A stretch of DNA of 64,000 bases. Source: Bacteroidales bacterium WCE2008. GTDB lineage: Bacteria; Bacteroidota; Bacteroidia; Bacteroidales; UBA932. Both the position numbers and the translations under genes were made by a program. Location of the stretch: the NCBI GenBank assembly GCA_900167925.1, contig FUZM01000002.1, positions 124,001 to 188,000 on the forward strand, given 5' to 3'. Within the stretch, counting starts at the first letter, position 1; every line of letters begins with the position of its first letter. The notes under the pieces were generated by a model that saw only the letters and a list, made by a program, of their open reading frames with translations, was not told where the DNA came from and did no database searches. Positions 1 to 64,000 of the stretch are shown in pieces.

Positions 1-1
1 T

Positions 2-388
2 AAGCAGCAGAAGGGAAATATCCATCTCAATATCGGCAAACCGCTTACCGAGGAAGAGATCGAGGCCGCTTCAATCTGTAACAAGAACGACCGCTACCAG
101 GCTATCCGCCATGCTGTCGACCTTCGTGTCATCGATGGTTACAAGCTCTGGCGTACCAATTACATAGCCTACGATCTTGTCAACAAATGCTTCAAGTACA
201 CCGAATATTATTCCAGGGAGGATGTTGAAGAGTTTACCGCCTACCTCGAGCATCAGCTCGACAAAGTAGAACCTACTCTCAACAGGAACGACCTGAGAGA
301 TATCTTCCTTAAGATCTACGCCAATCCGGTGCACTCAAAAGAGGCGCTTACTCAGGAAAAGGCGGCTGAAAGGTCTTATCAGCTTTAA
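2..388 (+). CDS. C-terminal part of a PlsC-like acyltransferase (5' end outside window)
   Basis: An open frame enters at the left edge and ends at the TAA at 386-388, giving about 128 residues with no start inside the window. The residues near the edge (KGNIHLNIGKPLT) resemble the strand late in bacterial glycerol-phosphate acyltransferase domains, and the rest is a charged helical tail. Family knowledge: such enzymes acylate lysophosphatidate at the inner membrane during phospholipid synthesis. The catalytic HxxxxD motif would lie outside the window, so the assignment rests on the tail only. The gene is convergent with the MscS gene and their ends overlap by about four bases. Confidence 0.55.
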   Translation, partial: KQQKGNIHLNIGKPLTEEEIEAASICNKNDRYQAIRHAVDLRVIDGYKLWRTNYIAYDLVNKCFKYTEYYSREDVEEFTAYLEHQLDKVEPTLNRNDLRDIFLKIYANPVHSKEALTQEKAAERSYQL

Positions 389-1338
389 TTCTTTGAAAGA
401 TGTACGTCTATCTGCGGGAATGGGAATTCGATTCCTTTTCCCGGGAGCGTCGTATATATGGCCTCGTTGATCTTGTGATATACGGTCCAGTAGTCTGCCG
501 ACTTTACCCAGGCCTTGAGGGAAAACTCGACTGAACTGTCCTTCAGGGCGCTGAGGACGACTGAAGGGTCGCCGGCACCCTTGGCCTTGGAATCCACGAT
601 CAGCGGCTCATTGGCAACGATTTCCATCAGGACTTCACGGACTTTGGCGGCGTCGGAGCCGTAGGCGACATCGACGTTCCAGGTCAGGCGATGATATGGT
701 CTCGCAAAGAAATTGTCGATATTGCCGTTGGAAAGAATTCCATTCGGGATAATGATTGTCTCGTTGCTGGCGGTCCGGATCTTGGTGCTGACTATGTTCA
801 CTTCGCTGACGTAGCCTTCGTAGCCCTGCGCCTTAATGAAATCGCCTGCCTTGAAAGGTTTGAATACCAGAATCATGATGCCGCCGGCGAAGTTCTGGAC
901 AGTACCGCTGAGGGCCATGCCTATTGCCATACCTCCTGCTGCCAGAAGTGCCGCCAGGGAAGTCGTGTTGATGCCGAGAGTGCCGATGGCGACTATTATG
1001 ACTATCGCAGTAAGAAGGATGCTGACGAAGCTGGTCGTGAAAGTAACCAGCGTCTTTTCAGTACCTTTCTTCTCGAACATCTTGGTCAGCAGAGACTTGA
1101 CTTTGCGGATAAGCCATATGCCGATGATATATATGAGAAGTGCTGCTAATACCTTGAGGCCGAAAGATATGGCGTCCTGCCCCAGGCCGCGCAGAAACTC
1201 ATTAGGGTTCTCGGCGAGGTTCTGGACCGCACCGCGGATATTGGTCTTCAGCGAGTCGGCGACTGCGGCCGTACTGTCTGCTCCGGCAAGGACCGGAATC
1301 TGTAAAGGAAATAGAATCATATCAGAAAAGTCTGTCAA
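385..1338 (-). CDS. MscS-family small-conductance mechanosensitive channel
   Basis: This 317-residue protein is a predicted inner-membrane channel that opens under membrane tension to release solutes during hypo-osmotic shock. After a short N-terminal region with a helix around residues 58-80, a second hydrophobic segment follows, then the Gly/Ala-rich pore helix (about residues 128-160, containing AAGGMAIGMALSGTVQNF) and the soluble MscS beta domain with a C-terminal alpha/beta part. Length and order fit the short MscS class. The start at 1338 overlaps the end of the upstream PLP-enzyme gene by 17 bases; an ATG at 1320 would remove the overlap and is a good alternative. Both genes are probably cotranscribed. 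Confidence 0.9.
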   Translation of the reverse strand: MTDFSDMILFPLQIPVLAGADSTAAVADSLKTNIRGAVQNLAENPNEFLRGLGQDAISFGLKVLAALLIYIIGIWLIRKVKSLLTKMFEKKGTEKTLVTFTTSFVSILLTAIVIIVAIGTLGINTTSLAALLAAGGMAIGMALSGTVQNFAGGIMILVFKPFKAGDFIKAQGYEGYVSEVNIVSTKIRTASNETIIIPNGILSNGNIDNFFARPYHRLTWNVDVAYGSDAAKVREVLMEIVANEPLIVDSKAKGAGDPSVVLSALKDSSVEFSLKAWVKSADYWTVYHKINEAIYTTLPGKGIEFPFPQIDVHLSKN

Positions 1339-2605
1339 TTGCCATTATTATTTCTTCTTCATTAAGCTCCGGACTCAGCACCAGATCCGGCTCTTTATGC
1401 ACGAATCCTTTCTTTGTCGCATTCAGCATGCCGCCTCCGGTTATGTTGAGCATTATTGTCTCATCTTTGGTGACCTTGCCTTCTTCAACCGCCTTGCTCA
1501 GTCCGGCGACGGCAGCCGCGGCTGCCGGAAATATATCGACTCCTTCGAGATTGAAGAACTGAAGCATCCAGTAGACTATCTCTTCATTGGTTACTTTGAA
1601 CATATCTCCGCCCGATGCTTTGAGGGTATCATATAGACCTCCGGCAATGCTGTACGGCGGTTTTCTGTTGGAAAGCACCTTTGCCAGTATGACTTCGGCG
1701 TTCCTTCTGGAAGTCTCTGCGGTCAGCGGCAGCAACTCTCTCGAACCGGCTTTCCAGGAATCGTACATTATAGTATAGGGGCTGTTCTGGCAGGCGAAAA
1801 CTTTCATGTTGTTCTTGCCGTAACGGCCGTCCTGCTCAAGCCTGTCTGCATTCTCGAATGCGGCGATTGCTCCTGTCCCGCTTCCTACAGCCTGGAAATA
1901 TGCATCCGGGATCCGTCCGATCTTCTCGACCGCCGAAAGAATGGTAGTGCCCATCCCGTCGCGCCTGGCTATGTTCTTTGCGCCACCTTCTGCGAGATAC
2001 CGCGGGTTGCGGCAGAGTTTGTCGCCGAGAGTGATTGCATCGAAATAATCGGTCCCTGCCGGAGTGGCCACTATCTTGACACACGATCTGAGCGGTTTGA
2101 GGAACCACAGGTCATGGACATTGTCCTGAGGTATGCAGATGACAACCGGAATTCCGTTGTCGGAGCAGACCTGGGCGAAGGCCCTGGCGGTATTGCCTGC
2201 CGACTGTACGACAAGTATCTGTTTCGACTTTTTCGGCAGTCTGGCGCATACAGAAAAAGCTTCGGTCTCCTTGAAGGAACAAGTCTTCATCTTAGCTCCT
2301 TTCTTCGGCCAGTAGCCGGAGAAGGTGATGTAGAGATTCTTCAGGCCCAGCTTCGCCGCAAGCCCTTTGCTTTTATATGTGACGGGAGCAGAAGAGTGCT
2401 TCAGCGTCCTCTGGATGGGCATCCAGCAAGCATATCTATATAGTCCGTCCAGCGAACTGTCGGGTGTGAAGAACCTGTTGTCGTATATTGCACGGACAAG
2501 GGACGGCGACGGTGCCTCCGGATCGGCCAGGACCCATCCGGTATCCTCCGACACTTTTCCGGTCCCGACTGTCAGAAGGGTGTATTCAGTTGGTTTGAAT
2601 GACAT
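1322..2605 (-). CDS. Cysteate synthase-like (threonine synthase family) PLP enzyme
   Basis: A 427-residue fold-type II PLP enzyme. The likely Schiff-base lysine sits in a KTCSFKETEA motif near residue 110, replacing the SFKDRG form typical of threonine synthase. A QSAGNTARA segment binds the substrate carboxylate and the glycine-rich GSGTGA segment fits the PLP phosphate cup. The overall pattern matches what is called cysteate synthase in Bacteroidota, after the Methanosarcina enzyme that makes cysteate from O-phosphoserine and sulfite. Threonine synthase is the main alternative. No thrA/thrB neighbours are present, which argues mildly against threonine synthesis. It lies just downstream of the Ca/Na exchanger gene on the same strand (3-base gap). 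Confidence 0.72.
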   Translation of the reverse strand: MSFKPTEYTLLTVGTGKVSEDTGWVLADPEAPSPSLVRAIYDNRFFTPDSSLDGLYRYACWMPIQRTLKHSSAPVTYKSKGLAAKLGLKNLYITFSGYWPKKGAKMKTCSFKETEAFSVCARLPKKSKQILVVQSAGNTARAFAQVCSDNGIPVVICIPQDNVHDLWFLKPLRSCVKIVATPAGTDYFDAITLGDKLCRNPRYLAEGGAKNIARRDGMGTTILSAVEKIGRIPDAYFQAVGSGTGAIAAFENADRLEQDGRYGKNNMKVFACQNSPYTIMYDSWKAGSRELLPLTAETSRRNAEVILAKVLSNRKPPYSIAGGLYDTLKASGGDMFKVTNEEIVYWMLQFFNLEGVDIFPAAAAAVAGLSKAVEEGKVTKDETIMLNITGGGMLNATKKGFVHKEPDLVLSPELNEEEIIMAIDRLF

Positions 2606-2608
2606 AGT

Positions 2609-3580
2609 TTAAAGTTTTATTATCAGCCAGGTCATATATGCTGCCCAGCAGACCAGCATTATCGCTCCGTCCATACGGTCGAGTCTTCTTTTCTTTCGTC
2701 CTGTCCATATAGACGTCAGAATCAGTACGCCCGACAGTACGAGGGCGCCGACGTCCACGAAATTGATTGACGCGAACGAGAGAGGCCTCACTACAGCGGC
2801 GGATCCGAGTATCAGCAGTATATTGAAGACATTGGAGCCAAGTATGTTTCCGAGGGCAAGCTGGCCTTTCTTGTGGATGGCGGCGACGACGCAGGTGGCG
2901 AGTTCCGGCAGGGAAGTGCCGCCTGCCAGTATCGTAATCGCGATGAATTTGTCGCTGACTCCGGCCATGCGGGCTATGGCTGTCGCCGAATTCACGAACA
3001 GACGCCCTCCTACGACGAGGCCTGCAAGACCGCCGAGGACCATGACGACGGACAGCCAGGTCTTCCGGGCTGCGGTTTCATGATTCCCGCTCTCGAATGC
3101 TTCGATCTGGCTGTCGTTCTTGAAGGAGAACCAGATATAGGTTGCGAAAAGTATGAGCAATATTGCGCCTTCTGCTCTTCCGAGGCCGTTGTCTCCGATG
3201 CCGAAGATCGCTCCGGACATTCCGAGGAGAAGCAGGATTATGGCGACGGCAAGATTGATCGGGATGTCGCGTTTGACGATGCTCCTGGACATGCCCATAG
3301 GCATTATTACGGCAGTTGTGCCGAGTATCAGAAGGGAGTTGAAGATGTTGGAGCCGATCACGTTTCCGACTGCGACGTCTGCGTTGCCGCTGATAGCTCC
3401 GATCATGCTGACTACGAATTCAGGGGCGGAGGTGCCCATGCCGACAATTGTGAGGCCGATCACGAATTCGCTCAGGCCTGCTTTTCTGGCAATGGAGGAG
3501 GCTCCGTTTACGAGGATTTCGGCCCCGAAGAGTATAAGTGCCAGTCCGGCAATAAGTATCAGTATCTGAAGTATAATCAT
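2609..3580 (-). CDS. Calcium/sodium antiporter (CaCA family, YrbG-like)
   Basis: A 323-residue inner-membrane exchanger with about ten hydrophobic segments and the two inverted alpha repeats of the family: GMGTSAPEF with GNVIGSNIFNS in the first half, and GGTSLPEL with GNILGSNVFNI in the second. The acidic residues in the two (S/L)PE motifs are the expected ion ligands. A longer frame reaches an ATG at 3613, but a CAAAAATA element at 3602-3609 (TATTTTTG on the minus strand, a Bacteroidota -7 box) would put the transcript start downstream of that codon, so the ATG at 3580 is preferred. The cysteate synthase-like and MscS genes follow on the same strand. Confidence 0.92.
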   Translation of the reverse strand: MIILQILILIAGLALILFGAEILVNGASSIARKAGLSEFVIGLTIVGMGTSAPEFVVSMIGAISGNADVAVGNVIGSNIFNSLLILGTTAVIMPMGMSRSIVKRDIPINLAVAIILLLLGMSGAIFGIGDNGLGRAEGAILLILFATYIWFSFKNDSQIEAFESGNHETAARKTWLSVVMVLGGLAGLVVGGRLFVNSATAIARMAGVSDKFIAITILAGGTSLPELATCVVAAIHKKGQLALGNILGSNVFNILLILGSAAVVRPLSFASINFVDVGALVLSGVLILTSIWTGRKKRRLDRMDGAIMLVCWAAYMTWLIIKL

Positions 3581-3630
3581 CGCTATTCTTATGTGAATAC
3601 ACAAAAATAACAATAATTTCCCAAAATACT

Positions 3631-4566
3631 CTATAATTCCTCAATCACGGACGAGCCTTCACGACCGTCGGCCCATTTCCACTTCTCATAAAACCTGAGC
3701 TTTCCGTTTACGGGACGCGGCTCTGAATTGCATGAACCGGATTTTGATTCTCCGTCTGTATTGATATGCCTGTAATCAAAATGAAGGTTGTTATTCTCGT
3801 CGATCGTTCCCAAAAGGAAGCCCTTAATAATTCTTCCTCCTGAATACTCAGCCCAAATGACATTTTCCTTCTGATGATAGCTGAATACGGTCTGGTCCGA
3901 TACTTCTCCGCCATCGGAATTGGATACTGCGGTAAAGTATCTGTCGTCCAGGGAAAAGACCTCTTCAGAACGCAGGAATAATGTTTTTCCCTTTTCGTAT
4001 GCTTTCCTAAGATTATCATCCCAGTTTCCCTTTCTGCTCTCTTTCTCTCTTGAGGTACCGGCAAAAAGCACGAATTCCTTTTGTTTCACGCGATTGAAAA
4101 GCCTGTCGCCGAACATGACCTTTTTCATGCTCCTGAGCAGGCCCAGCTTCTCCAACTTGTCTGCCGGATTTCCTGCCGAACAAAGGATCACGCCCTTTTC
4201 AAGCATTTTCATTGTCTTGTTTCCGTAGGCAAATCCGTAAGACCATACCCTGTCAAACCATCCTACAAGTTTTGCCGGCGCTTCCGTCCAGAAAACAGGA
4301 TAAATGAACACTATAGCATCAGAGGAATTGACCTTTTCCTGTTCTGCAAGGACATCGGCTGCAACTTCCGGAGTACTCCTGTAATATGCATCCCTCAGAT
4401 ACTCTTCTTCAGTCATATCTGCTTTGAAATCCATTTCATAGAGATCAGAAAGAACATATTCATTTCCCGAATCTACGATTCCCTTAATGAATTCATCCCT
4501 GAGATTCCTTGTCAATGAATCCCCGGATGGATGGCAATACACGATAAAAGCTTTCATATCAGTCAA
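3631..4566 (-). CDS. NAD(P)H:quinone oxidoreductase-like flavoprotein fused to a small beta-rich domain
   Basis: A 311-residue two-domain protein. Residues about 4-195 form a flavodoxin-like NAD(P)H dehydrogenase (quinone) domain: a YCHPSGDS phosphate-binding loop, then FIYPVFWTEAPAKLVGWFDR, the usual flavin/active-site strand. Residues about 205-311 match the small free-standing bacterial domain often labelled 'N-acetylglutamate synthase' in Firmicutes (SNSDGGEVSDQTVFSYHQ, then AEYSGGRIIKG and a terminal EKW motif). I regard that label as doubtful and assign no acetyltransferase activity. The join is within one continuous frame. An ATG three codons in (4557) is an alternative start. It lies 10 bases downstream of the rlmD start-proximal operon end, same strand. 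Confidence 0.8.
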   Translation of the reverse strand: MTDMKAFIVYCHPSGDSLTRNLRDEFIKGIVDSGNEYVLSDLYEMDFKADMTEEEYLRDAYYRSTPEVAADVLAEQEKVNSSDAIVFIYPVFWTEAPAKLVGWFDRVWSYGFAYGNKTMKMLEKGVILCSAGNPADKLEKLGLLRSMKKVMFGDRLFNRVKQKEFVLFAGTSREKESRKGNWDDNLRKAYEKGKTLFLRSEEVFSLDDRYFTAVSNSDGGEVSDQTVFSYHQKENVIWAEYSGGRIIKGFLLGTIDENNNLHFDYRHINTDGESKSGSCNSEPRPVNGKLRFYEKWKWADGREGSSVIEEL

Positions 4567-4576
4567 TTCAGTTGAT

Positions 4577-5983
4577 TTATTTCTTGGTAAGCTGCACGAC
4601 CGTCTCTACATGATGGGTGTGCGGGAACATGTCAACGGGCTGGACTGCGTCAATCTTGTACATGCTTGCAAAGATGGCGAGGTCCCGTGCCTGGGATGCC
4701 GGGTTGCAGCTGACATAGACCATGCGCTCAGGGGCGGCGTCCATGATCACTTTGGCCACGTCAGGGTGGATTCCGGCTCTCGGCGGGTCGAGGATCACTA
4801 CGTCCGGGCGTCCATGTTCTTTGATGAAATCAGCCGTGAGAATGTCTTTCATGTCACCGGCGAAGAACGAGCAGTTGGTGATGCCGTTGCGGGCAGCGTT
4901 GACCTTGGCGTCTTCGATTGCTTCAGGGACATATTCGATTCCGACGACCTTGGAAGCCTTTGCGGAGACGAACTGGGCGATGGTTCCGGTGCCGGTGTAT
5001 AGGTCATATACGACTTCCTTTCCGGTCAGCGCGGCGTAGTTGCGCGCGACGCTGTAGAGCTTGTATGCCTGCGGGCTGTTGGTCTGGTAGAATGACTTCG
5101 GGCCGATCTTGAAAGTGAGGTTCTCCATCTTTTCGTAGATGGCCTCGTCGCCGTGGTAGAGTATGCACTCCTGGTCGGAGATGGAGTCGTTCAGCTTGGT
5201 GTTTATGACGTAGTAGAGCGACGAAATCTGCGGGAATTCGGCGAGTACCGAGTCGAGCAGGGAGGTGCGGGCTTTCTTGTCCTCATGAGCGAAGACGATG
5301 ATCAGCATCACGTTGCCGTCCTCTGTCGTGCGTATGAACATATTGCGCAGGAAACCATGGTTCTCCCTGATGTTGTAGAATTCGAGATCGTGGTCGAGCG
5401 CATATTTCTTGATATAAAGGCGGATGGCGTTTGAAGGCTCCTTCTGGAGGTGGCACTGCTTGATATCCAGCACTTTGTCGAAGAAGCGGCCTACGTGGAA
5501 GCCGAGTCCTGCAAGGTCTTTCCAGTCCATCGCTTCCGGGTTCTCGTCGCTGTAGAGCCACCTTTTGCAGGAGAAGGAATACTCGAGCTTATTGCGGTAG
5601 TATTCGGTCTTGTCGGAGCCGATGATAGGGGATATCTCCGGCACATCGAGATGGCCTATGCGCACAAGCTGGTCATAGACCTGCTGCTGCTTGGCTTCGA
5701 GCTGCAGCTTGTATGGAAGCGGCTGCCATTTGCATCCTCCGCATATTCCGAAGTGAGAGCAGAACGGTTCGAGCCTGTCCGGGGATGGCTTCACTATTTC
5801 TGTGATGAAGCCTTCCATATAGTTTTTCTTTTTCTTGAATACTTTTACGTTGACTACGTCGCCGGGCACGGCGAACTGTACGAAGAGTACTGCGCCATCT
5901 ACATGGGCCAATGCTTTTCCTTCTGCTGCAACTGCTTCAATGACAACGTTTTCGAGAGTTATATCCTGTTTCTTTTTCGACAT
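4577..5983 (-). CDS. rlmD: 23S rRNA (uracil-C5)-methyltransferase RlmD/RumA family
   Basis: A 468-residue SAM-dependent methyltransferase that makes 5-methyluridine in 23S rRNA (U1939 in E. coli numbering). Order: TRAM domain (about 8-66), an iron-sulfur cluster signature with Cys75, Cys81, Cys84 and Cys177, a central substrate domain, and a Rossmann methyltransferase domain with DLYTGTGTIAQF (about 327-338), LDPPRAGIHPD (about 398-408) and the catalytic Cys426 in VSCNPAS. All key residues are present. Bacteroidota have several paralogues of this family, so the target uridine (RlmD or RlmC/TrmA-like) is inferred. A promoter is visible upstream at 6009-6039. Confidence 0.9.
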   Translation of the reverse strand: MSKKKQDITLENVVIEAVAAEGKALAHVDGAVLFVQFAVPGDVVNVKVFKKKKNYMEGFITEIVKPSPDRLEPFCSHFGICGGCKWQPLPYKLQLEAKQQQVYDQLVRIGHLDVPEISPIIGSDKTEYYRNKLEYSFSCKRWLYSDENPEAMDWKDLAGLGFHVGRFFDKVLDIKQCHLQKEPSNAIRLYIKKYALDHDLEFYNIRENHGFLRNMFIRTTEDGNVMLIIVFAHEDKKARTSLLDSVLAEFPQISSLYYVINTKLNDSISDQECILYHGDEAIYEKMENLTFKIGPKSFYQTNSPQAYKLYSVARNYAALTGKEVVYDLYTGTGTIAQFVSAKASKVVGIEYVPEAIEDAKVNAARNGITNCSFFAGDMKDILTADFIKEHGRPDVVILDPPRAGIHPDVAKVIMDAAPERMVYVSCNPASQARDLAIFASMYKIDAVQPVDMFPHTHHVETVVQLTKK

Positions 5984-6008
5984 ATTCCTTTTATGATGTA
6001 TTGGAGTG

Positions 6009-6039
6009 CAAAGTTAGGTAACTCTTGCGTCAAAACAAA
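6009..6039 (-). promoter_or_regulatory. Bacteroidota-type promoter for rlmD
   Basis: On the minus strand TAACTTTG (plus 6009-6016) is preceded by TTTG (plus 6036-6039) at a 19-base spacing. This matches the TTTG-N19-TAnnTTTG layout of Bacteroidota primary promoters and lies 26 bases upstream of the rlmD start codon. Confidence 0.7.
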
Positions 6040-6092
6040 TTTTTGTGTAAGTTTGTATTTGCACCTTTTGCATACCTAATTGCCTTGATTTT

Positions 6093-9000
6093 ATGAATAA
6101 AACTCTGTATCCGCTTCTGCTGGCGGTTCTGAATATATTTATCTCGGTTTTCTCTGCAGATGCTGCCGACAATGGCGGGGAGTATGTCTTCAGAAGGGTC
6201 GGATACTCCGACGGGTTGTCCCACAGTGCCGTTCTTTCTATTTTCCAGGACAATACGGATCTTGTGTGGATGGGAACGTACGATGGACTGGACTGCTATG
6301 ACGGTTCCTCGATGCATGTCTACAGGTCTGATTTCTCTTCCGGAGGTTCTCTGACCAATAATATAATATATTCCATCTGCCAGGCGGACGGGGACAATCT
6401 CTGGGTAAATACTTTCCAGTCTCTCAACCGTCTCTCGAAAGGCTCGGGAGAAATCACCAAGGCTTTCTCTTTCAAGGGTGAGGCATATATCTCTTCGAAC
6501 AGCAAGGGCAATACCTGGCTTGTCTGCAGGGATTCCCTGTATTATTTCAATACTGTCAAGGATGATTTCATCCTGGTCGACGACTCTTTTATCCATGGCG
6601 AAGATCCGGAGCACAGGTTTTTCGTGAACGAAGACGGCGAGATGATGTATTTCGGCCGGGATGACGGAAAAGTGAGGATATATTCCGTTTCATCCTGGAA
6701 GTCCGCCCCTTCTTCCGTGACAATCAAGTATAAGGAGGAGAATTTCCACCCGAAACCTATCTCCGATATCTTCTACCAGACCGGAATGATGTGTTTCGTG
6801 GATCAGGACAAGGACCTTTATATGTATGATACCGCAAGGAACACTAAAGTATATATAAGGAACATATCCGCCCTTATCGAAGAGTATGGGTCTATCGGAG
6901 GTATCGTGCCTTTTTATGAGGACTTCCTTATAGGATTCAATGCCAACGGCCTTTTCCGGCTGAAGGCGTTCAGCAAGTATGAGGCAGAACCAGTTGACAG
7001 GAACCTGAGGATTTTCTGTCTCTATCATGATCTTCGCCAGGGAGTCATTTGGATCGGTTCCGACGGTCAGGGCGCCCTGATGTATGAGAAGAAGTATTCT
7101 ATCGCTGACAATATCATCCTGTCTTCTATCTCCAATAATCTTTCCCGGCCTGTCAGGGCTATACTTACTGATTCCAGAGGCGGAATGTGGGTTGGCACAA
7201 AGGGGGACGGAATAGTCTATTTCCCTGACTACAAGAAGGGAACGGCCGGAGGGGAGGTGATTACTCCCTCGGGACGCAGGAGCGTTATCGGTTATTCTAG
7301 GGAATCGACAGAATTCAAGGTCTATGCGATAAAGGAGAGCAGGTTCCGCGATGGTGTCTGGATCGGGGCCGGCAAAGAAGGCCTGTTGTTCTGTCCATAT
7401 GGCGGCATCCCTGTCAAAATCGCATTTCCTGCGGGAGTCTATGCGCCTGATGAGGTCCACGATATTTATGAGAAGGATAAGAACACTCTTTATATCTCCT
7501 GCGCCGGAATGGGTATCCACAAGCTGACTCTTTCCGGGAACAAGGTGATCAATGACTTGAATTATTCTTTCTATTTCGAGGGACGAGAGATAGGACTTTT
7601 CTATGCCATGAAGGCTGTCGGGGATTCGCTGCTGTATGCCGGCAGCCGTGGAGACGGAATAGTTAGGCTAGATATGAGGACGAATGAATATAGCGTCATC
7701 TCTATGCGCTATCTCTATAATGAGGCGATAGACGACATTCTGAGTCTCTGTCCTGCATCCGACGGAAGCCTATATGTCGGTACAGTCTCGGGAATGTTGC
7801 GTCTGTATAACTCCGGAGATGATGTGCGCGCTGAATTCATAGGAAAGAAGAACGGTCTTATCAATGATATGATCCATGGAATCCTCGAAGATAATGACGG
7901 CATGCTCTGGCTCGGGACGGACAGGGGACTGGTCAAGTACAACCCTTCCAACGGTCTTGCCCAGACATATCTCTTTACCGCCGGCCTGGAATTCGGGGAA
8001 TTCAGTGACGATGCATATTACAAGGATCCGAGGACCGGAAAACTCTATCTTGGCGGTAACAGAGGGCTCATAAGTCTGGCCCCTCATACTCCGGAGATGG
8101 TGCAGTATTACAGCAATATCCAGCTGAGAAGTCTCGAGGTGGCCCATGAGGAGGTGCGGTTTTCGGACTATACCGACGGCGACGGAAACCTTGTCCTGAA
8201 AGGAAGTCCGGTATCTTTCGCGGTCACGTTCGCCGTGCCTGATTACAGGGCATCCGGACTTGTGGAGTATTCGGCTTTCCTCGAGGGATATGACAAGGAA
8301 TGGTCTGTATATACCCTCGACAACAAAGTGTCCTATACTGACGTTCCTGCCGGTACTTATACCTTGCGTCTCCGCTATAAGAAGGATGTATATGATACTC
8401 TTCCGGAAGAGTTCAGTATAAAGGTCCGTATACGCAGGGGCTTCTTCAGGTCTTCGCTCTTCATGATCCTCGTCGGGCTGGCTTTCCTGGGACTTCTCGG
8501 ATACAGTGTATTCTCATACCGCAATAACAGGCGCAAGATTCAGGAAGCAAGGGATTCGGACAAGGCAATGGCCGATTTCAGGAAGAGGCTTTCGATCGCA
8601 TATGCCGATACTTACGACAATGCATCCGTCGAAAGAAGCACTCTTAGGGAGATTTCCGATTCCGTGACCAGTCTGCTTGCCGCAAGGGGAGCGCAGACCG
8701 AGGGAATCAGTTTCATTGGCCCGGAAGTTCCGTTCCCGGTCTATACGAATTATATGAAGCGCCTGCTGCTTGTCATCTATGACCATATTCTTTCGTCAGG
8801 AGGCTCAGCCGACCTTTCCTGCGAAATAGAGGACAAGTCTCTGCATATGGTCGTTTCTGCTGAAAAGAAACTGCTGGAGCCTCTGTACAGGGCCGTTTCA
8901 GGTGGTTCTGCACATAATCTTTCTTCAAGATTCTGCGAGGACAGTACGACTCAGCTGGATTTTCTCTGCATAGCTGCTCAGCAGGGGATTCCGGAGAGAA

Positions 9001-9863
9001 TAGACTTCGACGGAAAGAATCTTGTTTTCGTATTCAATCCGGCCATCCAGCGTAACAGCGGGGCGACTGAAAGGGACAGGCTTCTCCTGCTGGAGAGCCG
9101 GCCTGAGATGTACTGGCTTCTTTCGGACATTCTTTCTTCAGATTATGAAGTCGTATATGCGTCGGAGCCGGCAGCTGCACTCAAGTCGCTGAAACATTCG
9201 GATGCCAACCTGATAGTCGTCGATGCTCATCTTGGAATCAGTGACGAAAATGCATTCAGAGATACTCTGTCCAAGAACAGGACAACGATTTCAGATATCC
9301 CGTTCGTCGTGATTCTTGGAAATGACAAGCCGAGCCATAATCTTGGTTCAGAGCTTGTCTCATGGTCCGACAGCTATGTATTCGTCCCTGAAGGAATGCA
9401 TCTTGTCAAGGACGTGATCTCTCGCGCAGTCGACGGAAAGAAGGATTTCCGGCGCATCAAGATGGAAGAGCTCGGCAGTCTGGCCGATGACATAGTATGC
9501 ACGAATGAAGAGGATATGGCCTTTGTCCGCAAGACAATCCAGGTGCTTTCCGAGAATATCGCCCGCGAGGATCTCGGAACGGCCCTTATCGCCGACAGGA
9601 TGGCCATGACTCCGCGCTCGTTCTACAGACGTTTCCGCAGCATCTCGCATATAACTCCGGGAACATTGATCAAGATTTATCGTCTGGAGATGGCGTCGCG
9701 TCTGCTTCTGGATGACTCGAAACAGATCCAGGATGTGATCGCGGAGGTGGGAATCTCGAGCCGTTCATATTTTTACAAGGAGTTCACCGCCCGCTTCGGA
9801 ATGACTCCGGGAAACTGGAAAAGTTCCCATGGGCTGAGTGCTGAACCGATGTCTTCTAAATGA
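6093..9863 (+). CDS. Hybrid two-component-like PUL sensor/regulator with degenerate kinase and receiver
   Basis: A 1256-residue membrane sensor-regulator placed directly before the SusCD locus. Order: signal peptide (about 1-24), two-component-regulator beta-propeller repeats (about 30-690, for example WMGTYDGL, WLGTDRGL), a Y_Y_Y domain (about 690-780), one membrane helix (about 787-808), a kinase-like region (about 815-985), a receiver-like region (about 998-1113, Asp1044) and an AraC-type double helix-turn-helix (about 1143-1250). Odd: the dimerisation segment lacks the HELRTP-type phospho-histidine box; the ATPase-like region has no recognisable N or G boxes; the receiver has lost the Lys (VFVPEG instead of a KP motif) and the conserved Thr. 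It probably signals by conformation, not phosphotransfer. Likely target: the susC promoter 185 bases downstream. A terminator separates the two. Confidence 0.88.
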   Translation: MNKTLYPLLLAVLNIFISVFSADAADNGGEYVFRRVGYSDGLSHSAVLSIFQDNTDLVWMGTYDGLDCYDGSSMHVYRSDFSSGGSLTNNIIYSICQADGDNLWVNTFQSLNRLSKGSGEITKAFSFKGEAYISSNSKGNTWLVCRDSLYYFNTVKDDFILVDDSFIHGEDPEHRFFVNEDGEMMYFGRDDGKVRIYSVSSWKSAPSSVTIKYKEENFHPKPISDIFYQTGMMCFVDQDKDLYMYDTARNTKVYIRNISALIEEYGSIGGIVPFYEDFLIGFNANGLFRLKAFSKYEAEPVDRNLRIFCLYHDLRQGVIWIGSDGQGALMYEKKYSIADNIILSSISNNLSRPVRAILTDSRGGMWVGTKGDGIVYFPDYKKGTAGGEVITPSGRRSVIGYSRESTEFKVYAIKESRFRDGVWIGAGKEGLLFCPYGGIPVKIAFPAGVYAPDEVHDIYEKDKNTLYISCAGMGIHKLTLSGNKVINDLNYSFYFEGREIGLFYAMKAVGDSLLYAGSRGDGIVRLDMRTNEYSVISMRYLYNEAIDDILSLCPASDGSLYVGTVSGMLRLYNSGDDVRAEFIGKKNGLINDMIHGILEDNDGMLWLGTDRGLVKYNPSNGLAQTYLFTAGLEFGEFSDDAYYKDPRTGKLYLGGNRGLISLAPHTPEMVQYYSNIQLRSLEVAHEEVRFSDYTDGDGNLVLKGSPVSFAVTFAVPDYRASGLVEYSAFLEGYDKEWSVYTLDNKVSYTDVPAGTYTLRLRYKKDVYDTLPEEFSIKVRIRRGFFRSSLFMILVGLAFLGLLGYSVFSYRNNRRKIQEARDSDKAMADFRKRLSIAYADTYDNASVERSTLREISDSVTSLLAARGAQTEGISFIGPEVPFPVYTNYMKRLLLVIYDHILSSGGSADLSCEIEDKSLHMVVSAEKKLLEPLYRAVSGGSAHNLSSRFCEDSTTQLDFLCIAAQQGIPERIDFDGKNLVFVFNPAIQRNSGATERDRLLLLESRPEMYWLLSDILSSDYEVVYASEPAAALKSLKHSDANLIVVDAHLGISDENAFRDTLSKNRTTISDIPFVVILGNDKPSHNLGSELVSWSDSYVFVPEGMHLVKDVISRAVDGKKDFRRIKMEELGSLADDIVCTNEEDMAFVRKTIQVLSENIAREDLGTALIADRMAMTPRSFYRRFRSISHITPGTLIKIYRLEMASRLLLDDSKQIQDVIAEVGISSRSYFYKEFTARFGMTPGNWKSSHGLSAEPMSSK

Positions 9864-9920
9864 CCAGCGGATAGAGTAAACTTTTGACATAGAGATAATT
9901 GCCTTGTGCTCAATTTTGAT

Positions 9921-9950
9921 AGGGTGTCCTCTTTACGGACACCCTTTTTA
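9921..9950 (+). terminator. Intrinsic terminator after the PUL regulator
   Basis: GGGTGTCC (9922-9929) pairs with GGACACCC (9937-9944) around a short loop, followed by a T-rich tract to about 9954. It isolates the regulator transcript from the susC transcript. Confidence 0.85.
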
Positions 9951-10047
9951 TTTTGTCGCGCATGAGGAAATGATTGTAATTATATCTTCTTTTCTTTGTT
10001 ATGCATGAAAGTGCAACATAAAGCTAATGTAACCAAAACACCCATTT

Positions 10048-13000
10048 ATGGAATTATCTAAAATTAAACTTCTTGCCGGTAAGATCTGGCTGGCAGTTGT
10101 GATTTTCATCACCACCGGGATAATGATGTCTGCACAGACAAGGAATGTCTCCGGTCGTGTATCTGATGACAAGGGTGAAATGCTTGCAGGAATTGCGGTG
10201 TACGAGAAAGGTACCACAAACGGTACCCTTACCGATGACAACGGTCAGTACTCCCTTACTCTTAAGAGCACTAACCCTATTCTTGTATTCTCAGCCCTTG
10301 GTTTCGAGGAGCAGGAGATCGAAGTCGGCAAACAGACCCTTATCGACGTTGCCCTCGTTACCGTAGTAAGTGAACTCGACGAGAGCGTTGTCGTAGGTTA
10401 TGGTACCCAGAGAAAGATCTCCGTTGTCGGATCTCAGTCATCCCTCAAGTCAGACCAGATAAAGATGCCTTCGGCAAGTCTTTCATCTGTTGTCGCCGGA
10501 CGACTCGCAGGCGTTGTCTCTGTCCAGAGGACAGGAGAGCCTGGTCATGATGAGACCGACATCTGGATCCGTGGTATTTCGACCTTTACGAATCAGCCTT
10601 CCCGACCTCTCGTGCTTGTCGATGGTGTTGAGCGTAGCTTCAACAATATCGACCCTGAGGATATCGAGAGCTTCACTGTCCTCAAAGATGCATCTGCAAC
10701 TGCTGTCTATGGTGTACGTGGCGCCAACGGTGTCATCATCATCAAGACTAAGCCGGGTAGGGTAGGCAAGCCTAAGTTCACTGTCGATTATTACGAGAGT
10801 ATCACCAGACTCACCAGAATCCCTAAGCTTGCGAACGCATACGAGTATATGGATGCGGCAAACGAGGCTTACCTGAACAGCCGTGGTGCGCTTCTCTTCA
10901 CTCCTCAGTATATCGAGGCTACCAAGAAGGCTGACGGAATCATCCCTAACGATGATCCTAAGGCCTATAACAGCTATCTGTATCCTAATGTCAACTGGAT
11001 CGACGAGCTCTTCAGACCATTGGGACATAACCGCCGTGCGCAGATCAGCGTAAGAGGTGGCGTGCCTAACGCTACATATTATGTGTCTCTCACATATTAT
11101 AATGAGACAGGTCTTACACGTAACGCCAAGATGGAGAACTACAACGCCAACATGCGTTATGACAGGTATAACTATACTGCCAACCTGAATCTCCGTCCTA
11201 CAGAGACTACTACCATCGATCTTGGATTCAGCGGATATCTCTCCGAGGGCAACTATCCTCAGCAGAGTACCTCCAGCCTCTTCGGGGCATGCTTCCAGAT
11301 CAACCCTGTATATCTTCCTAAGGAGATGCCTGACGGCTCCATCCCTGGAATCTCATCCATGGGTGACCTCCGTAACCCTCTCGCAGACCTTACAAAGAGA
11401 GGCTACAGGAACGAGATCAACAACCAGCTCAATTCCAATATCAGAATCGCCCAGGATCTCGGATTCTTCGACTGGAGCAAAGGTCTTTCCGCCAACGCCC
11501 TCCTCGCTTTCGACGTAAACAACTGGCGTCAGAACAAATACGAGAAACGTGACGATACCTACTACTTCTCAGGATCGAAGAACACTGAGACAGGTCTCTG
11601 GAACAATGATGTATTCACCGATGACGAGTGGGCTATCACCCGTACATATACCGGTAGCCGCGAGCTTGGCTATGGCAGGGACCAGACCATGGACCGCAAC
11701 GTCTATTTCGAGGCCTCCCTCAATTATGACAGGACCTTCGGCAAGCACGGAGTCACCGGACTTCTTCTCTACAACCAGAATGTCTATGCCGCAGGTCACC
11801 CTGACAGCCTTATCGAGTCGCTCAACTACAAGCAGCAGGGCCTTGCCGCAAGAGCGACATATGCTTACGACGACCGTTATTTCGCAGAAGTCAATGCCGG
11901 TTACAACGGTTCCGAGAACTTCGACCCTAAGCGCAGGTTCGGTTTCTTCCCGGCAGCCGGTCTCGGATGGGCTGTTTCAAATGAACCGTTCTGGAAACCT
12001 CTCAAGGACGTATGGTCATTCTTCAAGATCCGCTATACCATCGGTCAGGTAGGATCCGACTCCGCAGCAGGACGCCGTTTCATGTATCAGGACGAGATGG
12101 GCAGCGCAGACGGTACCCGTTTCGGTACTTCAAACAGCCCTAAAGACGGTTGGGGATACAAGAAATATGGTTCTAACGTGGGCTGGTCAACATCCCTCAA
12201 GCAGAACCTCGGTTTCGACTTCAAGTTCTTCAAGGACGAACTCTCGCTCACAGTAGAGCTCTTCAAGGAGCACCGTACCGGAATCTTCCTCCAGCGTGCT
12301 ACTATTCCTGACTACTGCGGTTTCATCGAGATGCCTTATGCCAACCTCGGTATCGTGGACAACAAGGGTATCGACATGAACATCGAATACAACAAGCAGC
12401 TTGCTACCAAGACCTTCCTTACCCTCAGGGGCAACCTCACCTGGAACGAGGACCGCATCATCGAGGATGATCAGCCGGAACCTGCATATCCATGGCTCGA
12501 GACCCGCGGAACCAACGTCCTTGCACGCTGGGGATGGATCGCTGAAGGCCTCTTCACAAGCGATGACGAGATCATCGACCATGCAAGACAGTTCGGCGAG
12601 GAATATCCTGGACAGATCTCACGTCCTGGTGATATCAAGTATAAGGATCTCAACGGTGACGGCGTAGTCGATGATTATGACAAGTGCGTAATCGGCCAGG
12701 GCGACGTTCCGAAGCTTTATTACGGCTTTGGCGCAGACCTCCAGGTAGGCCAGTTCTCATTCGGCGTGATCTTCTCCGGAAATGCCTTCGCTGACCGCTG
12801 TCTCTCCGGTGACGGTATCCATCCGTTCTCTGACCAGGCCGGTCTTTCCAACCTGTTCAGCAACATTACCGACAGATGGTCTGCAGAAAACCCTGAGAAC
12901 ACCAACGTATTCTACCCACGTCTCCACTACGGAAAGACAGACAACCTCAATAACACCAAGGAAAGCACCTGGTGGCAGAAGGACGTAAGTTTCCTCCGCC

Positions 13001-13203
13001 TGAAGCAGGCAACCATCACATACGATCTTCCTGGAAGACTTGTCGACAAGACCTTCCTCGATGCCGCAAGTGTATACATCACAGGAACCAACCTTCTGAC
13101 CTTCTCTAAATTCAAGATCTGGGATCCTGAGCTCAACACCAACAACGGATGTTCATATCCTAACGCGATGACGATCTCAGTAGGTCTCAATGTCAAATTC
13201 TAA
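10048..13203 (+). CDS. SusC/RagA-type TonB-dependent outer-membrane transporter
   Basis: A 1051-residue outer-membrane importer. A signal segment (about 1-32) is followed by a carboxypeptidase-regulatory-like domain (about 34-105, NVSGRVSDDKGEMLAGIAV), a TonB-box-like region (SVVVGYGTQ), a plug with DIWIRGIST and PLVLVDGVER, the AVYGVRGANGVI motif that ends the plug, and then a long beta-barrel to a terminal aromatic-rich strand ending in Phe. Length and order are normal for SusC. It works with the SusD lipoprotein that starts 15 bases downstream as a lidded importer for oligosaccharide or glycopeptide. Proline is coded almost only by CCT here, which fits high expression. Substrate is inferred from the enzymes downstream (mannosyl glycans). 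Confidence 0.96.
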   Translation: MELSKIKLLAGKIWLAVVIFITTGIMMSAQTRNVSGRVSDDKGEMLAGIAVYEKGTTNGTLTDDNGQYSLTLKSTNPILVFSALGFEEQEIEVGKQTLIDVALVTVVSELDESVVVGYGTQRKISVVGSQSSLKSDQIKMPSASLSSVVAGRLAGVVSVQRTGEPGHDETDIWIRGISTFTNQPSRPLVLVDGVERSFNNIDPEDIESFTVLKDASATAVYGVRGANGVIIIKTKPGRVGKPKFTVDYYESITRLTRIPKLANAYEYMDAANEAYLNSRGALLFTPQYIEATKKADGIIPNDDPKAYNSYLYPNVNWIDELFRPLGHNRRAQISVRGGVPNATYYVSLTYYNETGLTRNAKMENYNANMRYDRYNYTANLNLRPTETTTIDLGFSGYLSEGNYPQQSTSSLFGACFQINPVYLPKEMPDGSIPGISSMGDLRNPLADLTKRGYRNEINNQLNSNIRIAQDLGFFDWSKGLSANALLAFDVNNWRQNKYEKRDDTYYFSGSKNTETGLWNNDVFTDDEWAITRTYTGSRELGYGRDQTMDRNVYFEASLNYDRTFGKHGVTGLLLYNQNVYAAGHPDSLIESLNYKQQGLAARATYAYDDRYFAEVNAGYNGSENFDPKRRFGFFPAAGLGWAVSNEPFWKPLKDVWSFFKIRYTIGQVGSDSAAGRRFMYQDEMGSADGTRFGTSNSPKDGWGYKKYGSNVGWSTSLKQNLGFDFKFFKDELSLTVELFKEHRTGIFLQRATIPDYCGFIEMPYANLGIVDNKGIDMNIEYNKQLATKTFLTLRGNLTWNEDRIIEDDQPEPAYPWLETRGTNVLARWGWIAEGLFTSDDEIIDHARQFGEEYPGQISRPGDIKYKDLNGDGVVDDYDKCVIGQGDVPKLYYGFGADLQVGQFSFGVIFSGNAFADRCLSGDGIHPFSDQAGLSNLFSNITDRWSAENPENTNVFYPRLHYGKTDNLNNTKESTWWQKDVSFLRLKQATITYDLPGRLVDKTFLDAASVYITGTNLLTFSKFKIWDPELNTNNGCSYPNAMTISVGLNVKF

Positions 13204-13217
13204 AACCGGATGTCATT

Positions 13218-15185
13218 ATGAAAACATTATATAAAATTGCAGCTGCGGTCATGATCATGGCGTCTGTTTCGTCCTGCAACGACTTTTTCCCGACGATTCC
13301 GGGTACGCAGTACAATCTGGAAGACACCTTCTCAGACCGTAACAAGACAGAGGAGTTCCTCAACAACGTCTATAGTTATGTTCCTGACGAGACCTGCGAA
13401 CGCTGGCCTACCTATTATGCCGGCGGTATCTGGACCGGCGGATCAATTGAAGGCGATATCACCTGGAGCGGTGATGGCGAAGAAGCTACCAGCTGGTCTC
13501 TCGGCTCGGTATACGCTTCTACCAACTGGATCGGATACTGGTATAATGAATACTACAAGGGTATTGCAAAGGCCAGCACATTCATCAGCAATGTAGATAA
13601 ATGCGTCGAAGCCAGCGCTTCAGACCGTAAGTACTGGAAGGCCCAGGCAAGAGCTCTCCGTGCCTACTATTACTTCAACATCTTCCGTTGCTACGGTCCT
13701 GTGACTATCATCGGTGAAGAAGCCATGGCTCTCGATACTCCTCTTGATGACCTTCTCAAGGAAAGGAATACAGTCGACGAGAATATCGATTTCATCGTGT
13801 CCGAGCTTGACAAGGCTGCCGAGGATCTTCCTGCAAAGTACGGCGATGCCAACCTCGGCCGTATAGACAGGGGTACCTGCAAGGCTCTCAAGGCTAAAGC
13901 CCTTCTTTATGCCGCCAGCCCTCTTTTCAACTGCAACCCTGACTATGCGGAGATCAGGAATCTTGACGGTACCCAGATCTTCCCTCAGGACAAGAGCCAG
14001 GAGCAGGCAAAGTGGGAAAGGGCAAGAGATGCATATAAGGAATTCCTCGACGAGTTCGACGGTAAGGTCTACTCACTCCAGATCGTGAGGACTCCTGCAG
14101 GAAATATCGACCATTATGAGTCATATCGTCAGGCAGCGTCTATCTCTGATTATACCCGCAACACAGAGCAGATATTCATCAGGCTTTCCGACCACGACCT
14201 TATCCAGTACCAGCTCACCCCTTACCACAGGGATTGCCAGGACGAAAGCATCCGCGGCGGTCTCGGTTTCGGAACCACCCAGGAGATGGTCGACATGTAC
14301 TTTACAGACAAGGGCCTCCGTATCTGCGAAGATCCTGACTATGACGAGTACACAGGTGTTCCTGATCCTTCCCACTATGGCTGGGACGAGGACTACAATG
14401 ATCCGTTCAACCCTGAGAGAAACCTCTTCAAGGCTAATACCGACAAGACCCTCAAGCAGTGGGCACACCGTGAGCCTCGCTTCTATGTATGCGTGACCTT
14501 CAACGGTTCTACATGGCTCAATACCAATACCAACGACGGCGAGGTGACCACCGAGCTTACAGTAAACGGTAACTCCGGCTTCAACGCAGCCAACTGGGAT
14601 GCTCCTTATACCGGTTACGGCGAACGTAGGATGGCTCCTATGAATGGTGACGAGCAGGGCGCTCACTGCGCAGTTCTTCTCCGACTCGGCGACATGTATC
14701 TCGGATATGCAGAATGCCTCAGCGCCTGCGGTCAGTATGACGAGGCTATGAAGTATGTCAACCTCATCCGTGCGAGAGCAGGTGTGCCTGGATATGGCAA
14801 TGGCGGTGGTACGGATGCCAACGGCATGACCTATATCTCTTACCCTGTCAACCGTGATGAAGTCGACAAGCGAATTCGTCGCGAGAGACTCGTGGAGCTT
14901 TCATTCGAGTGGAATCACTTCTTCGATGTACGTCGCTGGAAAGTGGCTGACATGGCTGTCGGTGATGACTGGATCTATCCTTCTTACCACAGAGGTGGCG
15001 AAGGCGGTCCTATCCACGCCATGGATTTCATGGCCGATGCGCCTGATTTCTTCAAGAAAGTCGAGTTCGAGACCAGAGTCTGCTCAAAACAGCACTTCCT
15101 TATGCCGATTCCGGATGCAGAAATGAGAAGGAATCCTAAGATGGTGCAGAATTACGGCTGGACTTCTGAAGCAACTGAAAGATAA
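13218..15185 (+). CDS. SusD/RagB-family surface glycan-binding lipoprotein
   Basis: A 655-residue lipoprotein. The signal peptide ends in VSSC with the lipidated Cys at residue 20, followed by NDFFP. Helical TPR-like segments follow (KASTFISNVDKC, ARALRAYYYFNIFRCYGPV, characteristic of SusD around residues 115-160), and the C-terminal part has RRERLVELSFEWNHFFDVRRW near residue 555, a conserved SusD signature. It is longer than average, with an expanded middle that probably forms the binding face. It lies 15 bases after susC and shares its CCT/CTC-biased codon use, so the two are coexpressed. Role: lid and ligand capture for the SusC pore. Confidence 0.95.
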   Translation: MKTLYKIAAAVMIMASVSSCNDFFPTIPGTQYNLEDTFSDRNKTEEFLNNVYSYVPDETCERWPTYYAGGIWTGGSIEGDITWSGDGEEATSWSLGSVYASTNWIGYWYNEYYKGIAKASTFISNVDKCVEASASDRKYWKAQARALRAYYYFNIFRCYGPVTIIGEEAMALDTPLDDLLKERNTVDENIDFIVSELDKAAEDLPAKYGDANLGRIDRGTCKALKAKALLYAASPLFNCNPDYAEIRNLDGTQIFPQDKSQEQAKWERARDAYKEFLDEFDGKVYSLQIVRTPAGNIDHYESYRQAASISDYTRNTEQIFIRLSDHDLIQYQLTPYHRDCQDESIRGGLGFGTTQEMVDMYFTDKGLRICEDPDYDEYTGVPDPSHYGWDEDYNDPFNPERNLFKANTDKTLKQWAHREPRFYVCVTFNGSTWLNTNTNDGEVTTELTVNGNSGFNAANWDAPYTGYGERRMAPMNGDEQGAHCAVLLRLGDMYLGYAECLSACGQYDEAMKYVNLIRARAGVPGYGNGGGTDANGMTYISYPVNRDEVDKRIRRERLVELSFEWNHFFDVRRWKVADMAVGDDWIYPSYHRGGEGGPIHAMDFMADAPDFFKKVEFETRVCSKQHFLMPIPDAEMRRNPKMVQNYGWTSEATER

Positions 15186-15204
15186 TTTAAAGCTAACACA
15201 AATC

Positions 15205-17514
15205 ATGAGGAATATATTGGTATCAGCTTCTCTGGCAATGGCAGGATTCCTGGTTTCCGCACAACCATCTCGTTTCGTCGATCCGTTCATCGGAACCGAC
15301 GGAATGGGGCATACATTCCCTGGGGCATGCGTGCCTTTCGGAGGTATCCAGTTGAGTCCTGATACCGATATCGTTCCCCATAACATCGCTGGCAAATACC
15401 AGCAGAGAACCTATGACTATTGCGCCGGATACAGACATTCCGACAGCACTATCGTAGGCTTCTCCCACAGGCATCTCAGTGGAACAGGTCATTCAGACCT
15501 CGGGGATATACTGATCATGCCTACTACCGGTCCCGTACAGCTGACTCCGGGAACGGCAGATCACCCTGAAGACGGATACAGATCCCGTTTTTCGCATGAT
15601 ACCGAAGTCGCAAGACCAGGTCTCTATGAGGTTACTCTCGCGGATTACGGGATCAGGGCCCGCCTTTCAGCAACAAAAAGGGTCGGCGTACACGAATACA
15701 CTTATCCATCCTACCAAAAACAGAATATTATTCTGGACCTGACACACAGCATTTACGGATACGACGGCAAAGTTTGCCGTGCAACCTTGAGAGTCGAGAA
15801 TGACACTCTGGTTACCGGCTTCCGTCTCACAGACGGATGGGCCCGTACCAACTACACTTATTTTGCAATTTCATTCTCCAAGCCGATCCGTGATTATGGT
15901 TACGAGGACAAGAAACCTTCTGCCTACAGCGGATTCTGGAGACGTTTCGACATTGGCCATAATTTCCCCGATATGGCCGGCCGGGACGTAGCGGCATGGT
16001 TCTCTTTCGACGAAGGAGAACCGCTCACGGTAAAAGTAGCGATTTCGGCAGTCGACGCTGCAGGCGCAATCCGGAATCTCGAGGCTGAAGCTGCAGGCTC
16101 ATTCGACGAGATCGCCTCCATGGCGGCTCAGGAATGGGACAAGGCTCTCGGCAGATTCGAGGTTGAAGGCACCGACAGCGAAAAGACGATGTTCTATACC
16201 TCCGTGTACCATACCCTGATCAATCCGTCAGTCTATATGGACGTGGACGGCAAGTACAGGGGAGTGGACGGAAACATCCATCAGGCCGAAGGATTCACCA
16301 ACTACACAGTATTTTCACTCTGGGATACCTACAGGGCCGAGCATCCTTTCCTGGGTCTTCTATGGCCCGAGGAGAACTCGGATATGATAAAGTCAATGGT
16401 CGAGCACTGGAAGCAGAATGCCGTCGGCATGCTCCCGGTCTGGAGCCTCATGGGCAACGAAAACTGGTGCATGAGCGGTTATCATGCCGTCCCGGTACTC
16501 GCCGACGCCATCGTCAAAGGAACATATAAAGGCTCGGCCGAAGAGGCTCTCGCGGCCATGACCGCGACCTCGAAGGTCAGGATCTACGAAGGTCTCGGCT
16601 TTTATATGGACCATGGATTCGTGCCGCTCGATGAAAGCGGGACTGCGGCTTCGACGACTCTGGAATACAGCTATGACGACTGGACTATCCATGCCGCCGC
16701 GCTGAAAGCCGGAGCTTCGGAGATAGCCGATGAATACGGTCGCAGGGCCATGAACTATGCCAATGTATATGATCCTTCGATCGGTTATGCGCGTCCGAGA
16801 TATTCCGACGGTTCTTTCAAGAAAGATTTCGACATCGACCAGACTTACGGGGAAGGTTTCATCGAAGGAAATTCGCGTAATTTCTCTTTCCATGTTCCCC
16901 AGGACGTCAAAGGTGTCATGGAGTTGATGGGCGGCGAGAAGGCTTTCCTTGGAAAACTTGAGAATCTGTTTGCGATGGACCTTGACCCGAAATATTACGA
17001 GGATAACGAGGATATCGAAAAAGAATGCCTGGTCGGCGGATATGTGCATGGCAACGAACCGAGCCACCATGTGCCGTATCTTTTTGCCTGGACTTCCAAG
17101 CCATGGCTTACCCAATACTGGGTTCGCGAAATAATGAACCGGATGTATAGAGAGGGAATTGACGGTCTCGGCGGCAATGATGATTGCGGCCAGATGAGCG
17201 CCTGGTATCTGTTCTCGGCTATGGGATTCTATCCTGTATGCCCCGGAACGGACCAGTATGTGCTCGGCGCCCCTTATCTTCCTTACATCAGAATAACCCT
17301 TCCTGGTGGCAAGAAGCTGGAAATCAAAGCAGACGGTGTAAGCGACCGTAACCGGTATGTAAAACGCGTGAAAATCAATGGAAAACCTCTTGACAGAAGA
17401 TATGTCACCCATGAGGAAATCCTTGACGGAGGAGTATGGGAGTTCGAAATGGCTTCCAGGCCTTCCGGAGCAAAAGGGCTGAAAAAGCCTTATTCAATGT
17501 CAGATAACAATTAA
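15205..17514 (+). CDS. GH92 family alpha-mannosidase (first copy)
   Basis: A 769-residue secreted enzyme with a signal peptide (about 1-19, cleavage after SAQ). The family's N-terminal motif FVDPFIGTDGMGHTFPGACV (from residue 24) is followed by the catalytic (alpha/alpha)6 part. Glu618 in HGNEPSHHVPYLF and Asp659/Asp660 in GNDDCGQMSAWY match the acid and base regions of GH92. Family knowledge: calcium-dependent, inverting exo-mannosidases that remove alpha-1,2/1,3/1,4/1,6-mannose from N-glycans or fungal mannan. Linkage preference cannot be read from sequence here. It lies 19 bases after susD and is probably periplasmic. Confidence 0.95.
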   Translation: MRNILVSASLAMAGFLVSAQPSRFVDPFIGTDGMGHTFPGACVPFGGIQLSPDTDIVPHNIAGKYQQRTYDYCAGYRHSDSTIVGFSHRHLSGTGHSDLGDILIMPTTGPVQLTPGTADHPEDGYRSRFSHDTEVARPGLYEVTLADYGIRARLSATKRVGVHEYTYPSYQKQNIILDLTHSIYGYDGKVCRATLRVENDTLVTGFRLTDGWARTNYTYFAISFSKPIRDYGYEDKKPSAYSGFWRRFDIGHNFPDMAGRDVAAWFSFDEGEPLTVKVAISAVDAAGAIRNLEAEAAGSFDEIASMAAQEWDKALGRFEVEGTDSEKTMFYTSVYHTLINPSVYMDVDGKYRGVDGNIHQAEGFTNYTVFSLWDTYRAEHPFLGLLWPEENSDMIKSMVEHWKQNAVGMLPVWSLMGNENWCMSGYHAVPVLADAIVKGTYKGSAEEALAAMTATSKVRIYEGLGFYMDHGFVPLDESGTAASTTLEYSYDDWTIHAAALKAGASEIADEYGRRAMNYANVYDPSIGYARPRYSDGSFKKDFDIDQTYGEGFIEGNSRNFSFHVPQDVKGVMELMGGEKAFLGKLENLFAMDLDPKYYEDNEDIEKECLVGGYVHGNEPSHHVPYLFAWTSKPWLTQYWVREIMNRMYREGIDGLGGNDDCGQMSAWYLFSAMGFYPVCPGTDQYVLGAPYLPYIRITLPGGKKLEIKADGVSDRNRYVKRVKINGKPLDRRYVTHEEILDGGVWEFEMASRPSGAKGLKKPYSMSDNN

Positions 17515-17522
17515 AAACAGAT

Positions 17523-18305
17523 ATGAAGAATTATATAATTCTTACGCTGTGTCTCGCCACAGCAGCAACAGTTGCCTGCCGGCAGAATAACTCAACAGAA
17601 AAGACTGCTGACTGGTCCGGCTACAATCTGGGAAAGATCGTCTTCGAGGATAAAGCCAAGGAGACTGAAGGATCGAAGATATACGCCAGCATAATCAAGG
17701 ACCCTGAGACTTATATCAGAGAGCAGGCCAAAGATGTGCTTGCAACGCTTTATTATTCTCCTCAGGACAGCATCCCATATGTCGAGAACCTCTACTATAC
17801 CCTTGAAGATGTAGATGGAATATCCGCCAAGGGTGACGAGGGTAATGATGCCTTCGTTTTCTACAGCACAAGGCATATCGAGCATAGTTTTGCTGATGCC
17901 GATACCGCCAAGGTCCTCTTCGAGACCCGCGGTGTCCTGCTCCACGAACTCACCCATGTATATCAGCTTTCGCCTCAGGGAATCGGAAACTATGATGACA
18001 ACCGTGTATTCTGGTGCTTCACCGAGGGAATGGCTGATGCCGTACGTGTCGCAAATGGAGGTTTTACCCCTGACGACAGACCGAGAGGCGGCAGCTATAT
18101 GGACGGCTACCGTATTACCGGATTCTTCCTAGTATGGCTCAGGGACAACAAGGATCCTGATTTTCTCAGGAAATTCAATGCCAGCACGCTTGAGGTGATT
18201 CCATGGTCATTCAATGGAGCCATCAAGCATATCCTTGGAGAAAATGCCGATATCGATGATCTCTGGCATGAGTATCAGGTCGCTGTCGGGGACATCAAAC
18301 TCTAA
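17523..18305 (+). CDS. Basic secretory protein (BSP)-family zinc metallopeptidase lipoprotein
   Basis: A 260-residue predicted peptidase. The signal peptide ends at TVAC, giving a lipidated Cys19. The zinc site is HELTH at residues 141-145 (H141, E142, H145), followed after a short loop by FWCFTEGMADAVR, the downstream helix that supplies the third ligand region in the BSP family. The C-terminal part, with RITGFFLVWLRDNKDPDFL and WSFNGAIKHILG, is typical of bacterial BSP proteins, which Pfam describes as peptidases of plants and bacteria. It sits 8 bases after the first GH92 gene and 4 bases before the second. Inferred role: cutting the protein part of a mannosylated glycoprotein. Confidence 0.85.
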   Translation: MKNYIILTLCLATAATVACRQNNSTEKTADWSGYNLGKIVFEDKAKETEGSKIYASIIKDPETYIREQAKDVLATLYYSPQDSIPYVENLYYTLEDVDGISAKGDEGNDAFVFYSTRHIEHSFADADTAKVLFETRGVLLHELTHVYQLSPQGIGNYDDNRVFWCFTEGMADAVRVANGGFTPDDRPRGGSYMDGYRITGFFLVWLRDNKDPDFLRKFNASTLEVIPWSFNGAIKHILGENADIDDLWHEYQVAVGDIKL

Positions 18306-18309
18306 TGCA

Positions 18310-20568
18310 ATGAGAACATACAGACTGACAATGGCAGTATTAGGGCTTCTGGCCGGCATCGCTCCGATGACGGCTCAGAAGCTTACTGATTATGTAAAGC
18401 CACTTGTTGGAACAGATGGATACGGGAATGTCTATCCAGGTGCCCAGATTCCGTTCGGAGGTATCCAGATCAGCCCTGATACCGATGACAATTTCTATGA
18501 TGCGGCTTCCGGATACAAGTATTCCCACAATACGATCCAGGGATTCAGCCTTACCCATCTTAGCGGCACAGGCATCCCTGATCTCGGAGATTTCCTGTTC
18601 ATCCCCGGTACTGGGGAGCTGAGACCAGCCTCTGCCTACAGCCATGACAAGGAAGTTGCTACACCGGATTATTACAGCGTCGTGTTGGATGATTATGGTG
18701 TAAAGGCAGAGATGACCTCGGGCCTGCGAAGCGGAATATTCCGTTTTACATTTCCGGAGTCCGACTCGGCCTTCATCGCCGTCGATATGGACCATACGCT
18801 TTACCAGAAATGTGTCTGGTCAAGTCTTCGCGTGGAGAACGACTCGACGATAACCGGATATAAGCTGGTTGACGGATGGGGACCGGAAAGGCATGTATAT
18901 TTCGCGGCCACATTCTCCTGCGGCCTGAAGGGAATGCTGTTCTATGAGGACGGAAAGCCCGTAATCTATGATACGATGCGCTTCCGCAGCACCGGTGAAG
19001 CCTGGGGCAGGAAACTGTCCGCCAGAATCGGTCTGAAGACCACGGAAGGCGAGCAGGTGACAGTACGTGTAGCGGTTTCCGGCGTAAGCCTGGAAGGTGC
19101 CCTGAAGAATCTCGCAGAGACTGAAGGGGAGACCTTCGACAGCCTTCATGAAAAAGGACTGGCTCTCTGGGAAGACGAACTCTCCAGATATGAGCTCAAG
19201 GCTGACCGCAAGACAATGGAGACCTTCTATACTTCTGCATACCATGCGGCGCTCCATCCATTCGTTTTCGAGGATGCTGACGGCAGGTACAGGGGACTCG
19301 ACAAGAATATCGCCACATCTGACGGGTTTACGAACTATACTGTATTCTCGCTTTGGGATACCTACAGGGCCTTCCATCCATGGATGAACCTGGTGCATCA
19401 GGACATCAACGCGGATATCGCGACTTCCATGCTTGCGCATTATGACAAGAGTGTCGAGAAGATGCTTCCGATATGGTCTTTCTATGCCAACGAAACCTGG
19501 TGCATGATCGGTTATCATGCGGTTTCGGTACTTGCAGACATGATTGTCAAAGATGTCAAGGGATTCGACAGGGAAAAGGCATACGAAGCCATGAAGACCA
19601 CGGCGATGAACCGTAATTATGACAAGCTTGAGGAATACCGCAATCTCGGCTATGTGCCTTTTGATACAGAATCCGAGTCGGTCTCCAAGACTCTTGAATA
19701 TGCTTATGATGACTTCTGTATAGCTCAGGCAGCGAAAGCTCTTGGGCATCAGGAGGATTACGAGTACTATCTGCAAAGGTCCCTGTCATACAGGAATCTT
19801 ATCGATCCTGAGACCGGATTCATGAGAGGAAGGGATTCGAAAGGGGAGTGGAGAACTCCATTCTCACCTCTCGATTACCAGGGACCTGGCTCAGTCAACG
19901 GCTGGGGCGACATTACGGAAGGGTTTACCGTACAGTATACCTGGTATGTCCCTCACGATATGCAGGGTTATATGGACATCGCCGGGGAGAAGAAGCTTCT
20001 TTCCCGACTTGACAGCCTGTTTACTTACGAGCTTCCTGAGGACATTCCGGGCGCTCATGATATCCAGGGCAGGATCGGTGCATACTGGCACGGCAATGAG
20101 CCATGTCACCATGTCCCTTATATCTACAATTATTTCAGGCAGCCGTGGAAGTGCCAGAAGAGGATCCGCGAGATAGCCGACAGATTCTATGGAAATACTC
20201 CTGACGCTCTCAGCGGCAACGATGATTGCGGCCAGATGAGCGCCTGGTATATGTTCAATTGTCTCGGAATCTATCCCGTCGCTCCATCGAGCAATGTCTA
20301 TAATATCGGTTCTCCATGCGTCGAAGCCCTTACCGTCACGATGACCGGCGGCAAGAAAATACGAATGACTGCGAAGAACTGGTCTCCTGAAAATGTTTAT
20401 GTAAAACAGCTGAAGGTCAACGGCAAGATCTGCGACAAGTCCTGGATTACCTGGGATGACATCAAGGATGGCGCCGAACTGGAGTTCGTAATGAGCCGCA
20501 AGCCGGCATACCGCCGCGCCGTTTCAGCCCAGGCAGTTCCGCCTTCTGTCTCAACCCTTGAAAACTGA
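18310..20568 (+). CDS. GH92 family alpha-mannosidase (second copy)
   Basis: A 752-residue secreted enzyme. The frame is open from 18214, but the ATG at 18310 gives a proper signal peptide (about 1-20, ending TAQ) and starts four bases after the BSP stop, so it is preferred. The family opening motif DYVKPLVGTDGYGNVYPGAQ is followed by the (alpha/alpha)6 catalytic domain with Glu597 in HGNEPCHHVPYIY and Asp638/Asp639 in GNDDCGQMSAWY. It is clearly related to the first GH92 but diverged along the whole length, so it is not a recent duplication; the two probably act on different linkages or in sequence. An internal segment (about 515-540) has no counterpart in the first copy. Confidence 0.95.
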   Translation: MRTYRLTMAVLGLLAGIAPMTAQKLTDYVKPLVGTDGYGNVYPGAQIPFGGIQISPDTDDNFYDAASGYKYSHNTIQGFSLTHLSGTGIPDLGDFLFIPGTGELRPASAYSHDKEVATPDYYSVVLDDYGVKAEMTSGLRSGIFRFTFPESDSAFIAVDMDHTLYQKCVWSSLRVENDSTITGYKLVDGWGPERHVYFAATFSCGLKGMLFYEDGKPVIYDTMRFRSTGEAWGRKLSARIGLKTTEGEQVTVRVAVSGVSLEGALKNLAETEGETFDSLHEKGLALWEDELSRYELKADRKTMETFYTSAYHAALHPFVFEDADGRYRGLDKNIATSDGFTNYTVFSLWDTYRAFHPWMNLVHQDINADIATSMLAHYDKSVEKMLPIWSFYANETWCMIGYHAVSVLADMIVKDVKGFDREKAYEAMKTTAMNRNYDKLEEYRNLGYVPFDTESESVSKTLEYAYDDFCIAQAAKALGHQEDYEYYLQRSLSYRNLIDPETGFMRGRDSKGEWRTPFSPLDYQGPGSVNGWGDITEGFTVQYTWYVPHDMQGYMDIAGEKKLLSRLDSLFTYELPEDIPGAHDIQGRIGAYWHGNEPCHHVPYIYNYFRQPWKCQKRIREIADRFYGNTPDALSGNDDCGQMSAWYMFNCLGIYPVAPSSNVYNIGSPCVEALTVTMTGGKKIRMTAKNWSPENVYVKQLKVNGKICDKSWITWDDIKDGAELEFVMSRKPAYRRAVSAQAVPPSVSTLEN

Positions 20569-20586
20569 TGAATTATTGATTTGAAT

Positions 20587-22053
20587 ATGAAATACTCTTA
20601 CTTAATACCGGCAGTCCTCGTTTCTGCCATGTTTATGTTCTCTTCCTGCGAAAAGGATTCGAAGGACCCGGACACACCTACAGTCTATACTTATGCTTCA
20701 GTAGCCTCTGAAAACGAGAATATCCCTTGCGGCGGAGTCATCTCTACCCAGTATTCCGATTCTCCTTACGGATCAGACATTAGCAAGGTAGTGGATAATG
20801 ATCCGGCGACCTCGTTCGTCACTTTCCACAAAGAGTTCTTCATTCTCTGGAGCGGCAAGAGGTCATTCGCCCTCAAGTCTTATTCCATCATGTCTTCCGC
20901 CGGCGACGGTACAGTCCCTGAATCATGGGTCCTTTCCGGCTCCAATGACAACAAGGCCTGGGTCCAGATCGACAAGAAGAGCGGACAGGTCTTCGGCGGC
21001 GCGAACACCCGCAAGGAATACAGGACTCTGTCTACAACCTCATATAAGTATTATAGATTCGTATTCACGACTACTTCTGCCAACACTGCAATCGCCGAGA
21101 TTGTGCTGGCTGACGGAGGTGTCGCCAATATCGACGACCTGATGTATCTTTCCCATGGCAGCACCCTGAGTTCCCAGACGCCGATGGGCGAGTTCTGCGA
21201 GAATCGCCACAAGACGACCGAAGAAGACATCGCATGGCTTGCCGATCCGAAAAACGAGCCTTCAGTCATCGGCGGAGACGGGTCTCTTGAATGGCAGGAT
21301 TATGATGTCACTCTTTTCCCGTTCGGCAGTCCTGTGCCGGCTGATGTCAACCAGCAGGCAATCGGAGACTGCTGCGCCCTTGCCGTATTCGGTTCTATGG
21401 CATACGTTTTCCCTGATTTCATAAAGGATATCATAAAGAACAACGGCGACGGCACATTTACAGTCAAGACATACGATCCTCAGGGAAAAAGTGTAGACGT
21501 AACTGTTTCTTCAAGGTTCCTGAACGGTGGAGTTACCGGCAAGAATGACGTCAGGACATGGTCAGCGGTTCTTGAGAAAGTTGTGATGAAATGGAATTCT
21601 GTCTACCACACCGTCGGCTCTATCGAAGGTATTCCTACCGAGTACACTTCTCCTATCTTCACCGGAAACGGGGAGAGTTTCGCCTTTGATTATGGCGTCC
21701 TCGATTACGCCCAGATGGAAAGAGTGGTTACAGTCATGCTCAATAAAGGCTGGATAGTAGTCGGAGGTTTCCACGTGTCTGACCAGATTATCGGAGACGG
21801 TCCGTTCAAGACTGTTACCGCTCATGCCTTCTCTTTCATTCTCGATGACCACACTTCTGCCAAATATGGAGCCAGAAACCCATGGGGATACTCGAACGGA
21901 ACTACGGATTATCCGGATCCATACGATGGAGTAGCTCCTATCGTCGATGACGGAAGGACTCAGCCGCTTATCGATCTTAGAATCTGCAACCCTGGATCCG
22001 CCCTTGACTTCAAGCAGAAATATCTGCTCCCTTATACACCACCATCATTTTAA
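20587..22053 (+). CDS. Lipoprotein with discoidin-like domain and calpain-like (C2) cysteine peptidase domain, copy 1
   Basis: A 488-residue lipoprotein (signal ending FSSC). Residues about 40-185 read as an F5/8-type-C/discoidin sandwich, with the VVDNDPATSF, ESWVLSGSNDNKAWVQID and YYRFVF patterns of that fold. Residues about 245-470 read as a calpain-like peptidase: PADVNQQAIGDCCALAV with the expected nucleophile Cys262, His413 in TAHAFSF and Asn431 in ARNPWG. The usual Trp after the nucleophile is Cys here. It begins 18 bases after the second GH92; a TTG at 20581 is a possible alternative start. Inferred role: a surface or periplasmic peptidase carrying a carbohydrate- or surface-binding module. 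The next gene is its paralogue. Confidence 0.75.
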   Translation: MKYSYLIPAVLVSAMFMFSSCEKDSKDPDTPTVYTYASVASENENIPCGGVISTQYSDSPYGSDISKVVDNDPATSFVTFHKEFFILWSGKRSFALKSYSIMSSAGDGTVPESWVLSGSNDNKAWVQIDKKSGQVFGGANTRKEYRTLSTTSYKYYRFVFTTTSANTAIAEIVLADGGVANIDDLMYLSHGSTLSSQTPMGEFCENRHKTTEEDIAWLADPKNEPSVIGGDGSLEWQDYDVTLFPFGSPVPADVNQQAIGDCCALAVFGSMAYVFPDFIKDIIKNNGDGTFTVKTYDPQGKSVDVTVSSRFLNGGVTGKNDVRTWSAVLEKVVMKWNSVYHTVGSIEGIPTEYTSPIFTGNGESFAFDYGVLDYAQMERVVTVMLNKGWIVVGGFHVSDQIIGDGPFKTVTAHAFSFILDDHTSAKYGARNPWGYSNGTTDYPDPYDGVAPIVDDGRTQPLIDLRICNPGSALDFKQKYLLPYTPPSF

Positions 22054-22095
22054 GACCAACCATTTAATAACACTATAATAATCAATCTTTAATCT

Positions 22096-23607
22096 ATGAA
22101 ACGGTCTTATCTTTATCCGGTTGCCGTCATTTCGGCAATAATGCTGGTCTCATCCTGCTCGAAGGATGATTCTGAAACTCTGGAATCTGTTGAATATCCG
22201 GAGGAAGTCTATACGAAATCAGGGCCTTCCGCCTCAATCCCGGATGGTAACTCAAACATGCCATGCGGCGGTACTATCTCAACTAATCATAGCGAATACA
22301 ATGGCCATACAATCGGGAAACTGGTTGACAACAGCAGGTCGTCATATTTCGCTACGAAAAACTACACGTATAATGTAATCTGGAGCAGCGATGAGGCATT
22401 CTCGCTCAAATCCTACATTATCTATTCTTCCGATTCCGATCTCAAGGTTCCTGAGAACTGGGTTCTCTCCGCTTCTGCCGATAATGTAAGCTGGGTCGAG
22501 ATTGACTCCCGTTCCGGAGTGAACTATACCGGACGCAAGGAAAGGAAAGAGTTCTATATCGACGACGATTACAACCATAACTTTTACCGGTACTATAAGT
22601 TCGAATTCCAGTCGTCCAACAGAAAAACTGCCATTGCCGAGCTCAAATTGAGAGAGATGGCCATGGCGCCTTCTGGAGAGGAGAACATCGACGACCTCAT
22701 GGGGCTCATCAGGGACAATACCTACAGCAGCGAGACTCCTATGGGACAGTTCTGCGAGGGACGTCACAGGACAACAAATTCGGACAGGAACTGGCTCGCC
22801 AATCCGTCCAAAGAACCTACCACAGTCATCGAGAACGGAGACAGCAGATGGCGTACCAAGAATGTCACCCTTTATCCTTTCGGGACTCCGCTTCCGGCTG
22901 ATGTCAACCAGGGTGGAATAGGGGACTGCAGCGCCCTTGCCGTCTTTGCTTCCTTGGCTTACCTTTATCCTAATTTCATTGAAGATATCATCACCAACAA
23001 CGGAAACGGCTCTTATACAGTCAAGATGTACGATCCTGAAGGACAGGAAGTTGATGTGACCGTTTCTTCTAAATTCCTGAACAGTTGCGCCAAAGGCAAG
23101 AATGAGGTCATCTGCTGGACTTCGGTTCTCGAAAAAGCTATCATGAAATGGAACAGCATATACCATTGCAATGACATGCTCGACGGAATTGCTACCGAGC
23201 ATACTTCTCCGCTCTTTGTCGGCAACGGTGAAAGCTTTGCTTTCGATTCAGGTGTCCTTAACTATAATGAGATGGACAGGGCGGTGAGAGTCCTTCTCAA
23301 CAGGGGCTGGCTTGTCATCGGCGGCTTCAGCGAGGAAGACGTAGTAATCGGCAACGGACCGTACAGGACTGTCAGCGCCCATGCATTCACTTTCGTTTTC
23401 GATTCCGGCACTTCTGCGTCTTACGGAATGAGAAATCCGTGGGGACGTTCCCATGGAGTCGATGAGCCGGATCCACGCGACGGAGTCGCTCCGATAGTGA
23501 ATGACGGCAGGACTCAGCCTCTTATCGATATCAGGACCTGCAATCCGGGAGCTGCCTTAGCTTATAAGCAGTCTTATCTGCTTCCATATACGCCACCGGT
23601 GTGGTGA
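22096..23607 (+). CDS. Lipoprotein with discoidin-like domain and calpain-like (C2) cysteine peptidase domain, copy 2
   Basis: A 503-residue paralogue of the preceding gene. The signal peptide ends VSSC. The discoidin-like domain (about 60-205) has KLVDNSRSSYF, ENWVLSASADNVSWVEID and YYKFEF. The calpain-like domain carries Cys278 in GGIGDCSALAV, His429 in SAHAFTF and Asn447 in MRNPWG. The distances Cys-His (151) and His-Asn (18) are identical to copy 1. The residue after the nucleophile is Ser. The copies share the C-terminal LLPYTPP ending. Clear sequence divergence shows an old duplication under selection. An AT-rich 42-base gap separates the two. Confidence 0.75.
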   Translation: MKRSYLYPVAVISAIMLVSSCSKDDSETLESVEYPEEVYTKSGPSASIPDGNSNMPCGGTISTNHSEYNGHTIGKLVDNSRSSYFATKNYTYNVIWSSDEAFSLKSYIIYSSDSDLKVPENWVLSASADNVSWVEIDSRSGVNYTGRKERKEFYIDDDYNHNFYRYYKFEFQSSNRKTAIAELKLREMAMAPSGEENIDDLMGLIRDNTYSSETPMGQFCEGRHRTTNSDRNWLANPSKEPTTVIENGDSRWRTKNVTLYPFGTPLPADVNQGGIGDCSALAVFASLAYLYPNFIEDIITNNGNGSYTVKMYDPEGQEVDVTVSSKFLNSCAKGKNEVICWTSVLEKAIMKWNSIYHCNDMLDGIATEHTSPLFVGNGESFAFDSGVLNYNEMDRAVRVLLNRGWLVIGGFSEEDVVIGNGPYRTVSAHAFTFVFDSGTSASYGMRNPWGRSHGVDEPDPRDGVAPIVNDGRTQPLIDIRTCNPGAALAYKQSYLLPYTPPVW

Positions 23608-23635
23608 TAATTATTTAACACATTAATAATCAGTT

Positions 23636-24904
23636 ATGAAATGCTACATTAAAATCGCCTTGACGGCGGTATTCTGCCTGACATTAGGTGGATGTGGCCT
23701 GACAAATCCTTACGAGAAATGGCTTGACGAATGTCAGGAGAATCCAGACCGGATCCGTCCTTCTGAAGTGAAGTCAGTTCTCTGCACAGTCGGGACCTGG
23801 AAAACCGATTACGAAGGAACAGATGTCTACTTCCAGTTCAGCAGGGACGGTTCTGTAAGCTCTGATTCAGAGATTCAGAAACTTGCCACGCATTCGACAT
23901 TCAATGTAATGTCCGTTTCTTCCAAGGTCGTTTCTCTTACGATCATAGGAGGAGGGCACCTTGCTTATGTCGACAGTAATGCCGAAGAGACTTACTTCGT
24001 TGATGAATACTCCGAAACATCAATTACTGTCAAAGGAAAAGAGAGCGGTGAGACTCTTGTGCTCGTTCCTGCTCCGTCAGAGGATTTCGAGGCAATCAAT
24101 GCATCAAAGGAGGCCCTTCTTGCGACCATGGCTGCAGCCAACATGTTTGCTGAGGCAGGTTACGGTACTTCGTCGGTCAGCGACGAGAACGGGTTCGTCT
24201 GCAGGTTTGCCATTTCCCCGGAAAAGTGTTCCATCCGGTTCGATATCATTGAGGATGGCAAACTGTCCCATCAGACTATTTCCATTTCGGTGGATGAGGC
24301 CGGAAATCTCCAGCTCGGTTCACCTCTCACGATCGGCGAAAACACCATTACCGGGCTTGAGCTCAAAGGCGCTAATGTGAAGATGGAAGGAGCTGAAGAG
24401 CTTAAAGTAGCACGTAATAATGTATCGAGGGCGTATTTCCTCAGCGGAGATTACAAAACCCATAAAATCAATTACATTGATGGCGTAGGTGATGGCGTCA
24501 AATATGTCGTTGATGAATTCATGCCTCATGACGAGTGGGAATTTATCGAATTCAACGAACGCGAGACAAGGCCTCTTGTCTTCTGTCCCCGTGAAGGACA
24601 TGAAAAGGATCATTATTGGTATGTTTTTTACGACAGTTTCAACGAAGATAACGGTCCTGTAGTTTCGAGCGAATTCAACGATATCATCTTCATGCAGAAA
24701 GCAGACGGATATATGCCATTTGATGACTGGGGGGTCGATATCTCCGATGAAGTCGAGAAAGACTTCCCTAAGTTCTTTAAGGGATATTTCGACAAAGACG
24801 GTCTTATCCTTGTATATCTGCCGGAAGGCGAAGAGTCATACCTCTGGCTTCTGAGTCCTACGACAGACTTCTGGATAAAATCTTATCATATAGACGAAGA
24901 CTAG
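23636..24904 (+). CDS. PUL-terminal lipoprotein of unknown function (DUF4302-like at best)
   Basis: A 422-residue lipoprotein: signal peptide with GGC giving Cys20, then NPYEKWLDECQ. The first 130 residues (YFQFSRDGSVSSDSEI, then a VSLTIIGGGHLAYVD strand, then ITVKGKESGETLVL) resemble the N-terminal pattern of Bacteroidota DUF4302-type lipoproteins, although typical members differ in detail. The remainder is beta-rich and acidic with no enzyme motif I recognise. It is the last gene of the locus, 28 bases after the second calpain-like gene and just before a strong terminator. By position it may be a surface glycan- or peptide-binding protein, the SusE/SusF slot. This is inference. Confidence 0.6.
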   Translation: MKCYIKIALTAVFCLTLGGCGLTNPYEKWLDECQENPDRIRPSEVKSVLCTVGTWKTDYEGTDVYFQFSRDGSVSSDSEIQKLATHSTFNVMSVSSKVVSLTIIGGGHLAYVDSNAEETYFVDEYSETSITVKGKESGETLVLVPAPSEDFEAINASKEALLATMAAANMFAEAGYGTSSVSDENGFVCRFAISPEKCSIRFDIIEDGKLSHQTISISVDEAGNLQLGSPLTIGENTITGLELKGANVKMEGAEELKVARNNVSRAYFLSGDYKTHKINYIDGVGDGVKYVVDEFMPHDEWEFIEFNERETRPLVFCPREGHEKDHYWYVFYDSFNEDNGPVVSSEFNDIIFMQKADGYMPFDDWGVDISDEVEKDFPKFFKGYFDKDGLILVYLPEGEESYLWLLSPTTDFWIKSYHIDED

Positions 24905-24934
24905 GAATAGTCGTCATTCATGTTGTGTTTATCG

Positions 24935-24963
24935 CGGACCGGATTATTCCGGTCCGTTTTTTT
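24935..24963 (+). terminator. Terminator closing the SusCD locus
   Basis: A perfect 9-base stem, CGGACCGGA (24935-24943) with TCCGGTCCG (24948-24956), and a seven-T run. It ends the long plus-strand transcript and touches the stop codon of the convergent LytTR gene. Confidence 0.93.
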
Positions 24964-25684
24964 ATCCAATAAACTTTTTTTTGGATTCTTTGTATTTGCG
25001 GGAGACGGGGAGTTCTTTGTCTCCCGTAATTACTGTTTCCGGGGAGCAGGGGCGGGTTTCGGCAATATTGACGAGAAATGCTCTGTGGATGCGCAGGAAC
25101 TGCTCTCCAAGAATGTTTTCCCATTGGGAAATTCCGGTCCTGTTACGGTACTCCTTACCGTCTTTTGTGATGATCCTGACTTCCTTGTCGCGTGATTCTA
25201 TGTATAAGATATCACTCTTCAGGACAGTGATCTTATTGTAATCCGAAGTAAAGGTTATTTTCTGCGTGCCTTGCGGAAGCTTTGCATCAAGATATTTCTG
25301 CAATCTGTATTCCCCGTATGCTAAGACACTGAGAATCAGTGCAATAAATACAGGATTAATCAGCAGGGGAGAGAGGATATCCTTAAAGACCGTATAATCG
25401 TCTCCCGGCTGATCCATATACAGGAATACAGTATGCAGCACAATAATAAGGAAAAGGGCCATCGAAAATACTCCCAGTATAATGAAAATGCTGTTTCTTG
25501 CACGGGCAGGGGAGGCTTCCCTGTTGTTTTTTGTCAGGAAGAAACCCAGCGCGATCGAGCAAAGCAGAAATATCATGCCTATCATTATGCCTTTCCATAG
25601 TTCATAATCAAGGCTGACAAGCAGAAAAGCTGTCGCAAGAATTGCGGCAATCCAATAGGTTACTATGATCAGTTTTTTCTTCAT
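24962..25684 (-). CDS. Membrane-anchored LytTR-domain transcriptional regulator
   Basis: A 240-residue regulator. Four hydrophobic helices lie in residues about 5-140 and a LytTR DNA-binding domain in about 145-240 (ILYIESRDKEVRI, then FLRIHRAFLVNI, the usual closing motif). No receiver domain is present, so it is a one-component membrane regulator. A longer frame to 25726 exists, but the ATG at 25684 is directly before the first membrane helix, and a CAAAAATA element (TATTTTTG on the minus strand) at 25695-25702 fits a -7 box just upstream, so the short form is chosen. It is divergent from the small ExbB-like gene, a plausible target. Confidence 0.85.
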   Translation of the reverse strand: MKKKLIIVTYWIAAILATAFLLVSLDYELWKGIMIGMIFLLCSIALGFFLTKNNREASPARARNSIFIILGVFSMALFLIIVLHTVFLYMDQPGDDYTVFKDILSPLLINPVFIALILSVLAYGEYRLQKYLDAKLPQGTQKITFTSDYNKITVLKSDILYIESRDKEVRIITKDGKEYRNRTGISQWENILGEQFLRIHRAFLVNIAETRPCSPETVITGDKELPVSRKYKESKKKFIG

Positions 25685-25860
25685 GACTACTGTACAAAAA
25701 TAGCTTTTTTTTACCGGAATACGCAACAGAACGGCTTCAAAACCCTTATTTCGGGGGATTTGACAGGGGAAACGGGGTATTCGACGATACGTTTTCCCTG
25801 GGACTTGCCTATCTTTGCATCAAGGAATTCCGAAACCTTTTTTCCAAATTTTTAAAATCA

Positions 25861-26196
25861 ATGACCATGACACTAGTATCTGTTTTCACTCTGTTTGTCG
25901 TAGGTGGCGCATTATTCATGTGCATCCTCACGTTGTTACTTGTAGCCCTTTTCTTTGCTGCCTGGAAAGCTCCTGCATGGGTAAAGGAAATCGGTAAGAT
26001 AGCATATATATTCGGTATCTTCTCATTTTTGATCTCATGCGCCCAGGCCGCTGCAGACATTCAAATGTGCGATGTTAATTTGGAGCAGTGCGTACTTGCC
26101 GGCGGACTGAAAGTTGCTCTGATCTGTCCGATCTATGGCTGCATCATTTACATGATCTCTCTGATAATCAGAATCGTTCAGAAACCGAGAGCATAA
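25861..26196 (+). CDS. Small membrane protein resembling the short MotA/TolQ/ExbB-like proteins of Bacteroidales
   Basis: A 111-residue protein with three hydrophobic segments (about 5-33, 48-66, 80-103). The WKAPAWVKEIGKIAY link, the LAGGLKVALICPIYGCIIYMISLIIR segment in two pieces, and the basic QKP tail resemble short Bacteroidales proteins labelled MotA/TolQ/ExbB, which are about a third of a full ExbB. No ExbD-like partner is adjacent. A TATCTTTG element at 25810-25817 is a likely -7 box. The gene is divergent from the LytTR regulator and is followed by a hairpin. Function is unknown; only the resemblance supports the name. Confidence 0.6.
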   Translation: MTMTLVSVFTLFVVGGALFMCILTLLLVALFFAAWKAPAWVKEIGKIAYIFGIFSFLISCAQAAADIQMCDVNLEQCVLAGGLKVALICPIYGCIIYMISLIIRIVQKPRA

Positions 26197-26220
26197 TCCT
26201 AATCTGACTGATAACTAAAA

Positions 26221-26262
26221 ATTCCTGCTGTCACCTGTTCAATGACAGCAGGAATCCTCATT
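26221..26262 (+). terminator. Hairpin after the small ExbB-like gene
   Basis: A perfect 13-base stem (26221-26233 with 26243-26255, arm ATTCCTGCTGTCA) and a 9-base loop, followed by a weak T-rich stretch. Probably a terminator, although the T run is poor. Confidence 0.7.
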
Positions 26263-26339
26263 TTCATTAAGTAGGGTACTGGAATTTATATTCTACTTAA
26301 CATAATATAAATTGTGTAACAATAGGCCCAAGGAGGGGA

Positions 26340-28124
26340 TTAGAGCACAATAAGCGGCTTAATGGCCTTTGCCCAGAACATATACCCCTTGTCAGTCGGA
26401 TGTGTAAAATCATAGAACAATTCCTTCGGGAGGATTCCATTTTCTCCCAGGAACTCGTCCCAGACCTTTACGAAATACAGATCATTCTCCTTGGCAAATT
26501 TCTCCAGCTGCTCATCGATCTTGATTACAGCCTTTCTTCTCTCGCTGTCCGGAGATTCGTTTCTCGGGAATACGGCCATCAGAATGATCCTTGTGTCAGG
26601 CAATTTGCTTCTGATGCGCAAATAAACCTCTCTGACGCCCTCAGCAATCTCTTCAGGAGTATTATTGCGCGCATTTTTAGTATTCGACGTATTGTTGGTT
26701 CCTATGTTCAGGATCACGGTAGACGGATGAAGTCCGTCCAGTTCGCCATGATCCAGACGCCAGAGGACATTCTGGGTCCTGTCCCAGCCGAAGCCGATAT
26801 TCAGCACACGGCTGTCGCCGAATGCATAAGCCCATGATTCCGGTCCCGCCGGCGGGATAATCCGGCCGTCCTTAGCGATATCATCAGGCTTTCCGCCCCA
26901 GAAATGAGTGATGGAGTCGCCGATAAGCACGATCTGCGGCTTCAGCGAGTCTTTTATGGCCATGATACGGTCGTGGCGCTGGAACCAGTCATATCTGTCG
27001 TTTTCGAGCTTTGAGACAGGCTCTACGGCAGTATTTTCAGGAAGGCTGTCCCTGTGGTCACGATCCCCCAGGACGCTGGAAACCAGCGGTTCCATGGCCC
27101 TGAACCATGCTTCTGAGCCCTCGTATGACGGATGCAGCCAGTCATAGAACATGTCTTCGCGAAGAGAACCGTCAATGTTCAGAAAAACATGGTTCACATC
27201 GCAGAAATAGACATTCTTGCCGTCCGCATATGTACGTACGATATCGGAGACCTTATTCAGGATAAGCCTGTGGGATGCAGGCGCCTGTTCTTTATAATTT
27301 CCTGGAAAACAACGCAATAATATCACTTTTGTCTCCGGCCATGCAGTTCTGACGCGATCCAGCAAGGCTTTTGTGCCTTCTGCCACTTCCCTAGCGGTGC
27401 ATCTGTACCTGTAATGCGTTTCATTCACGTTATTCGTGCCTATTCCGATTATGCAAAGCTTCGGAGCCTGGGTCGTCAGGTCGAAATCGTCCAGATCCCA
27501 GAGCAGATTCTCGGTACGGTAGCCGCTGGTGGCAAGGTTCACGGCATTCCTGTCGCCGAAGTATTTCTCCCAGATTGGCTGATAATCAGGTCTTTCCATG
27601 TTGTTCATTATGGAATTCCCGAGGAATACGACATCATATTTATTCTTCTGGAGAAGCTCTGCCTTCGCAGCGTGACGTTTCTTTTTAGGTCCTTCTGTCG
27701 GAATAACTGCCGGGTTGGCCTTCTTTTCCGCAGTCTGGAGGCTTCTGATGGCGATTGCAATACTGTCGCAACTGCTTATCAGCATTGCGTTGCCGTCCCA
27801 GCCTTTCCAGGTCTTGTAATACAGGAGTGCGGCTTGTTTCTCCCCTTCCGGCATCCTCTCGTCGAGTACCATGACCAGGTTATGACCTTCCGGATAATAT
27901 GGCGGTAAAGCCTCAGGAAAAGCCGAACTTTTTGCTTTCTTTCCGAGTCCGACTGGATTGACCATGATCACGTTTTCGGGCAGATTCTCCCGATATTCGA
28001 TGTCCAGGGCCAGCTGGCGGGCCCCCTCCCCTTCTCCTTTAAGCGTGACCGGGCTCTGGGCATGGGCAACTGCTCCCGCACAGAAAGCGACGAAAATTGT
28101 AAGTGTCAGTGTTTTGTTCATCAT
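26340..28124 (-). CDS. Secreted protein with two tandem SGNH/GDSL hydrolase domains
   Basis: A 594-residue secreted protein with a signal peptide (about 1-22, ending AHAQ). After a 130-residue N-terminal region there are two SGNH domains. Domain 1 (about 163-350) has FLGNSIMNN with Ser171, GTNN at 229-232 and DWLHP with Asp328/His331; the usual Asp of GDS is Asn. Domain 2 (about 397-592) has IGDSITHFWGG with Ser404, GTNN at 475-478 and DFTHP with Asp572/His575. Both have full Ser-Asp-His sets and resemble the platelet-activating-factor acetylhydrolase-like class, which removes acyl or acetyl groups from lipids or glycans. The stretch 26263-26339 before its stop holds nothing evident. Two small barrel genes lie upstream on the same strand. 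Confidence 0.9.
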   Translation of the reverse strand: MMNKTLTLTIFVAFCAGAVAHAQSPVTLKGEGEGARQLALDIEYRENLPENVIMVNPVGLGKKAKSSAFPEALPPYYPEGHNLVMVLDERMPEGEKQAALLYYKTWKGWDGNAMLISSCDSIAIAIRSLQTAEKKANPAVIPTEGPKKKRHAAKAELLQKNKYDVVFLGNSIMNNMERPDYQPIWEKYFGDRNAVNLATSGYRTENLLWDLDDFDLTTQAPKLCIIGIGTNNVNETHYRYRCTAREVAEGTKALLDRVRTAWPETKVILLRCFPGNYKEQAPASHRLILNKVSDIVRTYADGKNVYFCDVNHVFLNIDGSLREDMFYDWLHPSYEGSEAWFRAMEPLVSSVLGDRDHRDSLPENTAVEPVSKLENDRYDWFQRHDRIMAIKDSLKPQIVLIGDSITHFWGGKPDDIAKDGRIIPPAGPESWAYAFGDSRVLNIGFGWDRTQNVLWRLDHGELDGLHPSTVILNIGTNNTSNTKNARNNTPEEIAEGVREVYLRIRSKLPDTRIILMAVFPRNESPDSERRKAVIKIDEQLEKFAKENDLYFVKVWDEFLGENGILPKELFYDFTHPTDKGYMFWAKAIKPLIVL

Positions 28125-28139
28125 ATATGTGTAGTGTTT

Positions 28140-28760
28140 CTAGAAATTCAAAGACATTTTCAGTGCGGCGGCAAGAGATAGCTTGTCACTCTTGTCGAGA
28201 TGATCCTCATCGACGACGACATCGTCGTAATTGTTGTAGACCTCAGGATGGGAATATCCCCCGATCAGAGTAAAGGTCATGTCCATGGAGACTCCGCATC
28301 CGACATAAAACCGGCGTCCAAATCCGGCTTCAGCGAGATTCGAGCATGGAGACTTGCCGGACGGACAGAAACCTATGCCCCCGCCTGCAGTCAGCAGCCA
28401 CCCGCTTATACGGGGATTCCTGCCGGTAAAATACTTCATCTTGAGTTCTACGGGGATGATTCTGACTTTTGCGGTCAGTCCCTGATATCCGGAATATAAG
28501 CCGAGATTGAACCTTCGTGAAAGATTCAAACCCACAAAGCCCATTACAGAACCATTCAGATGGCTCTCGAAAGTCTTGAAAGACTTCCCTGCCCTGAAAT
28601 CCTCCAAGGTCCTGTAATTGTAATCGTACAAAGCGAAGAAACTGTCAGAGATACCCCATTCAAGCCCGAAACTCAGCCTGTCACTGACAGTCTGGGCATT
28701 AAGGGAAACAACCTGCATAAAGGCTATTGCTATACTTGAAATAAGATAACGCAACTTCAT
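28140..28760 (-). CDS. Small outer-membrane beta-barrel protein
   Basis: A 206-residue protein with a signal peptide (about 1-22, ending LNAQ) and alternating amphipathic strands with Gly/aromatic ends (GLYSGYQGLTAKVR, GVSMDMTFTLIGGYS) ending in Phe, as expected for an eight-to-ten-strand barrel. The family is not recognised beyond this. Its ATG overlaps the stop codon of the upstream barrel gene in a TAATG arrangement, so translation is probably coupled. The double SGNH gene lies 15 bases downstream; the three likely form one operon. Confidence 0.65.
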   Translation of the reverse strand: MKLRYLISSIAIAFMQVVSLNAQTVSDRLSFGLEWGISDSFFALYDYNYRTLEDFRAGKSFKTFESHLNGSVMGFVGLNLSRRFNLGLYSGYQGLTAKVRIIPVELKMKYFTGRNPRISGWLLTAGGGIGFCPSGKSPCSNLAEAGFGRRFYVGCGVSMDMTFTLIGGYSHPEVYNNYDDVVVDEDHLDKSDKLSLAAALKMSLNF

Positions 28761-29323
28761 TAGAATCTGTATCTTACGCTTAATTCTGGATAAAAAGTAC
28801 GGTATAAACCATTTCTGTAAAAATTCATCTTGCAGCCTGAATTGGAGAACTCAGTCATATGGCAGCCGATATCGGCCCCGAAACGGGCGGCAATGACTAT
28901 CGGCGATTCTCTGAACGCAAAGTCGAATCCCACTTCGCCAGTCATGGCAGCCAGAAGTCCCATTTTCGTATGGCGGTCCCTCAGAACTCCGAGACTTATT
29001 CCCGGGCTGAAGACAAGACGCACATCCAGGTTCTCAGACGCGTCCCAATGCTTCAATATATTGTCCTGAAGATAGGAGAACCTTATTCCAGGGACGTTTT
29101 CGCGGGCCGTGACAATCCCTTCAAGATCCGCGACAAGCCTTATTTCTCCTGCCGTATCTTCATTGTAAGGAATGACGACCGTAAGCCCGGAATGCTTGGG
29201 CGAGAACAGTCCTCCGACCTCCGCCCTTTTGCCATAAATGGATATAAAACCCTGAGCCTGAGCGGAAAACGAAAAGAGTATTCCAGTCATGGCCGCAAGA
29301 AATATAACAGCGGTTTTGCTCAT
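28760..29323 (-). CDS. Small outer-membrane beta-barrel protein
   Basis: A 187-residue protein. The frame is open to 29353, but the ATG at 29323 starts a good signal peptide (ending SAQAQG) and is chosen. The body has beta-strand patterning (GFISIYGKRAEVGGLF, VGFDFAFRESPIVIAARFG) and ends in YRF, a typical terminal outer-membrane strand. It resembles its downstream neighbour in size and design but not obviously in sequence. No specific family is recognised. It overlaps the downstream start by one base. Confidence 0.6.
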   Translation of the reverse strand: MSKTAVIFLAAMTGILFSFSAQAQGFISIYGKRAEVGGLFSPKHSGLTVVIPYNEDTAGEIRLVADLEGIVTARENVPGIRFSYLQDNILKHWDASENLDVRLVFSPGISLGVLRDRHTKMGLLAAMTGEVGFDFAFRESPIVIAARFGADIGCHMTEFSNSGCKMNFYRNGLYRTFYPELSVRYRF

Positions 29324-29422
29324 CGGTCCGGGAGGTTTTAGTACCTGATACAAATTTAGAAAAAATAACTTATCTTTGTAAGAATAAATGACAATAAATA
29401 CTTACTAAAACCAAACCCTATT

Positions 29423-30550
29423 ATGGCAGTAACTATTAAAGAGGTCCTCGATAAAAAGAGCCTGAAGGAATTCATCGAATTCCCAAACCGTCTTTATAAA
29501 GGGAATACAGCCTATGTACCTAAGATCTATATCGACGAGAAAGCTACCCTCTCCGATTCCAATCCGGTGATGGACTTCTGCGAAAGAGCCCTCTATCTTG
29601 CGTACAAGGATGGAGAAGTCGTCGGAAGAGTCGCTGCCATAATAAACAGGATCGCCAACGAGAGATGGAACCATAAAGAAGTCCGCTTCGGCTGGATTGA
29701 TTTCATCGACGACAAGGAAGTCTCCCGCGCTCTCGTGGAGAAGGTTGCGGAATTCGGAAAGGCAAGGGGCATGGAAAAGATCGCAGGCCCTCTTGGATTC
29801 ATAGATTTCGACCCTGAAGGAATGCTTGTTGACGGTTACGACGAGCTCTGCACCCTCTTCCTTCTCTACAACTATCCATATTACAAAGACCATTTCGAGG
29901 CCATGGGCTTCACCAAGGAAGTGGACTGGATAGAACTCAAGATATTTATCCCTGAGCAGCTTCCGGCCAAGATTTCCCGTGTTGCGGATATCTGCCGCGA
30001 GCGTTACGGAATGCATATAAGAAAGATATCGAAGAAAGAAGTCAGGAACGGAGGATACGCCAAGAAGATATTCGACCTTGTCAACGAGGCCTATGGTGAC
30101 CTCTACAACTATACACCGCTTCCTGACAAGACTGTCGGGCAGCTTCTGAATAACTACCTAGGCTTCCTGGATCTCAAATACGTGACTCTTATCGAGGACC
30201 AGAACGGAGATGTCGCCGCCCTTGCCGTGACGATGCCTTCCATCACGAAGGCTCTCCAGAAATGCGGAGGAAAGCTCTTCCCGTTCGGCTGGTACCATAT
30301 CCTCAAGTCCATGTACTTCAAGCACGAAGAGGCTATCGAGCTGCTTCTGGTTGCAGTCAAGCCTGAGCACAAGAACAAAGGCCTCATGGCGATGATCTTC
30401 GACGATCTTATCCCGAGATATATCAAGGGCGGCTTCAAGTACGGCGAAAGCAACGCCGAACTCGAGTCCAACCTTGCAATGCAGACCCAGTGGGGAATGT
30501 TCGAAAACAAGCAGACAAAGCGCCGCAGAATATATGTCAGAGATCTCTAG
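29423..30550 (+). CDS. GNAT-like acetyltransferase family protein
   Basis: A 375-residue cytosolic protein. The N-terminal half (FPNRLYKGNTAYVPKI, then YLAYKDGEVVGRVAAIIN) and the segment IAGPLGFIDFDPEGMLVDG are typical of a Bacteroidota family annotated as GNAT N-acetyltransferases. A second GNAT-like strand-loop, VAVKPEHKNKGLMAMIFDDL (about 315-334), fits an acyl-CoA pyrophosphate-binding loop. Substrate is unknown. A TATCTTTG -7 box lies at 29371-29378. Its last codons overlap the rarA start by 17 bases, so the two are cotranscribed. Confidence 0.75.
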   Translation: MAVTIKEVLDKKSLKEFIEFPNRLYKGNTAYVPKIYIDEKATLSDSNPVMDFCERALYLAYKDGEVVGRVAAIINRIANERWNHKEVRFGWIDFIDDKEVSRALVEKVAEFGKARGMEKIAGPLGFIDFDPEGMLVDGYDELCTLFLLYNYPYYKDHFEAMGFTKEVDWIELKIFIPEQLPAKISRVADICRERYGMHIRKISKKEVRNGGYAKKIFDLVNEAYGDLYNYTPLPDKTVGQLLNNYLGFLDLKYVTLIEDQNGDVAALAVTMPSITKALQKCGGKLFPFGWYHILKSMYFKHEEAIELLLVAVKPEHKNKGLMAMIFDDLIPRYIKGGFKYGESNAELESNLAMQTQWGMFENKQTKRRRIYVRDL

Positions 30551-31856
30551 CAGAGTCCTTGCTCCCCTTCCCGAGAGGATGAGACCGCATACTCTCGACC
30601 AGTATGTCGGTCAGACCCATCTTGTAGGAAAAGGAGCCGTACTCCGCAACATGATCGACAGCGGCAATCTATCTTCATTCATACTCTGGGGCCCTCCGGG
30701 AGTCGGCAAGACGACTCTCGCGCGTATCGTGGCCGGAACTCTCGACCGGGAATTCTATACTCTCTCCGCAGTCAGCGCGGGAGTCAAGGACGTCCGCGAA
30801 GTGATCGACAAAGCCAAGGCTGACCGCACGTCGGTCTTCGGCGCCGGCAAAGGCTCCCCTATCCTGTTCATCGACGAAATCCACCGCTTCAGCAAATCCC
30901 AGCAGGACGCGCTTCTCGGGGCGGTCGAGGACGGCACTGTCGTCCTGATCGGCGCGACGACCGAGAATCCTTCGTTCGAGGTCATAAATCCGCTGCTCTC
31001 CCGCTGCCAGGTCTATGTCCTCCGGTCCCTCGGCCCCGACGACCTGCGCCAGCTGCTCGAACGGGCGCTGAGCGAAGACGAGCTGCTCTCGAAGATGGAT
31101 ATCCAGGTCCATGAGACCGACGCTCTCTTCCGGTTCTCCGGCGGAGACGCCAGAAAGCTGCTGAACATACTTGAGATCGTCGTGGACGCAAGTCCGAAGG
31201 ACAAACCTATAGTCATCGACAACAAGACTGTCACCACCTTCCTTCAGGAAAATACCGCCAGATACGACAAAGGCGGAGAGATGCACTACGACATCATCTC
31301 TGCCTTCATAAAGAGCGTCCGCGGGTCCGATCCGAACGCGGCCGTATATTATCTTGCGAGGATGCTCGACGGCGGCGAAGACCCCCTGTTCATAGCCAGA
31401 AGGCTTTGCATACTGGCATCTGAGGACGTCGGGCTGGCCAATCCAAATGCGATGCTTCTTGCGGACGCCTGCTTCAGGATATGTTCCAATATCGGCATGC
31501 CTGAAGCCAGGATCCCTCTATCTGAGACTGCAATCTACCTTGCTTCTTCGCCTAAGAGCAATTCAGCCTATATGGCTATTGCCAAAGGACTTGATATCGC
31601 CTCCAAGACCCAGACTGCCTCCGTCCCTCTGTATCTGAGGAATGCCCCTACAAAGCTTATGGAAGAGCTCGGCTACGCCGACGGATACAAATATGCCCAT
31701 GATTTCCCGGGACATTTCGTGGATCAGGAATTCCTTCCTGAAGGGCTTGAGGGCACAGTCTTCTACAATCCCGGCGAGAATCGTCAGGAATCCACGCTCC
31801 GAGCCTACCTCGAAGCATGCTGGCCGAAATATTACGGCACTCTCAGCAAGAAATAA
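30534..31856 (+). CDS. rarA: Replication-associated recombination protein A (RarA/MgsA, Wrnip1-like AAA+ ATPase)
   Basis: A 440-residue AAA+ ATPase acting at stalled replication forks. Walker [10 protein letters not shown] (about 46-54), Walker [10 protein letters not shown], sensor ATTENPSF and a C-terminal tetramerisation part with SEDVGLANP and [10 protein letters not shown] all match the family; length is normal. The frame is open upstream to 30474, but the ATG at 30534 begins the conserved [17 protein letters not shown] region and lies inside the preceding gene's end, so it is preferred. It is convergent with the TamL gene with a 5-base gap. Confidence 0.95.
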
Positions 31857-31861
31857 ACCTA

Positions 31862-34048
31862 TCAGAAAGGATATCCGACTCCGAAATGGATGGCGTTTCC
31901 GCCTTCCTTGAACCAAGTCTTCGGGCTGCACCAGCGGTGGCCTTCAGGTCTGGAAGGATCTCGAGTCACGAAACCCATGTCTACGCGCAATAGAATGAAA
32001 TTAAGATCTATACGTATTCCAAGTCCCCAGTCGGCGGCAATCGCCTTATGGAAATCTCTTATTCTGAATAATGCCAGTTCGTTCTCAGTATAGTTGCTGA
32101 TGGACCAGATGTTACCGGCATCTACAAACAAAGCGCCGGCCAGCTTCCAGAACACCGGGAAACGGTATTCGATATTGGCCTCTATCTTCATGTCTCCAGT
32201 CTGGCTTGGAATGACGAAGATGCTGTTGCCGTCATCCTTCGCGAGTCCCGGACCGACATTCCTTGCCTGCCATCCACGCATGCTGTTGGCTCCACCGCTA
32301 TAGAAATGCTGCTCGAAAGGCAGCGCGGAAGAGTTGCCGTATGCATAGCCGGCACCGATCAGGAATCTGGTGGCGATCCCGTAGCTGTCGTTCTTTCCGA
32401 ACTTCCATGTCCTTCCGAGAGTCAGTTCTCCACGTACATACTGAGCATAAGGATTTCCGAGAATCAGTCCCCTGCCGACACTGTCCCTATGCATATATGG
32501 CTTGAATGCGCTCAGGAGGTTACCAGAGGTTCCGAACTGGAACCTGACATAATGGTATGAGTGCTGTGGATTTACGGAAGCGTCCGTCGTATAGTATAAG
32601 GTACCTCCGAGACCAAGATTAGAGTGCTCCTCATATGAGTAGTACATGAACGGATTGGTCATCAGCCTTTTCCGGAACTCGGGAGTCATATTGGAAATCT
32701 GTACTATACTCAGCTGGACCGGATAAAACTGATAGAAGAAAGTCCCTCTCGAACCGTTATATCCGAAAGATGTGGAAAGGATGCTTCTGCGGTATTCAGG
32801 ACGGTCCTGATAATTGAAAGAGACGTTTATTTCCGTCTTAGGAAGCACTCCCTTGAAAAGCCTGTCCGGAAGCAGCAGGAACTTAGGGAACAGCAGACCT
32901 GCCGACACACCGAATTCCGTAGAGCGGATATCGCTCCCCGGCTTGAACTGGAAGTTTCCCATGAAACTCATGTTAAGCTGCTCTCCTCCATGGAATATGT
33001 TCCTGTTGAAAAGAGAAACCTCAGGAGAGATGCCGAGAAGTCCGATGGAATTGGAAGAAGCCTCGAGATTCAGCTTCAGACCTCTCATCTTGGCAGGAGT
33101 GAGATTGATGTCGCAATCGACCGTATTGTCCTCGTTGCCGGACAGCTGGATATTGACCGCGCTCAACACATTAAGCGAAGAGAGTCTTGAATAGGTATTG
33201 TTGACCACATCCTCGTTGTAAGGCTGCCCGGGCACGATCCGGTTCAGATTCTTAAGGACCTTTTCCCGCATCGCAAACGACTCCGGGTGGAAGATATTGA
33301 CCTTGCCGAAATGGTACTTTGCGATAGGCTTGGCAGAAGAAGGAGATTCGTTACGGGTATATTCGTTTATCCTCATCGTAAGGGCGGCCTCGTTTCCTTT
33401 CCCTATCGTATCGGCCTCGAAGAAATAATAATTCTTGTTGAATCCATAATAACCGTGCTTCCTGAAATAGGCTGCAGAACGGGCGCTCTCCTCCTCGAGA
33501 GCAGCTTCGGAAAGGTAATCTCCCTTGTGGATCGTAATGTTGACGCTATCCCTGGAGAAGTCCTCCGCGAACTCGCCGCCAGTAGGAATCTCATATTTTA
33601 TATCGCTGATGACAAGACGTTTGCCGGGCGTCACCTTATACACCACATTAACTATGCGGCCATTCGTCTTTATCTCCGGGACAACCTTGGAATCATAATA
33701 TCCGAGATACTCCAGATGCCTTTCCATATTCTCGACAGAGGACTCCACCAGATTCTCATTATACACGACCGGTGCGGACCCGATCTTGCGCATGACCTTG
33801 CTCCACAAACCTCTCCCGCTTTTTGTCGAAAGATTATAGACATAGACCAGAGGATTCCATCCGGCTTTCTGCCTTATATATGACTCTACTTTGGTATCGT
33901 TTATCGAAACATCGCCGACATTCTCGACCTTCGCGGATGCCAGCCTGTATTCTCCTTCGGCAAGCACACGGGTCGAGCTGCACGAAGAAAAAGCCAGCGG
34001 AATAAGCGCTGAAAGAACTGTCGCGATATGTTTTCCCTGGATACGCAT
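31862..34048 (-). CDS. tamL: TamL-like BamA-superfamily outer-membrane assembly lipoprotein
   Basis: A 728-residue outer-membrane protein. From the ATG at 34048 there is a lipoprotein signal ending AFSSC (Cys about 22), then POTRA-like modules (LEYLGYYDSKVVPEI, RLVISDIKYEIP, LRKH-type repeats around 130-330) and a C-terminal 16-strand BamA-type barrel including SMRGWQARNVGPG, the lid-region motif of the superfamily, and a final strand ending in Phe. The lipid anchor distinguishes TamL of Bacteroidota from BamA and TamA. No tamB is adjacent. A longer frame to 34075 exists. The barrel also shows RIDLNFILLRVDMGF near the end, typical of the family. Confidence 0.88.
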   Translation of the reverse strand: MRIQGKHIATVLSALIPLAFSSCSSTRVLAEGEYRLASAKVENVGDVSINDTKVESYIRQKAGWNPLVYVYNLSTKSGRGLWSKVMRKIGSAPVVYNENLVESSVENMERHLEYLGYYDSKVVPEIKTNGRIVNVVYKVTPGKRLVISDIKYEIPTGGEFAEDFSRDSVNITIHKGDYLSEAALEEESARSAAYFRKHGYYGFNKNYYFFEADTIGKGNEAALTMRINEYTRNESPSSAKPIAKYHFGKVNIFHPESFAMREKVLKNLNRIVPGQPYNEDVVNNTYSRLSSLNVLSAVNIQLSGNEDNTVDCDINLTPAKMRGLKLNLEASSNSIGLLGISPEVSLFNRNIFHGGEQLNMSFMGNFQFKPGSDIRSTEFGVSAGLLFPKFLLLPDRLFKGVLPKTEINVSFNYQDRPEYRRSILSTSFGYNGSRGTFFYQFYPVQLSIVQISNMTPEFRKRLMTNPFMYYSYEEHSNLGLGGTLYYTTDASVNPQHSYHYVRFQFGTSGNLLSAFKPYMHRDSVGRGLILGNPYAQYVRGELTLGRTWKFGKNDSYGIATRFLIGAGYAYGNSSALPFEQHFYSGGANSMRGWQARNVGPGLAKDDGNSIFVIPSQTGDMKIEANIEYRFPVFWKLAGALFVDAGNIWSISNYTENELALFRIRDFHKAIAADWGLGIRIDLNFILLRVDMGFVTRDPSRPEGHRWCSPKTWFKEGGNAIHFGVGYPF

Positions 34049-34124
34049 CGTACAAAAGTACCCAATTCGCGACATATTTCAAACTTTTTGGCCATATTTG
34101 CGTATAATTGAACAATCCTGAAAG

Positions 34125-34856
34125 ATGGCTGTTTTATCCAACAACGAAATAAAGTCGATCAAGGCCCTCGCGAACAAGAAATTCCGCGACGAGAAAGGGC
34201 TGTTTATAGTAGAAGGCGAAAAGATGGTCTCGGAGGCCCTGAAATCCTCCTACGAGGTCGTTAAAGTCTATCGTGCCGACGAGATAGGCGAAGCCGCAAT
34301 GGGCAGGATAAGCCAGCTCTCGACCCCGTCCCCGGTACTGGCAGTCGTCAGGAAACCATCCTCCGGCGCGGCAGTCCGTCCCGGAAAAGGCCTCTATCTG
34401 GCCCTCGACGGAATCAGAGACCCGGGTAACATGGGTACGATCATAAGAATCGCCGACTGGTTCGGTCTGGCAGGCATTTTCGCAACTCCGGATTCGGTCG
34501 ACATCTTCAATCCGAAGGTCGTCCAGTCGACCATGGGAGCCATCTTCAGGGTCGATTTCCATTATACGGACCTCTGCGCCCTGGCCAACTCCGTACGGGC
34601 TGACGGAGGCAGGATCTACGGGACCTTCCTCGACGGAGAGAATATTTATGACCATGAACTCGCGACCGGAACGGACTCCCCTGTCGTAATCGTGGTCGGC
34701 AACGAATCCAACGGAATATCAAAAGAAATGGCGGCCAGAGTAACCGACCGCCTGTTTATCCCTCCTTATCCGGCAGATGATCCGGGTTCGGAGTCCTTGA
34801 ACGCCGCGGTGGCAACAGCCGTTACGGTCGCCGAGTTCCGCAGACGCATCAAATAG
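34125..34856 (+). CDS. SpoU/TrmH-family RNA 2'-O-methyltransferase
   Basis: A 243-residue SPOUT-class methyltransferase that methylates a ribose 2'-OH in rRNA or tRNA. An N-terminal substrate-binding domain (FIVEGEKMVSEAL, residues about 27-39) is followed by the knotted catalytic domain: DGIRDPGNMGTIIRIADW (motif 1), VVGNESNGIS (motif 2) and SESLNAAVATAV (motif 3). The loop before motif 3, IPPYPADDPG, is longer than the common IP-G form. It is divergent from tamL (76-base gap) and convergent with the aldehyde dehydrogenase gene, the stop codons abutting. Confidence 0.9.
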   Translation: MAVLSNNEIKSIKALANKKFRDEKGLFIVEGEKMVSEALKSSYEVVKVYRADEIGEAAMGRISQLSTPSPVLAVVRKPSSGAAVRPGKGLYLALDGIRDPGNMGTIIRIADWFGLAGIFATPDSVDIFNPKVVQSTMGAIFRVDFHYTDLCALANSVRADGGRIYGTFLDGENIYDHELATGTDSPVVIVVGNESNGISKEMAARVTDRLFIPPYPADDPGSESLNAAVATAVTVAEFRRRIK

Positions 34857-36236
34857 CTATTTCAGAATCATCTTCATCATCCACATGAACTTGTATGGCA
34901 TGTACCTGAACGGCATGTCGAACTTGCGCGGGCTGCATACTACGGCACGGCGGTGCGAGAATGCATAGAAACTCTCGATTCCATGATACCTGCCCATGCC
35001 CGAGTTGCCGACGCCTCCGAACGGGATGCTGTCGTTGGCGATGTGCATGATCGTGTCATTGATGCATGCTCCTCCGGATGTGGTGTGCCTGACCATGTCC
35101 CAGCCGTCCTTCTTATTTCCGAAATAGTAGAATGCCAGCGGCTTCTCCCTGCCGCGGACGAAGTCGATGACCTCTTTCCTGTCAGTGAATTCCATCATCG
35201 GGAATACGGGACCGAAGATCTCTTCCTGCATCACAGGGGCGTCCGGGCTCACTCCGTCAAGCAGAGTCGGCTCTATATACCTGTCCTCCTTGTCAAAGCG
35301 TCCTCCCGCGACGACCTTGCCGTCCTTGAGGTAGCCGGTGACCCTTTCGAAGGCCCTGTCGCTGACCATCCTCACGTAATGGCCGCTCTGCTGAGGATCC
35401 TCCCCGTGAAGAGCGCGGACAGCTTTCCCGAATTCCTCGATAAAGGCCTTTTTTACGTCCTTATGGACGAAAAGATAGTCCGGGGCTATACATGTCTGCC
35501 CGCTGTTCAAAGTCTTGCCCCAGGCGATTCTTTTGGCCGCTGTAGCCAGGTCGGCATCCTTGTCCACTATGCACGGACTCTTTCCTCCCAGTTCCAGTAC
35601 GACAGGAGTCAGGTATTTTGCCTGGGACTCCATTGCGATCTTTCCGAGGTCCGGGCTTCCCGTAAGGAACACCAGGTCGTACCTGTGCTCGAACAGGTAG
35701 CCGTTCACGTCGCGATGGCCCTGAACGACAGCGATATACTCCTCGTCGAAGGTGTCCTTGATCATTTTCTCGATGGTCAGGGATACGTTCTCCACATAAG
35801 GCGACGGTTTAAGTATGGCAGTGCAACCTGCTGAAATACAGCCGACGAGAGGATTGATAAGAAGCTGGAAAGGATAGTTCCAGGGAGAAACTATCAAGGT
35901 ATTTCCGAGAGGTTCGGAAACTATGTAGCTCGAGGACGGGAAAAGAGTCAGCGGGCTTGGCTTCAGCTTTTTTCTGGCCCATTTGTCCAGATGCTTAAGG
36001 TGGTTGTGGATCTCTCCAGTCACAAGGCTGACCTCAGTGAGATAGGCCTCCTGCTCGGATTTGTGGAGATCCTTCCAGAGAGCCGCGTATATTTCCGGCT
36101 CCCATTTCTTGATTGCAGCCCGGAGCTTCTTGAGCTGGGCCTTCCTGAAGCCCAGGTCCAGGGTCGCGTCAGTCTTGAAAAACGCTCTCTGGCGTTCTAC
36201 AAGCTCGTCGATCTTTTCTTTTGGAGTGCCTGTCAT
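34857..36236 (-). CDS. Class 3-type aldehyde dehydrogenase
   Basis: A 459-residue NAD(P)-dependent aldehyde dehydrogenase oxidising aldehydes to acids. The fold's key sites are visible: SPWNYPFQLL (cofactor strand), TGSPDLGK, the general base Glu in VLELGGKSP, the nucleophile Cys in SGQTCIAPDY, and the EEIFGPVFP segment. The C-terminal hydrophobic/basic tail (FRYMPYKFMWMMKMILK) is like the membrane-associated class 3 enzymes that act on fatty aldehydes. Its ATG overlaps the stop of the upstream SDR gene (ATGA), so the two are translationally coupled. Together they would take an alcohol to an aldehyde to an acid. Confidence 0.93.
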   Translation of the reverse strand: MTGTPKEKIDELVERQRAFFKTDATLDLGFRKAQLKKLRAAIKKWEPEIYAALWKDLHKSEQEAYLTEVSLVTGEIHNHLKHLDKWARKKLKPSPLTLFPSSSYIVSEPLGNTLIVSPWNYPFQLLINPLVGCISAGCTAILKPSPYVENVSLTIEKMIKDTFDEEYIAVVQGHRDVNGYLFEHRYDLVFLTGSPDLGKIAMESQAKYLTPVVLELGGKSPCIVDKDADLATAAKRIAWGKTLNSGQTCIAPDYLFVHKDVKKAFIEEFGKAVRALHGEDPQQSGHYVRMVSDRAFERVTGYLKDGKVVAGGRFDKEDRYIEPTLLDGVSPDAPVMQEEIFGPVFPMMEFTDRKEVIDFVRGREKPLAFYYFGNKKDGWDMVRHTTSGGACINDTIMHIANDSIPFGGVGNSGMGRYHGIESFYAFSHRRAVVCSPRKFDMPFRYMPYKFMWMMKMILK

Positions 36237-37042
36237 TTCTTTCTTCCAGTATAATGGTCCATAACTGTATAAAGGCCGAAAAGATGGCCGAAGAACGGGT
36301 CAAACAACCTGAAAGGGAAGATTCCCTGCATCAGCCTTATGAAGTGGAATCCGAAAGGAATTCCGATGAAGATGCGGTTCTTTTCGATGGCCCTGATAGT
36401 CTTGGCTGCCACTTTCTCCGGTTTCTGGATCTTGAATACCTTCGAACGGATGCCCTCGAACATTCCGGTATTGATGAAATACGGGGCCATGGTCGTGACT
36501 TTCACCGGTATGCGGGCCTCTTCGAGCTCGATGCGCATGGATTCGGACCAGCCAATCGCAGCCCACTTGCTGGCCGCATATATGGACATTTTCGGCATTG
36601 CCAGCATTCCGCCGGCCGATGTGATGTTGCAGATATGGCCCTTCCCTGCCGAGATCATGTCTCCAATGACCCTGCGGGTCAGGAACATGGCTCCGTTGGT
36701 GTTGATGCCGATGGTCCTGCGGATGTCGTCGTCGCTCTGCTCGTAGAATGGCTTGTTGTTGGTTATGATTCCGGCGCAGTTGATAAGTATGTCGATCTTG
36801 CCGCAGGCAGCCTTGGTGGCCTCGAGGGCAGCGTCGAGAGACTGCGGGTCGGATATGTCAGCCTTGAAACCGGATACGTTTCCGAGAGTCGAGAACTCTT
36901 TGCATACAGCCTCTACAGCCGCTTCGTTGATATCCCAGATGACGAGCCTTGAAGCTCCTTTCTCGAGGGCGATGCGGCCCATTATCTTGCCTATTCCGGA
37001 GGCTGCTCCGGTGATCAATACAGTGTTTCCTTTGATTTTCAT
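36233..37042 (-). CDS. Short-chain dehydrogenase/reductase
   Basis: A 269-residue NAD(P)-dependent oxidoreductase of the classical SDR type. Cofactor motif TGAASGIG (11-18), Asp37 after the second strand (WDIN) suggesting NAD preference, NCAG (88-91), and the catalytic Ser142, Tyr155 and Lys159 (YAASK). The C-terminal part with FFGHLFGLYTVMDHYTGRKK resembles the retinol/long-chain alcohol dehydrogenase branch. It is first in a two-gene operon with the class 3 aldehyde dehydrogenase. Substrate is inferred to be a hydrophobic alcohol or ketone. Confidence 0.9.
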   Translation of the reverse strand: MKIKGNTVLITGAASGIGKIMGRIALEKGASRLVIWDINEAAVEAVCKEFSTLGNVSGFKADISDPQSLDAALEATKAACGKIDILINCAGIITNNKPFYEQSDDDIRRTIGINTNGAMFLTRRVIGDMISAGKGHICNITSAGGMLAMPKMSIYAASKWAAIGWSESMRIELEEARIPVKVTTMAPYFINTGMFEGIRSKVFKIQKPEKVAAKTIRAIEKNRIFIGIPFGFHFIRLMQGIFPFRLFDPFFGHLFGLYTVMDHYTGRKK

Positions 37043-37206
37043 TTGATTGGGTTTTAGTTCGTCTGCTTTTTTGCTTTAAACGAGAACAAATATAACAAAT
37101 TCCGCAGAAGTTTTCTTTTCGCAGGCCCTTAAATCGGATATAGAACAAAAAATGAATGTATATGGAGATTTTTTACTACTTTTGACGAATAAGACGTTAA
37201 AATACT

Positions 37207-38469
37207 ATGAAAAATATATTTCTGAAGAATATAATTCTGGGTGGCTTGCCTAAGGATATCCGTGTCTCTGACGGGCGTATAGGCAGCATCCGTCCGGCCG
37301 GTGAGCTCTCTCCCGAGACTGGCGAGGAAGTGCTCGACTGCACCGGAAAAGTAGCCATGCCGGGACTCATAAACATGCATACGCACGCCGGAATGTCGCT
37401 GATGCGAGGCATGCAGGAGGACGTGGTCTTCCATGACTGGATCAACAATATCTGGAAAATCGAGGCAAAGATAGACGCCGAATATGTCTATTGGGCCACC
37501 AAGGTGTCCGTGCTGGAGATGATAAGGACAGGGACCACCACCTACAACGACCATTACTGGTTCGCCTCCCATGCCCACAAGGCTGCTGCGGAACTTGGCC
37601 TGAGGCCTGTCGTCTCTTACGTGGTCATGGACCATGACAGCGAGGACATGGCTCTCCGCCAGAAAGAAGAATGCCAGAAACTATACGAGGAATCCCTCGG
37701 CTGGAAGGACGGCTCGAAGTTCGAGATGGGCTTCCACGCCATCTATTCAGTGAGCGAGCCTATGATCCTCTGGGCCGCCGAATTCGCCCGCGAGCATGGC
37801 CTGACCCTGCATTTCCACCTCTCAGAGACTGAGCAGGAGATCATTGACTGCAAGGCTGCGCACGGCGGACTCTCCCCTGTCGAATACCTGGACCGCCTCG
37901 GGGTTCTCGGCGACTATTGCATCGCCGCGCACACCCTCTGGCTATCCGACAACGATATCCGGATCCTCGGAGAAAGAAAGGTCAACTGCGTGCACAACAT
38001 AAACTCCAACCTCAAGCTTGCCAGCGGCTACAAGTTCATGTACAATGAGCTCCGCGACGCCGGGGCAAATGTCTGCATGGGCACCGACGGCTGCGCATCT
38101 TCCAACAATCTCGACATACTCGAGGCCATGAAGACCTCGGCAATGGTGCAGAAGGGATGGAGGAAGGACCCTAAGGCATGGCCTCTCAACGAGCTCATCG
38201 AGACTGCCACTGTCAACGGAGCGAAGGCGCTCAGGCTTGATACCGGAGTCATAGAGGAAGGAAAGCTCGCCGACATCCTGGTGATCGACCCGGGCAATTC
38301 GTTCTTCCTGTCCCCTGGCACGTTCCTTGCCAACTTTGTATATTCAGCCCACAGCGACTGCATAGATTCAGTAATAGCCGGAGGCCGCCTCGTGATGAAG
38401 AACAAGGTGATCGAAGGAGAAAAGGAAATACTTGAGAACGCACGCAAAGTGCTTTCTGAACTTATATAA
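37207..38469 (+). CDS. Amidohydrolase of the 5-methylthioadenosine/S-adenosylhomocysteine deaminase family
   Basis: A 420-residue TIM-barrel metal hydrolase. The metal site is visible: MPGLINMHTHAG (HxH, about 56-67), LHFHLSETEQE, a further His in AAHTLW, and CMGTDGCASSNNLD with the catalytic Asp. Those residues and the FHDWI segment match the MtaD/SsnA/TrzF group, which deaminates adenosyl compounds to inosyl compounds. Sixteen bases downstream is a purine nucleoside phosphorylase gene, supporting a nucleoside-salvage role over guanine or atrazine-type substrates. A TACTTTTG -7-like box lies at 37177-37184. Confidence 0.87.
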   Translation: MKNIFLKNIILGGLPKDIRVSDGRIGSIRPAGELSPETGEEVLDCTGKVAMPGLINMHTHAGMSLMRGMQEDVVFHDWINNIWKIEAKIDAEYVYWATKVSVLEMIRTGTTTYNDHYWFASHAHKAAAELGLRPVVSYVVMDHDSEDMALRQKEECQKLYEESLGWKDGSKFEMGFHAIYSVSEPMILWAAEFAREHGLTLHFHLSETEQEIIDCKAAHGGLSPVEYLDRLGVLGDYCIAAHTLWLSDNDIRILGERKVNCVHNINSNLKLASGYKFMYNELRDAGANVCMGTDGCASSNNLDILEAMKTSAMVQKGWRKDPKAWPLNELIETATVNGAKALRLDTGVIEEGKLADILVIDPGNSFFLSPGTFLANFVYSAHSDCIDSVIAGGRLVMKNKVIEGEKEILENARKVLSELI

Positions 38470-38485
38470 TTATAACAGTTGAATT

Positions 38486-39319
38486 ATGGACCAGAGACTT
38501 GAAAAGATCTACCAGGCAGGCAATTATGTCAAGGGCATATTGGCCTCCTCGGGAAAACAGCCTGAAGTCGGCGTCATCCTCGGAAGCGGCCTCGGACTTC
38601 TGGCAGACCAGATAAAGAACCCAGTTACAATCCCTTACCGCGAGATCCCGGGCTTCCCGGTATCCACAGCTCTCGGACACAAGGGCAATTTCATAATCGG
38701 CGAGCTTGGCGGCAAGACCGTGATCGCCATGCAGGGCCGAATCCACTACTATGAGGGCTATCCGATGGAGATGGTCACTCTCCCTGTGCGCGTGATGAAA
38801 TACATCGGAATCAAATACCTGTTCGTGTCAAACGCAGCCGGCGGAGTGAACTTCGACTTCCATGTCGGAGACCTCATGATCATCAGGGACCACATCAACC
38901 AGCTCCCTAACCCGCTCATCGGCCCTAATCTCGACGAATTCGGCCCTCGTTTCCCTGACATGACCCGCCCGTACGACCTCGGTCTCATCAAGATGGCCAA
39001 GGAAATCGCCAAGGAATGCGGAATCGACCTCAAGGAAGGAGTATATTTCGGCGGCACAGGCCCTACTTACGAGACACCGTCGGAGTATAAATATATCCGT
39101 ATCATCGGCGGCGACGCTACCGGCATGTCCACCATTCCGGAGGTAATCGTCGCAAGGCACGCCGACATCCCGGTATTCGGAATGTCAGTGATTACCAACG
39201 AGGCCCACGATGATTATTCTGAGGATTATGTAAATGACGGAGACGACGTCATCCAGGCAGCAAACGCCGCTGCCAACAAGATGTGCACGATATTCTCCAA
39301 GCTGATAGAAAGGCTCTAA
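38486..39319 (+). CDS. Purine nucleoside phosphorylase (trimeric, inosine/guanosine type)
   Basis: A 277-residue cytosolic phosphorylase that splits purine nucleosides with phosphate into base and ribose-1-phosphate. Motifs: [12 protein letters not shown] (phosphate loop, about 29-40), [11 protein letters not shown], the NAAGGVN signature, [14 protein letters not shown] (purine site) and [12 protein letters not shown], and a terminal VITNEA. These fit the low-molecular-mass trimeric family. It is second in an operon with the deaminase and convergent (4-base overlap) with the CNNM-like gene. A methylthioadenosine phosphorylase is the alternative, but the context favours PNP. Confidence 0.93.
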
Positions 39320-40416
39320 GCCTCAGTTTCGGTTTCTTCTCGTCCCGGATTGTCGGAGTCAGAATCTTCGAAGTCCGGGATTGTTATGTTGTACTGTTTC
39401 ATGCGCTGCTGCCAGCGTTCCCTGGCATACTGCTGCATGTCCGTGACGGTGTCGCTCTCGTCGATGATCTCCATGCCCATGATGGTCTCGATGATGTCCT
39501 CGAGGGTAATCAGGCCCTGGAATGAGCCGTATTCGTCAATTATGACTCCGATCTGGTCCCTTGTCTTCAGCAGAGACTCCCAGATGTCGCTGACGGAAGT
39601 CTCCTCGTTGAATGAGCGTATTTCGCGCTTGATGTCTTTCAGGGTTACGTCAAACTTGTCCTCGGCAAGCTTTTCGAGCACGTCATACCTGTGCACATAG
39701 CCAGTTATGAATTCCGGGGAATCGCTGTAGACCGGTATCCTGGAGTAGTGGGACAGGGCTTCCTCCTTGTAGAACTTCCTCAGAGTCATCTTTTCCGGTG
39801 CTATGGCTGCCACTACCCTCGGAGTCATCACATCATAAGCCTTGATGTCGTCGAGCTTTATTATGTTCTGGATAACCTTGTTCTCGCTCTTGTCGAAGAC
39901 GCCTTCTTCCTCGCCTATGTTGGCCATTGCGGATACCTCTTCCCTGCTTATGGACACATCTGCTTCTTCCTTCTCGAACAGTCTAGTGAGAAACTCGATG
40001 AGCACGACGAGAGGATACATGATTATGACAAGGAAGTTCATTACGTTGGCAAGCCAGAGGAGGCCTTTCCAGCGGGACGTGCCGATGGTCTTAGGAATGA
40101 TTTCCGAGAACACCAGGATCAGTATCGTCATTATGGCGGACACTAGCCCGAACCATTCGCTTCCGAAGATTATCGTGGCCTGGCGGCCGACTCCCGCTGC
40201 ACCGATAGTGTTGGCTATGGTGTTCAGGGAAAGGATAGCCGCTATCGGCCTGTCTATGTTCTGCTTAAGCTTGTTGAATCTTGCTGCGTCCTTGCTTCCT
40301 TCCTCCTCCCTCATGGTGATATAGGAAAAAGGGGTGGACATAAGAGTGGATTCGAGCAGCGAACACAGGAATGAGATCGCCATCGCTCCGAGCAAGAAAA
40401 GAAGTAATAGTGACAT
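39316..40416 (-). CDS. CNNM/HlyC-CorC family membrane protein with CBS pair
   Basis: A 366-residue inner-membrane protein. The N-terminal DUF21/CNNM domain has an amphipathic helix and three to four membrane helices (residues about 1-150, with [15 protein letters not shown] and [17 protein letters not shown], the family signature). A tandem CBS pair follows (about 195-325, [14 protein letters not shown] and [25 protein letters not shown]). The C-terminal CorC/HlyC transporter-associated domain is absent. The family is linked to Mg/Na efflux; the CBS pair would sense adenine nucleotides. It is 4 bases downstream of nadE on the same strand. Confidence 0.9.
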
Positions 40417-40420
40417 AAAG

Positions 40421-42394
40421 TTACTTTAAATTATCAATCCAGAGGGCCACTTTTGCGTCCGAAGGCATCCTCCAGTCCCCTCTCGGACTCAGAGTTACCG
40501 AACCCACCTTAGGGCCGTCCGGCAGGCAGCTTCGCTTGAACTGCTGGCTGAAGAACCTCCAGTAGAACTTACGCAGCCATTTCTTTATGGTCTCGTCGTC
40601 ATATGTCTTTCCGAAGGCCTTGCGGGAGAGGAAGAAGACCTTCTCCGGCGCATAGCCGAAGCGGAAGAAATTGTACAGGAAGAAGTCATGCAGCTCGTAC
40701 GGGCCGACCAGGTCCTCGGTCTTCTGCTTGATGTTGCCATTCTCGTCGGCTGGGGTGAGTTCAGGGCTGATCGGCGTGTCGACGACGTCGAGGAGGATGT
40801 CCTTAGCGCTGCGGCCGGATACGGAACCTTCTCCGAAATGAGTCTTTGCAGCCCATTCCACGAGGTATTTCACAAGAGTCTTAGGTATGCTTGAGTTGAC
40901 TCCGTACATGCTCATGTGGTCGCCGTTATACGTAGCCCAGCCGAGGGCCAGCTCAGAGAGGTCTCCAGTGCCCACTACGATGCCGTTTTCCTTGTTTGCG
41001 ATGTCCATGAGCAGCTGGGTGCGCTCCCTTGCCTGGGAATTCTCGTATGTGACGTCGTGATTCTCGATATCCTGGCCGATGTCGCTGAAATGCTGTTTGA
41101 CGGCCGGCACGATCGATATTTCACGGTTGGTGATGCCGAGGGCCGTCATCAGGTCGACGGCATTGTGATAAGTCCTGTCGGTGGTACCGAAGCCAGGCAT
41201 CGTGACACCTATGATCCCCTTCCTGTCCAGTCCGAGCTTGTCGAAGGCAAGTACGGTGATAAGCAGGGCCAGAGTGCTGTCCAGACCGCCTGAGATGCCG
41301 ATAACGGCAGTCTTGCTGCCGATATGCTCCAGCCTTGAAGCAAGGCCGAGAACCTGGATGGAAGTGATTTCGCGGGCTCTGCGGTCGATCTCCTCAGGGT
41401 TGCCTCCCGGGACGAACGGATGGGCCTCGACATGACGGTACAGCTTCTTCTCGAAGTCGGTGCCGGCATCGTTGCCGAGCCTTACGATCTTGTAGTCAGA
41501 CCTGTAGGCGGTGGAAGGAGTGCCGTCCGGTGCGACTGCGCCGAAGGTATTCTCCTTCTGGCGGAGCACGTCGAGCTTCTCCAGGTCCACGTCAGCCACT
41601 ATCATGCTGCTTTCAGTCTTGAATCTCTCGTTCTCGGCAAGCAGGGTTCCGTTCTCATAGATCAGGGACGAGCCTGCATATACGAGGTCCTGGGTGGACT
41701 CTCCGAAGCCGCAGGAGCTGTATACATAAGCCGAGATGGTCCTTGCGCTCTGGTTGTCGACAAGGCTCTTCCTGTATGAATGTTTCATCAGGACCTCGTT
41801 GCTGGCGGACAGGTTCAGTATTATGTTCGCGCCGGCCAGCGCATGGAACGAAGACGGCGGGACAGGAGTCCATACGTCCTCGCAGATCTCGACGGCAAAC
41901 CGTGCGTTGCCGATATAGAATATCTGGCTTGGAGAGACCGTGACTTCTTCGCCGGCATAGCATATTTCGGCCGGATTTCTCATGAAATCTTCGCCGCTTG
42001 CGAACCATCTGGTCTCATAGAACTCATCATACGACGGCAGGAACACTTTTGGAACTATTCCTTTAATTGAGCCGTCATAAACGACTGCGGCGCAATTATA
42101 TAATCTTCCAGTAATCCTGATTGGGACGCCTATGGCCACGGCCATTCCGGTGCCTTTCGTGGCAAGGGCTACGGCCTTGACTCCCCTCTCGGCTTCTTCG
42201 ATCATGAACTGCTGGCCGAAGAGGTCTGCGCAGGTGTATCCGGTAACGGACAATTCAGGAAAAGCAAGAAGGGACACGGAATCCCTCCTTGCTTTCTGTA
42301 TCATCGAGATTATCTCGTTTATGTTGAATTCTATGTCTGCGACCTTCACTCTCGGGGAGGCGGCAGCGACACGTATGAATCCGAAATTTTCCAT
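40421..42394 (-). CDS. nadE: Glutamine-dependent NAD+ synthetase
   Basis: A 657-residue two-domain enzyme that amidates nicotinate adenine dinucleotide to NAD+. The N-terminal nitrilase-like glutaminase (about 5-300) shows the Glu-Lys-Cys triad: LLAFPELSVTGYT, KVFLPSYDEFYE and FAVEICEDVW. The C-terminal ATP-pyrophosphatase domain (about 340-640) has the GISGGLDSTLAL loop, YMNS-like SMYGVNSSIPKT and SPELTP. Length and order are those of the long NadE form found in Bacteroidota. A TATATTTG -7-like element on the minus strand (plus 42415-42422) lies just upstream; gdhA precedes it on the same strand. Confidence 0.96.
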   Translation of the reverse strand: MENFGFIRVAAASPRVKVADIEFNINEIISMIQKARRDSVSLLAFPELSVTGYTCADLFGQQFMIEEAERGVKAVALATKGTGMAVAIGVPIRITGRLYNCAAVVYDGSIKGIVPKVFLPSYDEFYETRWFASGEDFMRNPAEICYAGEEVTVSPSQIFYIGNARFAVEICEDVWTPVPPSSFHALAGANIILNLSASNEVLMKHSYRKSLVDNQSARTISAYVYSSCGFGESTQDLVYAGSSLIYENGTLLAENERFKTESSMIVADVDLEKLDVLRQKENTFGAVAPDGTPSTAYRSDYKIVRLGNDAGTDFEKKLYRHVEAHPFVPGGNPEEIDRRAREITSIQVLGLASRLEHIGSKTAVIGISGGLDSTLALLITVLAFDKLGLDRKGIIGVTMPGFGTTDRTYHNAVDLMTALGITNREISIVPAVKQHFSDIGQDIENHDVTYENSQARERTQLLMDIANKENGIVVGTGDLSELALGWATYNGDHMSMYGVNSSIPKTLVKYLVEWAAKTHFGEGSVSGRSAKDILLDVVDTPISPELTPADENGNIKQKTEDLVGPYELHDFFLYNFFRFGYAPEKVFFLSRKAFGKTYDDETIKKWLRKFYWRFFSQQFKRSCLPDGPKVGSVTLSPRGDWRMPSDAKVALWIDNLK

Positions 42395-42459
42395 CAGCTA
42401 ACTTATTATATGCACAAATATAATAAATATTGCCGATTATCGGAGATGTTCAGGATTTT

Positions 42460-43815
42460 TTAGACGAGTCCCTGGTCTGCCATGGCATCGGCAACCTTGA
42501 TGAAGCCGGCGATGTTGGCGCCCTTTACATAGTTGATATAGCCGTCAGCCTCGGTACCATATTTCAGGCAGGCTGCGTGGATGTCAGACATGATCCTGTG
42601 GAGCTGCGCGTCAACCTCTTCTGCCGTCCATTTCTGGCGGATCGAGTTCTGAGTCATCTCGAGACCGGAGGTTGCTACGCCGCCGGCATTGGATGCCTTG
42701 CCCGGAGAGTAAAGGAGCTTGGCTTCCTGGAAGATTGCGATTGCTTCAGGAGTGGTAGGCATGTTTGCGCCTTCAGCCACGCACCAGCAACCGTTCTCGA
42801 CGAGTTTCTTGGCATCTGCTGCCTCGATCTCGTTCTGCGTCGCGCATGGGAGGGCGATGTCGCACGGAACACCCCATGGACGCTCGTCAGGGAAGTATTT
42901 TGCCTTTGGATATTTGTTTACATATTCTTTGATACGGCCGCGCTGTACGTTCTTGAGCTGGAATACATAAGCCAGCTTCTCCTCGTCGAGACCTTCCGGA
43001 TCATATACATATCCGTTAGAATCTGAAAGTGTAACGACTTTTGCGCCGAGTCTCATCGCTTTCTGGGCTGCGTACTGGGCAACGTTTCCGGAACCTGAGA
43101 TCAGCACGGTCTGTCCCTTGAAGGATTTGCCCCTGGTGGCGAGCATCTGCTCAGTAAAGTAGCAGAGTCCGTAGCCTGTGGCCTCAGGACGGAGGCGGCT
43201 GCCGCCCCATGCCTGACCCTTGCCTGTAAGGGTACCGGTAAACTCGTCACGGAGTCTCTTGTACTGTCCGAAGAGGAAACCGATCTCTCTTCCTCCAACG
43301 CCGATATCTCCTGCAGGAACGTCGGTATCCTGACCGATATGTCTCTGGAGCTCAGTCATGAAACTCTGGCAGAAACGCATGACCTCATTGTCGGACTTGC
43401 CCCTTGGGTTGAAGTCTGAACCACCCTTACCACCGCCCATAGGGAGGGTTGTAAGGCTGTTTTTGAAGGTCTGCTCGAATGCGAGGAACTTCATGATGCT
43501 GAGATTGACGCTGGCGTGGAAACGGATACCGCCCTTGTATGGGCCGAGTGCGCTGTTCATCTGTACGCGGAAACCTCTGTTGATGTGGATTTCTCCCTCA
43601 TCGTCCATCCATGGGACACGGAACATGATCACCCTTTCAGGCTCGACCATTCTTTCCATGATTTTGAGATCCATGAGATAAGGATTTTCGGTGATGTAAG
43701 GAGCTACGCTTTCAACGACTTCGCGTACAGCCTGAAGAAATTCTTTCTCGCCCGGATTCTTGGCGGTTACATCGGCCATGAAGCGGTCAATGTAGTTCTG
43801 TGTAAAATTGTCCAT
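42460..43815 (-). CDS. gdhA: NADP-type glutamate dehydrogenase
   Basis: A 451-residue hexameric dehydrogenase that interconverts 2-oxoglutarate plus ammonia and glutamate, the main ammonia-assimilating enzyme in many gut Bacteroidales. Motifs: LGPYKGGIRFH with the substrate-binding Lys region, LPMGGGKGGSDFNPRGKSD with the catalytic Lys, the dinucleotide fold ISGSGNVAQYAAQKA, and ALPCATQNEI. Size (about 450) fits the GdhA hexamer class. The 257 bases upstream, up to the next gene, hold an AT-rich region with no evident gene and the 44016-44047 promoter of the opposite strand. Confidence 0.96.
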   Translation of the reverse strand: MDNFTQNYIDRFMADVTAKNPGEKEFLQAVREVVESVAPYITENPYLMDLKIMERMVEPERVIMFRVPWMDDEGEIHINRGFRVQMNSALGPYKGGIRFHASVNLSIMKFLAFEQTFKNSLTTLPMGGGKGGSDFNPRGKSDNEVMRFCQSFMTELQRHIGQDTDVPAGDIGVGGREIGFLFGQYKRLRDEFTGTLTGKGQAWGGSRLRPEATGYGLCYFTEQMLATRGKSFKGQTVLISGSGNVAQYAAQKAMRLGAKVVTLSDSNGYVYDPEGLDEEKLAYVFQLKNVQRGRIKEYVNKYPKAKYFPDERPWGVPCDIALPCATQNEIEAADAKKLVENGCWCVAEGANMPTTPEAIAIFQEAKLLYSPGKASNAGGVATSGLEMTQNSIRQKWTAEEVDAQLHRIMSDIHAACLKYGTEADGYINYVKGANIAGFIKVADAMADQGLV

Positions 43816-44015
43816 AACGTCATTTGTTTAGTTCGAATTCACACAAAAGTAATACTTTTTTCGTATTCTGTATGCATTTAAACCATGTTTTTGCAGAATT
43901 TTTTTACTATAACGTTTCAATCCGTAATCTATAACGTTTCAACATCTTCAGGCCATCGCCGGTTTGGAGCCGGGCCGACAGTTTTTTAATATAAATAGGT
44001 TATTATTTACAATCT

Positions 44016-44047
44016 TTTGGTTTGAATCGTAAATTTTGTTATATTTG
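44016..44047 (+). promoter_or_regulatory. Bacteroidota-type promoter for the zapA operon
   Basis: TTTG (44016-44019) and TATATTTG (44040-44047) are 20 bases apart, matching the TTTG-N19/20-TAnnTTTG layout, 25 bases before the ATG of the coiled-coil gene. Confidence 0.75.
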
Positions 44048-44072
44048 CGTAGATTTGGTGGACAGGAAGATT

Positions 44073-44345
44073 ATGCTTGAAGATTTAAGAAACGAAATCC
44101 GGCAGCTGATTGCCCTCTACGAGAACGAAAAGCATGCAAAACAGAAACTTGCGGCTGAACTCGCAGAGTGCAGAATCGACCTGGAAGCTGACAAGAATAA
44201 GATTGCTGAACTTGAAAGACAGGTGGACAATCTGAAGTTGAAACAGGCTTTCAATTCTCCGGTCGAGGGTGATTCCGAGGCCAAGGAGAAGATAGAGAAG
44301 ATGATACGTCAGTTGGACAAGTGTATTGCCCAGCTCGAACAATAG
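44073..44345 (+). CDS. Small coiled-coil protein encoded before zapA
   Basis: A 90-residue, highly charged protein that is almost one continuous coiled coil (QLIALYENEKHAKQKLAAEL, then heptads through AELERQVDNLKLKQ), with a break around SPVEGDSEAK and a short terminal coil. A TTG at 44022 opens the frame earlier but lies inside the promoter, so the ATG at 44073 is chosen. It sits 10 bases before zapA in the same transcript. Function is unknown; position suggests a partner in division-site assembly, in the way ZapB and ZapA act together in other bacteria. That is inference. Confidence 0.7.
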   Translation: MLEDLRNEIRQLIALYENEKHAKQKLAAELAECRIDLEADKNKIAELERQVDNLKLKQAFNSPVEGDSEAKEKIEKMIRQLDKCIAQLEQ

Positions 44346-44355
44346 AAGCGCACGC

Positions 44356-44643
44356 ATGGACCAGAGCATTACGATCAGGATCGCAGACAAGACCTTTTCG
44401 CTTACCGCAAAGACACCGGAATCCGAAGAGATCATACGTATTGCGGCAGATTCGGTCAATCGCAAGGTCGATGCTTATACGCAGAAATTCCCTACCAAAG
44501 GTCTGACCGATATTCTTTCATTCGTCGCTCTTAACGGGGCTATCAACGAAGTGACCCTGCAGCGCAAGATGAAAGGAATGAATGCAGATATCGAATCTCT
44601 TCAGAACGACATCCAAGCCTATCTGAAGAATGAAGACAAATAG
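44356..44643 (+). CDS. zapA: Cell division protein ZapA
   Basis: A 95-residue FtsZ-bundling protein. The N-terminal beta-hairpin (ITIRIADKTFSLTAKTPESE) and the following SVNRKVDAYTQKFP helix match ZapA, and the C-terminal helix forms the expected coiled coil (NEVTLQRKMKGMNADIESLQ). The ATG at 44356 gives the conserved start; the open frame begins 30 bases earlier. Its stop codon TAG (44641-44643) overlaps the first bases of the RNA stem that starts at 44642. Confidence 0.85.
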   Translation: MDQSITIRIADKTFSLTAKTPESEEIIRIAADSVNRKVDAYTQKFPTKGLTDILSFVALNGAINEVTLQRKMKGMNADIESLQNDIQAYLKNEDK

Positions 44644-44824
44644 CCGTTGACTCCTTGAGGCTGAAAACAACAGGTTCTTTTGAACAGAGTAACTTGTGCC
44701 GGGGATGGCGGGCCTATTTTACCCTTTGGGGATTCCGCATTGCGGGACGGAGGATTACTGAACCGGCGCAGAGCTCAAATCTTTTTTATAGAGATTTTTC
44801 TGACCGATAGTCAACGGCTTTTTC
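44642..44824 (+). ncRNA. ssrS: Probable 6S RNA
   Basis: About 180 bases closed by a perfect 11-base terminal stem, AGCCGTTGACT (44642-44652) with AGTCAACGGCT (44809-44819), followed by a T-rich tail. Inside are an imperfectly paired, elongated interior with an apical hairpin (TCCGCA with TGCGGGA near 44732). No ORF explains the stretch. A closed long rod with an open middle, about 180 bases, directly after zapA is how 6S RNA is placed in enterobacteria; in Bacteroidales 6S relatives are known but poorly conserved in sequence. The call rests on structure and position. Role if correct: binding sigma-70-type RNA polymerase in slow growth. Confidence 0.65.
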
Positions 44825-44830
44825 TTATTA

Positions 44831-44865
44831 ATGTCAGCGAACTGATGTCCGCTGGCATTTTTTTT
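44831..44865 (+). terminator. Strong terminator between the 6S-like RNA and rny
   Basis: ATGTCAGCG (44831-44839) pairs with CGCTGGCAT (44850-44858) with one G-T pair, followed by an eight-T run. Confidence 0.9.
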
Positions 44866-44891
44866 ATTGGGCTATTATAACACTATTATAT

Positions 44892-46433
44892 ATGAATATA
44901 CTATTTCTGATCATTGGTCTGGTCCTCGGTATTGCCGTGGGAACCGGAGCCAGCATCCTGATCCGCAAAAGAATCCTTAAAGGAAAGCGGGAGGATATAC
45001 TTGAAAAAGCCGAGCTCGAGGGCGAAAACATCAAAAAAGAGAAGATGCTCCAGGCGAAGGAGCGATTCCTTCAGCTTAAGTCCGAGCATGACAAGTATGT
45101 CAATGATAAGAACAACCAGATACGAGAGACTGAAAACCGCCTGAAACAGAAAGAGAATACTCTCAATCAGCAGAATGGAGAGCTTCAGAAGAAGATTCGC
45201 GACAACGACAGTCTCCGCGGAAGTCTGATGTCCCAGAAAGAGGCCGTCGAAAAGAAAGCCGAAGAGTATGACAAGCTCCGCGCAGAGGCCAACCGCCAGA
45301 TCGAAAGCATCGCCGGGATGTCCGCTGCCGAGGCCAAGAACCTGCTTATGGAGAACATGAAGGCTGAAGCCCGTACTGAGGCCCAGGCCTATATCAATGA
45401 TACGATCGACGAGGCTCGTCTAAACGCCGCCAAAGAAGCCAAGAGAATAGTCATCAACACTATCCAGAGGACGGCGACGGAGACTGCGATCGAGAACGCC
45501 GTGACTACCTTCCCTATCGAGAACGACGAGATAAAGGGTAGGATCATCGGACGAGAAGGACGTAACATACGTGCCCTCGAGGCCGCCACCGGAGTCGAGA
45601 TCGTGGTTGACGATACTCCTGACACGATTCTTCTCTCAGCTTTCGACCCTGTCCGCAGGGAGGTCGCCAGACTCGCCCTGCACCAGCTCGTAATCGACGG
45701 CCGTATCCATCCTGCAAGAATCGAGGAAGTCGTAGCCAAGGTCCAGAAACAACTCGAGGACGAAATCCTCGAGACCGGAAAGAGGACATGTATCGATCTG
45801 GGCATCCACGGAATGAGCATGGAACTCGTCCGTCTTATCGGCCGAATGAAATACCGTTCTTCTTATGGACAGAACCTTCTGCAGCACTCTCGTGAGGTTG
45901 CAAACATCTGCGCCATAATGGCATCTGAGCTCGGTCTCAACGTCAAGCTTGCCAAGAGGGCAGGTCTCCTCCACGATATCGGAAAGGTATCTGAGGACGA
46001 TCCAGAACTCCCTCACGCACTGCTCGGTATGAAGCTCGCAGAGCAGTATAAAGAGCGTCCGGAGATCTGCAACGCTATCGGTGCCCACCATGAAGAAATA
46101 GAGATGACCTCCGTAATCTCCCCTATCGTCATGGTCGGAGACGCAATCTCAGGTGCACGTCCTGGTGCACGCCGTGAGGTCATCGAGTCCTACATCAAGC
46201 GTCTTAAAGGTATGGAAGACCTTGCCGCTTCTTATCCAGGCGTTACCAAGAGCTATGCTATCCAGGCCGGACGTGAGCTTCGAGTTATCGTAGGTGCCGA
46301 GGAAGTTACCGACGAGCAGGCAGCAACACTGTCTTCAGATATCGCTACAAAGATCCAGAATGAAATGACATATCCTGGTCAGGTAAAGATTACCGTAATA
46401 CGTGAAACACGTTCTGTAGCTTATGCTAAGTAG
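44892..46433 (+). CDS. rny: Ribonuclease Y
   Basis: A 513-residue membrane-anchored endoribonuclease that starts mRNA decay. Order: one N-terminal membrane helix (about 3-25), a long charged coiled coil (about 28-200), a KH RNA-binding domain with [19 protein letters not shown] (about 216-234) and an HD phosphohydrolase domain with LLHDIGK (about 357-363) and GAHHEE. Full length. It overlaps the dsbD start by 11 bases, so the two are cotranscribed. Confidence 0.96.
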
Positions 46434-48393
46434 AAACAGAATTATATTTGCTGCGGCGGCACTCCTGTGGAGTGTTGCCGCTTTTGCTCAACTCGACACG
46501 GACAATGCCGTACGCTGGAGAGCGTCTTCCCGTCAGATCGAAGGAGACCTATATGAAATAGTTCTTACTGGCAATACGACTGACAACTGGCACACATACA
46601 GTACTACAGCCGCTGAATCTGCCATTTATGCCGAGTATCCGGTGCTGGAAGGCTGCGAGCTTGAAGGCGGTCTCTATGACATAACGGAGCCTCAGGACTT
46701 CCAGGGCGACCCCGTGTTCTTCGGCAAATTCCAGCTCGGCCAGAAGGTCAGGCTCAAAGCCCCTTCTGCCAACATCACGGTAGTCGTCACATGGATTGCC
46801 TGCGACCGTTATTGCACCTCTCCTACCGACACCGAGCTGAAAGTTACCGTTAAAAATCCCGAAATTGGGGCCATATCCCCCGATAACAAAAATGTTTTAA
46901 GTGGTAACAAAGCTGTTTTAAGCTCTGAGATACAAGATGTTGATAAGGAAGAGTCAAACTCTTCCTTATTGGCTCTTATAATAGAGGCAATTCTCTGGGG
47001 ATTGGCGATGTTGCTGACTCCATGCGTCTTTCCGATGGTCCCGATGACCATATCCTTCTTCATTAAGGGATCCTCAAATCCTGCCGTTGGAAGATTCAAG
47101 GCTCTGATGTACGGGCTGTTCATAGTCCTTTTATATACTGTCCCGATATCGGTGATAATCCTGATAACGCGCATCGCCGGAGGTGAGACAGTCACGGCAG
47201 ATATCTTTAACTGGCTGGCGACGCACTGGATTCCTAATCTGATATTCTTTGTCGTCTTCATGATATTCGCCGCATCCTTCTTCGGAGCATTCGAGATCAC
47301 TCTCCCCTCTTCGATCGTCAACAAGAGCGACAAGAACGCCAACAGGGCCGGTCTCGCAGGTGTGTTCTTCATGGCTCTTACCCTGGTCCTGGTGTCTTTT
47401 TCATGCACCGGTCCGATCGTAGGCACCGTGCTGATCAAGTCAACCCAGGGCGAATTCTGGACCCCGATGGTGACAATGCTGGCATTCTCCACGGCATTCG
47501 CCTTGCCTTTCACGGTACTGGCCATGTTCCCGTCACTGTTGAAAAAGATGAAAAGCGGCAGCTGGATGAATTCAGTCAAGGTCGTGCTCGGATTCATAGA
47601 AATAGCCCTCGGATTCAAGTTCCTCAGCGTTGCCGACCAGACATACCACTGGGGAATTCTCGACAGAGAAGTATATCTTGCGATATGGATTGCAGTATTC
47701 TCCTTGCTCGGTCTTTACCTTTTGGGCAAGATTCGTTTCAAGAACGACAGCCCTGAGGCAAAACCACTTTCCGTGTTCAGGCTGGCACTTGTGATAGCTG
47801 TATTCTCCTTTGTGGTATATCTTATTCCAGGCATGTGGGGAGCGCCTCTCAAGGCCCTCTCGGGATATCTTCCTCCTATCGAGACCCAGGATTTCATAAT
47901 AACCGGAGGCTACGCGCAGCCGAAGGAACAATCCAGTGAGAATGGCCTTAAACTTCCTCTCGGACTGACCGGGTACTTCAATATGGAAGAAGCCCAGGCC
48001 GAAGCCGCAAAAGTCGGCAAACCGATCTTCGTGGATATTACCGGCCATGGCTGCGTGAACTGCAGAGAGATGGAGCAGAGAGTCCTCAGCGATCCTCGAA
48101 TCCTGGAAAAACTGAGGAACGAATTCGTTGTCGTCGCCCTATATACGGACGATAAGACCAAACTTGAAGAAAAAGATTGGATAACAACGGATAAAGGTAA
48201 AGTGCTCAAGGATTTAGGACGGGTGAATTCTTATATCGTACGTACCCGTTTCGGAGTCAATGCCCAGCCTAATTATACTATAGTCTCCCCAGAAGGAAAA
48301 CAGTTGGTTCCGGTAAGGGGATATGACCTCGACATAGACGGATATCTGGCATTCCTTGATTCAGGAATCGCGGCCTACAAGGCTTCCCGCTAA
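46423..48393 (+). CDS. dsbD: Thiol:disulfide interchange protein DsbD-like (cytochrome c biogenesis transmembrane type)
   Basis: A 656-residue membrane protein that carries reducing power from cytoplasmic thioredoxin to the periplasm. Signal peptide (about 1-22), N-terminal immunoglobulin-like alpha domain with a Cys pair in IACDRYC (about 126-131), eight membrane helices with the redox Cys in [11 protein letters not shown] and [10 protein letters not shown], and a C-terminal thioredoxin-like domain with [11 protein letters not shown]. All three Cys pairs are present. Its start lies within the last codons of rny. A hairpin with a T-rich tail just past the stop serves as terminator. Confidence 0.93.
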
Positions 48394-49247
48394 TGCAGCG
48401 GACGGTGTCTGGACTGACGTTCAAGCTTCTCGTTTTCGAGAAGCTTTTCTTTTTCTCCTTCCGGGAGCATGACGTCCGTAAATCGCTCCCAGATATACTC
48501 CACTGCCTGGTCTGACGGATGGACCATGTCGGAAGCATAGAAACGGTAGTCTCTGAGCTCGTCCATCAGAATCTCGTATGAAGGGAAGTATCCGGCATTG
48601 TCAAAACGCCCGCAGACGTCCTCCAGCGCAAGCAGAAGCGTGCTTTTGCTGATCTGGTTGCCATGAGCCCCGTCCTTCAGATGCCTGATCGGGCTGACGG
48701 TGAATATGAATTCTTTCTCAGGGAATCTCGAGACCATCCTTTCGAGCATCATCACGACCGAACCTATGGAAAGCCTCTCTCTGGTGAACTCGGATGCATC
48801 TCTCTTCAGGCAGTTCGAAACGGTCTCCCCTGTCCCGTTGTGCCTGAATATCCACGCCGTGCCAAGTGTCACTATGACTTTGTTGCAAGCCCCGAAGAAG
48901 GCGGAGGCTTTCTCGAACGAGCTGTTGGCCACTTCCAGGAACTCGGCGACGGTAGGACGCGCCATTAGCGTATGATGGCTGAACGAGCATATCAGACCGG
49001 CTTTCGCGCCCATCTCTACACATTCGTTCTCCGAGAACGGGATGCCCGAGGCGAGCCTGGTCACGGAATTGCAGACCGACACCGGGTTGTACAGGGTTCC
49101 GAACGGGTTGACGCAGACATCGAAACCGGCTTTCAGCAGCCTGTCTCCTATATTGTCGGCAAAACAACTGCCCAGCACCATGATCTTGTCCTTATAGGAT
49201 ATCCCCGAACCGCATCTGTTACACTCTACCGTTGTCTGAAGTTTCAT
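48390..49247 (-). CDS. GSCFA-domain protein
   Basis: A 285-residue protein of the GSCFA family, a Bacteroidota-rich SGNH-like group. The naming motif GSCFADNIG lies at residues about 25-33, and TLGTAWIFRHNGTGE and FTVSPIRHLKDG are the other conserved blocks; YASDMVHPSDQAVEYIW near the end gives the Asp-His of an SGNH hydrolase. The frame is open to 49439, but the starts at 49247 or 49253 begin the conserved part. Substrate is unknown. Tail-to-tail overlap of 4 bases with dsbD, and the C-terminal codons carry the dsbD terminator. Confidence 0.87.
   Translation of the reverse strand: MKLQTTVECNRCGSGISYKDKIMVLGSCFADNIGDRLLKAGFDVCVNPFGTLYNPVSVCNSVTRLASGIPFSENECVEMGAKAGLICSFSHHTLMARPTVAEFLEVANSSFEKASAFFGACNKVIVTLGTAWIFRHNGTGETVSNCLKRDASEFTRERLSIGSVVMMLERMVSRFPEKEFIFTVSPIRHLKDGAHGNQISKSTLLLALEDVCGRFDNAGYFPSYEILMDELRDYRFYASDMVHPSDQAVEYIWERFTDVMLPEGEKEKLLENEKLERQSRHRPLH
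48423..48456 (+). terminator. dsbD terminator lying inside the opposite gene
   Basis: AAGCTTCTCG (48423-48432) and CGAGAAGCTT (48437-48446) form a perfect 10-base stem with a TTTT loop, then TTCTTTTTCT. It lies 30 bases past the dsbD stop and within the C-terminal codons of the convergent GSCFA gene. Confidence 0.85.
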
Positions 49248-49305
49248 ACGCATTTCCTTTGTTATGCAAAAGTAGAAAAAATCGCTAAATTTGTGTGTTA
49301 AAACA

Positions 49306-51051
49306 ATGAATATGAAGACCAGATTCTTAATATTTTCCCTGATTATCACCGCCATCGCCTGCTCCGGTCCCAAGGACGGAGAGCATGTGCTGCACATACT
49401 TACGACCAACGACGTGCACAGCACCTGGTTCGACAGCACTTACACCGGTGACGGCATAAAGAAGTCGCTTTTTGCGATGAACTACTACATCGACAGCGTC
49501 CGCGCCGCCAATGGGGCTGAAAACGTCCTTCTCGTCGATGCCGGCGACTGCCTCCAAGGCGACAACGCCGCATACTACTACAACTACATCGATACCGTCA
49601 CCCCTCATCTCTTCCCGAGACTGATGGGATACATGAAATATGACGCCATCGCCGTCGGCAACCATGACATCGAGACCGGGCATCATGTCTACGACCGCGT
49701 CACCGCCGACCTGGAGAAATACAAAGCGCCATTCCTGGCCGCCAACGCGATCCGCAATGACAACGGACGTCCATACTTCCCTTCCTATACTGTAGTAAAG
49801 AAGGCCGGGCTCAGAATCGCCATCCTCGGCTACACCAACGCCAACATCAAGGCCTGGCTGACCGAGAGCCTCTGGAGCGGGATGCATTTCGTCAAGATCG
49901 CCGACATCGTCCAGGACGACGTTGACATGGTCCGCGCAAAAGTAAGACCCGACTTGATGGTCGTCACTATGCACTCAGGCTGCGGCTTGGGTGACGGCAC
50001 CATCCTCGAAAACGAGGCCCTGGACATATTCAACAGTGTCAAGGGCGTAGACGTACTTGTAAACGGCCATGACCACCGTCCATACACCGAATCCCGCGAC
50101 ACTATCTGCCTTCTCAATTCCGGCAGCCACAGCCGTTTCGTCGGCCACGGAATCGTGACAGTCAATGTTGATAAGGGAAAGGTCGCTTCAAAGAAGTTCG
50201 AAACCGGGCTTATCGCCGTGGATGCAGCGAAGGCAGATCCCGTGATGAGGGAGTATTTCAGGAAGGATTATGAGGCCGTAAAAGCCTTCACCCTTAAGGA
50301 AGTGGGCGTTCTCAACGCCGAGCTCCGCACCAGGGACTCCTACAGGGGTATGTGCGATTACATGAACCTGATCCACACCATTTCCCTTGGCTGCACTCCG
50401 GCCGAGATCAGCTTCGCCGCCCCTCTGACATATAACGGTACGGTAAAGGCCGGGATCCTCAGATATAACGACCTCTTCACGATATATCCGTTCGAGAACC
50501 AGCTGTTCGTCGTAAAGATGACCGGGGCGCAGATCCGCAGCTACCTCGAGTATTCATACGACAACTGGATACAGACGATCAAGGGGCCTCAGGACCATAT
50601 TCTCAACATCCGCAATACCGACGACCCGCGCACCCAGCAGAAAGGCTGGTCATTCATTGCGAGACCATATAACTTCGACTCGGCCGCCGGAATCATCTAT
50701 GACGTGGATGTCACTAAACCGGCCGGAGAAAGGATTCTCATCAAGTCCATGGCCGACGGCTCGGCATTCGACGAAGGACGCGCATACAACGTCGCCATGA
50801 CCTCTTACAGGGCAAGCGGCGGCGGTAACCTGATGCGAGAAGGCGCCGGCATCGATACTGACCATATCGACGAACTCGTGGTCGAGCGCTATCCGGAGAT
50901 CCGCAACATCATTTATGACTATCTCATGAAAAACGGAAGCATCGATCCGGAGACTATCGGAGACGCATCTGTGATCGGAAGGTGGAAGTTCATCCCGGAG
51001 GCCCTGGCGAACAAGGCTCTGGACAGGGACATGTCCCTGCTTTTCAAGTAG
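49306..51051 (+). CDS. 5'-nucleotidase/UshA-like metallophosphoesterase lipoprotein
   Basis: A 581-residue lipoprotein (signal ending AIAC). The N-terminal calcineurin-like domain has the metal ligands TNDVHS, VDAGDCLQGD, VGNHDIE and VNGHDHRPY, with a MHSGCG loop between; the C-terminal 5'-nucleotidase domain (about 330-560) has the ILRYNDLFTIYPFENQL and YRASGGGNLM motifs for nucleoside binding. It hydrolyses nucleotides or 2',3'-cyclic nucleotides outside the inner membrane. A TAAATTTG -7-like box at 49286-49293 overlaps a TTG start option, so the ATG at 49306 is used. It is divergent from the GSCFA gene. Confidence 0.92.
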   Translation: MNMKTRFLIFSLIITAIACSGPKDGEHVLHILTTNDVHSTWFDSTYTGDGIKKSLFAMNYYIDSVRAANGAENVLLVDAGDCLQGDNAAYYYNYIDTVTPHLFPRLMGYMKYDAIAVGNHDIETGHHVYDRVTADLEKYKAPFLAANAIRNDNGRPYFPSYTVVKKAGLRIAILGYTNANIKAWLTESLWSGMHFVKIADIVQDDVDMVRAKVRPDLMVVTMHSGCGLGDGTILENEALDIFNSVKGVDVLVNGHDHRPYTESRDTICLLNSGSHSRFVGHGIVTVNVDKGKVASKKFETGLIAVDAAKADPVMREYFRKDYEAVKAFTLKEVGVLNAELRTRDSYRGMCDYMNLIHTISLGCTPAEISFAAPLTYNGTVKAGILRYNDLFTIYPFENQLFVVKMTGAQIRSYLEYSYDNWIQTIKGPQDHILNIRNTDDPRTQQKGWSFIARPYNFDSAAGIIYDVDVTKPAGERILIKSMADGSAFDEGRAYNVAMTSYRASGGGNLMREGAGIDTDHIDELVVERYPEIRNIIYDYLMKNGSIDPETIGDASVIGRWKFIPEALANKALDRDMSLLFK

Positions 51052-51074
51052 AATCAGACAAAAAGTCCAATAAA

Positions 51075-51105
51075 AAAGGGTTTCGTCTTAGCGACGGAAC
51101 CCTTT
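51075..51105. terminator. Shared bidirectional terminator between the nucleotidase gene and ffh
   Basis: Arms 51075-51087 and 51093-51105 (13 pairs with one G-T) with a five-base loop. On the minus strand a T run follows. The loop and one arm are the end of the ffh coding sequence. Confidence 0.88.
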
Positions 51106-52410
51106 CATTTTCTGCATCAAGTTGCCTGTCATCGCAGTCTTCATGACCTTTCTGGTGCTTTCGAACTGCTTGAGCAATCGGTTGACTTCGACGACTGAAG
51201 TTCCGGAACCGTCAGCGATTCTCTTGCGGCGGCTGCCGTTGATTGCTTCCGGATGCTCGCGCTCGTATGGAGTCATGGACATTATGATCGCCTCGACACC
51301 CTTGAATGAACTGTTGTCCATATCGACGTCCTTGAGGGCCTTTCCGACACCAGGAATCATGGATGCGAGATCCTTGATGTTACCCATCTTCTTTATCTGC
51401 TGGATCTGGTTGTAGAAATCCATGAACGTAAACTGGTCCTTGGCGAGTTTCTTCTTGAGTTCGCGGGCCTGTTTCTCGTCAAACTGCTCCTGAGCCTTCT
51501 CCACGAGGGAAACTACGTCACCCATGCCGAGGATTCGGTCAGCGATACGTTCAGGATGGAAGACGTCGAGGGCCTCCATCTTTTCGCCTGAAGAAACGAA
51601 TTTGATAGGCTTGCCGACAACTGCCTTGATAGAGAGCGCGGCACCGCCTCTGGTATCACCGTCCATCTTGGTGAGGACGACTCCGTCGAAGTTAAGCCTG
51701 TCGTTGAAGGCCTCTGCTGTTGCAACGGCATCCTGACCGGTCATGGCATCGACCACGAAGAGGGTTTCGGTAGGCTTGACAGCTTTATGGAGGGCGGATA
51801 TCTCATTCATGAGTTCCTCGTCGACGGCGAGACGTCCGGCGGTATCTATGATCACTACTGAATATCCTTCGTTACGGGCTTTCTTAATGGCGTTCTCGGC
51901 AATGCGTACAGGATCTTTCTCCCCTTCTTCGGTATATACCGGAACTCCTACCTGCTCTCCGAGTACCTTGAGCTGCTCGATGGCAGCAGGACGGAAAGTA
52001 TCGCAGGCGGCAAGGAGAACCTTCATGCCTTTCTTGCTCTTGACATGGAGGGCGAGCTTGCCGGAGAACGTGGTCTTACCGGAACCGTTGAGACCTGCTA
52101 CGAGGACTATTCCCGGATTACCTTTGACATCGATATCCTGAGAGCTGCTGCCCATGAAATCGGCAAGTTCGTCGTGGACGATCTTGACCATCATCTGCTG
52201 AGGCTTGACTGCTGTCAGTACATTCTGGCCGAGAGCTTTGGTCTTTACGCGATCGCAGAATTCCTTGGCGACCTTGTAGCTGACGTCGGCGTCAAGAAGC
52301 GCTTTGCGGATATCCTTGACGGTCTCGGCGACATTGATTTCGGTGATTTTCCCTTCTCCCTTAAGTATCTTGAATGACCTTTCGAGTCTTTCGCTCAGAT
52401 TTTCAAACAT
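51088..52410 (-). CDS. ffh: Signal recognition particle protein Ffh (SRP54)
   Basis: A 440-residue GTPase that binds signal sequences and delivers ribosomes to FtsY. N and G domains (about 1-295) with GLNGSGKTTFSGKLA (G1), DTFRPAAIEQL, DTAGRL (G3) and TKMDGDTRGGAALS (G4), then the M domain (about 325-440) with the RNA-binding RRKRIADGSGTSVVEVNRLL helix-turn-helix. Full length. Its last codons form one arm of its own terminator. Confidence 0.97.
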   Translation of the reverse strand: MFENLSERLERSFKILKGEGKITEINVAETVKDIRKALLDADVSYKVAKEFCDRVKTKALGQNVLTAVKPQQMMVKIVHDELADFMGSSSQDIDVKGNPGIVLVAGLNGSGKTTFSGKLALHVKSKKGMKVLLAACDTFRPAAIEQLKVLGEQVGVPVYTEEGEKDPVRIAENAIKKARNEGYSVVIIDTAGRLAVDEELMNEISALHKAVKPTETLFVVDAMTGQDAVATAEAFNDRLNFDGVVLTKMDGDTRGGAALSIKAVVGKPIKFVSSGEKMEALDVFHPERIADRILGMGDVVSLVEKAQEQFDEKQARELKKKLAKDQFTFMDFYNQIQQIKKMGNIKDLASMIPGVGKALKDVDMDNSSFKGVEAIIMSMTPYEREHPEAINGSRRKRIADGSGTSVVEVNRLLKQFESTRKVMKTAMTGNLMQKMKGFRR

Positions 52411-52490
52411 ATATAGAATATTTATTTACAAGTGAGATGCAAATTTACAACATTTTTTCTTTACTTTTGTATAAACGCAACTTTTTACAA

Positions 52491-53018
52491 ATGAATCGTC
52501 CGCAACTGACCACAAGACTCCGGAGGATGATTTCCCACCTGCACCTTCCGGTACCACTGAACATTTTTCTTTTCGGTTTTGCCAACAGACCACTGTCCGA
52601 GCAAAGCATCAAATTCAAAGAGTCCCCCACAGCCCCCTTGGCAAAACTCGCCCGAGGGAGGAAATCCTCTTCTTATCCGCGATTGTCCCTTGACACAATT
52701 TCGGCGTCGCTTGATGCCTGGATCAGTTCAGGGCCGGATCTCTGCTCAGATTTTTCCATAGCCGATCTCGCCAGAGAAATCAATGTCGCCAGGATCGACC
52801 TGCAGCGATATTTCCAGAGCTATCTTCATCTGGATTTCCGTGTATGGAAAAGCGAACTCAGACTGGAGAGGGCTGCCGAAATTCTGCTCGAAAGGCCGGA
52901 CATGATGATTTCCGATATCTGTGCCGAAGTCGGGATGAACAATATCTCCAATTTCCACCGTCAGTTCAAGAAATACAAGAATTGCACTCCGAAGCAGTGG
53001 CGTGAGAGCCATAGCTAG
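52491..53018 (+). CDS. Small AraC-family transcriptional regulator
   Basis: A 175-residue protein. An N-terminal 75-residue part is unassigned. An AraC double helix-turn-helix follows: FSIADLAREINVARIDLQRYF and the closing AEILLERPDMMISDICAEVG, then NNISNFHRQFKKYKNCTPKQW, the signature of the second motif. The longer frame to 52374 runs through the ffh promoter region; the ATG at 52491 has a TACTTTTG element just upstream (52462-52469). No ligand-binding domain is recognised. Targets unknown. Confidence 0.8.
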   Translation: MNRPQLTTRLRRMISHLHLPVPLNIFLFGFANRPLSEQSIKFKESPTAPLAKLARGRKSSSYPRLSLDTISASLDAWISSGPDLCSDFSIADLAREINVARIDLQRYFQSYLHLDFRVWKSELRLERAAEILLERPDMMISDICAEVGMNNISNFHRQFKKYKNCTPKQWRESHS

Positions 53019-53059
53019 CGGAGTGCAAGGTAAGCAAACTATATATAACCAGGAAGCAG

Positions 53060-53788
53060 TTATTTCTTCATCTTTACTGAGCCAACGCCTCTGCAGTCGG
53101 TCTTGATGTTTCCGGAGACATTGAGATTACGGATATCGATATCCCCGGCCCCATGAATATCCAGGTCAGCCGATTCGGCTTTTCCGGCAATATCGATATC
53201 GCCTGCACCGAATAATGACGCTTTCAGATCATGTACATCGATATTCTTCACTTCGATGTCTCCGGCGCCGAAGATAGAGAGACTGCAGTCATCGCTGACA
53301 AGATTCTTGATCTCGATATCGCCGGATCCATAGATTTCGGCTTTGAATTCCCCTGTTACCGTAAGATCATCCGCCCTGAAATCTCCCGAGCCATTGATCT
53401 TGACGGCCGTCAGGTATGGACAATAGACCTTGATAGGAGGGAAATCGCGGAACTCGATTCTTGTCTTTTCGGTCCTGACATCGATAATTGACGCCTCATC
53501 TGTCTTGATCATAAGCTTTCCATCCTCATATACGGCCGTGCTGAATAAATACTGTGTATTTTTCGGGACTTCAGCAACTACCCTGTATTCTGTTGACGGG
53601 ATGAATTGCACATCCATTCCGGAAGATACTTCCAGAGAAGTGAACGGTTCTTCCACTCTGTCGATCACCTTCGTACTGTCGCTGTGGTAGAAAACTACAT
53701 TACTGCTCAATCCGTTAGTCCTTACAAAGCAAGAGTTCAACGACAGTACGAGGACAGCAGCTACTATAACATTATTAATTACTCTCAT
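53060..53788 (-). CDS. GIN-domain (DUF2807) surface-type lipoprotein
   Basis: A 242-residue lipoprotein (LSLNSC gives Cys19). The C-terminal beta-helix-like GIN/DUF2807 domain has repeating turns: GSGDFRAD, GSGDIEI, GAGDIEV, GAGDIDI, GAGDIDI, each about 20 residues apart. The family is called 'auto-transporter adhesin head GIN domain' but its role is unproven. The ATG at 53788 begins the signal peptide; the open frame upstream is spurious. It is last in an operon with the GntR and ABC genes, 4 bases after the GntR stop. Confidence 0.85.
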   Translation of the reverse strand: MRVINNVIVAAVLVLSLNSCFVRTNGLSSNVVFYHSDSTKVIDRVEEPFTSLEVSSGMDVQFIPSTEYRVVAEVPKNTQYLFSTAVYEDGKLMIKTDEASIIDVRTEKTRIEFRDFPPIKVYCPYLTAVKINGSGDFRADDLTVTGEFKAEIYGSGDIEIKNLVSDDCSLSIFGAGDIEVKNIDVHDLKASLFGAGDIDIAGKAESADLDIHGAGDIDIRNLNVSGNIKTDCRGVGSVKMKK

Positions 53789-53792
53789 GATT

Positions 53793-54131
53793 CTAGATTT
53801 TAAGCATTGATTTATCAATATCCAGCAGGGCGATCCTGCGGGCGATAGCGGGCCATTCGTTCTCAAGAAACTCCTTCCTTTCGTTTTCCAGGACAAGTTT
53901 CTTCGCCTCCGGGCTTATGAAATATCCGATGCCGCGCTTATTGTAGATTACCCCGTCAGTGGTGAGCTTTTCATATGTCCTCATGACGGTATTTGGATTG
54001 ACGCCGATGTCGGCTCCATATTCTCTGACCGAAGGGATCCTGCTGTCAGGCAGATACTCCCCGGAGAGAATCTTCTCGCAGATAACATCAGCTATCTGGA
54101 GGTAAATAGGTTTATTGGAATCGAAGTTCAT
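53793..54131 (-). CDS. GntR-family (YtrA-type) transcriptional repressor
   Basis: A 112-residue protein with an N-terminal GntR winged helix (YLQIADVICEKILSGEYLPDSRIPSVREYGADIGVNP in two parts, then NTVMRTYEKLTTDGVIYNKRGIGYF) and a short C-terminal dimerisation helix without a ligand domain. That size is the YtrA subfamily, which regulates adjacent ABC exporters. It lies 5 bases after the permease gene. The perfect inverted repeat at 55787-55810 in front of the operon is its likely operator, giving autoregulation. Confidence 0.9.
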   Translation of the reverse strand: MNFDSNKPIYLQIADVICEKILSGEYLPDSRIPSVREYGADIGVNPNTVMRTYEKLTTDGVIYNKRGIGYFISPEAKKLVLENERKEFLENEWPAIARRIALLDIDKSMLKI

Positions 54132-54136
54132 AGCTG

Positions 54137-54946
54137 TCAGTGTTTAATTGTCTTGACCCTGAGCCAGATGCCGGCAAGCACTATTCCGAATGTAAACAGA
54201 TAATCGGCGAAGATCATCGCATTCAGTCTGAAATCGAGGTCCGGACTAGCCATGAATCTCCTGATGTAATCCAGGACATCAAATCCTGATCTGGCAAGAG
54301 AAGCAGATATCATCGAAGTGATAATACTTGAGAGGATTGACAGGCCGATAAGGACAAGCACAGTCTTGGCAACTTTCTTCTTCCTGAAGAATACAGCTCC
54401 GAGAAGGAAGGCAAACAGGCTGGAAGAAGCCGACAGGAACAGCACCCAGAAGCCTCTGCCTGCAAAATATATCCCCTGCATACCTGAATTAGTCGTAACC
54501 TCGTTGATGTTGACCGTGACAAGCGCCTTGGTGTAAGTAGGATCCAAGAAGCTCAGGATAGCGTCTGTAAGGAAATACAGAGCAAAGAAAACCAGCGGAA
54601 CGATTATTCCGGTGATAATTACCATCGAGAGGTACTTCTCCAATTTCGATGCAGGGATAAGCACCCATTCCGAGCCTGCCTTCTTATCGGTGATACGTCC
54701 GTAAGCCTGAGCCGGGAATGACATGAACATAATGACAGTGGCTATACAGAAGAACGCGATCCTCAAAGGCAGGGACGGAGCCTGCATGTGCAGGGTGAAG
54801 ATAGTCGAGAAAATGATTGACAACACGTAGAGTATGACAGGCACTCCGGCGACTATCAGCATCGTAAGCCCGTAGTTGGAACGGGCTGTTTTCAGATCGT
54901 AAACGAAATACTTTCCGAATCTTTCAAGATCAAATATATTATTCAT
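54137..54946 (-). CDS. ABC transporter permease-like membrane protein
   Basis: A 269-residue integral membrane protein with six hydrophobic segments (about 30-55, 65-80, 105-130, 165-190, 200-220, 240-262) and no ATPase motif. The family of bacterial ABC-2-type permeases is usual next to YtrA-like regulators. It lies 5 bases after the ABC ATPase gene. Substrate unknown; cell-wall-stress or peptide export is typical for YtrA systems, but this is inference. Confidence 0.78.
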   Translation of the reverse strand: MNNIFDLERFGKYFVYDLKTARSNYGLTMLIVAGVPVILYVLSIIFSTIFTLHMQAPSLPLRIAFFCIATVIMFMSFPAQAYGRITDKKAGSEWVLIPASKLEKYLSMVIITGIIVPLVFFALYFLTDAILSFLDPTYTKALVTVNINEVTTNSGMQGIYFAGRGFWVLFLSASSSLFAFLLGAVFFRKKKVAKTVLVLIGLSILSSIITSMISASLARSGFDVLDYIRRFMASPDLDFRLNAMIFADYLFTFGIVLAGIWLRVKTIKH

Positions 54947-54951
54947 GGTTA

Positions 54952-55779
54952 TTATTTTCTGAAAAGTTTCTTTATATACTCTTTGTTGTTATGGACAGTA
55001 TTGAAGAGAGCTTCTACATTGATCTTGCTCTCCTCCCCTGTCTTGTTCTCATACACCTGTATGAATCCGCCAGGGATCTGTTCAGTGAAAAGAGAATCAG
55101 GATTCAGCGTATTGCCATAATCGAAGAACAGCTTGCTTGTAATCTCATATTCCGAAGCATTGAGAAGCACGTCCCTTCTGTCCAGAATGATGATCGGATC
55201 GATGATGTTCTCGAGATCCCTTACCTGATGGGTAGAAATTACGACAGTAGTATATTCAGAAGTGTATTTTGAGATTGCACTCCTGAAACTTGTCTTTGAC
55301 GGGATATCAAGGCCGTTTGTAGGCTCATCCATGAAAAGATACTTTGTGTTGCAGGCAAGGGCAAAAGAAATATAGGTCTTCTTGAGCTGACCTGCGGACA
55401 TCTTAGCCATGTTCTTAAGCGGGTCATTCTCGAAAAGTTCCATAAGCTTGAGGAACTTGTCAAAATCGAACCTTGGCCAGAATTTTCCGGCAGATTCGGC
55501 ATAACTGATAGCCTTCATATTGACCGGAGCAACCTCGTCAGGAAGATAATACTGGTTCTGGAGAGTCTCCGGAAGTCTTTTATATGGATCGATACCGTCC
55601 GTTTCTATATAGCCGGCTTCAACCTTCTTGAGGCCGCAAAGCAGAGTGAGCAGTGTGGTTTTACCTACTCCGTTTTCTCCCAGAAGTCCGTAGATCTTAC
55701 CTTCTTCCAGGTCAGTAGTGATCCCGGTCAGTACCGGAACCGAGTTGTAACTGAATTTGAGGTCGTTGATTTTAATCAT
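54952..55779 (-). CDS. ABC transporter ATP-binding protein
   Basis: A 275-residue ATPase. Walker A GENGVGKTTLL (about 34-44), signature AKMSAGQLKKTY (MSGGQ variant), Walker B YLFMDEPTNGLD and switch His in VISTHQV. First gene of the operon (ATPase, permease, GntR, GIN lipoprotein). Promoter and operator are visible just upstream. Confidence 0.93.
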   Translation of the reverse strand: MIKINDLKFSYNSVPVLTGITTDLEEGKIYGLLGENGVGKTTLLTLLCGLKKVEAGYIETDGIDPYKRLPETLQNQYYLPDEVAPVNMKAISYAESAGKFWPRFDFDKFLKLMELFENDPLKNMAKMSAGQLKKTYISFALACNTKYLFMDEPTNGLDIPSKTSFRSAISKYTSEYTTVVISTHQVRDLENIIDPIIILDRRDVLLNASEYEITSKLFFDYGNTLNPDSLFTEQIPGGFIQVYENKTGEESKINVEALFNTVHNNKEYIKKLFRK

Positions 55780-55786
55780 GCTGTTT

Positions 55787-55810
55787 AGTGTATTAGTTTA
55801 TTAATACACT
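55787..55810. promoter_or_regulatory. GntR/YtrA-type operator
   Basis: A perfect inverted repeat, AGTGTATTA (55787-55795) and TAATACACT (55802-55810), six-base centre. It lies just downstream of the -7 box, over the expected transcript start, 8 bases before the ABC gene's ATG. The shape fits the adjacent YtrA-type repressor. Confidence 0.8.
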
Positions 55811-55811
55811 G

Positions 55812-55842
55812 CAAAGATAGAGAGAAAAAATTAATCTCCAAA
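55812..55842 (-). promoter_or_regulatory. Promoter of the ABC/GntR/GIN operon
   Basis: On the minus strand TTTG (plus 55839-55842), 19 bases, TATCTTTG (plus 55812-55819): an ideal Bacteroidota promoter immediately before the operator. Confidence 0.85.
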
Positions 55843-55905
55843 TATTTTTTGAAAAAATTTAAAGAAAATAGAAAATGAAGCCAGGACAGCATAAGGAAGG
55901 AGACG

Positions 55906-55927
55906 AAACGTTTCGAAACGTTTTTTT
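55906..55927. promoter_or_regulatory. 18-base perfect palindrome with T run in a promoter region
   Basis: AAACGTTTCGAAACGTTT (55906-55923) is its own reverse complement and runs into more T to 55927. It lies 82 bases before the ATG at 56009. It may be an operator or a short terminator-like hairpin; the rest of the 55843-56008 gap shows no gene. Confidence 0.45.
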
Positions 55928-56008
55928 CTGATATTTAATACGTTAAGGGAAATATCGACAGACAAAATGAGCTATATTTCGCATATTGAACACTTAATTA
56001 ATTAAACA

Positions 56009-58738
56009 ATGAAAAAACCAATCATCCTAATTGCAGCGATGCTGCTTCCCTTCTGCTTCTCATGCCAGAAGCAGCTGGAAGAAGAGCCAGATCTTCAGGA
56101 CGGCTACAAAAGAGTGACCCTCGAGGCCGATTTCGGCACAGGGACCAAGGCAGCCGATGACTTCAAGATCTACTCCGGGGACAAGGTATCGGTCTATTGC
56201 ACTGACGCTTCCAACTCCGCCAACACTAAATTCTACACTTTCACATCGCAGGGCAGCGGCACATCCGTGACTCTGTCAGGCTCCATTCCTTCGACGGCTT
56301 CGGTCGGAAGCGTAGCCCTCTATCCTGCCAGCGACTGGCATTACTACTCGAGCTCGCACTATTATTTCAATGTCGACGAGAACAGGAATCTGACATCAAG
56401 CTCCGCACAGTCGTCCACCGACAGGCCGATGTACGGCACGAAGACCTCCGGGAAGAAATTCTCCTTCACTCCCCTCGCCGGCGCGGCAAAATATGTCGTA
56501 TCCGGGCTGCCTTCAAGCGTCACGAAGGTAAAGTTCACCTTCACCGCCAGCAGTTCCAAGATAAACGGCTCGTTCAAGATCTACAACGGCACCAATTACT
56601 ATTCATGGAATCCGGCAAGTTCCGCCTCAAGCAGCGACAAGAAGATCGTACGCTACTGCAACGTCGTCAACGGAACGGCTTCAATGTATATTCCGTACGC
56701 CGAAGGCACGATCTGGGGCTACAGCAGCATACTCGTCCAGGATTACAGCGCAGGATACTCCAGCACCACCCTGCTGAGCGAAGACCATATCGGAGACATC
56801 TCCGTCACACGCGGCCATGTCACTACGATCAACCCGTCCTTCGTCTCGGCTTACGGCATCGACTGGAGCTCCGTGGCTTCTGCCGGCTCTCCGAGCAGTT
56901 CATATCCTGCCATCAAGGCTTTCAAGGCTAAGGCTGACGACACATACCTCTATATATACCTCGAAACAGATCCGGCAGCGATGGGAAGCACAACCCACAA
57001 CTACGACAACGTTCTGAACATCTATCTTTCAGACGGCTCACAGAGCAATTCCAGCAACTGGATCTGGAACAAGCAGGCTACCGAAGTCTCAGCCATGGGA
57101 GGCTGGCTAAGGAAGAACGGCTCTGCATACTTCTCGTCATGGGGCGGAGACAACGTCAGCTCCAGCATCACCGAGGGCGACAATTCGTACATCTACGAAA
57201 TCCGCTACAAGAGGTCCATGCATTCGCTTCTTTCAGGCTCGTCCGTGCTTGTCGGGGCATACGTCAACAACAACTGGCAGGACCAGTCAGGCGCGAACTC
57301 ATCAAATTACACCCATGTGGGCATACTGCCTGCCCCGGGCGGATCGATGTATGCAGTCAGCATGAGCGGCGGCTCCGGCAGCGGAGGCAATCCGCAGGAC
57401 CTGACCTTCCATGAGAAGAGCTCAGACGTCGTGAATCCGGAGAGGGGCCTGTATCGCATGAACGAGTATAACTTCAATGGAAACAGCCTTCCGGGAGCAT
57501 ATGTGGACACATACGACGACAACAGCCTCGTGATGACCCTCTTCTACCTTTATGATTATGTCAGGAAAGACCATCTGCCGTCAAATGTCGTCGACAGGAT
57601 TGGAGATGTGTTCGACGCAGTCCGCGCCGCAGGCAAGAAGGCTATCGTAAGGTTCGGCTATTCGAATTCATATCCGGTAGACTACCAGGAGCCTAAGCTC
57701 AGCCGCATCAAGAACCACCTCGATGACCTGGCAGACGTACTTGACGAAAACAAGGATGTCATCTACGTCGTACAGGCCGGTTTCATCGGAGCATACGGCG
57801 AATGGTATTATACGACTTACTTCCCGTTCGAAAGGCCTAGCGCAAGTTCCAACGCAAATTCCGTTTCCGGGTTTGACGACAGGATTACAGTGCTCAGGAA
57901 GATTCTGGACGTAGTACCTCCAAGCAGGCAGGTCGAAGTCCGCGCTCCATATTACAAGAGATTCTTCCTGGACAAGAACCATATCCAGTCATGGTCAGAA
58001 ATCACCTCTCCAGGAGGAACCGGCGACAATGAGAGGATAGGCTTCCACAACGACGCTTTCCTTTACGGAGGCGAAGACATGGGTACATTCCCTTACAGCA
58101 TGGACAGGACCATGTGGGAGCACCAGTCTGAATACTTGATCTGCGGCGGCGAAGCACCGTATTCCGATACGGATCCGTCCCAGATGGCTGGTTACAGCTA
58201 CAACACGGTCAGGAACACCATCTTCAGCCAGCACTATTCATATCTGCACAATGACAGGGCCTACTATACCTATCCGAACAATCCGGACAAAGGCAGCAAG
58301 CTCATGCGTTACTGGTATTCCCAGGGCTGGATGACTGATATCCAGAAGTGGCTCGGCTATCGCCTGTATCTTAGCAATGCATCCATCTCCGATGCCCGCA
58401 CAAGCGGCTCGACCCTTACTGTCTCCATGAAGATAAAGAACAGCGGAGCTGCCCGAGTGATGAACGAGAGGCCTATGAAGCTTGTCCTTCTGCACGGCAG
58501 CACCCCTGTGATCCTCAAGAACAATGTAGGAGATATCCGCAAGGTGGCTTCGGACGGAGGCTCATATACTTATACTGTCAACGTCTCCCTTCCGCAGAAC
58601 ATCGTCTCAGGCGACAAGCTCGCCATCTGGCTGCCTGACGCCGAGCCCCGTCTCCAGGACAGGCCTGAATACTCTATCCGCCTGGTCAACAGCGACGTGA
58701 CCTGGAGCAATGGTTACAATGTATTCTACACCTTCTAG
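56009..58738 (+). CDS. Large lipoprotein: fimbrillin-like N-terminus plus DUF4874/DUF4832
   Basis: A 909-residue lipoprotein (signal ending FSC). Residues about 25-285 read like a fimbrillin-type domain (KRVTLEADFGTGTKA, GDKVSVYC, SVALYPASD). Residues about 290-465 form a Ser/Gly/Asn/Tyr-rich beta region, YLYIYLETDP-type, carbohydrate-binding-like. Residues about 470-660 match DUF4874 (NPERGLYRMNEY, GAYGEWYY with Glu598) and about 665-905 match DUF4832 (WLGYRLYLSNASI). The DUF pair is thought to be a TIM-barrel plus beta-sandwich of glycoside-hydrolase style; activity is unproven. It stands alone between terminators. A possible operator palindrome lies upstream. Confidence 0.8.
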   Translation: MKKPIILIAAMLLPFCFSCQKQLEEEPDLQDGYKRVTLEADFGTGTKAADDFKIYSGDKVSVYCTDASNSANTKFYTFTSQGSGTSVTLSGSIPSTASVGSVALYPASDWHYYSSSHYYFNVDENRNLTSSSAQSSTDRPMYGTKTSGKKFSFTPLAGAAKYVVSGLPSSVTKVKFTFTASSSKINGSFKIYNGTNYYSWNPASSASSSDKKIVRYCNVVNGTASMYIPYAEGTIWGYSSILVQDYSAGYSSTTLLSEDHIGDISVTRGHVTTINPSFVSAYGIDWSSVASAGSPSSSYPAIKAFKAKADDTYLYIYLETDPAAMGSTTHNYDNVLNIYLSDGSQSNSSNWIWNKQATEVSAMGGWLRKNGSAYFSSWGGDNVSSSITEGDNSYIYEIRYKRSMHSLLSGSSVLVGAYVNNNWQDQSGANSSNYTHVGILPAPGGSMYAVSMSGGSGSGGNPQDLTFHEKSSDVVNPERGLYRMNEYNFNGNSLPGAYVDTYDDNSLVMTLFYLYDYVRKDHLPSNVVDRIGDVFDAVRAAGKKAIVRFGYSNSYPVDYQEPKLSRIKNHLDDLADVLDENKDVIYVVQAGFIGAYGEWYYTTYFPFERPSASSNANSVSGFDDRITVLRKILDVVPPSRQVEVRAPYYKRFFLDKNHIQSWSEITSPGGTGDNERIGFHNDAFLYGGEDMGTFPYSMDRTMWEHQSEYLICGGEAPYSDTDPSQMAGYSYNTVRNTIFSQHYSYLHNDRAYYTYPNNPDKGSKLMRYWYSQGWMTDIQKWLGYRLYLSNASISDARTSGSTLTVSMKIKNSGAARVMNERPMKLVLLHGSTPVILKNNVGDIRKVASDGGSYTYTVNVSLPQNIVSGDKLAIWLPDAEPRLQDRPEYSIRLVNSDVTWSNGYNVFYTF

Positions 58739-58757
58739 CAGTTAGTTTATTTGATAA

Positions 58758-58796
58758 AAGGGCGGCCCGTACATTGCGAGCCGCCCTTAATATTTT
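58758..58796 (+). terminator. Terminator after the DUF4874/DUF4832 gene
   Basis: AAGGGCGGC (58758-58766) pairs with GCCGCCCTT (58780-58788), followed by AATATTTTT. It may also serve the convergent DUF4301 gene. Confidence 0.85.
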
Positions 58797-58809
58797 TATG
58801 TGAAGTTTA

Positions 58810-60315
58810 CTATTGATGCGCAGGTCTGAGCAGGTCCAGAACCACTTTGACAGGGTTGAACGTCTCCAGAGGGACTTCGACGAACAGAGTGTTCCAGTCG
58901 CTCATGGCTCCATTCCAAAGCCCCGGAAGTTCAAGCGCCTTCAGTTCCCTGCCCTGGAAGCTCTTAGAACTGATGAATCCAGCGTCCTCATCGACATACT
59001 TCAGAAGATCGAATTTCTCGCCCTTGTAATTCTTCAGGCAGCATACCAGATCGACCGGATTGAAATGAGTCGCATGCTTGAGCGTATACATGGCCCCCTG
59101 GTCGTCCTTGTTGATCTGGACGCTTTCGAGTATCTGGAGGTTCGTGGTGCCGTCCTTGCCCTTAATGATGAACGGTCCGCCGCCGGGCTCGCCCTCGTTC
59201 TTGACCATGCCGCAGACGCGGACAGGCCTGTCAAGCTTCGAGCGCAGCATCTCGACTCTGGCTTTCGGATCGACGGTCAGCGGCAGCCGGATACAGAGTT
59301 CCATGTCCAGGAAAGCCTCTATCATGTCGCAGAGACGGCGGCATGATCCTGCAGCCGGATCAGGTTCGGCATCGAGAGCGCGAAGATATGAGAATATCTT
59401 ATCTCTGAGCTCGAGGGCCTTGCCCATGAGGACTTTCTTGTATCTGGATGTCGTAGGAAGGTATTTCTCCGTAGCAACGTTGTCGATATTCTTGATGGAG
59501 ACGAGTTCCTCTTCGACGGCGTTGAGATTATGGATGAGCGCCCCGTGACCGGCAGGACGGAACAGCAGTCTGCCGTCATCAGTGCGGAAAGGCTTGTCTT
59601 TCATGTCAACGGCGATTGTATCGGTAGATTTGTCCTGATATGTGAAGCGGATATTGTAATGCACGCCGTATTTCTTTTCGAATTTAGCCTTGACCTTCGC
59701 CAGTTCTGCCTCGAACAGCTCCTGATGCTCCGGGGAGATAGTGACAGTAAGATTCGCCGAACCATCGTCGTTTCTCATGTATTCCTGCGCTTCGACAAGA
59801 TGCTCTGCGAAGGCTGTACGGGTCTCGTCTTTGTATCTGTGGAATTCGAGGACTCCTTTAGGTTTTGATCCATATCCGAGGCCGGCGTCTGTCAACAGCT
59901 TTAAGGCGACGTTACGACGGTATTCCGGGCTGTCCTCCGGCTTTCCGAAGAGCTCGGGCGTATAGAATGCGAACTTCTCTATCGCCGCAGCGAGCCTGGC
60001 CACGGCGGAATCAGAAGGGACGTCTTCCCCTCCTTCGAGGGTCGAAAGTCCGGCAAAGATATCTTTGAACATGCGTGATGCTGCACCTGAGGCAGGAACG
60101 AATTTGCACTTCCCTGCTATCGTCGCGGTCTCATAATATCGCACAGCCGCGTCTGCCCCGGCTTCGTCAAGAACGACAATTCCCCTCTCCGGATTAGCCG
60201 CATTGACTATATCCATCCACGGAAATCCCTTCTTAAACCGGTCTATCTGACGCTCTACTGTCTTGAGGCTGATTCCATTACTCTGAATCTGGCGTATATC
60301 TTCCTGATTGAACAT
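58810..60315 (-). CDS. DUF4301 family protein
   Basis: A 501-residue cytosolic protein of a Bacteroidota family of unknown function. The N-terminal FVPASGAASRMFKD motif (about 73-86) recalls the phosphate-binding loop of sugar-nucleotidyltransferases, and FRPAGHGALIHNLN (about 250-263) is the second conserved block. Length and spread fit DUF4301. No partner genes are adjacent; the tRNA lies 100 bases upstream on the other strand. I propose no reaction. Confidence 0.85.
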   Translation of the reverse strand: MFNQEDIRQIQSNGISLKTVERQIDRFKKGFPWMDIVNAANPERGIVVLDEAGADAAVRYYETATIAGKCKFVPASGAASRMFKDIFAGLSTLEGGEDVPSDSAVARLAAAIEKFAFYTPELFGKPEDSPEYRRNVALKLLTDAGLGYGSKPKGVLEFHRYKDETRTAFAEHLVEAQEYMRNDDGSANLTVTISPEHQELFEAELAKVKAKFEKKYGVHYNIRFTYQDKSTDTIAVDMKDKPFRTDDGRLLFRPAGHGALIHNLNAVEEELVSIKNIDNVATEKYLPTTSRYKKVLMGKALELRDKIFSYLRALDAEPDPAAGSCRRLCDMIEAFLDMELCIRLPLTVDPKARVEMLRSKLDRPVRVCGMVKNEGEPGGGPFIIKGKDGTTNLQILESVQINKDDQGAMYTLKHATHFNPVDLVCCLKNYKGEKFDLLKYVDEDAGFISSKSFQGRELKALELPGLWNGAMSDWNTLFVEVPLETFNPVKVVLDLLRPAHQ

Positions 60316-60365
60316 ATCTCGTGTTATTATGCGTGATTATCAAAGTTAGCAATTTTTCACAAAAA

Positions 60366-60397
60366 TTTGAAAATTATAAAAGATTTGCCTACCTTCG
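60366..60397 (+). promoter_or_regulatory. Promoter for tRNA-Ala
   Basis: TTTG (60366-60369), 20 bases, TACCTTCG (60390-60397): one base off the TAnnTTTG consensus, 18 bases before the mature tRNA. Confidence 0.65.
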
Positions 60398-60415
60398 CAG
60401 TCGCAAAAACAGAAT

Positions 60416-60488
60416 GGGGTATTAGCTCAGTTGGTAGAGCGTTTGAATGGCATTCAAAAGGTCAGGAGTTCGATTCTCCTATGCTCCA
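60416..60488 (+). tRNA. tRNA-Ala (GGC)
   Basis: Seventy-three bases fold as a full cloverleaf: acceptor GGGGTAT/ATGCTCC with one G-T pair, D stem GCTC/GAGC, anticodon stem TTTGA/TCAAA around loop ATGGCAT (anticodon GGC), T stem AGGAG/CTCCT with TTCGATT loop, discriminator A. CCA is not encoded. Confidence 0.97.
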
Positions 60489-60490
60489 CA

Positions 60491-60521
60491 AAAAAAGCTC
60501 GGCAGATTGCCGGGCTTTTTT
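60491..60521 (+). terminator. tRNA terminator
   Basis: GCTCGGCA and TGCCGGGC form the core stem (60497-60504 with 60508-60515), bounded by A and T runs, loop GAT. Directly after the tRNA. Confidence 0.93.
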
Positions 60522-60537
60522 TGTGGAGCGCCGCTTC

Positions 60538-60641
60538 GAAGCCGTTGGCTTCTCCGCTATTATCCCCCTGCACCCCCAGGGGACGGGGGAAAGGATTCCC
60601 CCGCCTCGCTTACGCGAGCCCCCTTCGGTCGGCCTCCGGCC
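60538..60641. repeat. GC-rich multi-hairpin element downstream of the tRNA
   Basis: About 100 bases hold five successive small hairpins: GAAGCC/GGCTTC (60538-60552), CCCCTG/CAGGGG (60565-60582), GGGGGAA/TTCCCCC (60585-60602), CTCGC/GCGAG (60605-60618) and GGCC/GGCC (60631-60641). No coding sense is convincing. It could be a REP-like or other dispersed element; only one copy is in this window. Confidence 0.55.
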
Positions 60642-60719
60642 TCCGAAAATATTATTCTTCATTATTTTGAATCGTAGTCATTTCGTACACGAATCATAGT
60701 GCCCATCCTTATAGACAAT

Positions 60720-60744
60720 GTGACCGGCTACAGGAGCCAGTCAC
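60720..60744. terminator. Hairpin beyond the fic gene
   Basis: GTGACCGGCT (60720-60729) and AGCCAGTCAC (60735-60744), one mismatch, five-base loop. A T-rich stretch follows on the plus strand; on the minus strand (fic direction) the T run is weak. Confidence 0.5.
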
Positions 60745-60770
60745 ATCCAGATTCTTTTATTTTCTCAACG

Positions 60771-61817
60771 TTACTTCTTTACGTAGGCCGTAGCACGCCC
60801 GACACCGACCTTATCGATAAATCCACTAGCCACAAGTTCAGCCAGAGTGCGCTCAATGGTGGTAACACTGATATCCGGGCAGGCCTGGGCGATTTCCTTC
60901 TTTGAAATCTTCCCGGGCGTCTTCTCGATGAGGTCCTTGATGCGGTCGGCCTTGGACATTTTCCGGTGGCGCAGATGCTCAACGCGGTCCTCGAATTCAT
61001 TGTAAGCCTTGACCACCACGCCCAGCATGTATTTGAGGAAAGGAACGTAGTCGTTGCCGTTCTCATGCCAGTTCTGGGAGCTGGCCTGCAGAGCCTCGTA
61101 GTAGGAATCTTTACTCTTCTCGATGAGCATCTCGATACTGATGTACTTGCCCACGATGAATCCGGCGCGGTAAAGCAGAAGGAGTGTCAAGAGGCGGCTC
61201 ATACGGCCGTTCCCGTCGTTGAACGGGTGGATGCAGAGGAAGTCCAAGATGAACACCGGCATAAGAAGGAGCGGGTCGTAAGTTCCGGCTTCAATGGCCT
61301 CGTTGTATCTGGTGCAGAGGTTCAGTATGGCATCGGCCGTCTGGTAGGCCGGCACCGGGCGGAAGCGGACTGTTTCCGTGCCATCTGCGTGCTTCTCCGC
61401 GATGATATTGTCGGAATTCTTATACACGCCGCCAACAGCGCTGCTGCTGAAGGAATAGAGATCCCGGTGCAGCTGCAGGATGTTGTTGGGACGCGGCGCT
61501 ATATATTCATAGGATTCATGGATGGTGGCTAGGACATCGCGATAGCCGGAAATCTCTTCCTCGTTGCGGTTGCGAGGCTTGACTTTGTCCCGGACAATAG
61601 CATTCAGGCGCTCATCGGTAGTATAGATCCCCTCGATGCGGTTTGATGCACCGGTACTCTGGATTTTCGCCACCTCCAGCAAAGCTGTAAGCACATCAGC
61701 CTCAGCTTCAATAAAAAGTTCCTGCCTGCCACGGCATTCATGGAGGCGTGTCAGGATGCTGACGACTTCCGGAGTGAGGAGGTCTTTGGGGCGGTTTATG
61801 AAATCAAACTCATGCAT
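60771..61817 (-). CDS. Fic-domain AMP-transferase with winged-helix C-terminus
   Basis: A 348-residue protein. Fic motif HPFNDGNGR at 197-205 has the catalytic His197, Asp201, Asn203 and Arg205. An N-terminal inhibitory helix motif S58-xxx-E62-G63 (in STGASNRIEG) marks it as a class II, self-inhibited Fic enzyme. A winged-helix part lies at about 285-348 (ISKKEIAQACPDISVTTIERTLAELVASG in two helices). Family knowledge: Fic enzymes attach AMP to Ser/Thr/Tyr hydroxyls. The long helical Fic/DUF4172-like N-terminal region is typical of Bacteroidales members. Inverted repeat and -7 box lie just upstream, so autoregulation by the winged helix is plausible. Confidence 0.93.
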   Translation of the reverse strand: MHEFDFINRPKDLLTPEVVSILTRLHECRGRQELFIEAEADVLTALLEVAKIQSTGASNRIEGIYTTDERLNAIVRDKVKPRNRNEEEISGYRDVLATIHESYEYIAPRPNNILQLHRDLYSFSSSAVGGVYKNSDNIIAEKHADGTETVRFRPVPAYQTADAILNLCTRYNEAIEAGTYDPLLLMPVFILDFLCIHPFNDGNGRMSRLLTLLLLYRAGFIVGKYISIEMLIEKSKDSYYEALQASSQNWHENGNDYVPFLKYMLGVVVKAYNEFEDRVEHLRHRKMSKADRIKDLIEKTPGKISKKEIAQACPDISVTTIERTLAELVASGFIDKVGVGRATAYVKK

Positions 61818-61837
61818 AGCGCGTCAGTTTTGTAGTG

Positions 61838-61909
61838 CAAAGATAGCGTTTTTCTGCCTCATTCCACAATTATCTGCATCAAATTAAATGGAATGGTGCA
61901 GAAAAAGCG
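61838..61909 (-). promoter_or_regulatory. fic promoter with imperfect inverted repeat
   Basis: CAAAGATA (61838-61845; TATCTTTG on the minus strand) is a -7 box 21 bases before the fic ATG. Abutting it is a 21-base imperfect inverted repeat, 61846-61866 with 61889-61909 (TTTTTCTGC/GCAGAAAAA core). It may be an operator. The rest of 61910-62002 shows no gene. Confidence 0.5.
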
Positions 61910-62002
61910 GTTGGTGAGGCAAAAATCTATGCCATGCAAGCAATCAGAACTTACGCAGAAAGTTACGAAGAAAAAGATACAATTTCGTACACAGAGAGTG
62001 TA

Positions 62003-62341
62003 CTAGAGTGTCGGCAAGTCTACCAGCACCTCCCATCAGCCATCACGCTTGCCGTTCTTGCGGGCAAGGTATTCTTTCTCGGTAAGACGGACTGTCATTG
62101 ATTTGACAGTCCTTTCCGAGCGATGTATATGTTTGGCCGTCATTTCTTGGGTAGCTTTAGGATTCTCTTTTAAGAATCGCAGCACGGCCAACTCTTCCAT
62201 AGTGCAATTCAAAGGGCAAATTTTGCCCTTTGAATCACTCTCTTTTTCACTTTGAACGCTAATATAATATACTGGATGCAACTGATCAACCCCATCATTA
62301 CAGGTTCCTATGCCCCAACCCTGTATTCCCTGTGGTCCCAA
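62003..62341 (-). pseudogene. Remnant of a winged-helix (AlbA_2/RecG-like C-terminal) regulator with an in-frame stop
   Basis: From 62341 the minus-strand frame reads a short odd leader, then a winged-helix region (CTMEELAVLRFLKENPKAT, HIHRSERTVKSMTVRLTEKE, LARKNGKRDG). A TGA at 62036-62038 interrupts it exactly where relatives continue with an aromatic plus WEV; after the stop the frame continues WEVLVDLPTL to a TAG at 62003. The expected large N-terminal part is missing. A TGG-to-TGA change and 5' loss explain both. It lies between fic and the mini-ORFs, in the accessory strip. Confidence 0.6.
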
Positions 62342-62441
62342 CGAGCACTTCGAGTATCATCTTCGCGCTAAAAAATTGTTTCTATAACTGGAAATAACTA
62401 TATTGGTTTCCAAATTATTTTTCACTCCCAAAAAGAGTTAT

Positions 62442-62510
62442 ATGGAAGAGAATCAGAAACTCGAATACCACGTTCCTGAGATGGACGTTTTCAAAAGAGA
62501 GGTAGGATAG
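62442..62510 (+). CDS. Mini-ORF 1, 22-residue peptide
   Basis: Starts MEENQKLEYHVPEMDVF and ends REVG. It shares the MEEN-x-x-L-x-Y opening with the next mini-ORF. The Y-x-x-P-x-x-x-V pattern is common in short Bacteroidales peptides of unknown function. An AAAAGAG stretch precedes it. No larger frame covers the site. Confidence 0.35.
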   Translation: MEENQKLEYHVPEMDVFKREVG

Positions 62511-62524
62511 CGAATAACGAACGT

Positions 62525-62620
62525 ATGGAAGAAAATCTAAGACTCAAGTATGACAGTGTTTTCGAGATGCAGGGCGAAAGTTGTCTGGTGCCTTCTTCCT
62601 GGGGCCATGAAGAAGGTTAG
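62525..62620 (+). CDS. Mini-ORF 2, 31-residue peptide with one Cys
   Basis: Starts MEENLRLKYDSVFEMQGESC and ends HEEG, similar to mini-ORF 1 in its first half. It begins 14 bases after the first. It could be a small secreted or processed peptide; nothing like a modifying enzyme is adjacent. A terminator lies at 62701. The remaining 62621-62700 shows no feature. Confidence 0.35.
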   Translation: MEENLRLKYDSVFEMQGESCLVPSSWGHEEG

Positions 62621-62700
62621 CCCAGAACCTACTTATCAGGAACACAGCCGTTGTGCGAGTGTTTCTCTCTCCAAATAGTCCAGAGTTTTTTCAAATAGAA

Positions 62701-62730
62701 AAGGCTTGCCGGACCGGCAAGCCTTTTTTT
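62701..62730. terminator. Bidirectional terminator
   Basis: AAGGCTTGCCGG (62701-62712) and CCGGCAAGCCTT (62714-62725) are perfectly complementary around one base; T runs exist on both strands. It closes the mini-ORFs and the minus-strand endonuclease-like gene. Confidence 0.92.
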
Positions 62731-62750
62731 ATCATATTAGTCGGATGACT

Positions 62751-64000
62751 TTAGAAGCTGTTGCTGACGTTTACCAGGGTTGTGTTCTTCCCTGCCTTGT
62801 TGTTGTCACCGAAGTTGCTGGAGAAGCCGAGCTGGTCGGCCGGCGTCCATGTGAATGTCACGACGACCGGATAATGGTCGGACAATAATATCATTTCCTG
62901 ATTATCCCGGGTCCCAATGCCAAGTTGATCGTAACGATTTCTTACGACCATCTCACTGGTAAGGGTGACATCATGGACGGTCGAATGCTGATAGACAAAG
63001 AAATGGTCCAGGCGCTTGTTTGTGAATGGACGCTTACTAGGATGGGTCAGCGGCATGTCAGCTGTGACACGCACCCAGTCAGGTCCCATAAGCTCATCGA
63101 CGTTTATCATAGCGTTATAGTCTCCTGGAACGATTTCAGGAGTAGCATTAAAGTCACCACACAGGAAAACAGGCTTGTCGCAGTTGAAGTAACGACTGTT
63201 GAACCATTTGTTCAGAGAGTCAACCTGACGCTGTCTTCCCGCATCGCACAATCCAATATGGACAGATGCGAACACACAGTCCTCGGTTTCCAGGACAGAG
63301 ACACAGCGAGTCTCCTCATTCTTGGTTCCAGTCTGGTTTCCGTTGGAATCCCATATAGGGTAAGAGATGGTATGGCCAGACGCATCTTTATTTGGAAGCG
63401 GAATCTTGCGGGAGGTAATCTCCGGATGTTCAGCAGAGTCGAAGAGAACAGCATTCCCGTATCCTTCATTATCGGAGTAGGCTATCGCTGCGGCGAAATG
63501 GTGTTTCCATGTCTTCTGCCCTGATGGACGCAGCGCGTTCATCCGGCTCTTGAGCTGGCTTGCCTGGTTGACATAGCCCGTTCTTTCGCGATTATTGTCA
63601 ACTTCATTGAGACCGACAAGAGTTGCCCCGGTTGCATTTATGACAGCAGCGATATCATCATATATATTGCGGTCAGCAAGGAATGATTTGTTTTCAACCA
63701 ACCTGTTATACATGTCGAATATGCATACATTGTATGTCATCATGGTTACGGTCTTGGAGACAGGAGCCACGGAGTCGCTCGTGGTGCCGGACACGGCAGT
63801 CCCGTTCATGTTGACAGAGAAAGCGGTAGCCTTGCCTGAGAAGAATTCGAGGCTTTTTCCGGACGGCACGGTGACAGTCTTCTCGTAATTCCTGTTATTC
63901 TTTGTGGTAACCCTTACCTTGAAGGTCTTCCCTGCCGTGAATGCTGCCGGGAGACAGGTGAAATGCAGTACGAGAGTCTTGTTGCTTACGGAAAGGTTCG
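62751..64000 (-). CDS. Endonuclease/exonuclease/phosphatase-family protein with fimbrillin-like N-terminal region (5' end outside window)
   Basis: The frame is open through the right edge, so the GTG at 63869 is not the true start; at least 416 residues are present. The edge-proximal 90 residues (FKVRVTTKNNRNYEKTV, then GKATAFSVNMNG) look like the end of a fimbrillin-type beta domain. The rest is an EEP fold: MTYNVCIFD, GLNEVD, VFASVHIGL, LCGDFNATPE, KRLDHFFVYQ and LLSDHYPVVV, the full set of metal and catalytic residues. Substrate may be nucleic acid, inositol phosphate or sphingomyelin. Probably a lipoprotein, but that part is out of view. Confidence 0.85.
   Translation of the reverse strand, partial: NLSVSNKTLVLHFTCLPAAFTAGKTFKVRVTTKNNRNYEKTVTVPSGKSLEFFSGKATAFSVNMNGTAVSGTTSDSVAPVSKTVTMMTYNVCIFDMYNRLVENKSFLADRNIYDDIAAVINATGATLVGLNEVDNNRERTGYVNQASQLKSRMNALRPSGQKTWKHHFAAAIAYSDNEGYGNAVLFDSAEHPEITSRKIPLPNKDASGHTISYPIWDSNGNQTGTKNEETRCVSVLETEDCVFASVHIGLCDAGRQRQVDSLNKWFNSRYFNCDKPVFLCGDFNATPEIVPGDYNAMINVDELMGPDWVRVTADMPLTHPSKRPFTNKRLDHFFVYQHSTVHDVTLTSEMVVRNRYDQLGIGTRDNQEMILLSDHYPVVVTFTWTPADQLGFSSNFGDNNKAGKNTTLVNVSNSF

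Follow-up and report, generated by a model that had tools for sequence, protein, structure and literature searches.

In B. theta, the PULs for high-mannose N-glycans and yeast mannan carry endo-acting GH18, GH76 or GH99 enzymes alongside GH92 and SusCD. Another PUL of this gut bacterium, BT3958–3965, was published as a 'PUL of unknown function' (PMC5930347). It encodes SusC (BT3958), SusD (BT3959), the calpain-like BT3960, a lipoprotein enriched in OMV (PMC6222051), the DUF4302 protein BT3961 (PMC10434189) and the GH92 members BT3962, BT3963 and BT3965; mannose glycans and human milk oligosaccharides were reported to upregulate it (PMC5930347), as was a response to the mucin core-1 disaccharide (PMC5238430). 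In the mucin PUL BT4240–50, SusCD are combined with glycosidases (GH2/GH109) and a CBM32-bearing surface peptidase, the M60-like O-glycopeptidase BT4244 of proven activity, and glycopeptide import was proposed (PMC11992087). A further arrangement is found in SusCD operons in which the gene for a secreted putative peptidase, Peptidase_Mx1 (TIGR04549), is immediately followed by that for a DUF4302 lipoprotein.

The window, a stretch of 64,000 nucleotides from Bacteroidales bacterium WCE2008, an organism of gut or rumen type (contig FUZM01000002.1; source assembly 2.37 Mb, 99% complete, four GH92 genes in the genome), contains eight genes on the + strand at 10048–24904. Compared with the published description of BT3958–3965, the SusC, SusD, calpain-like, DUF4302-like and GH92 classes are shared, in another gene order, with two calpains and one GH92 fewer. 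In comparison with BT4240–50, the peptidases are of the C2 and BSP types and predicted, and the glycosidases are alpha-mannosidases. GH92 and SusCD are held in common with the high-mannose and yeast mannan PULs, but peptidases are present and an endo-acting glycosidase is not. The Mx1 loci differ in having a putative zinc metallopeptidase and no alpha-mannosidase, and the DUF4302-like lipoprotein of the present locus, LipoX, is a divergent, sub-threshold member. The first-pass annotation had named neither the counterpart in B. theta nor the CBM32-like domain of the calpains nor the link of DUF4302 to peptidases.

With adjoining SusC- and SusD-family genes and degradative enzymes, as assigned with Pfam and NCBIfam, the region is a SusCD utilization locus. 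A SusC-type TonB-dependent importer (10048–13203; TIGR04056, 978 bits, E 7e-294) is followed by a SusD-type surface lipoprotein (13218–15185; PF07980), the predicted exo-alpha-mannosidase GH92a (15205–17514; PF07971), the BSP lipoprotein, a predicted zinc metallopeptidase (17523–18305; PF04450, 167 bits), GH92b (18310–20568; PF07971), the calpain-like lipoproteins Calp1 (20587–22053) and Calp2 (22096–23607), and LipoX (23636–24904). The start of Calp1 was moved to the ATG at 20587, and GH92b probably starts at 18310, not at the ORF start 18214, which places it 4 nt past the BSP stop, likewise in the ortholog of locus L002. With corrected starts, the intergenic gaps from susC to LipoX are 14, 19, 8, 4, 18, 42 and 28 nt. 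An intrinsic terminator with a 10-bp stem followed by a T run lies at 24934–24957 (+), and a terminator-like hairpin in the sequence at 9921–9945 (+) separates susC from the regulator gene upstream. The head-to-tail order with short gaps and a closing terminator, described in the first pass, thus agrees with coordinates, family matches and hairpin; the close spacing (4–42 nt) suggests a single transcript.

Nearly the same set was retrieved by the gene-neighbourhood search that had been proposed earlier, on three rumen or gut Bacteroidales contigs, which argues against a chance assembly of genes. The collection scan gave the order SusCD-GH92a-BSP-GH92b-Calp1-Calp2-LipoX-GH92 in L002, and the order regulator-SusCD-BSP-Calp-LipoX-GH92, without GH92a and GH92b, in L001 and L003. 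A genome of the same genus (G368, locus L052) carries GH92-GH92a-BSP-GH92b-Calp-LipoX-LipoX. In L053, a GH38 alpha-mannosidase is flanked by SusCD, BSP and a calpain, and GH92 is absent there. Judged by gene arrangement, the locus is real and recurrent and is probably co-transcribed.

High-mannose N-glycans do not contain alpha-1,4-linked mannose. Both GH92 proteins matched PF07971 (557 and 559 bits), with N-terminal and catalytic domains over the cut-off; the general acid Glu and the base Asp are present, and both match the BT3965 structure (PDB 6f91). GH92b scored 1315 bits against BT3965, so that the two are orthologs, and retains the residues proposed to form the +1 subsite of this enzyme, which is an alpha-1,4-mannosidase (PMC5930347); one recent table enters BT3965 as alpha-1,2 (Man-alpha-1,2; PMC12834350). 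Because GH92b is the ortholog of an alpha-1,4-mannosidase, whose linkage is foreign to high-mannose N-glycans, the high-mannose target assumed in the first pass is weakened and now appears doubtful. As judged from the sequences, the more promising lead is mannosylated protein of fungal or GPI type rather than N-glycoprotein.

The earlier statement that the locus contains no endo-mannosidase stands, as the Pfam scan revealed no GH18, GH76 or GH99 in it or among the scanned window proteins. Nor did the genome search detect GH76; for GH99, the genome search matched none of the control genomes, and absence from the genome is not claimed. Four GH18 genes are located on another contig of the genome, three of them near SusCD pairs. 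In the region C1:410–428 kb of this genome (L086, L087), three GH18 genes accompany two SusCD pairs, and the GH18 products may be endoglycosidases that act in trans. The first-pass idea that proteolysis replaces an endoglycosidase at the locus studied here is thus conceivable but not supported in that form.

All three predicted peptidases of the first pass, BSP, Calp1 and Calp2, keep their catalytic residues. In BSP, these are the HELTH motif (residues 141–145) together with E168 and D172; H141, E142, H145, E168 and D172 are kept in 22 of 24 BSP domains, motif residues being lost in the other two. Calp1 consists of a CBM32/F5-8C-like domain and a calpain (C2)-like peptidase domain with the triad C264/H415/N433, and Calp2, a paralog with 56% identity, has the same architecture; Cys264, His415 and Asn433 are kept in all 11 calpains compared. 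This conservation argues for catalysis, and the three proteins are plausible, predicted peptidases. Both Calps lie barely above the Peptidase_C2 cut-off (PF00648; 24.2 and 31.0 bits versus 23.8), and the domain aligned to calpain-9 at E 0.09 only. In the model of Calp2, pLDDT was below 50 across most of the catalytic domain, where a papain-like fold was looked for, and the CBM32-like domain alone was confident. The BSP model was poor (pLDDT 56) and gave no significant fold match; the weak matches, led by gluzincins (M61, leukotriene A4 hydrolase), carry no claim. A search of solved structures with BSP returned no relative, and the literature search no assay of any bacterial BSP. We know of no proteolysis by a bacterial BSP or by these calpain-like proteins. 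The sole biochemical hint that emerged for BSP comes from a plant member, PRp27, which is placed outside the MEROPS metalloproteases: binding of a metalloprotease probe needs HExxH, and the immune function is independent of this motif (PMC9322406).

The association of BSP with GH92 was quantified in an even sample of 393 genomes from the order of the window, Bacteroidales. BSP is present in 16 and GH92 in 259 of these. A GH92 gene lies within 3 kb of BSP at 15 of 24 BSP sites (13 of the 16 genomes), where random placement would give 0.7; the corresponding P of about 4e-18 is a guide only, as two of the 24 BSP matches are fragments and the null is lenient, both genes sitting in PULs. In the 392 other genomes, each of the ten top-scoring GH92a relatives is either fused to BSP or encoded next to it, and members of the GH92a clade farther off are without BSP. 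In three separate assemblies, GH92a and BSP form one polypeptide of 1002–1021 residues (L004 260–3325, L066 9845–12874 and L068 740–3748); among the new facts of the analysis, this fusion carries the most information. A tree built from the GH92s near BSP places all BSP-adjacent or fused GH92a in one clade (100/99), in which the L004 fusion clusters with the GH92a of the window, away from the L066 and L068 fusions. BSP sites without an adjoining GH92 include neighbours of the GH38 and GH76 alpha-mannosidase families, and at one BSP pair a GH125 alpha-mannosidase is found in addition to GH92. Full-length calpains occur in five of the 393 genomes, all within the 16 with BSP (P 6e-8). A paper search for BSP together with GH92 found nothing.

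The fusions and the repeated adjacency bear out the first-pass view that BSP and GH92 belong together, and lend independent support to a common substrate of peptidase and mannosidase. Of the proposal that a mannosylated glycoprotein is cut by the locus, the peptidase–mannosidase link was thereby strengthened, whereas the high-mannose type has become doubtful through GH92b.

The N-terminal domain of Calp1 and Calp2 had as its top match, by sequence and by fold, the CBM32 of a Neobacillus GH92 mannosidase (7nsn), a domain to which mannoimidazole was bound in the crystal (PMC10167667). The mannose contacts of 7nsn (Glu105, Phe122, Asp148 and Arg152) are kept in part but largely lost in the Calp domain, so that no sugar specificity is claimed. 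A CBM32-like domain was also found on five BSPs from other loci. The Calp lipoboxes are followed by a Lys/Asp/Glu-rich stretch resembling a LES, according to the surface-export signal definition in PMC6222051, and the BSP lipoprotein is without one. The two GH92 enzymes carry plain signal peptides; GH92a is without a lipobox and is predicted to be periplasmic. SusC and SusD, compared with the PDB, showed no particular likeness to peptide importers over glycan importers.

LipoX scored 21.2 bits against DUF4302, below the family cut-off of 27. Each of the 17 strong DUF4302 genes in a sample of 149 genomes has a Peptidase_Mx1 gene no more than about 1 kb upstream of it, and the 12 DUF4302 loci examined (L072–L083, including C1:670–674 kb of the WCE2008 genome) are SusC-SusD-Mx1-DUF4302 operons with Mx1 assigned to TIGR04549. 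This suggests DUF4302 as a family of peptidase partners. Since DUF4302 genes sit directly downstream of Peptidase_Mx1, LipoX is probably a peptidase partner and not an additional enzyme. A role of LipoX as inhibitor was also considered and dropped, as DUF4302 proteins elsewhere mostly bear surface-export-like signals.

We favour, with some reservation, the reading that the locus serves the use of alpha-mannosylated protein, akin to the mucin PUL BT4240–50 with mannose-specific enzymes in place. Its direct basis is gene content, catalytic residues, signal types, recurrence and the adjacency and fusion of GH92a and BSP; from these we infer proteolytic activity, protein locations, the order of steps and the substrate. 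Calp1 and Calp2, as surface lipoproteins with a CBM32-like domain, would cleave the glycoprotein at the cell surface, and the resulting glycopeptides would be taken in by SusCD. In the periplasm, terminal alpha-mannose would be removed by GH92a and GH92b, the latter probably acting on alpha-1,4-linked residues, and BSP, on the periplasmic side beside GH92a, would cut the peptide around the trimmed sites. Points that weigh against this reading are the narrow Peptidase_C2 scores, the poor models of both catalytic domains, the loss of most CBM32 mannose contacts, a SusCD pair with no particular resemblance to peptide importers, the HExxH-independent function of PRp27 and, in B. theta, induction by a mucin core-1 sugar and human milk oligosaccharides besides mannose glycans. 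Tentatively, BSP could be a mannose-dependent glycopeptidase that recognises the mannose stub left by GH92a on Ser/Thr or Asn and cuts there; the GH92a–BSP fusion would then trim and cut in two steps and be, for alpha-mannose, what the M60 O-glycopeptidases are for mucin degraders.

An ordinary oligomannoside PUL would need no more than GH92 and SusCD; free glycan would then be the cargo, and the peptidases would only strip protein from cell-wall material so that glycan is exposed, or recycle peptide nitrogen. Glycan release by the GH18s elsewhere in the genome is conceivable, and both human milk oligosaccharides and mannose glycans are reported to upregulate the B. theta counterpart. The fusion of BSP to a periplasmic-type exo-mannosidase, however, is hard to square with clearing of bulk protein; together with the lack of an endo-mannanase in the locus and of detectable GH76 in the genome, it makes this reading rather doubtful. 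BSP might also be a structural partner of GH92a or another zinc hydrolase and not a peptidase here, the calpain-like proteins then being binding proteins. The HExxH-independent immunity of plant PRp27 (PMC9322406), the weak C2 similarity and the two BSP domains with lost motif residues point in this direction, but with HExxH, Glu and Asp retained in 22 of 24 BSPs and Cys/His/Asn in 11 of 11 calpains, such an explanation seems improbable.

A GPI-anchored protein or GPI glycan as target, the GPI core being trimmed by GH92b and other GH92s and the attached protein taken off by the peptidases, would fit the +1-subsite residues of GH92b and the pairing of GH76 with a metallophosphoesterase at one BSP locus. 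The present locus is without phosphodiesterase or GH76, GPI remnants would offer little food, and the Man-alpha-1,2 entry for BT3965 (PMC12834350) would not suit it, so that we hold this target to be very unlikely.

If use of alpha-mannosylated protein is correct, gut and rumen Bacteroidales would consume mannosylated proteins without prior glycan release, and a possible new tool enzyme for mannoprotein analysis would result. BSP, tied to alpha-mannosidases by adjacency and fusion, is proposed as a candidate glycopeptidase family. The locus also opens a genetic and evolutionary approach to BT3958–3965, whose function is still listed as unknown even though B. theta is a well-studied gut bacterium.

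The probable regulator upstream (6093–9863, +) is composed of a Reg_prop periplasmic propeller, Y_Y_Y and an AraC-type HTH_18 domain, and orthologs of it lie ahead of the corresponding genes in L001 and L003. Domain searches detected no HisKA, HATPase or receiver domain in it or in these counterparts, while the regulators of other BSP loci (L065, L061 and L053) have the full hybrid two-component set. The locus regulator is apparently a sensor coupled to DNA binding without phosphotransfer. Such kinase- and receiver-less proteins, with propeller, Y_Y_Y and AraC parts kept, were thus noted at 6093–9863 of the window, 952–3897 of L001 and 131–3040 of L003. At L069 (10056–16117), which is near SusCD, the neighbours of BSP are GH76, a BT_3044-like lipoprotein and a protein resembling purple acid phosphatases; this region is a candidate phosphomannan or GPI-glycan locus. 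Elsewhere in the window, a stand-alone Fic-domain protein of 348 residues is encoded at 60771–61817 on the − strand.
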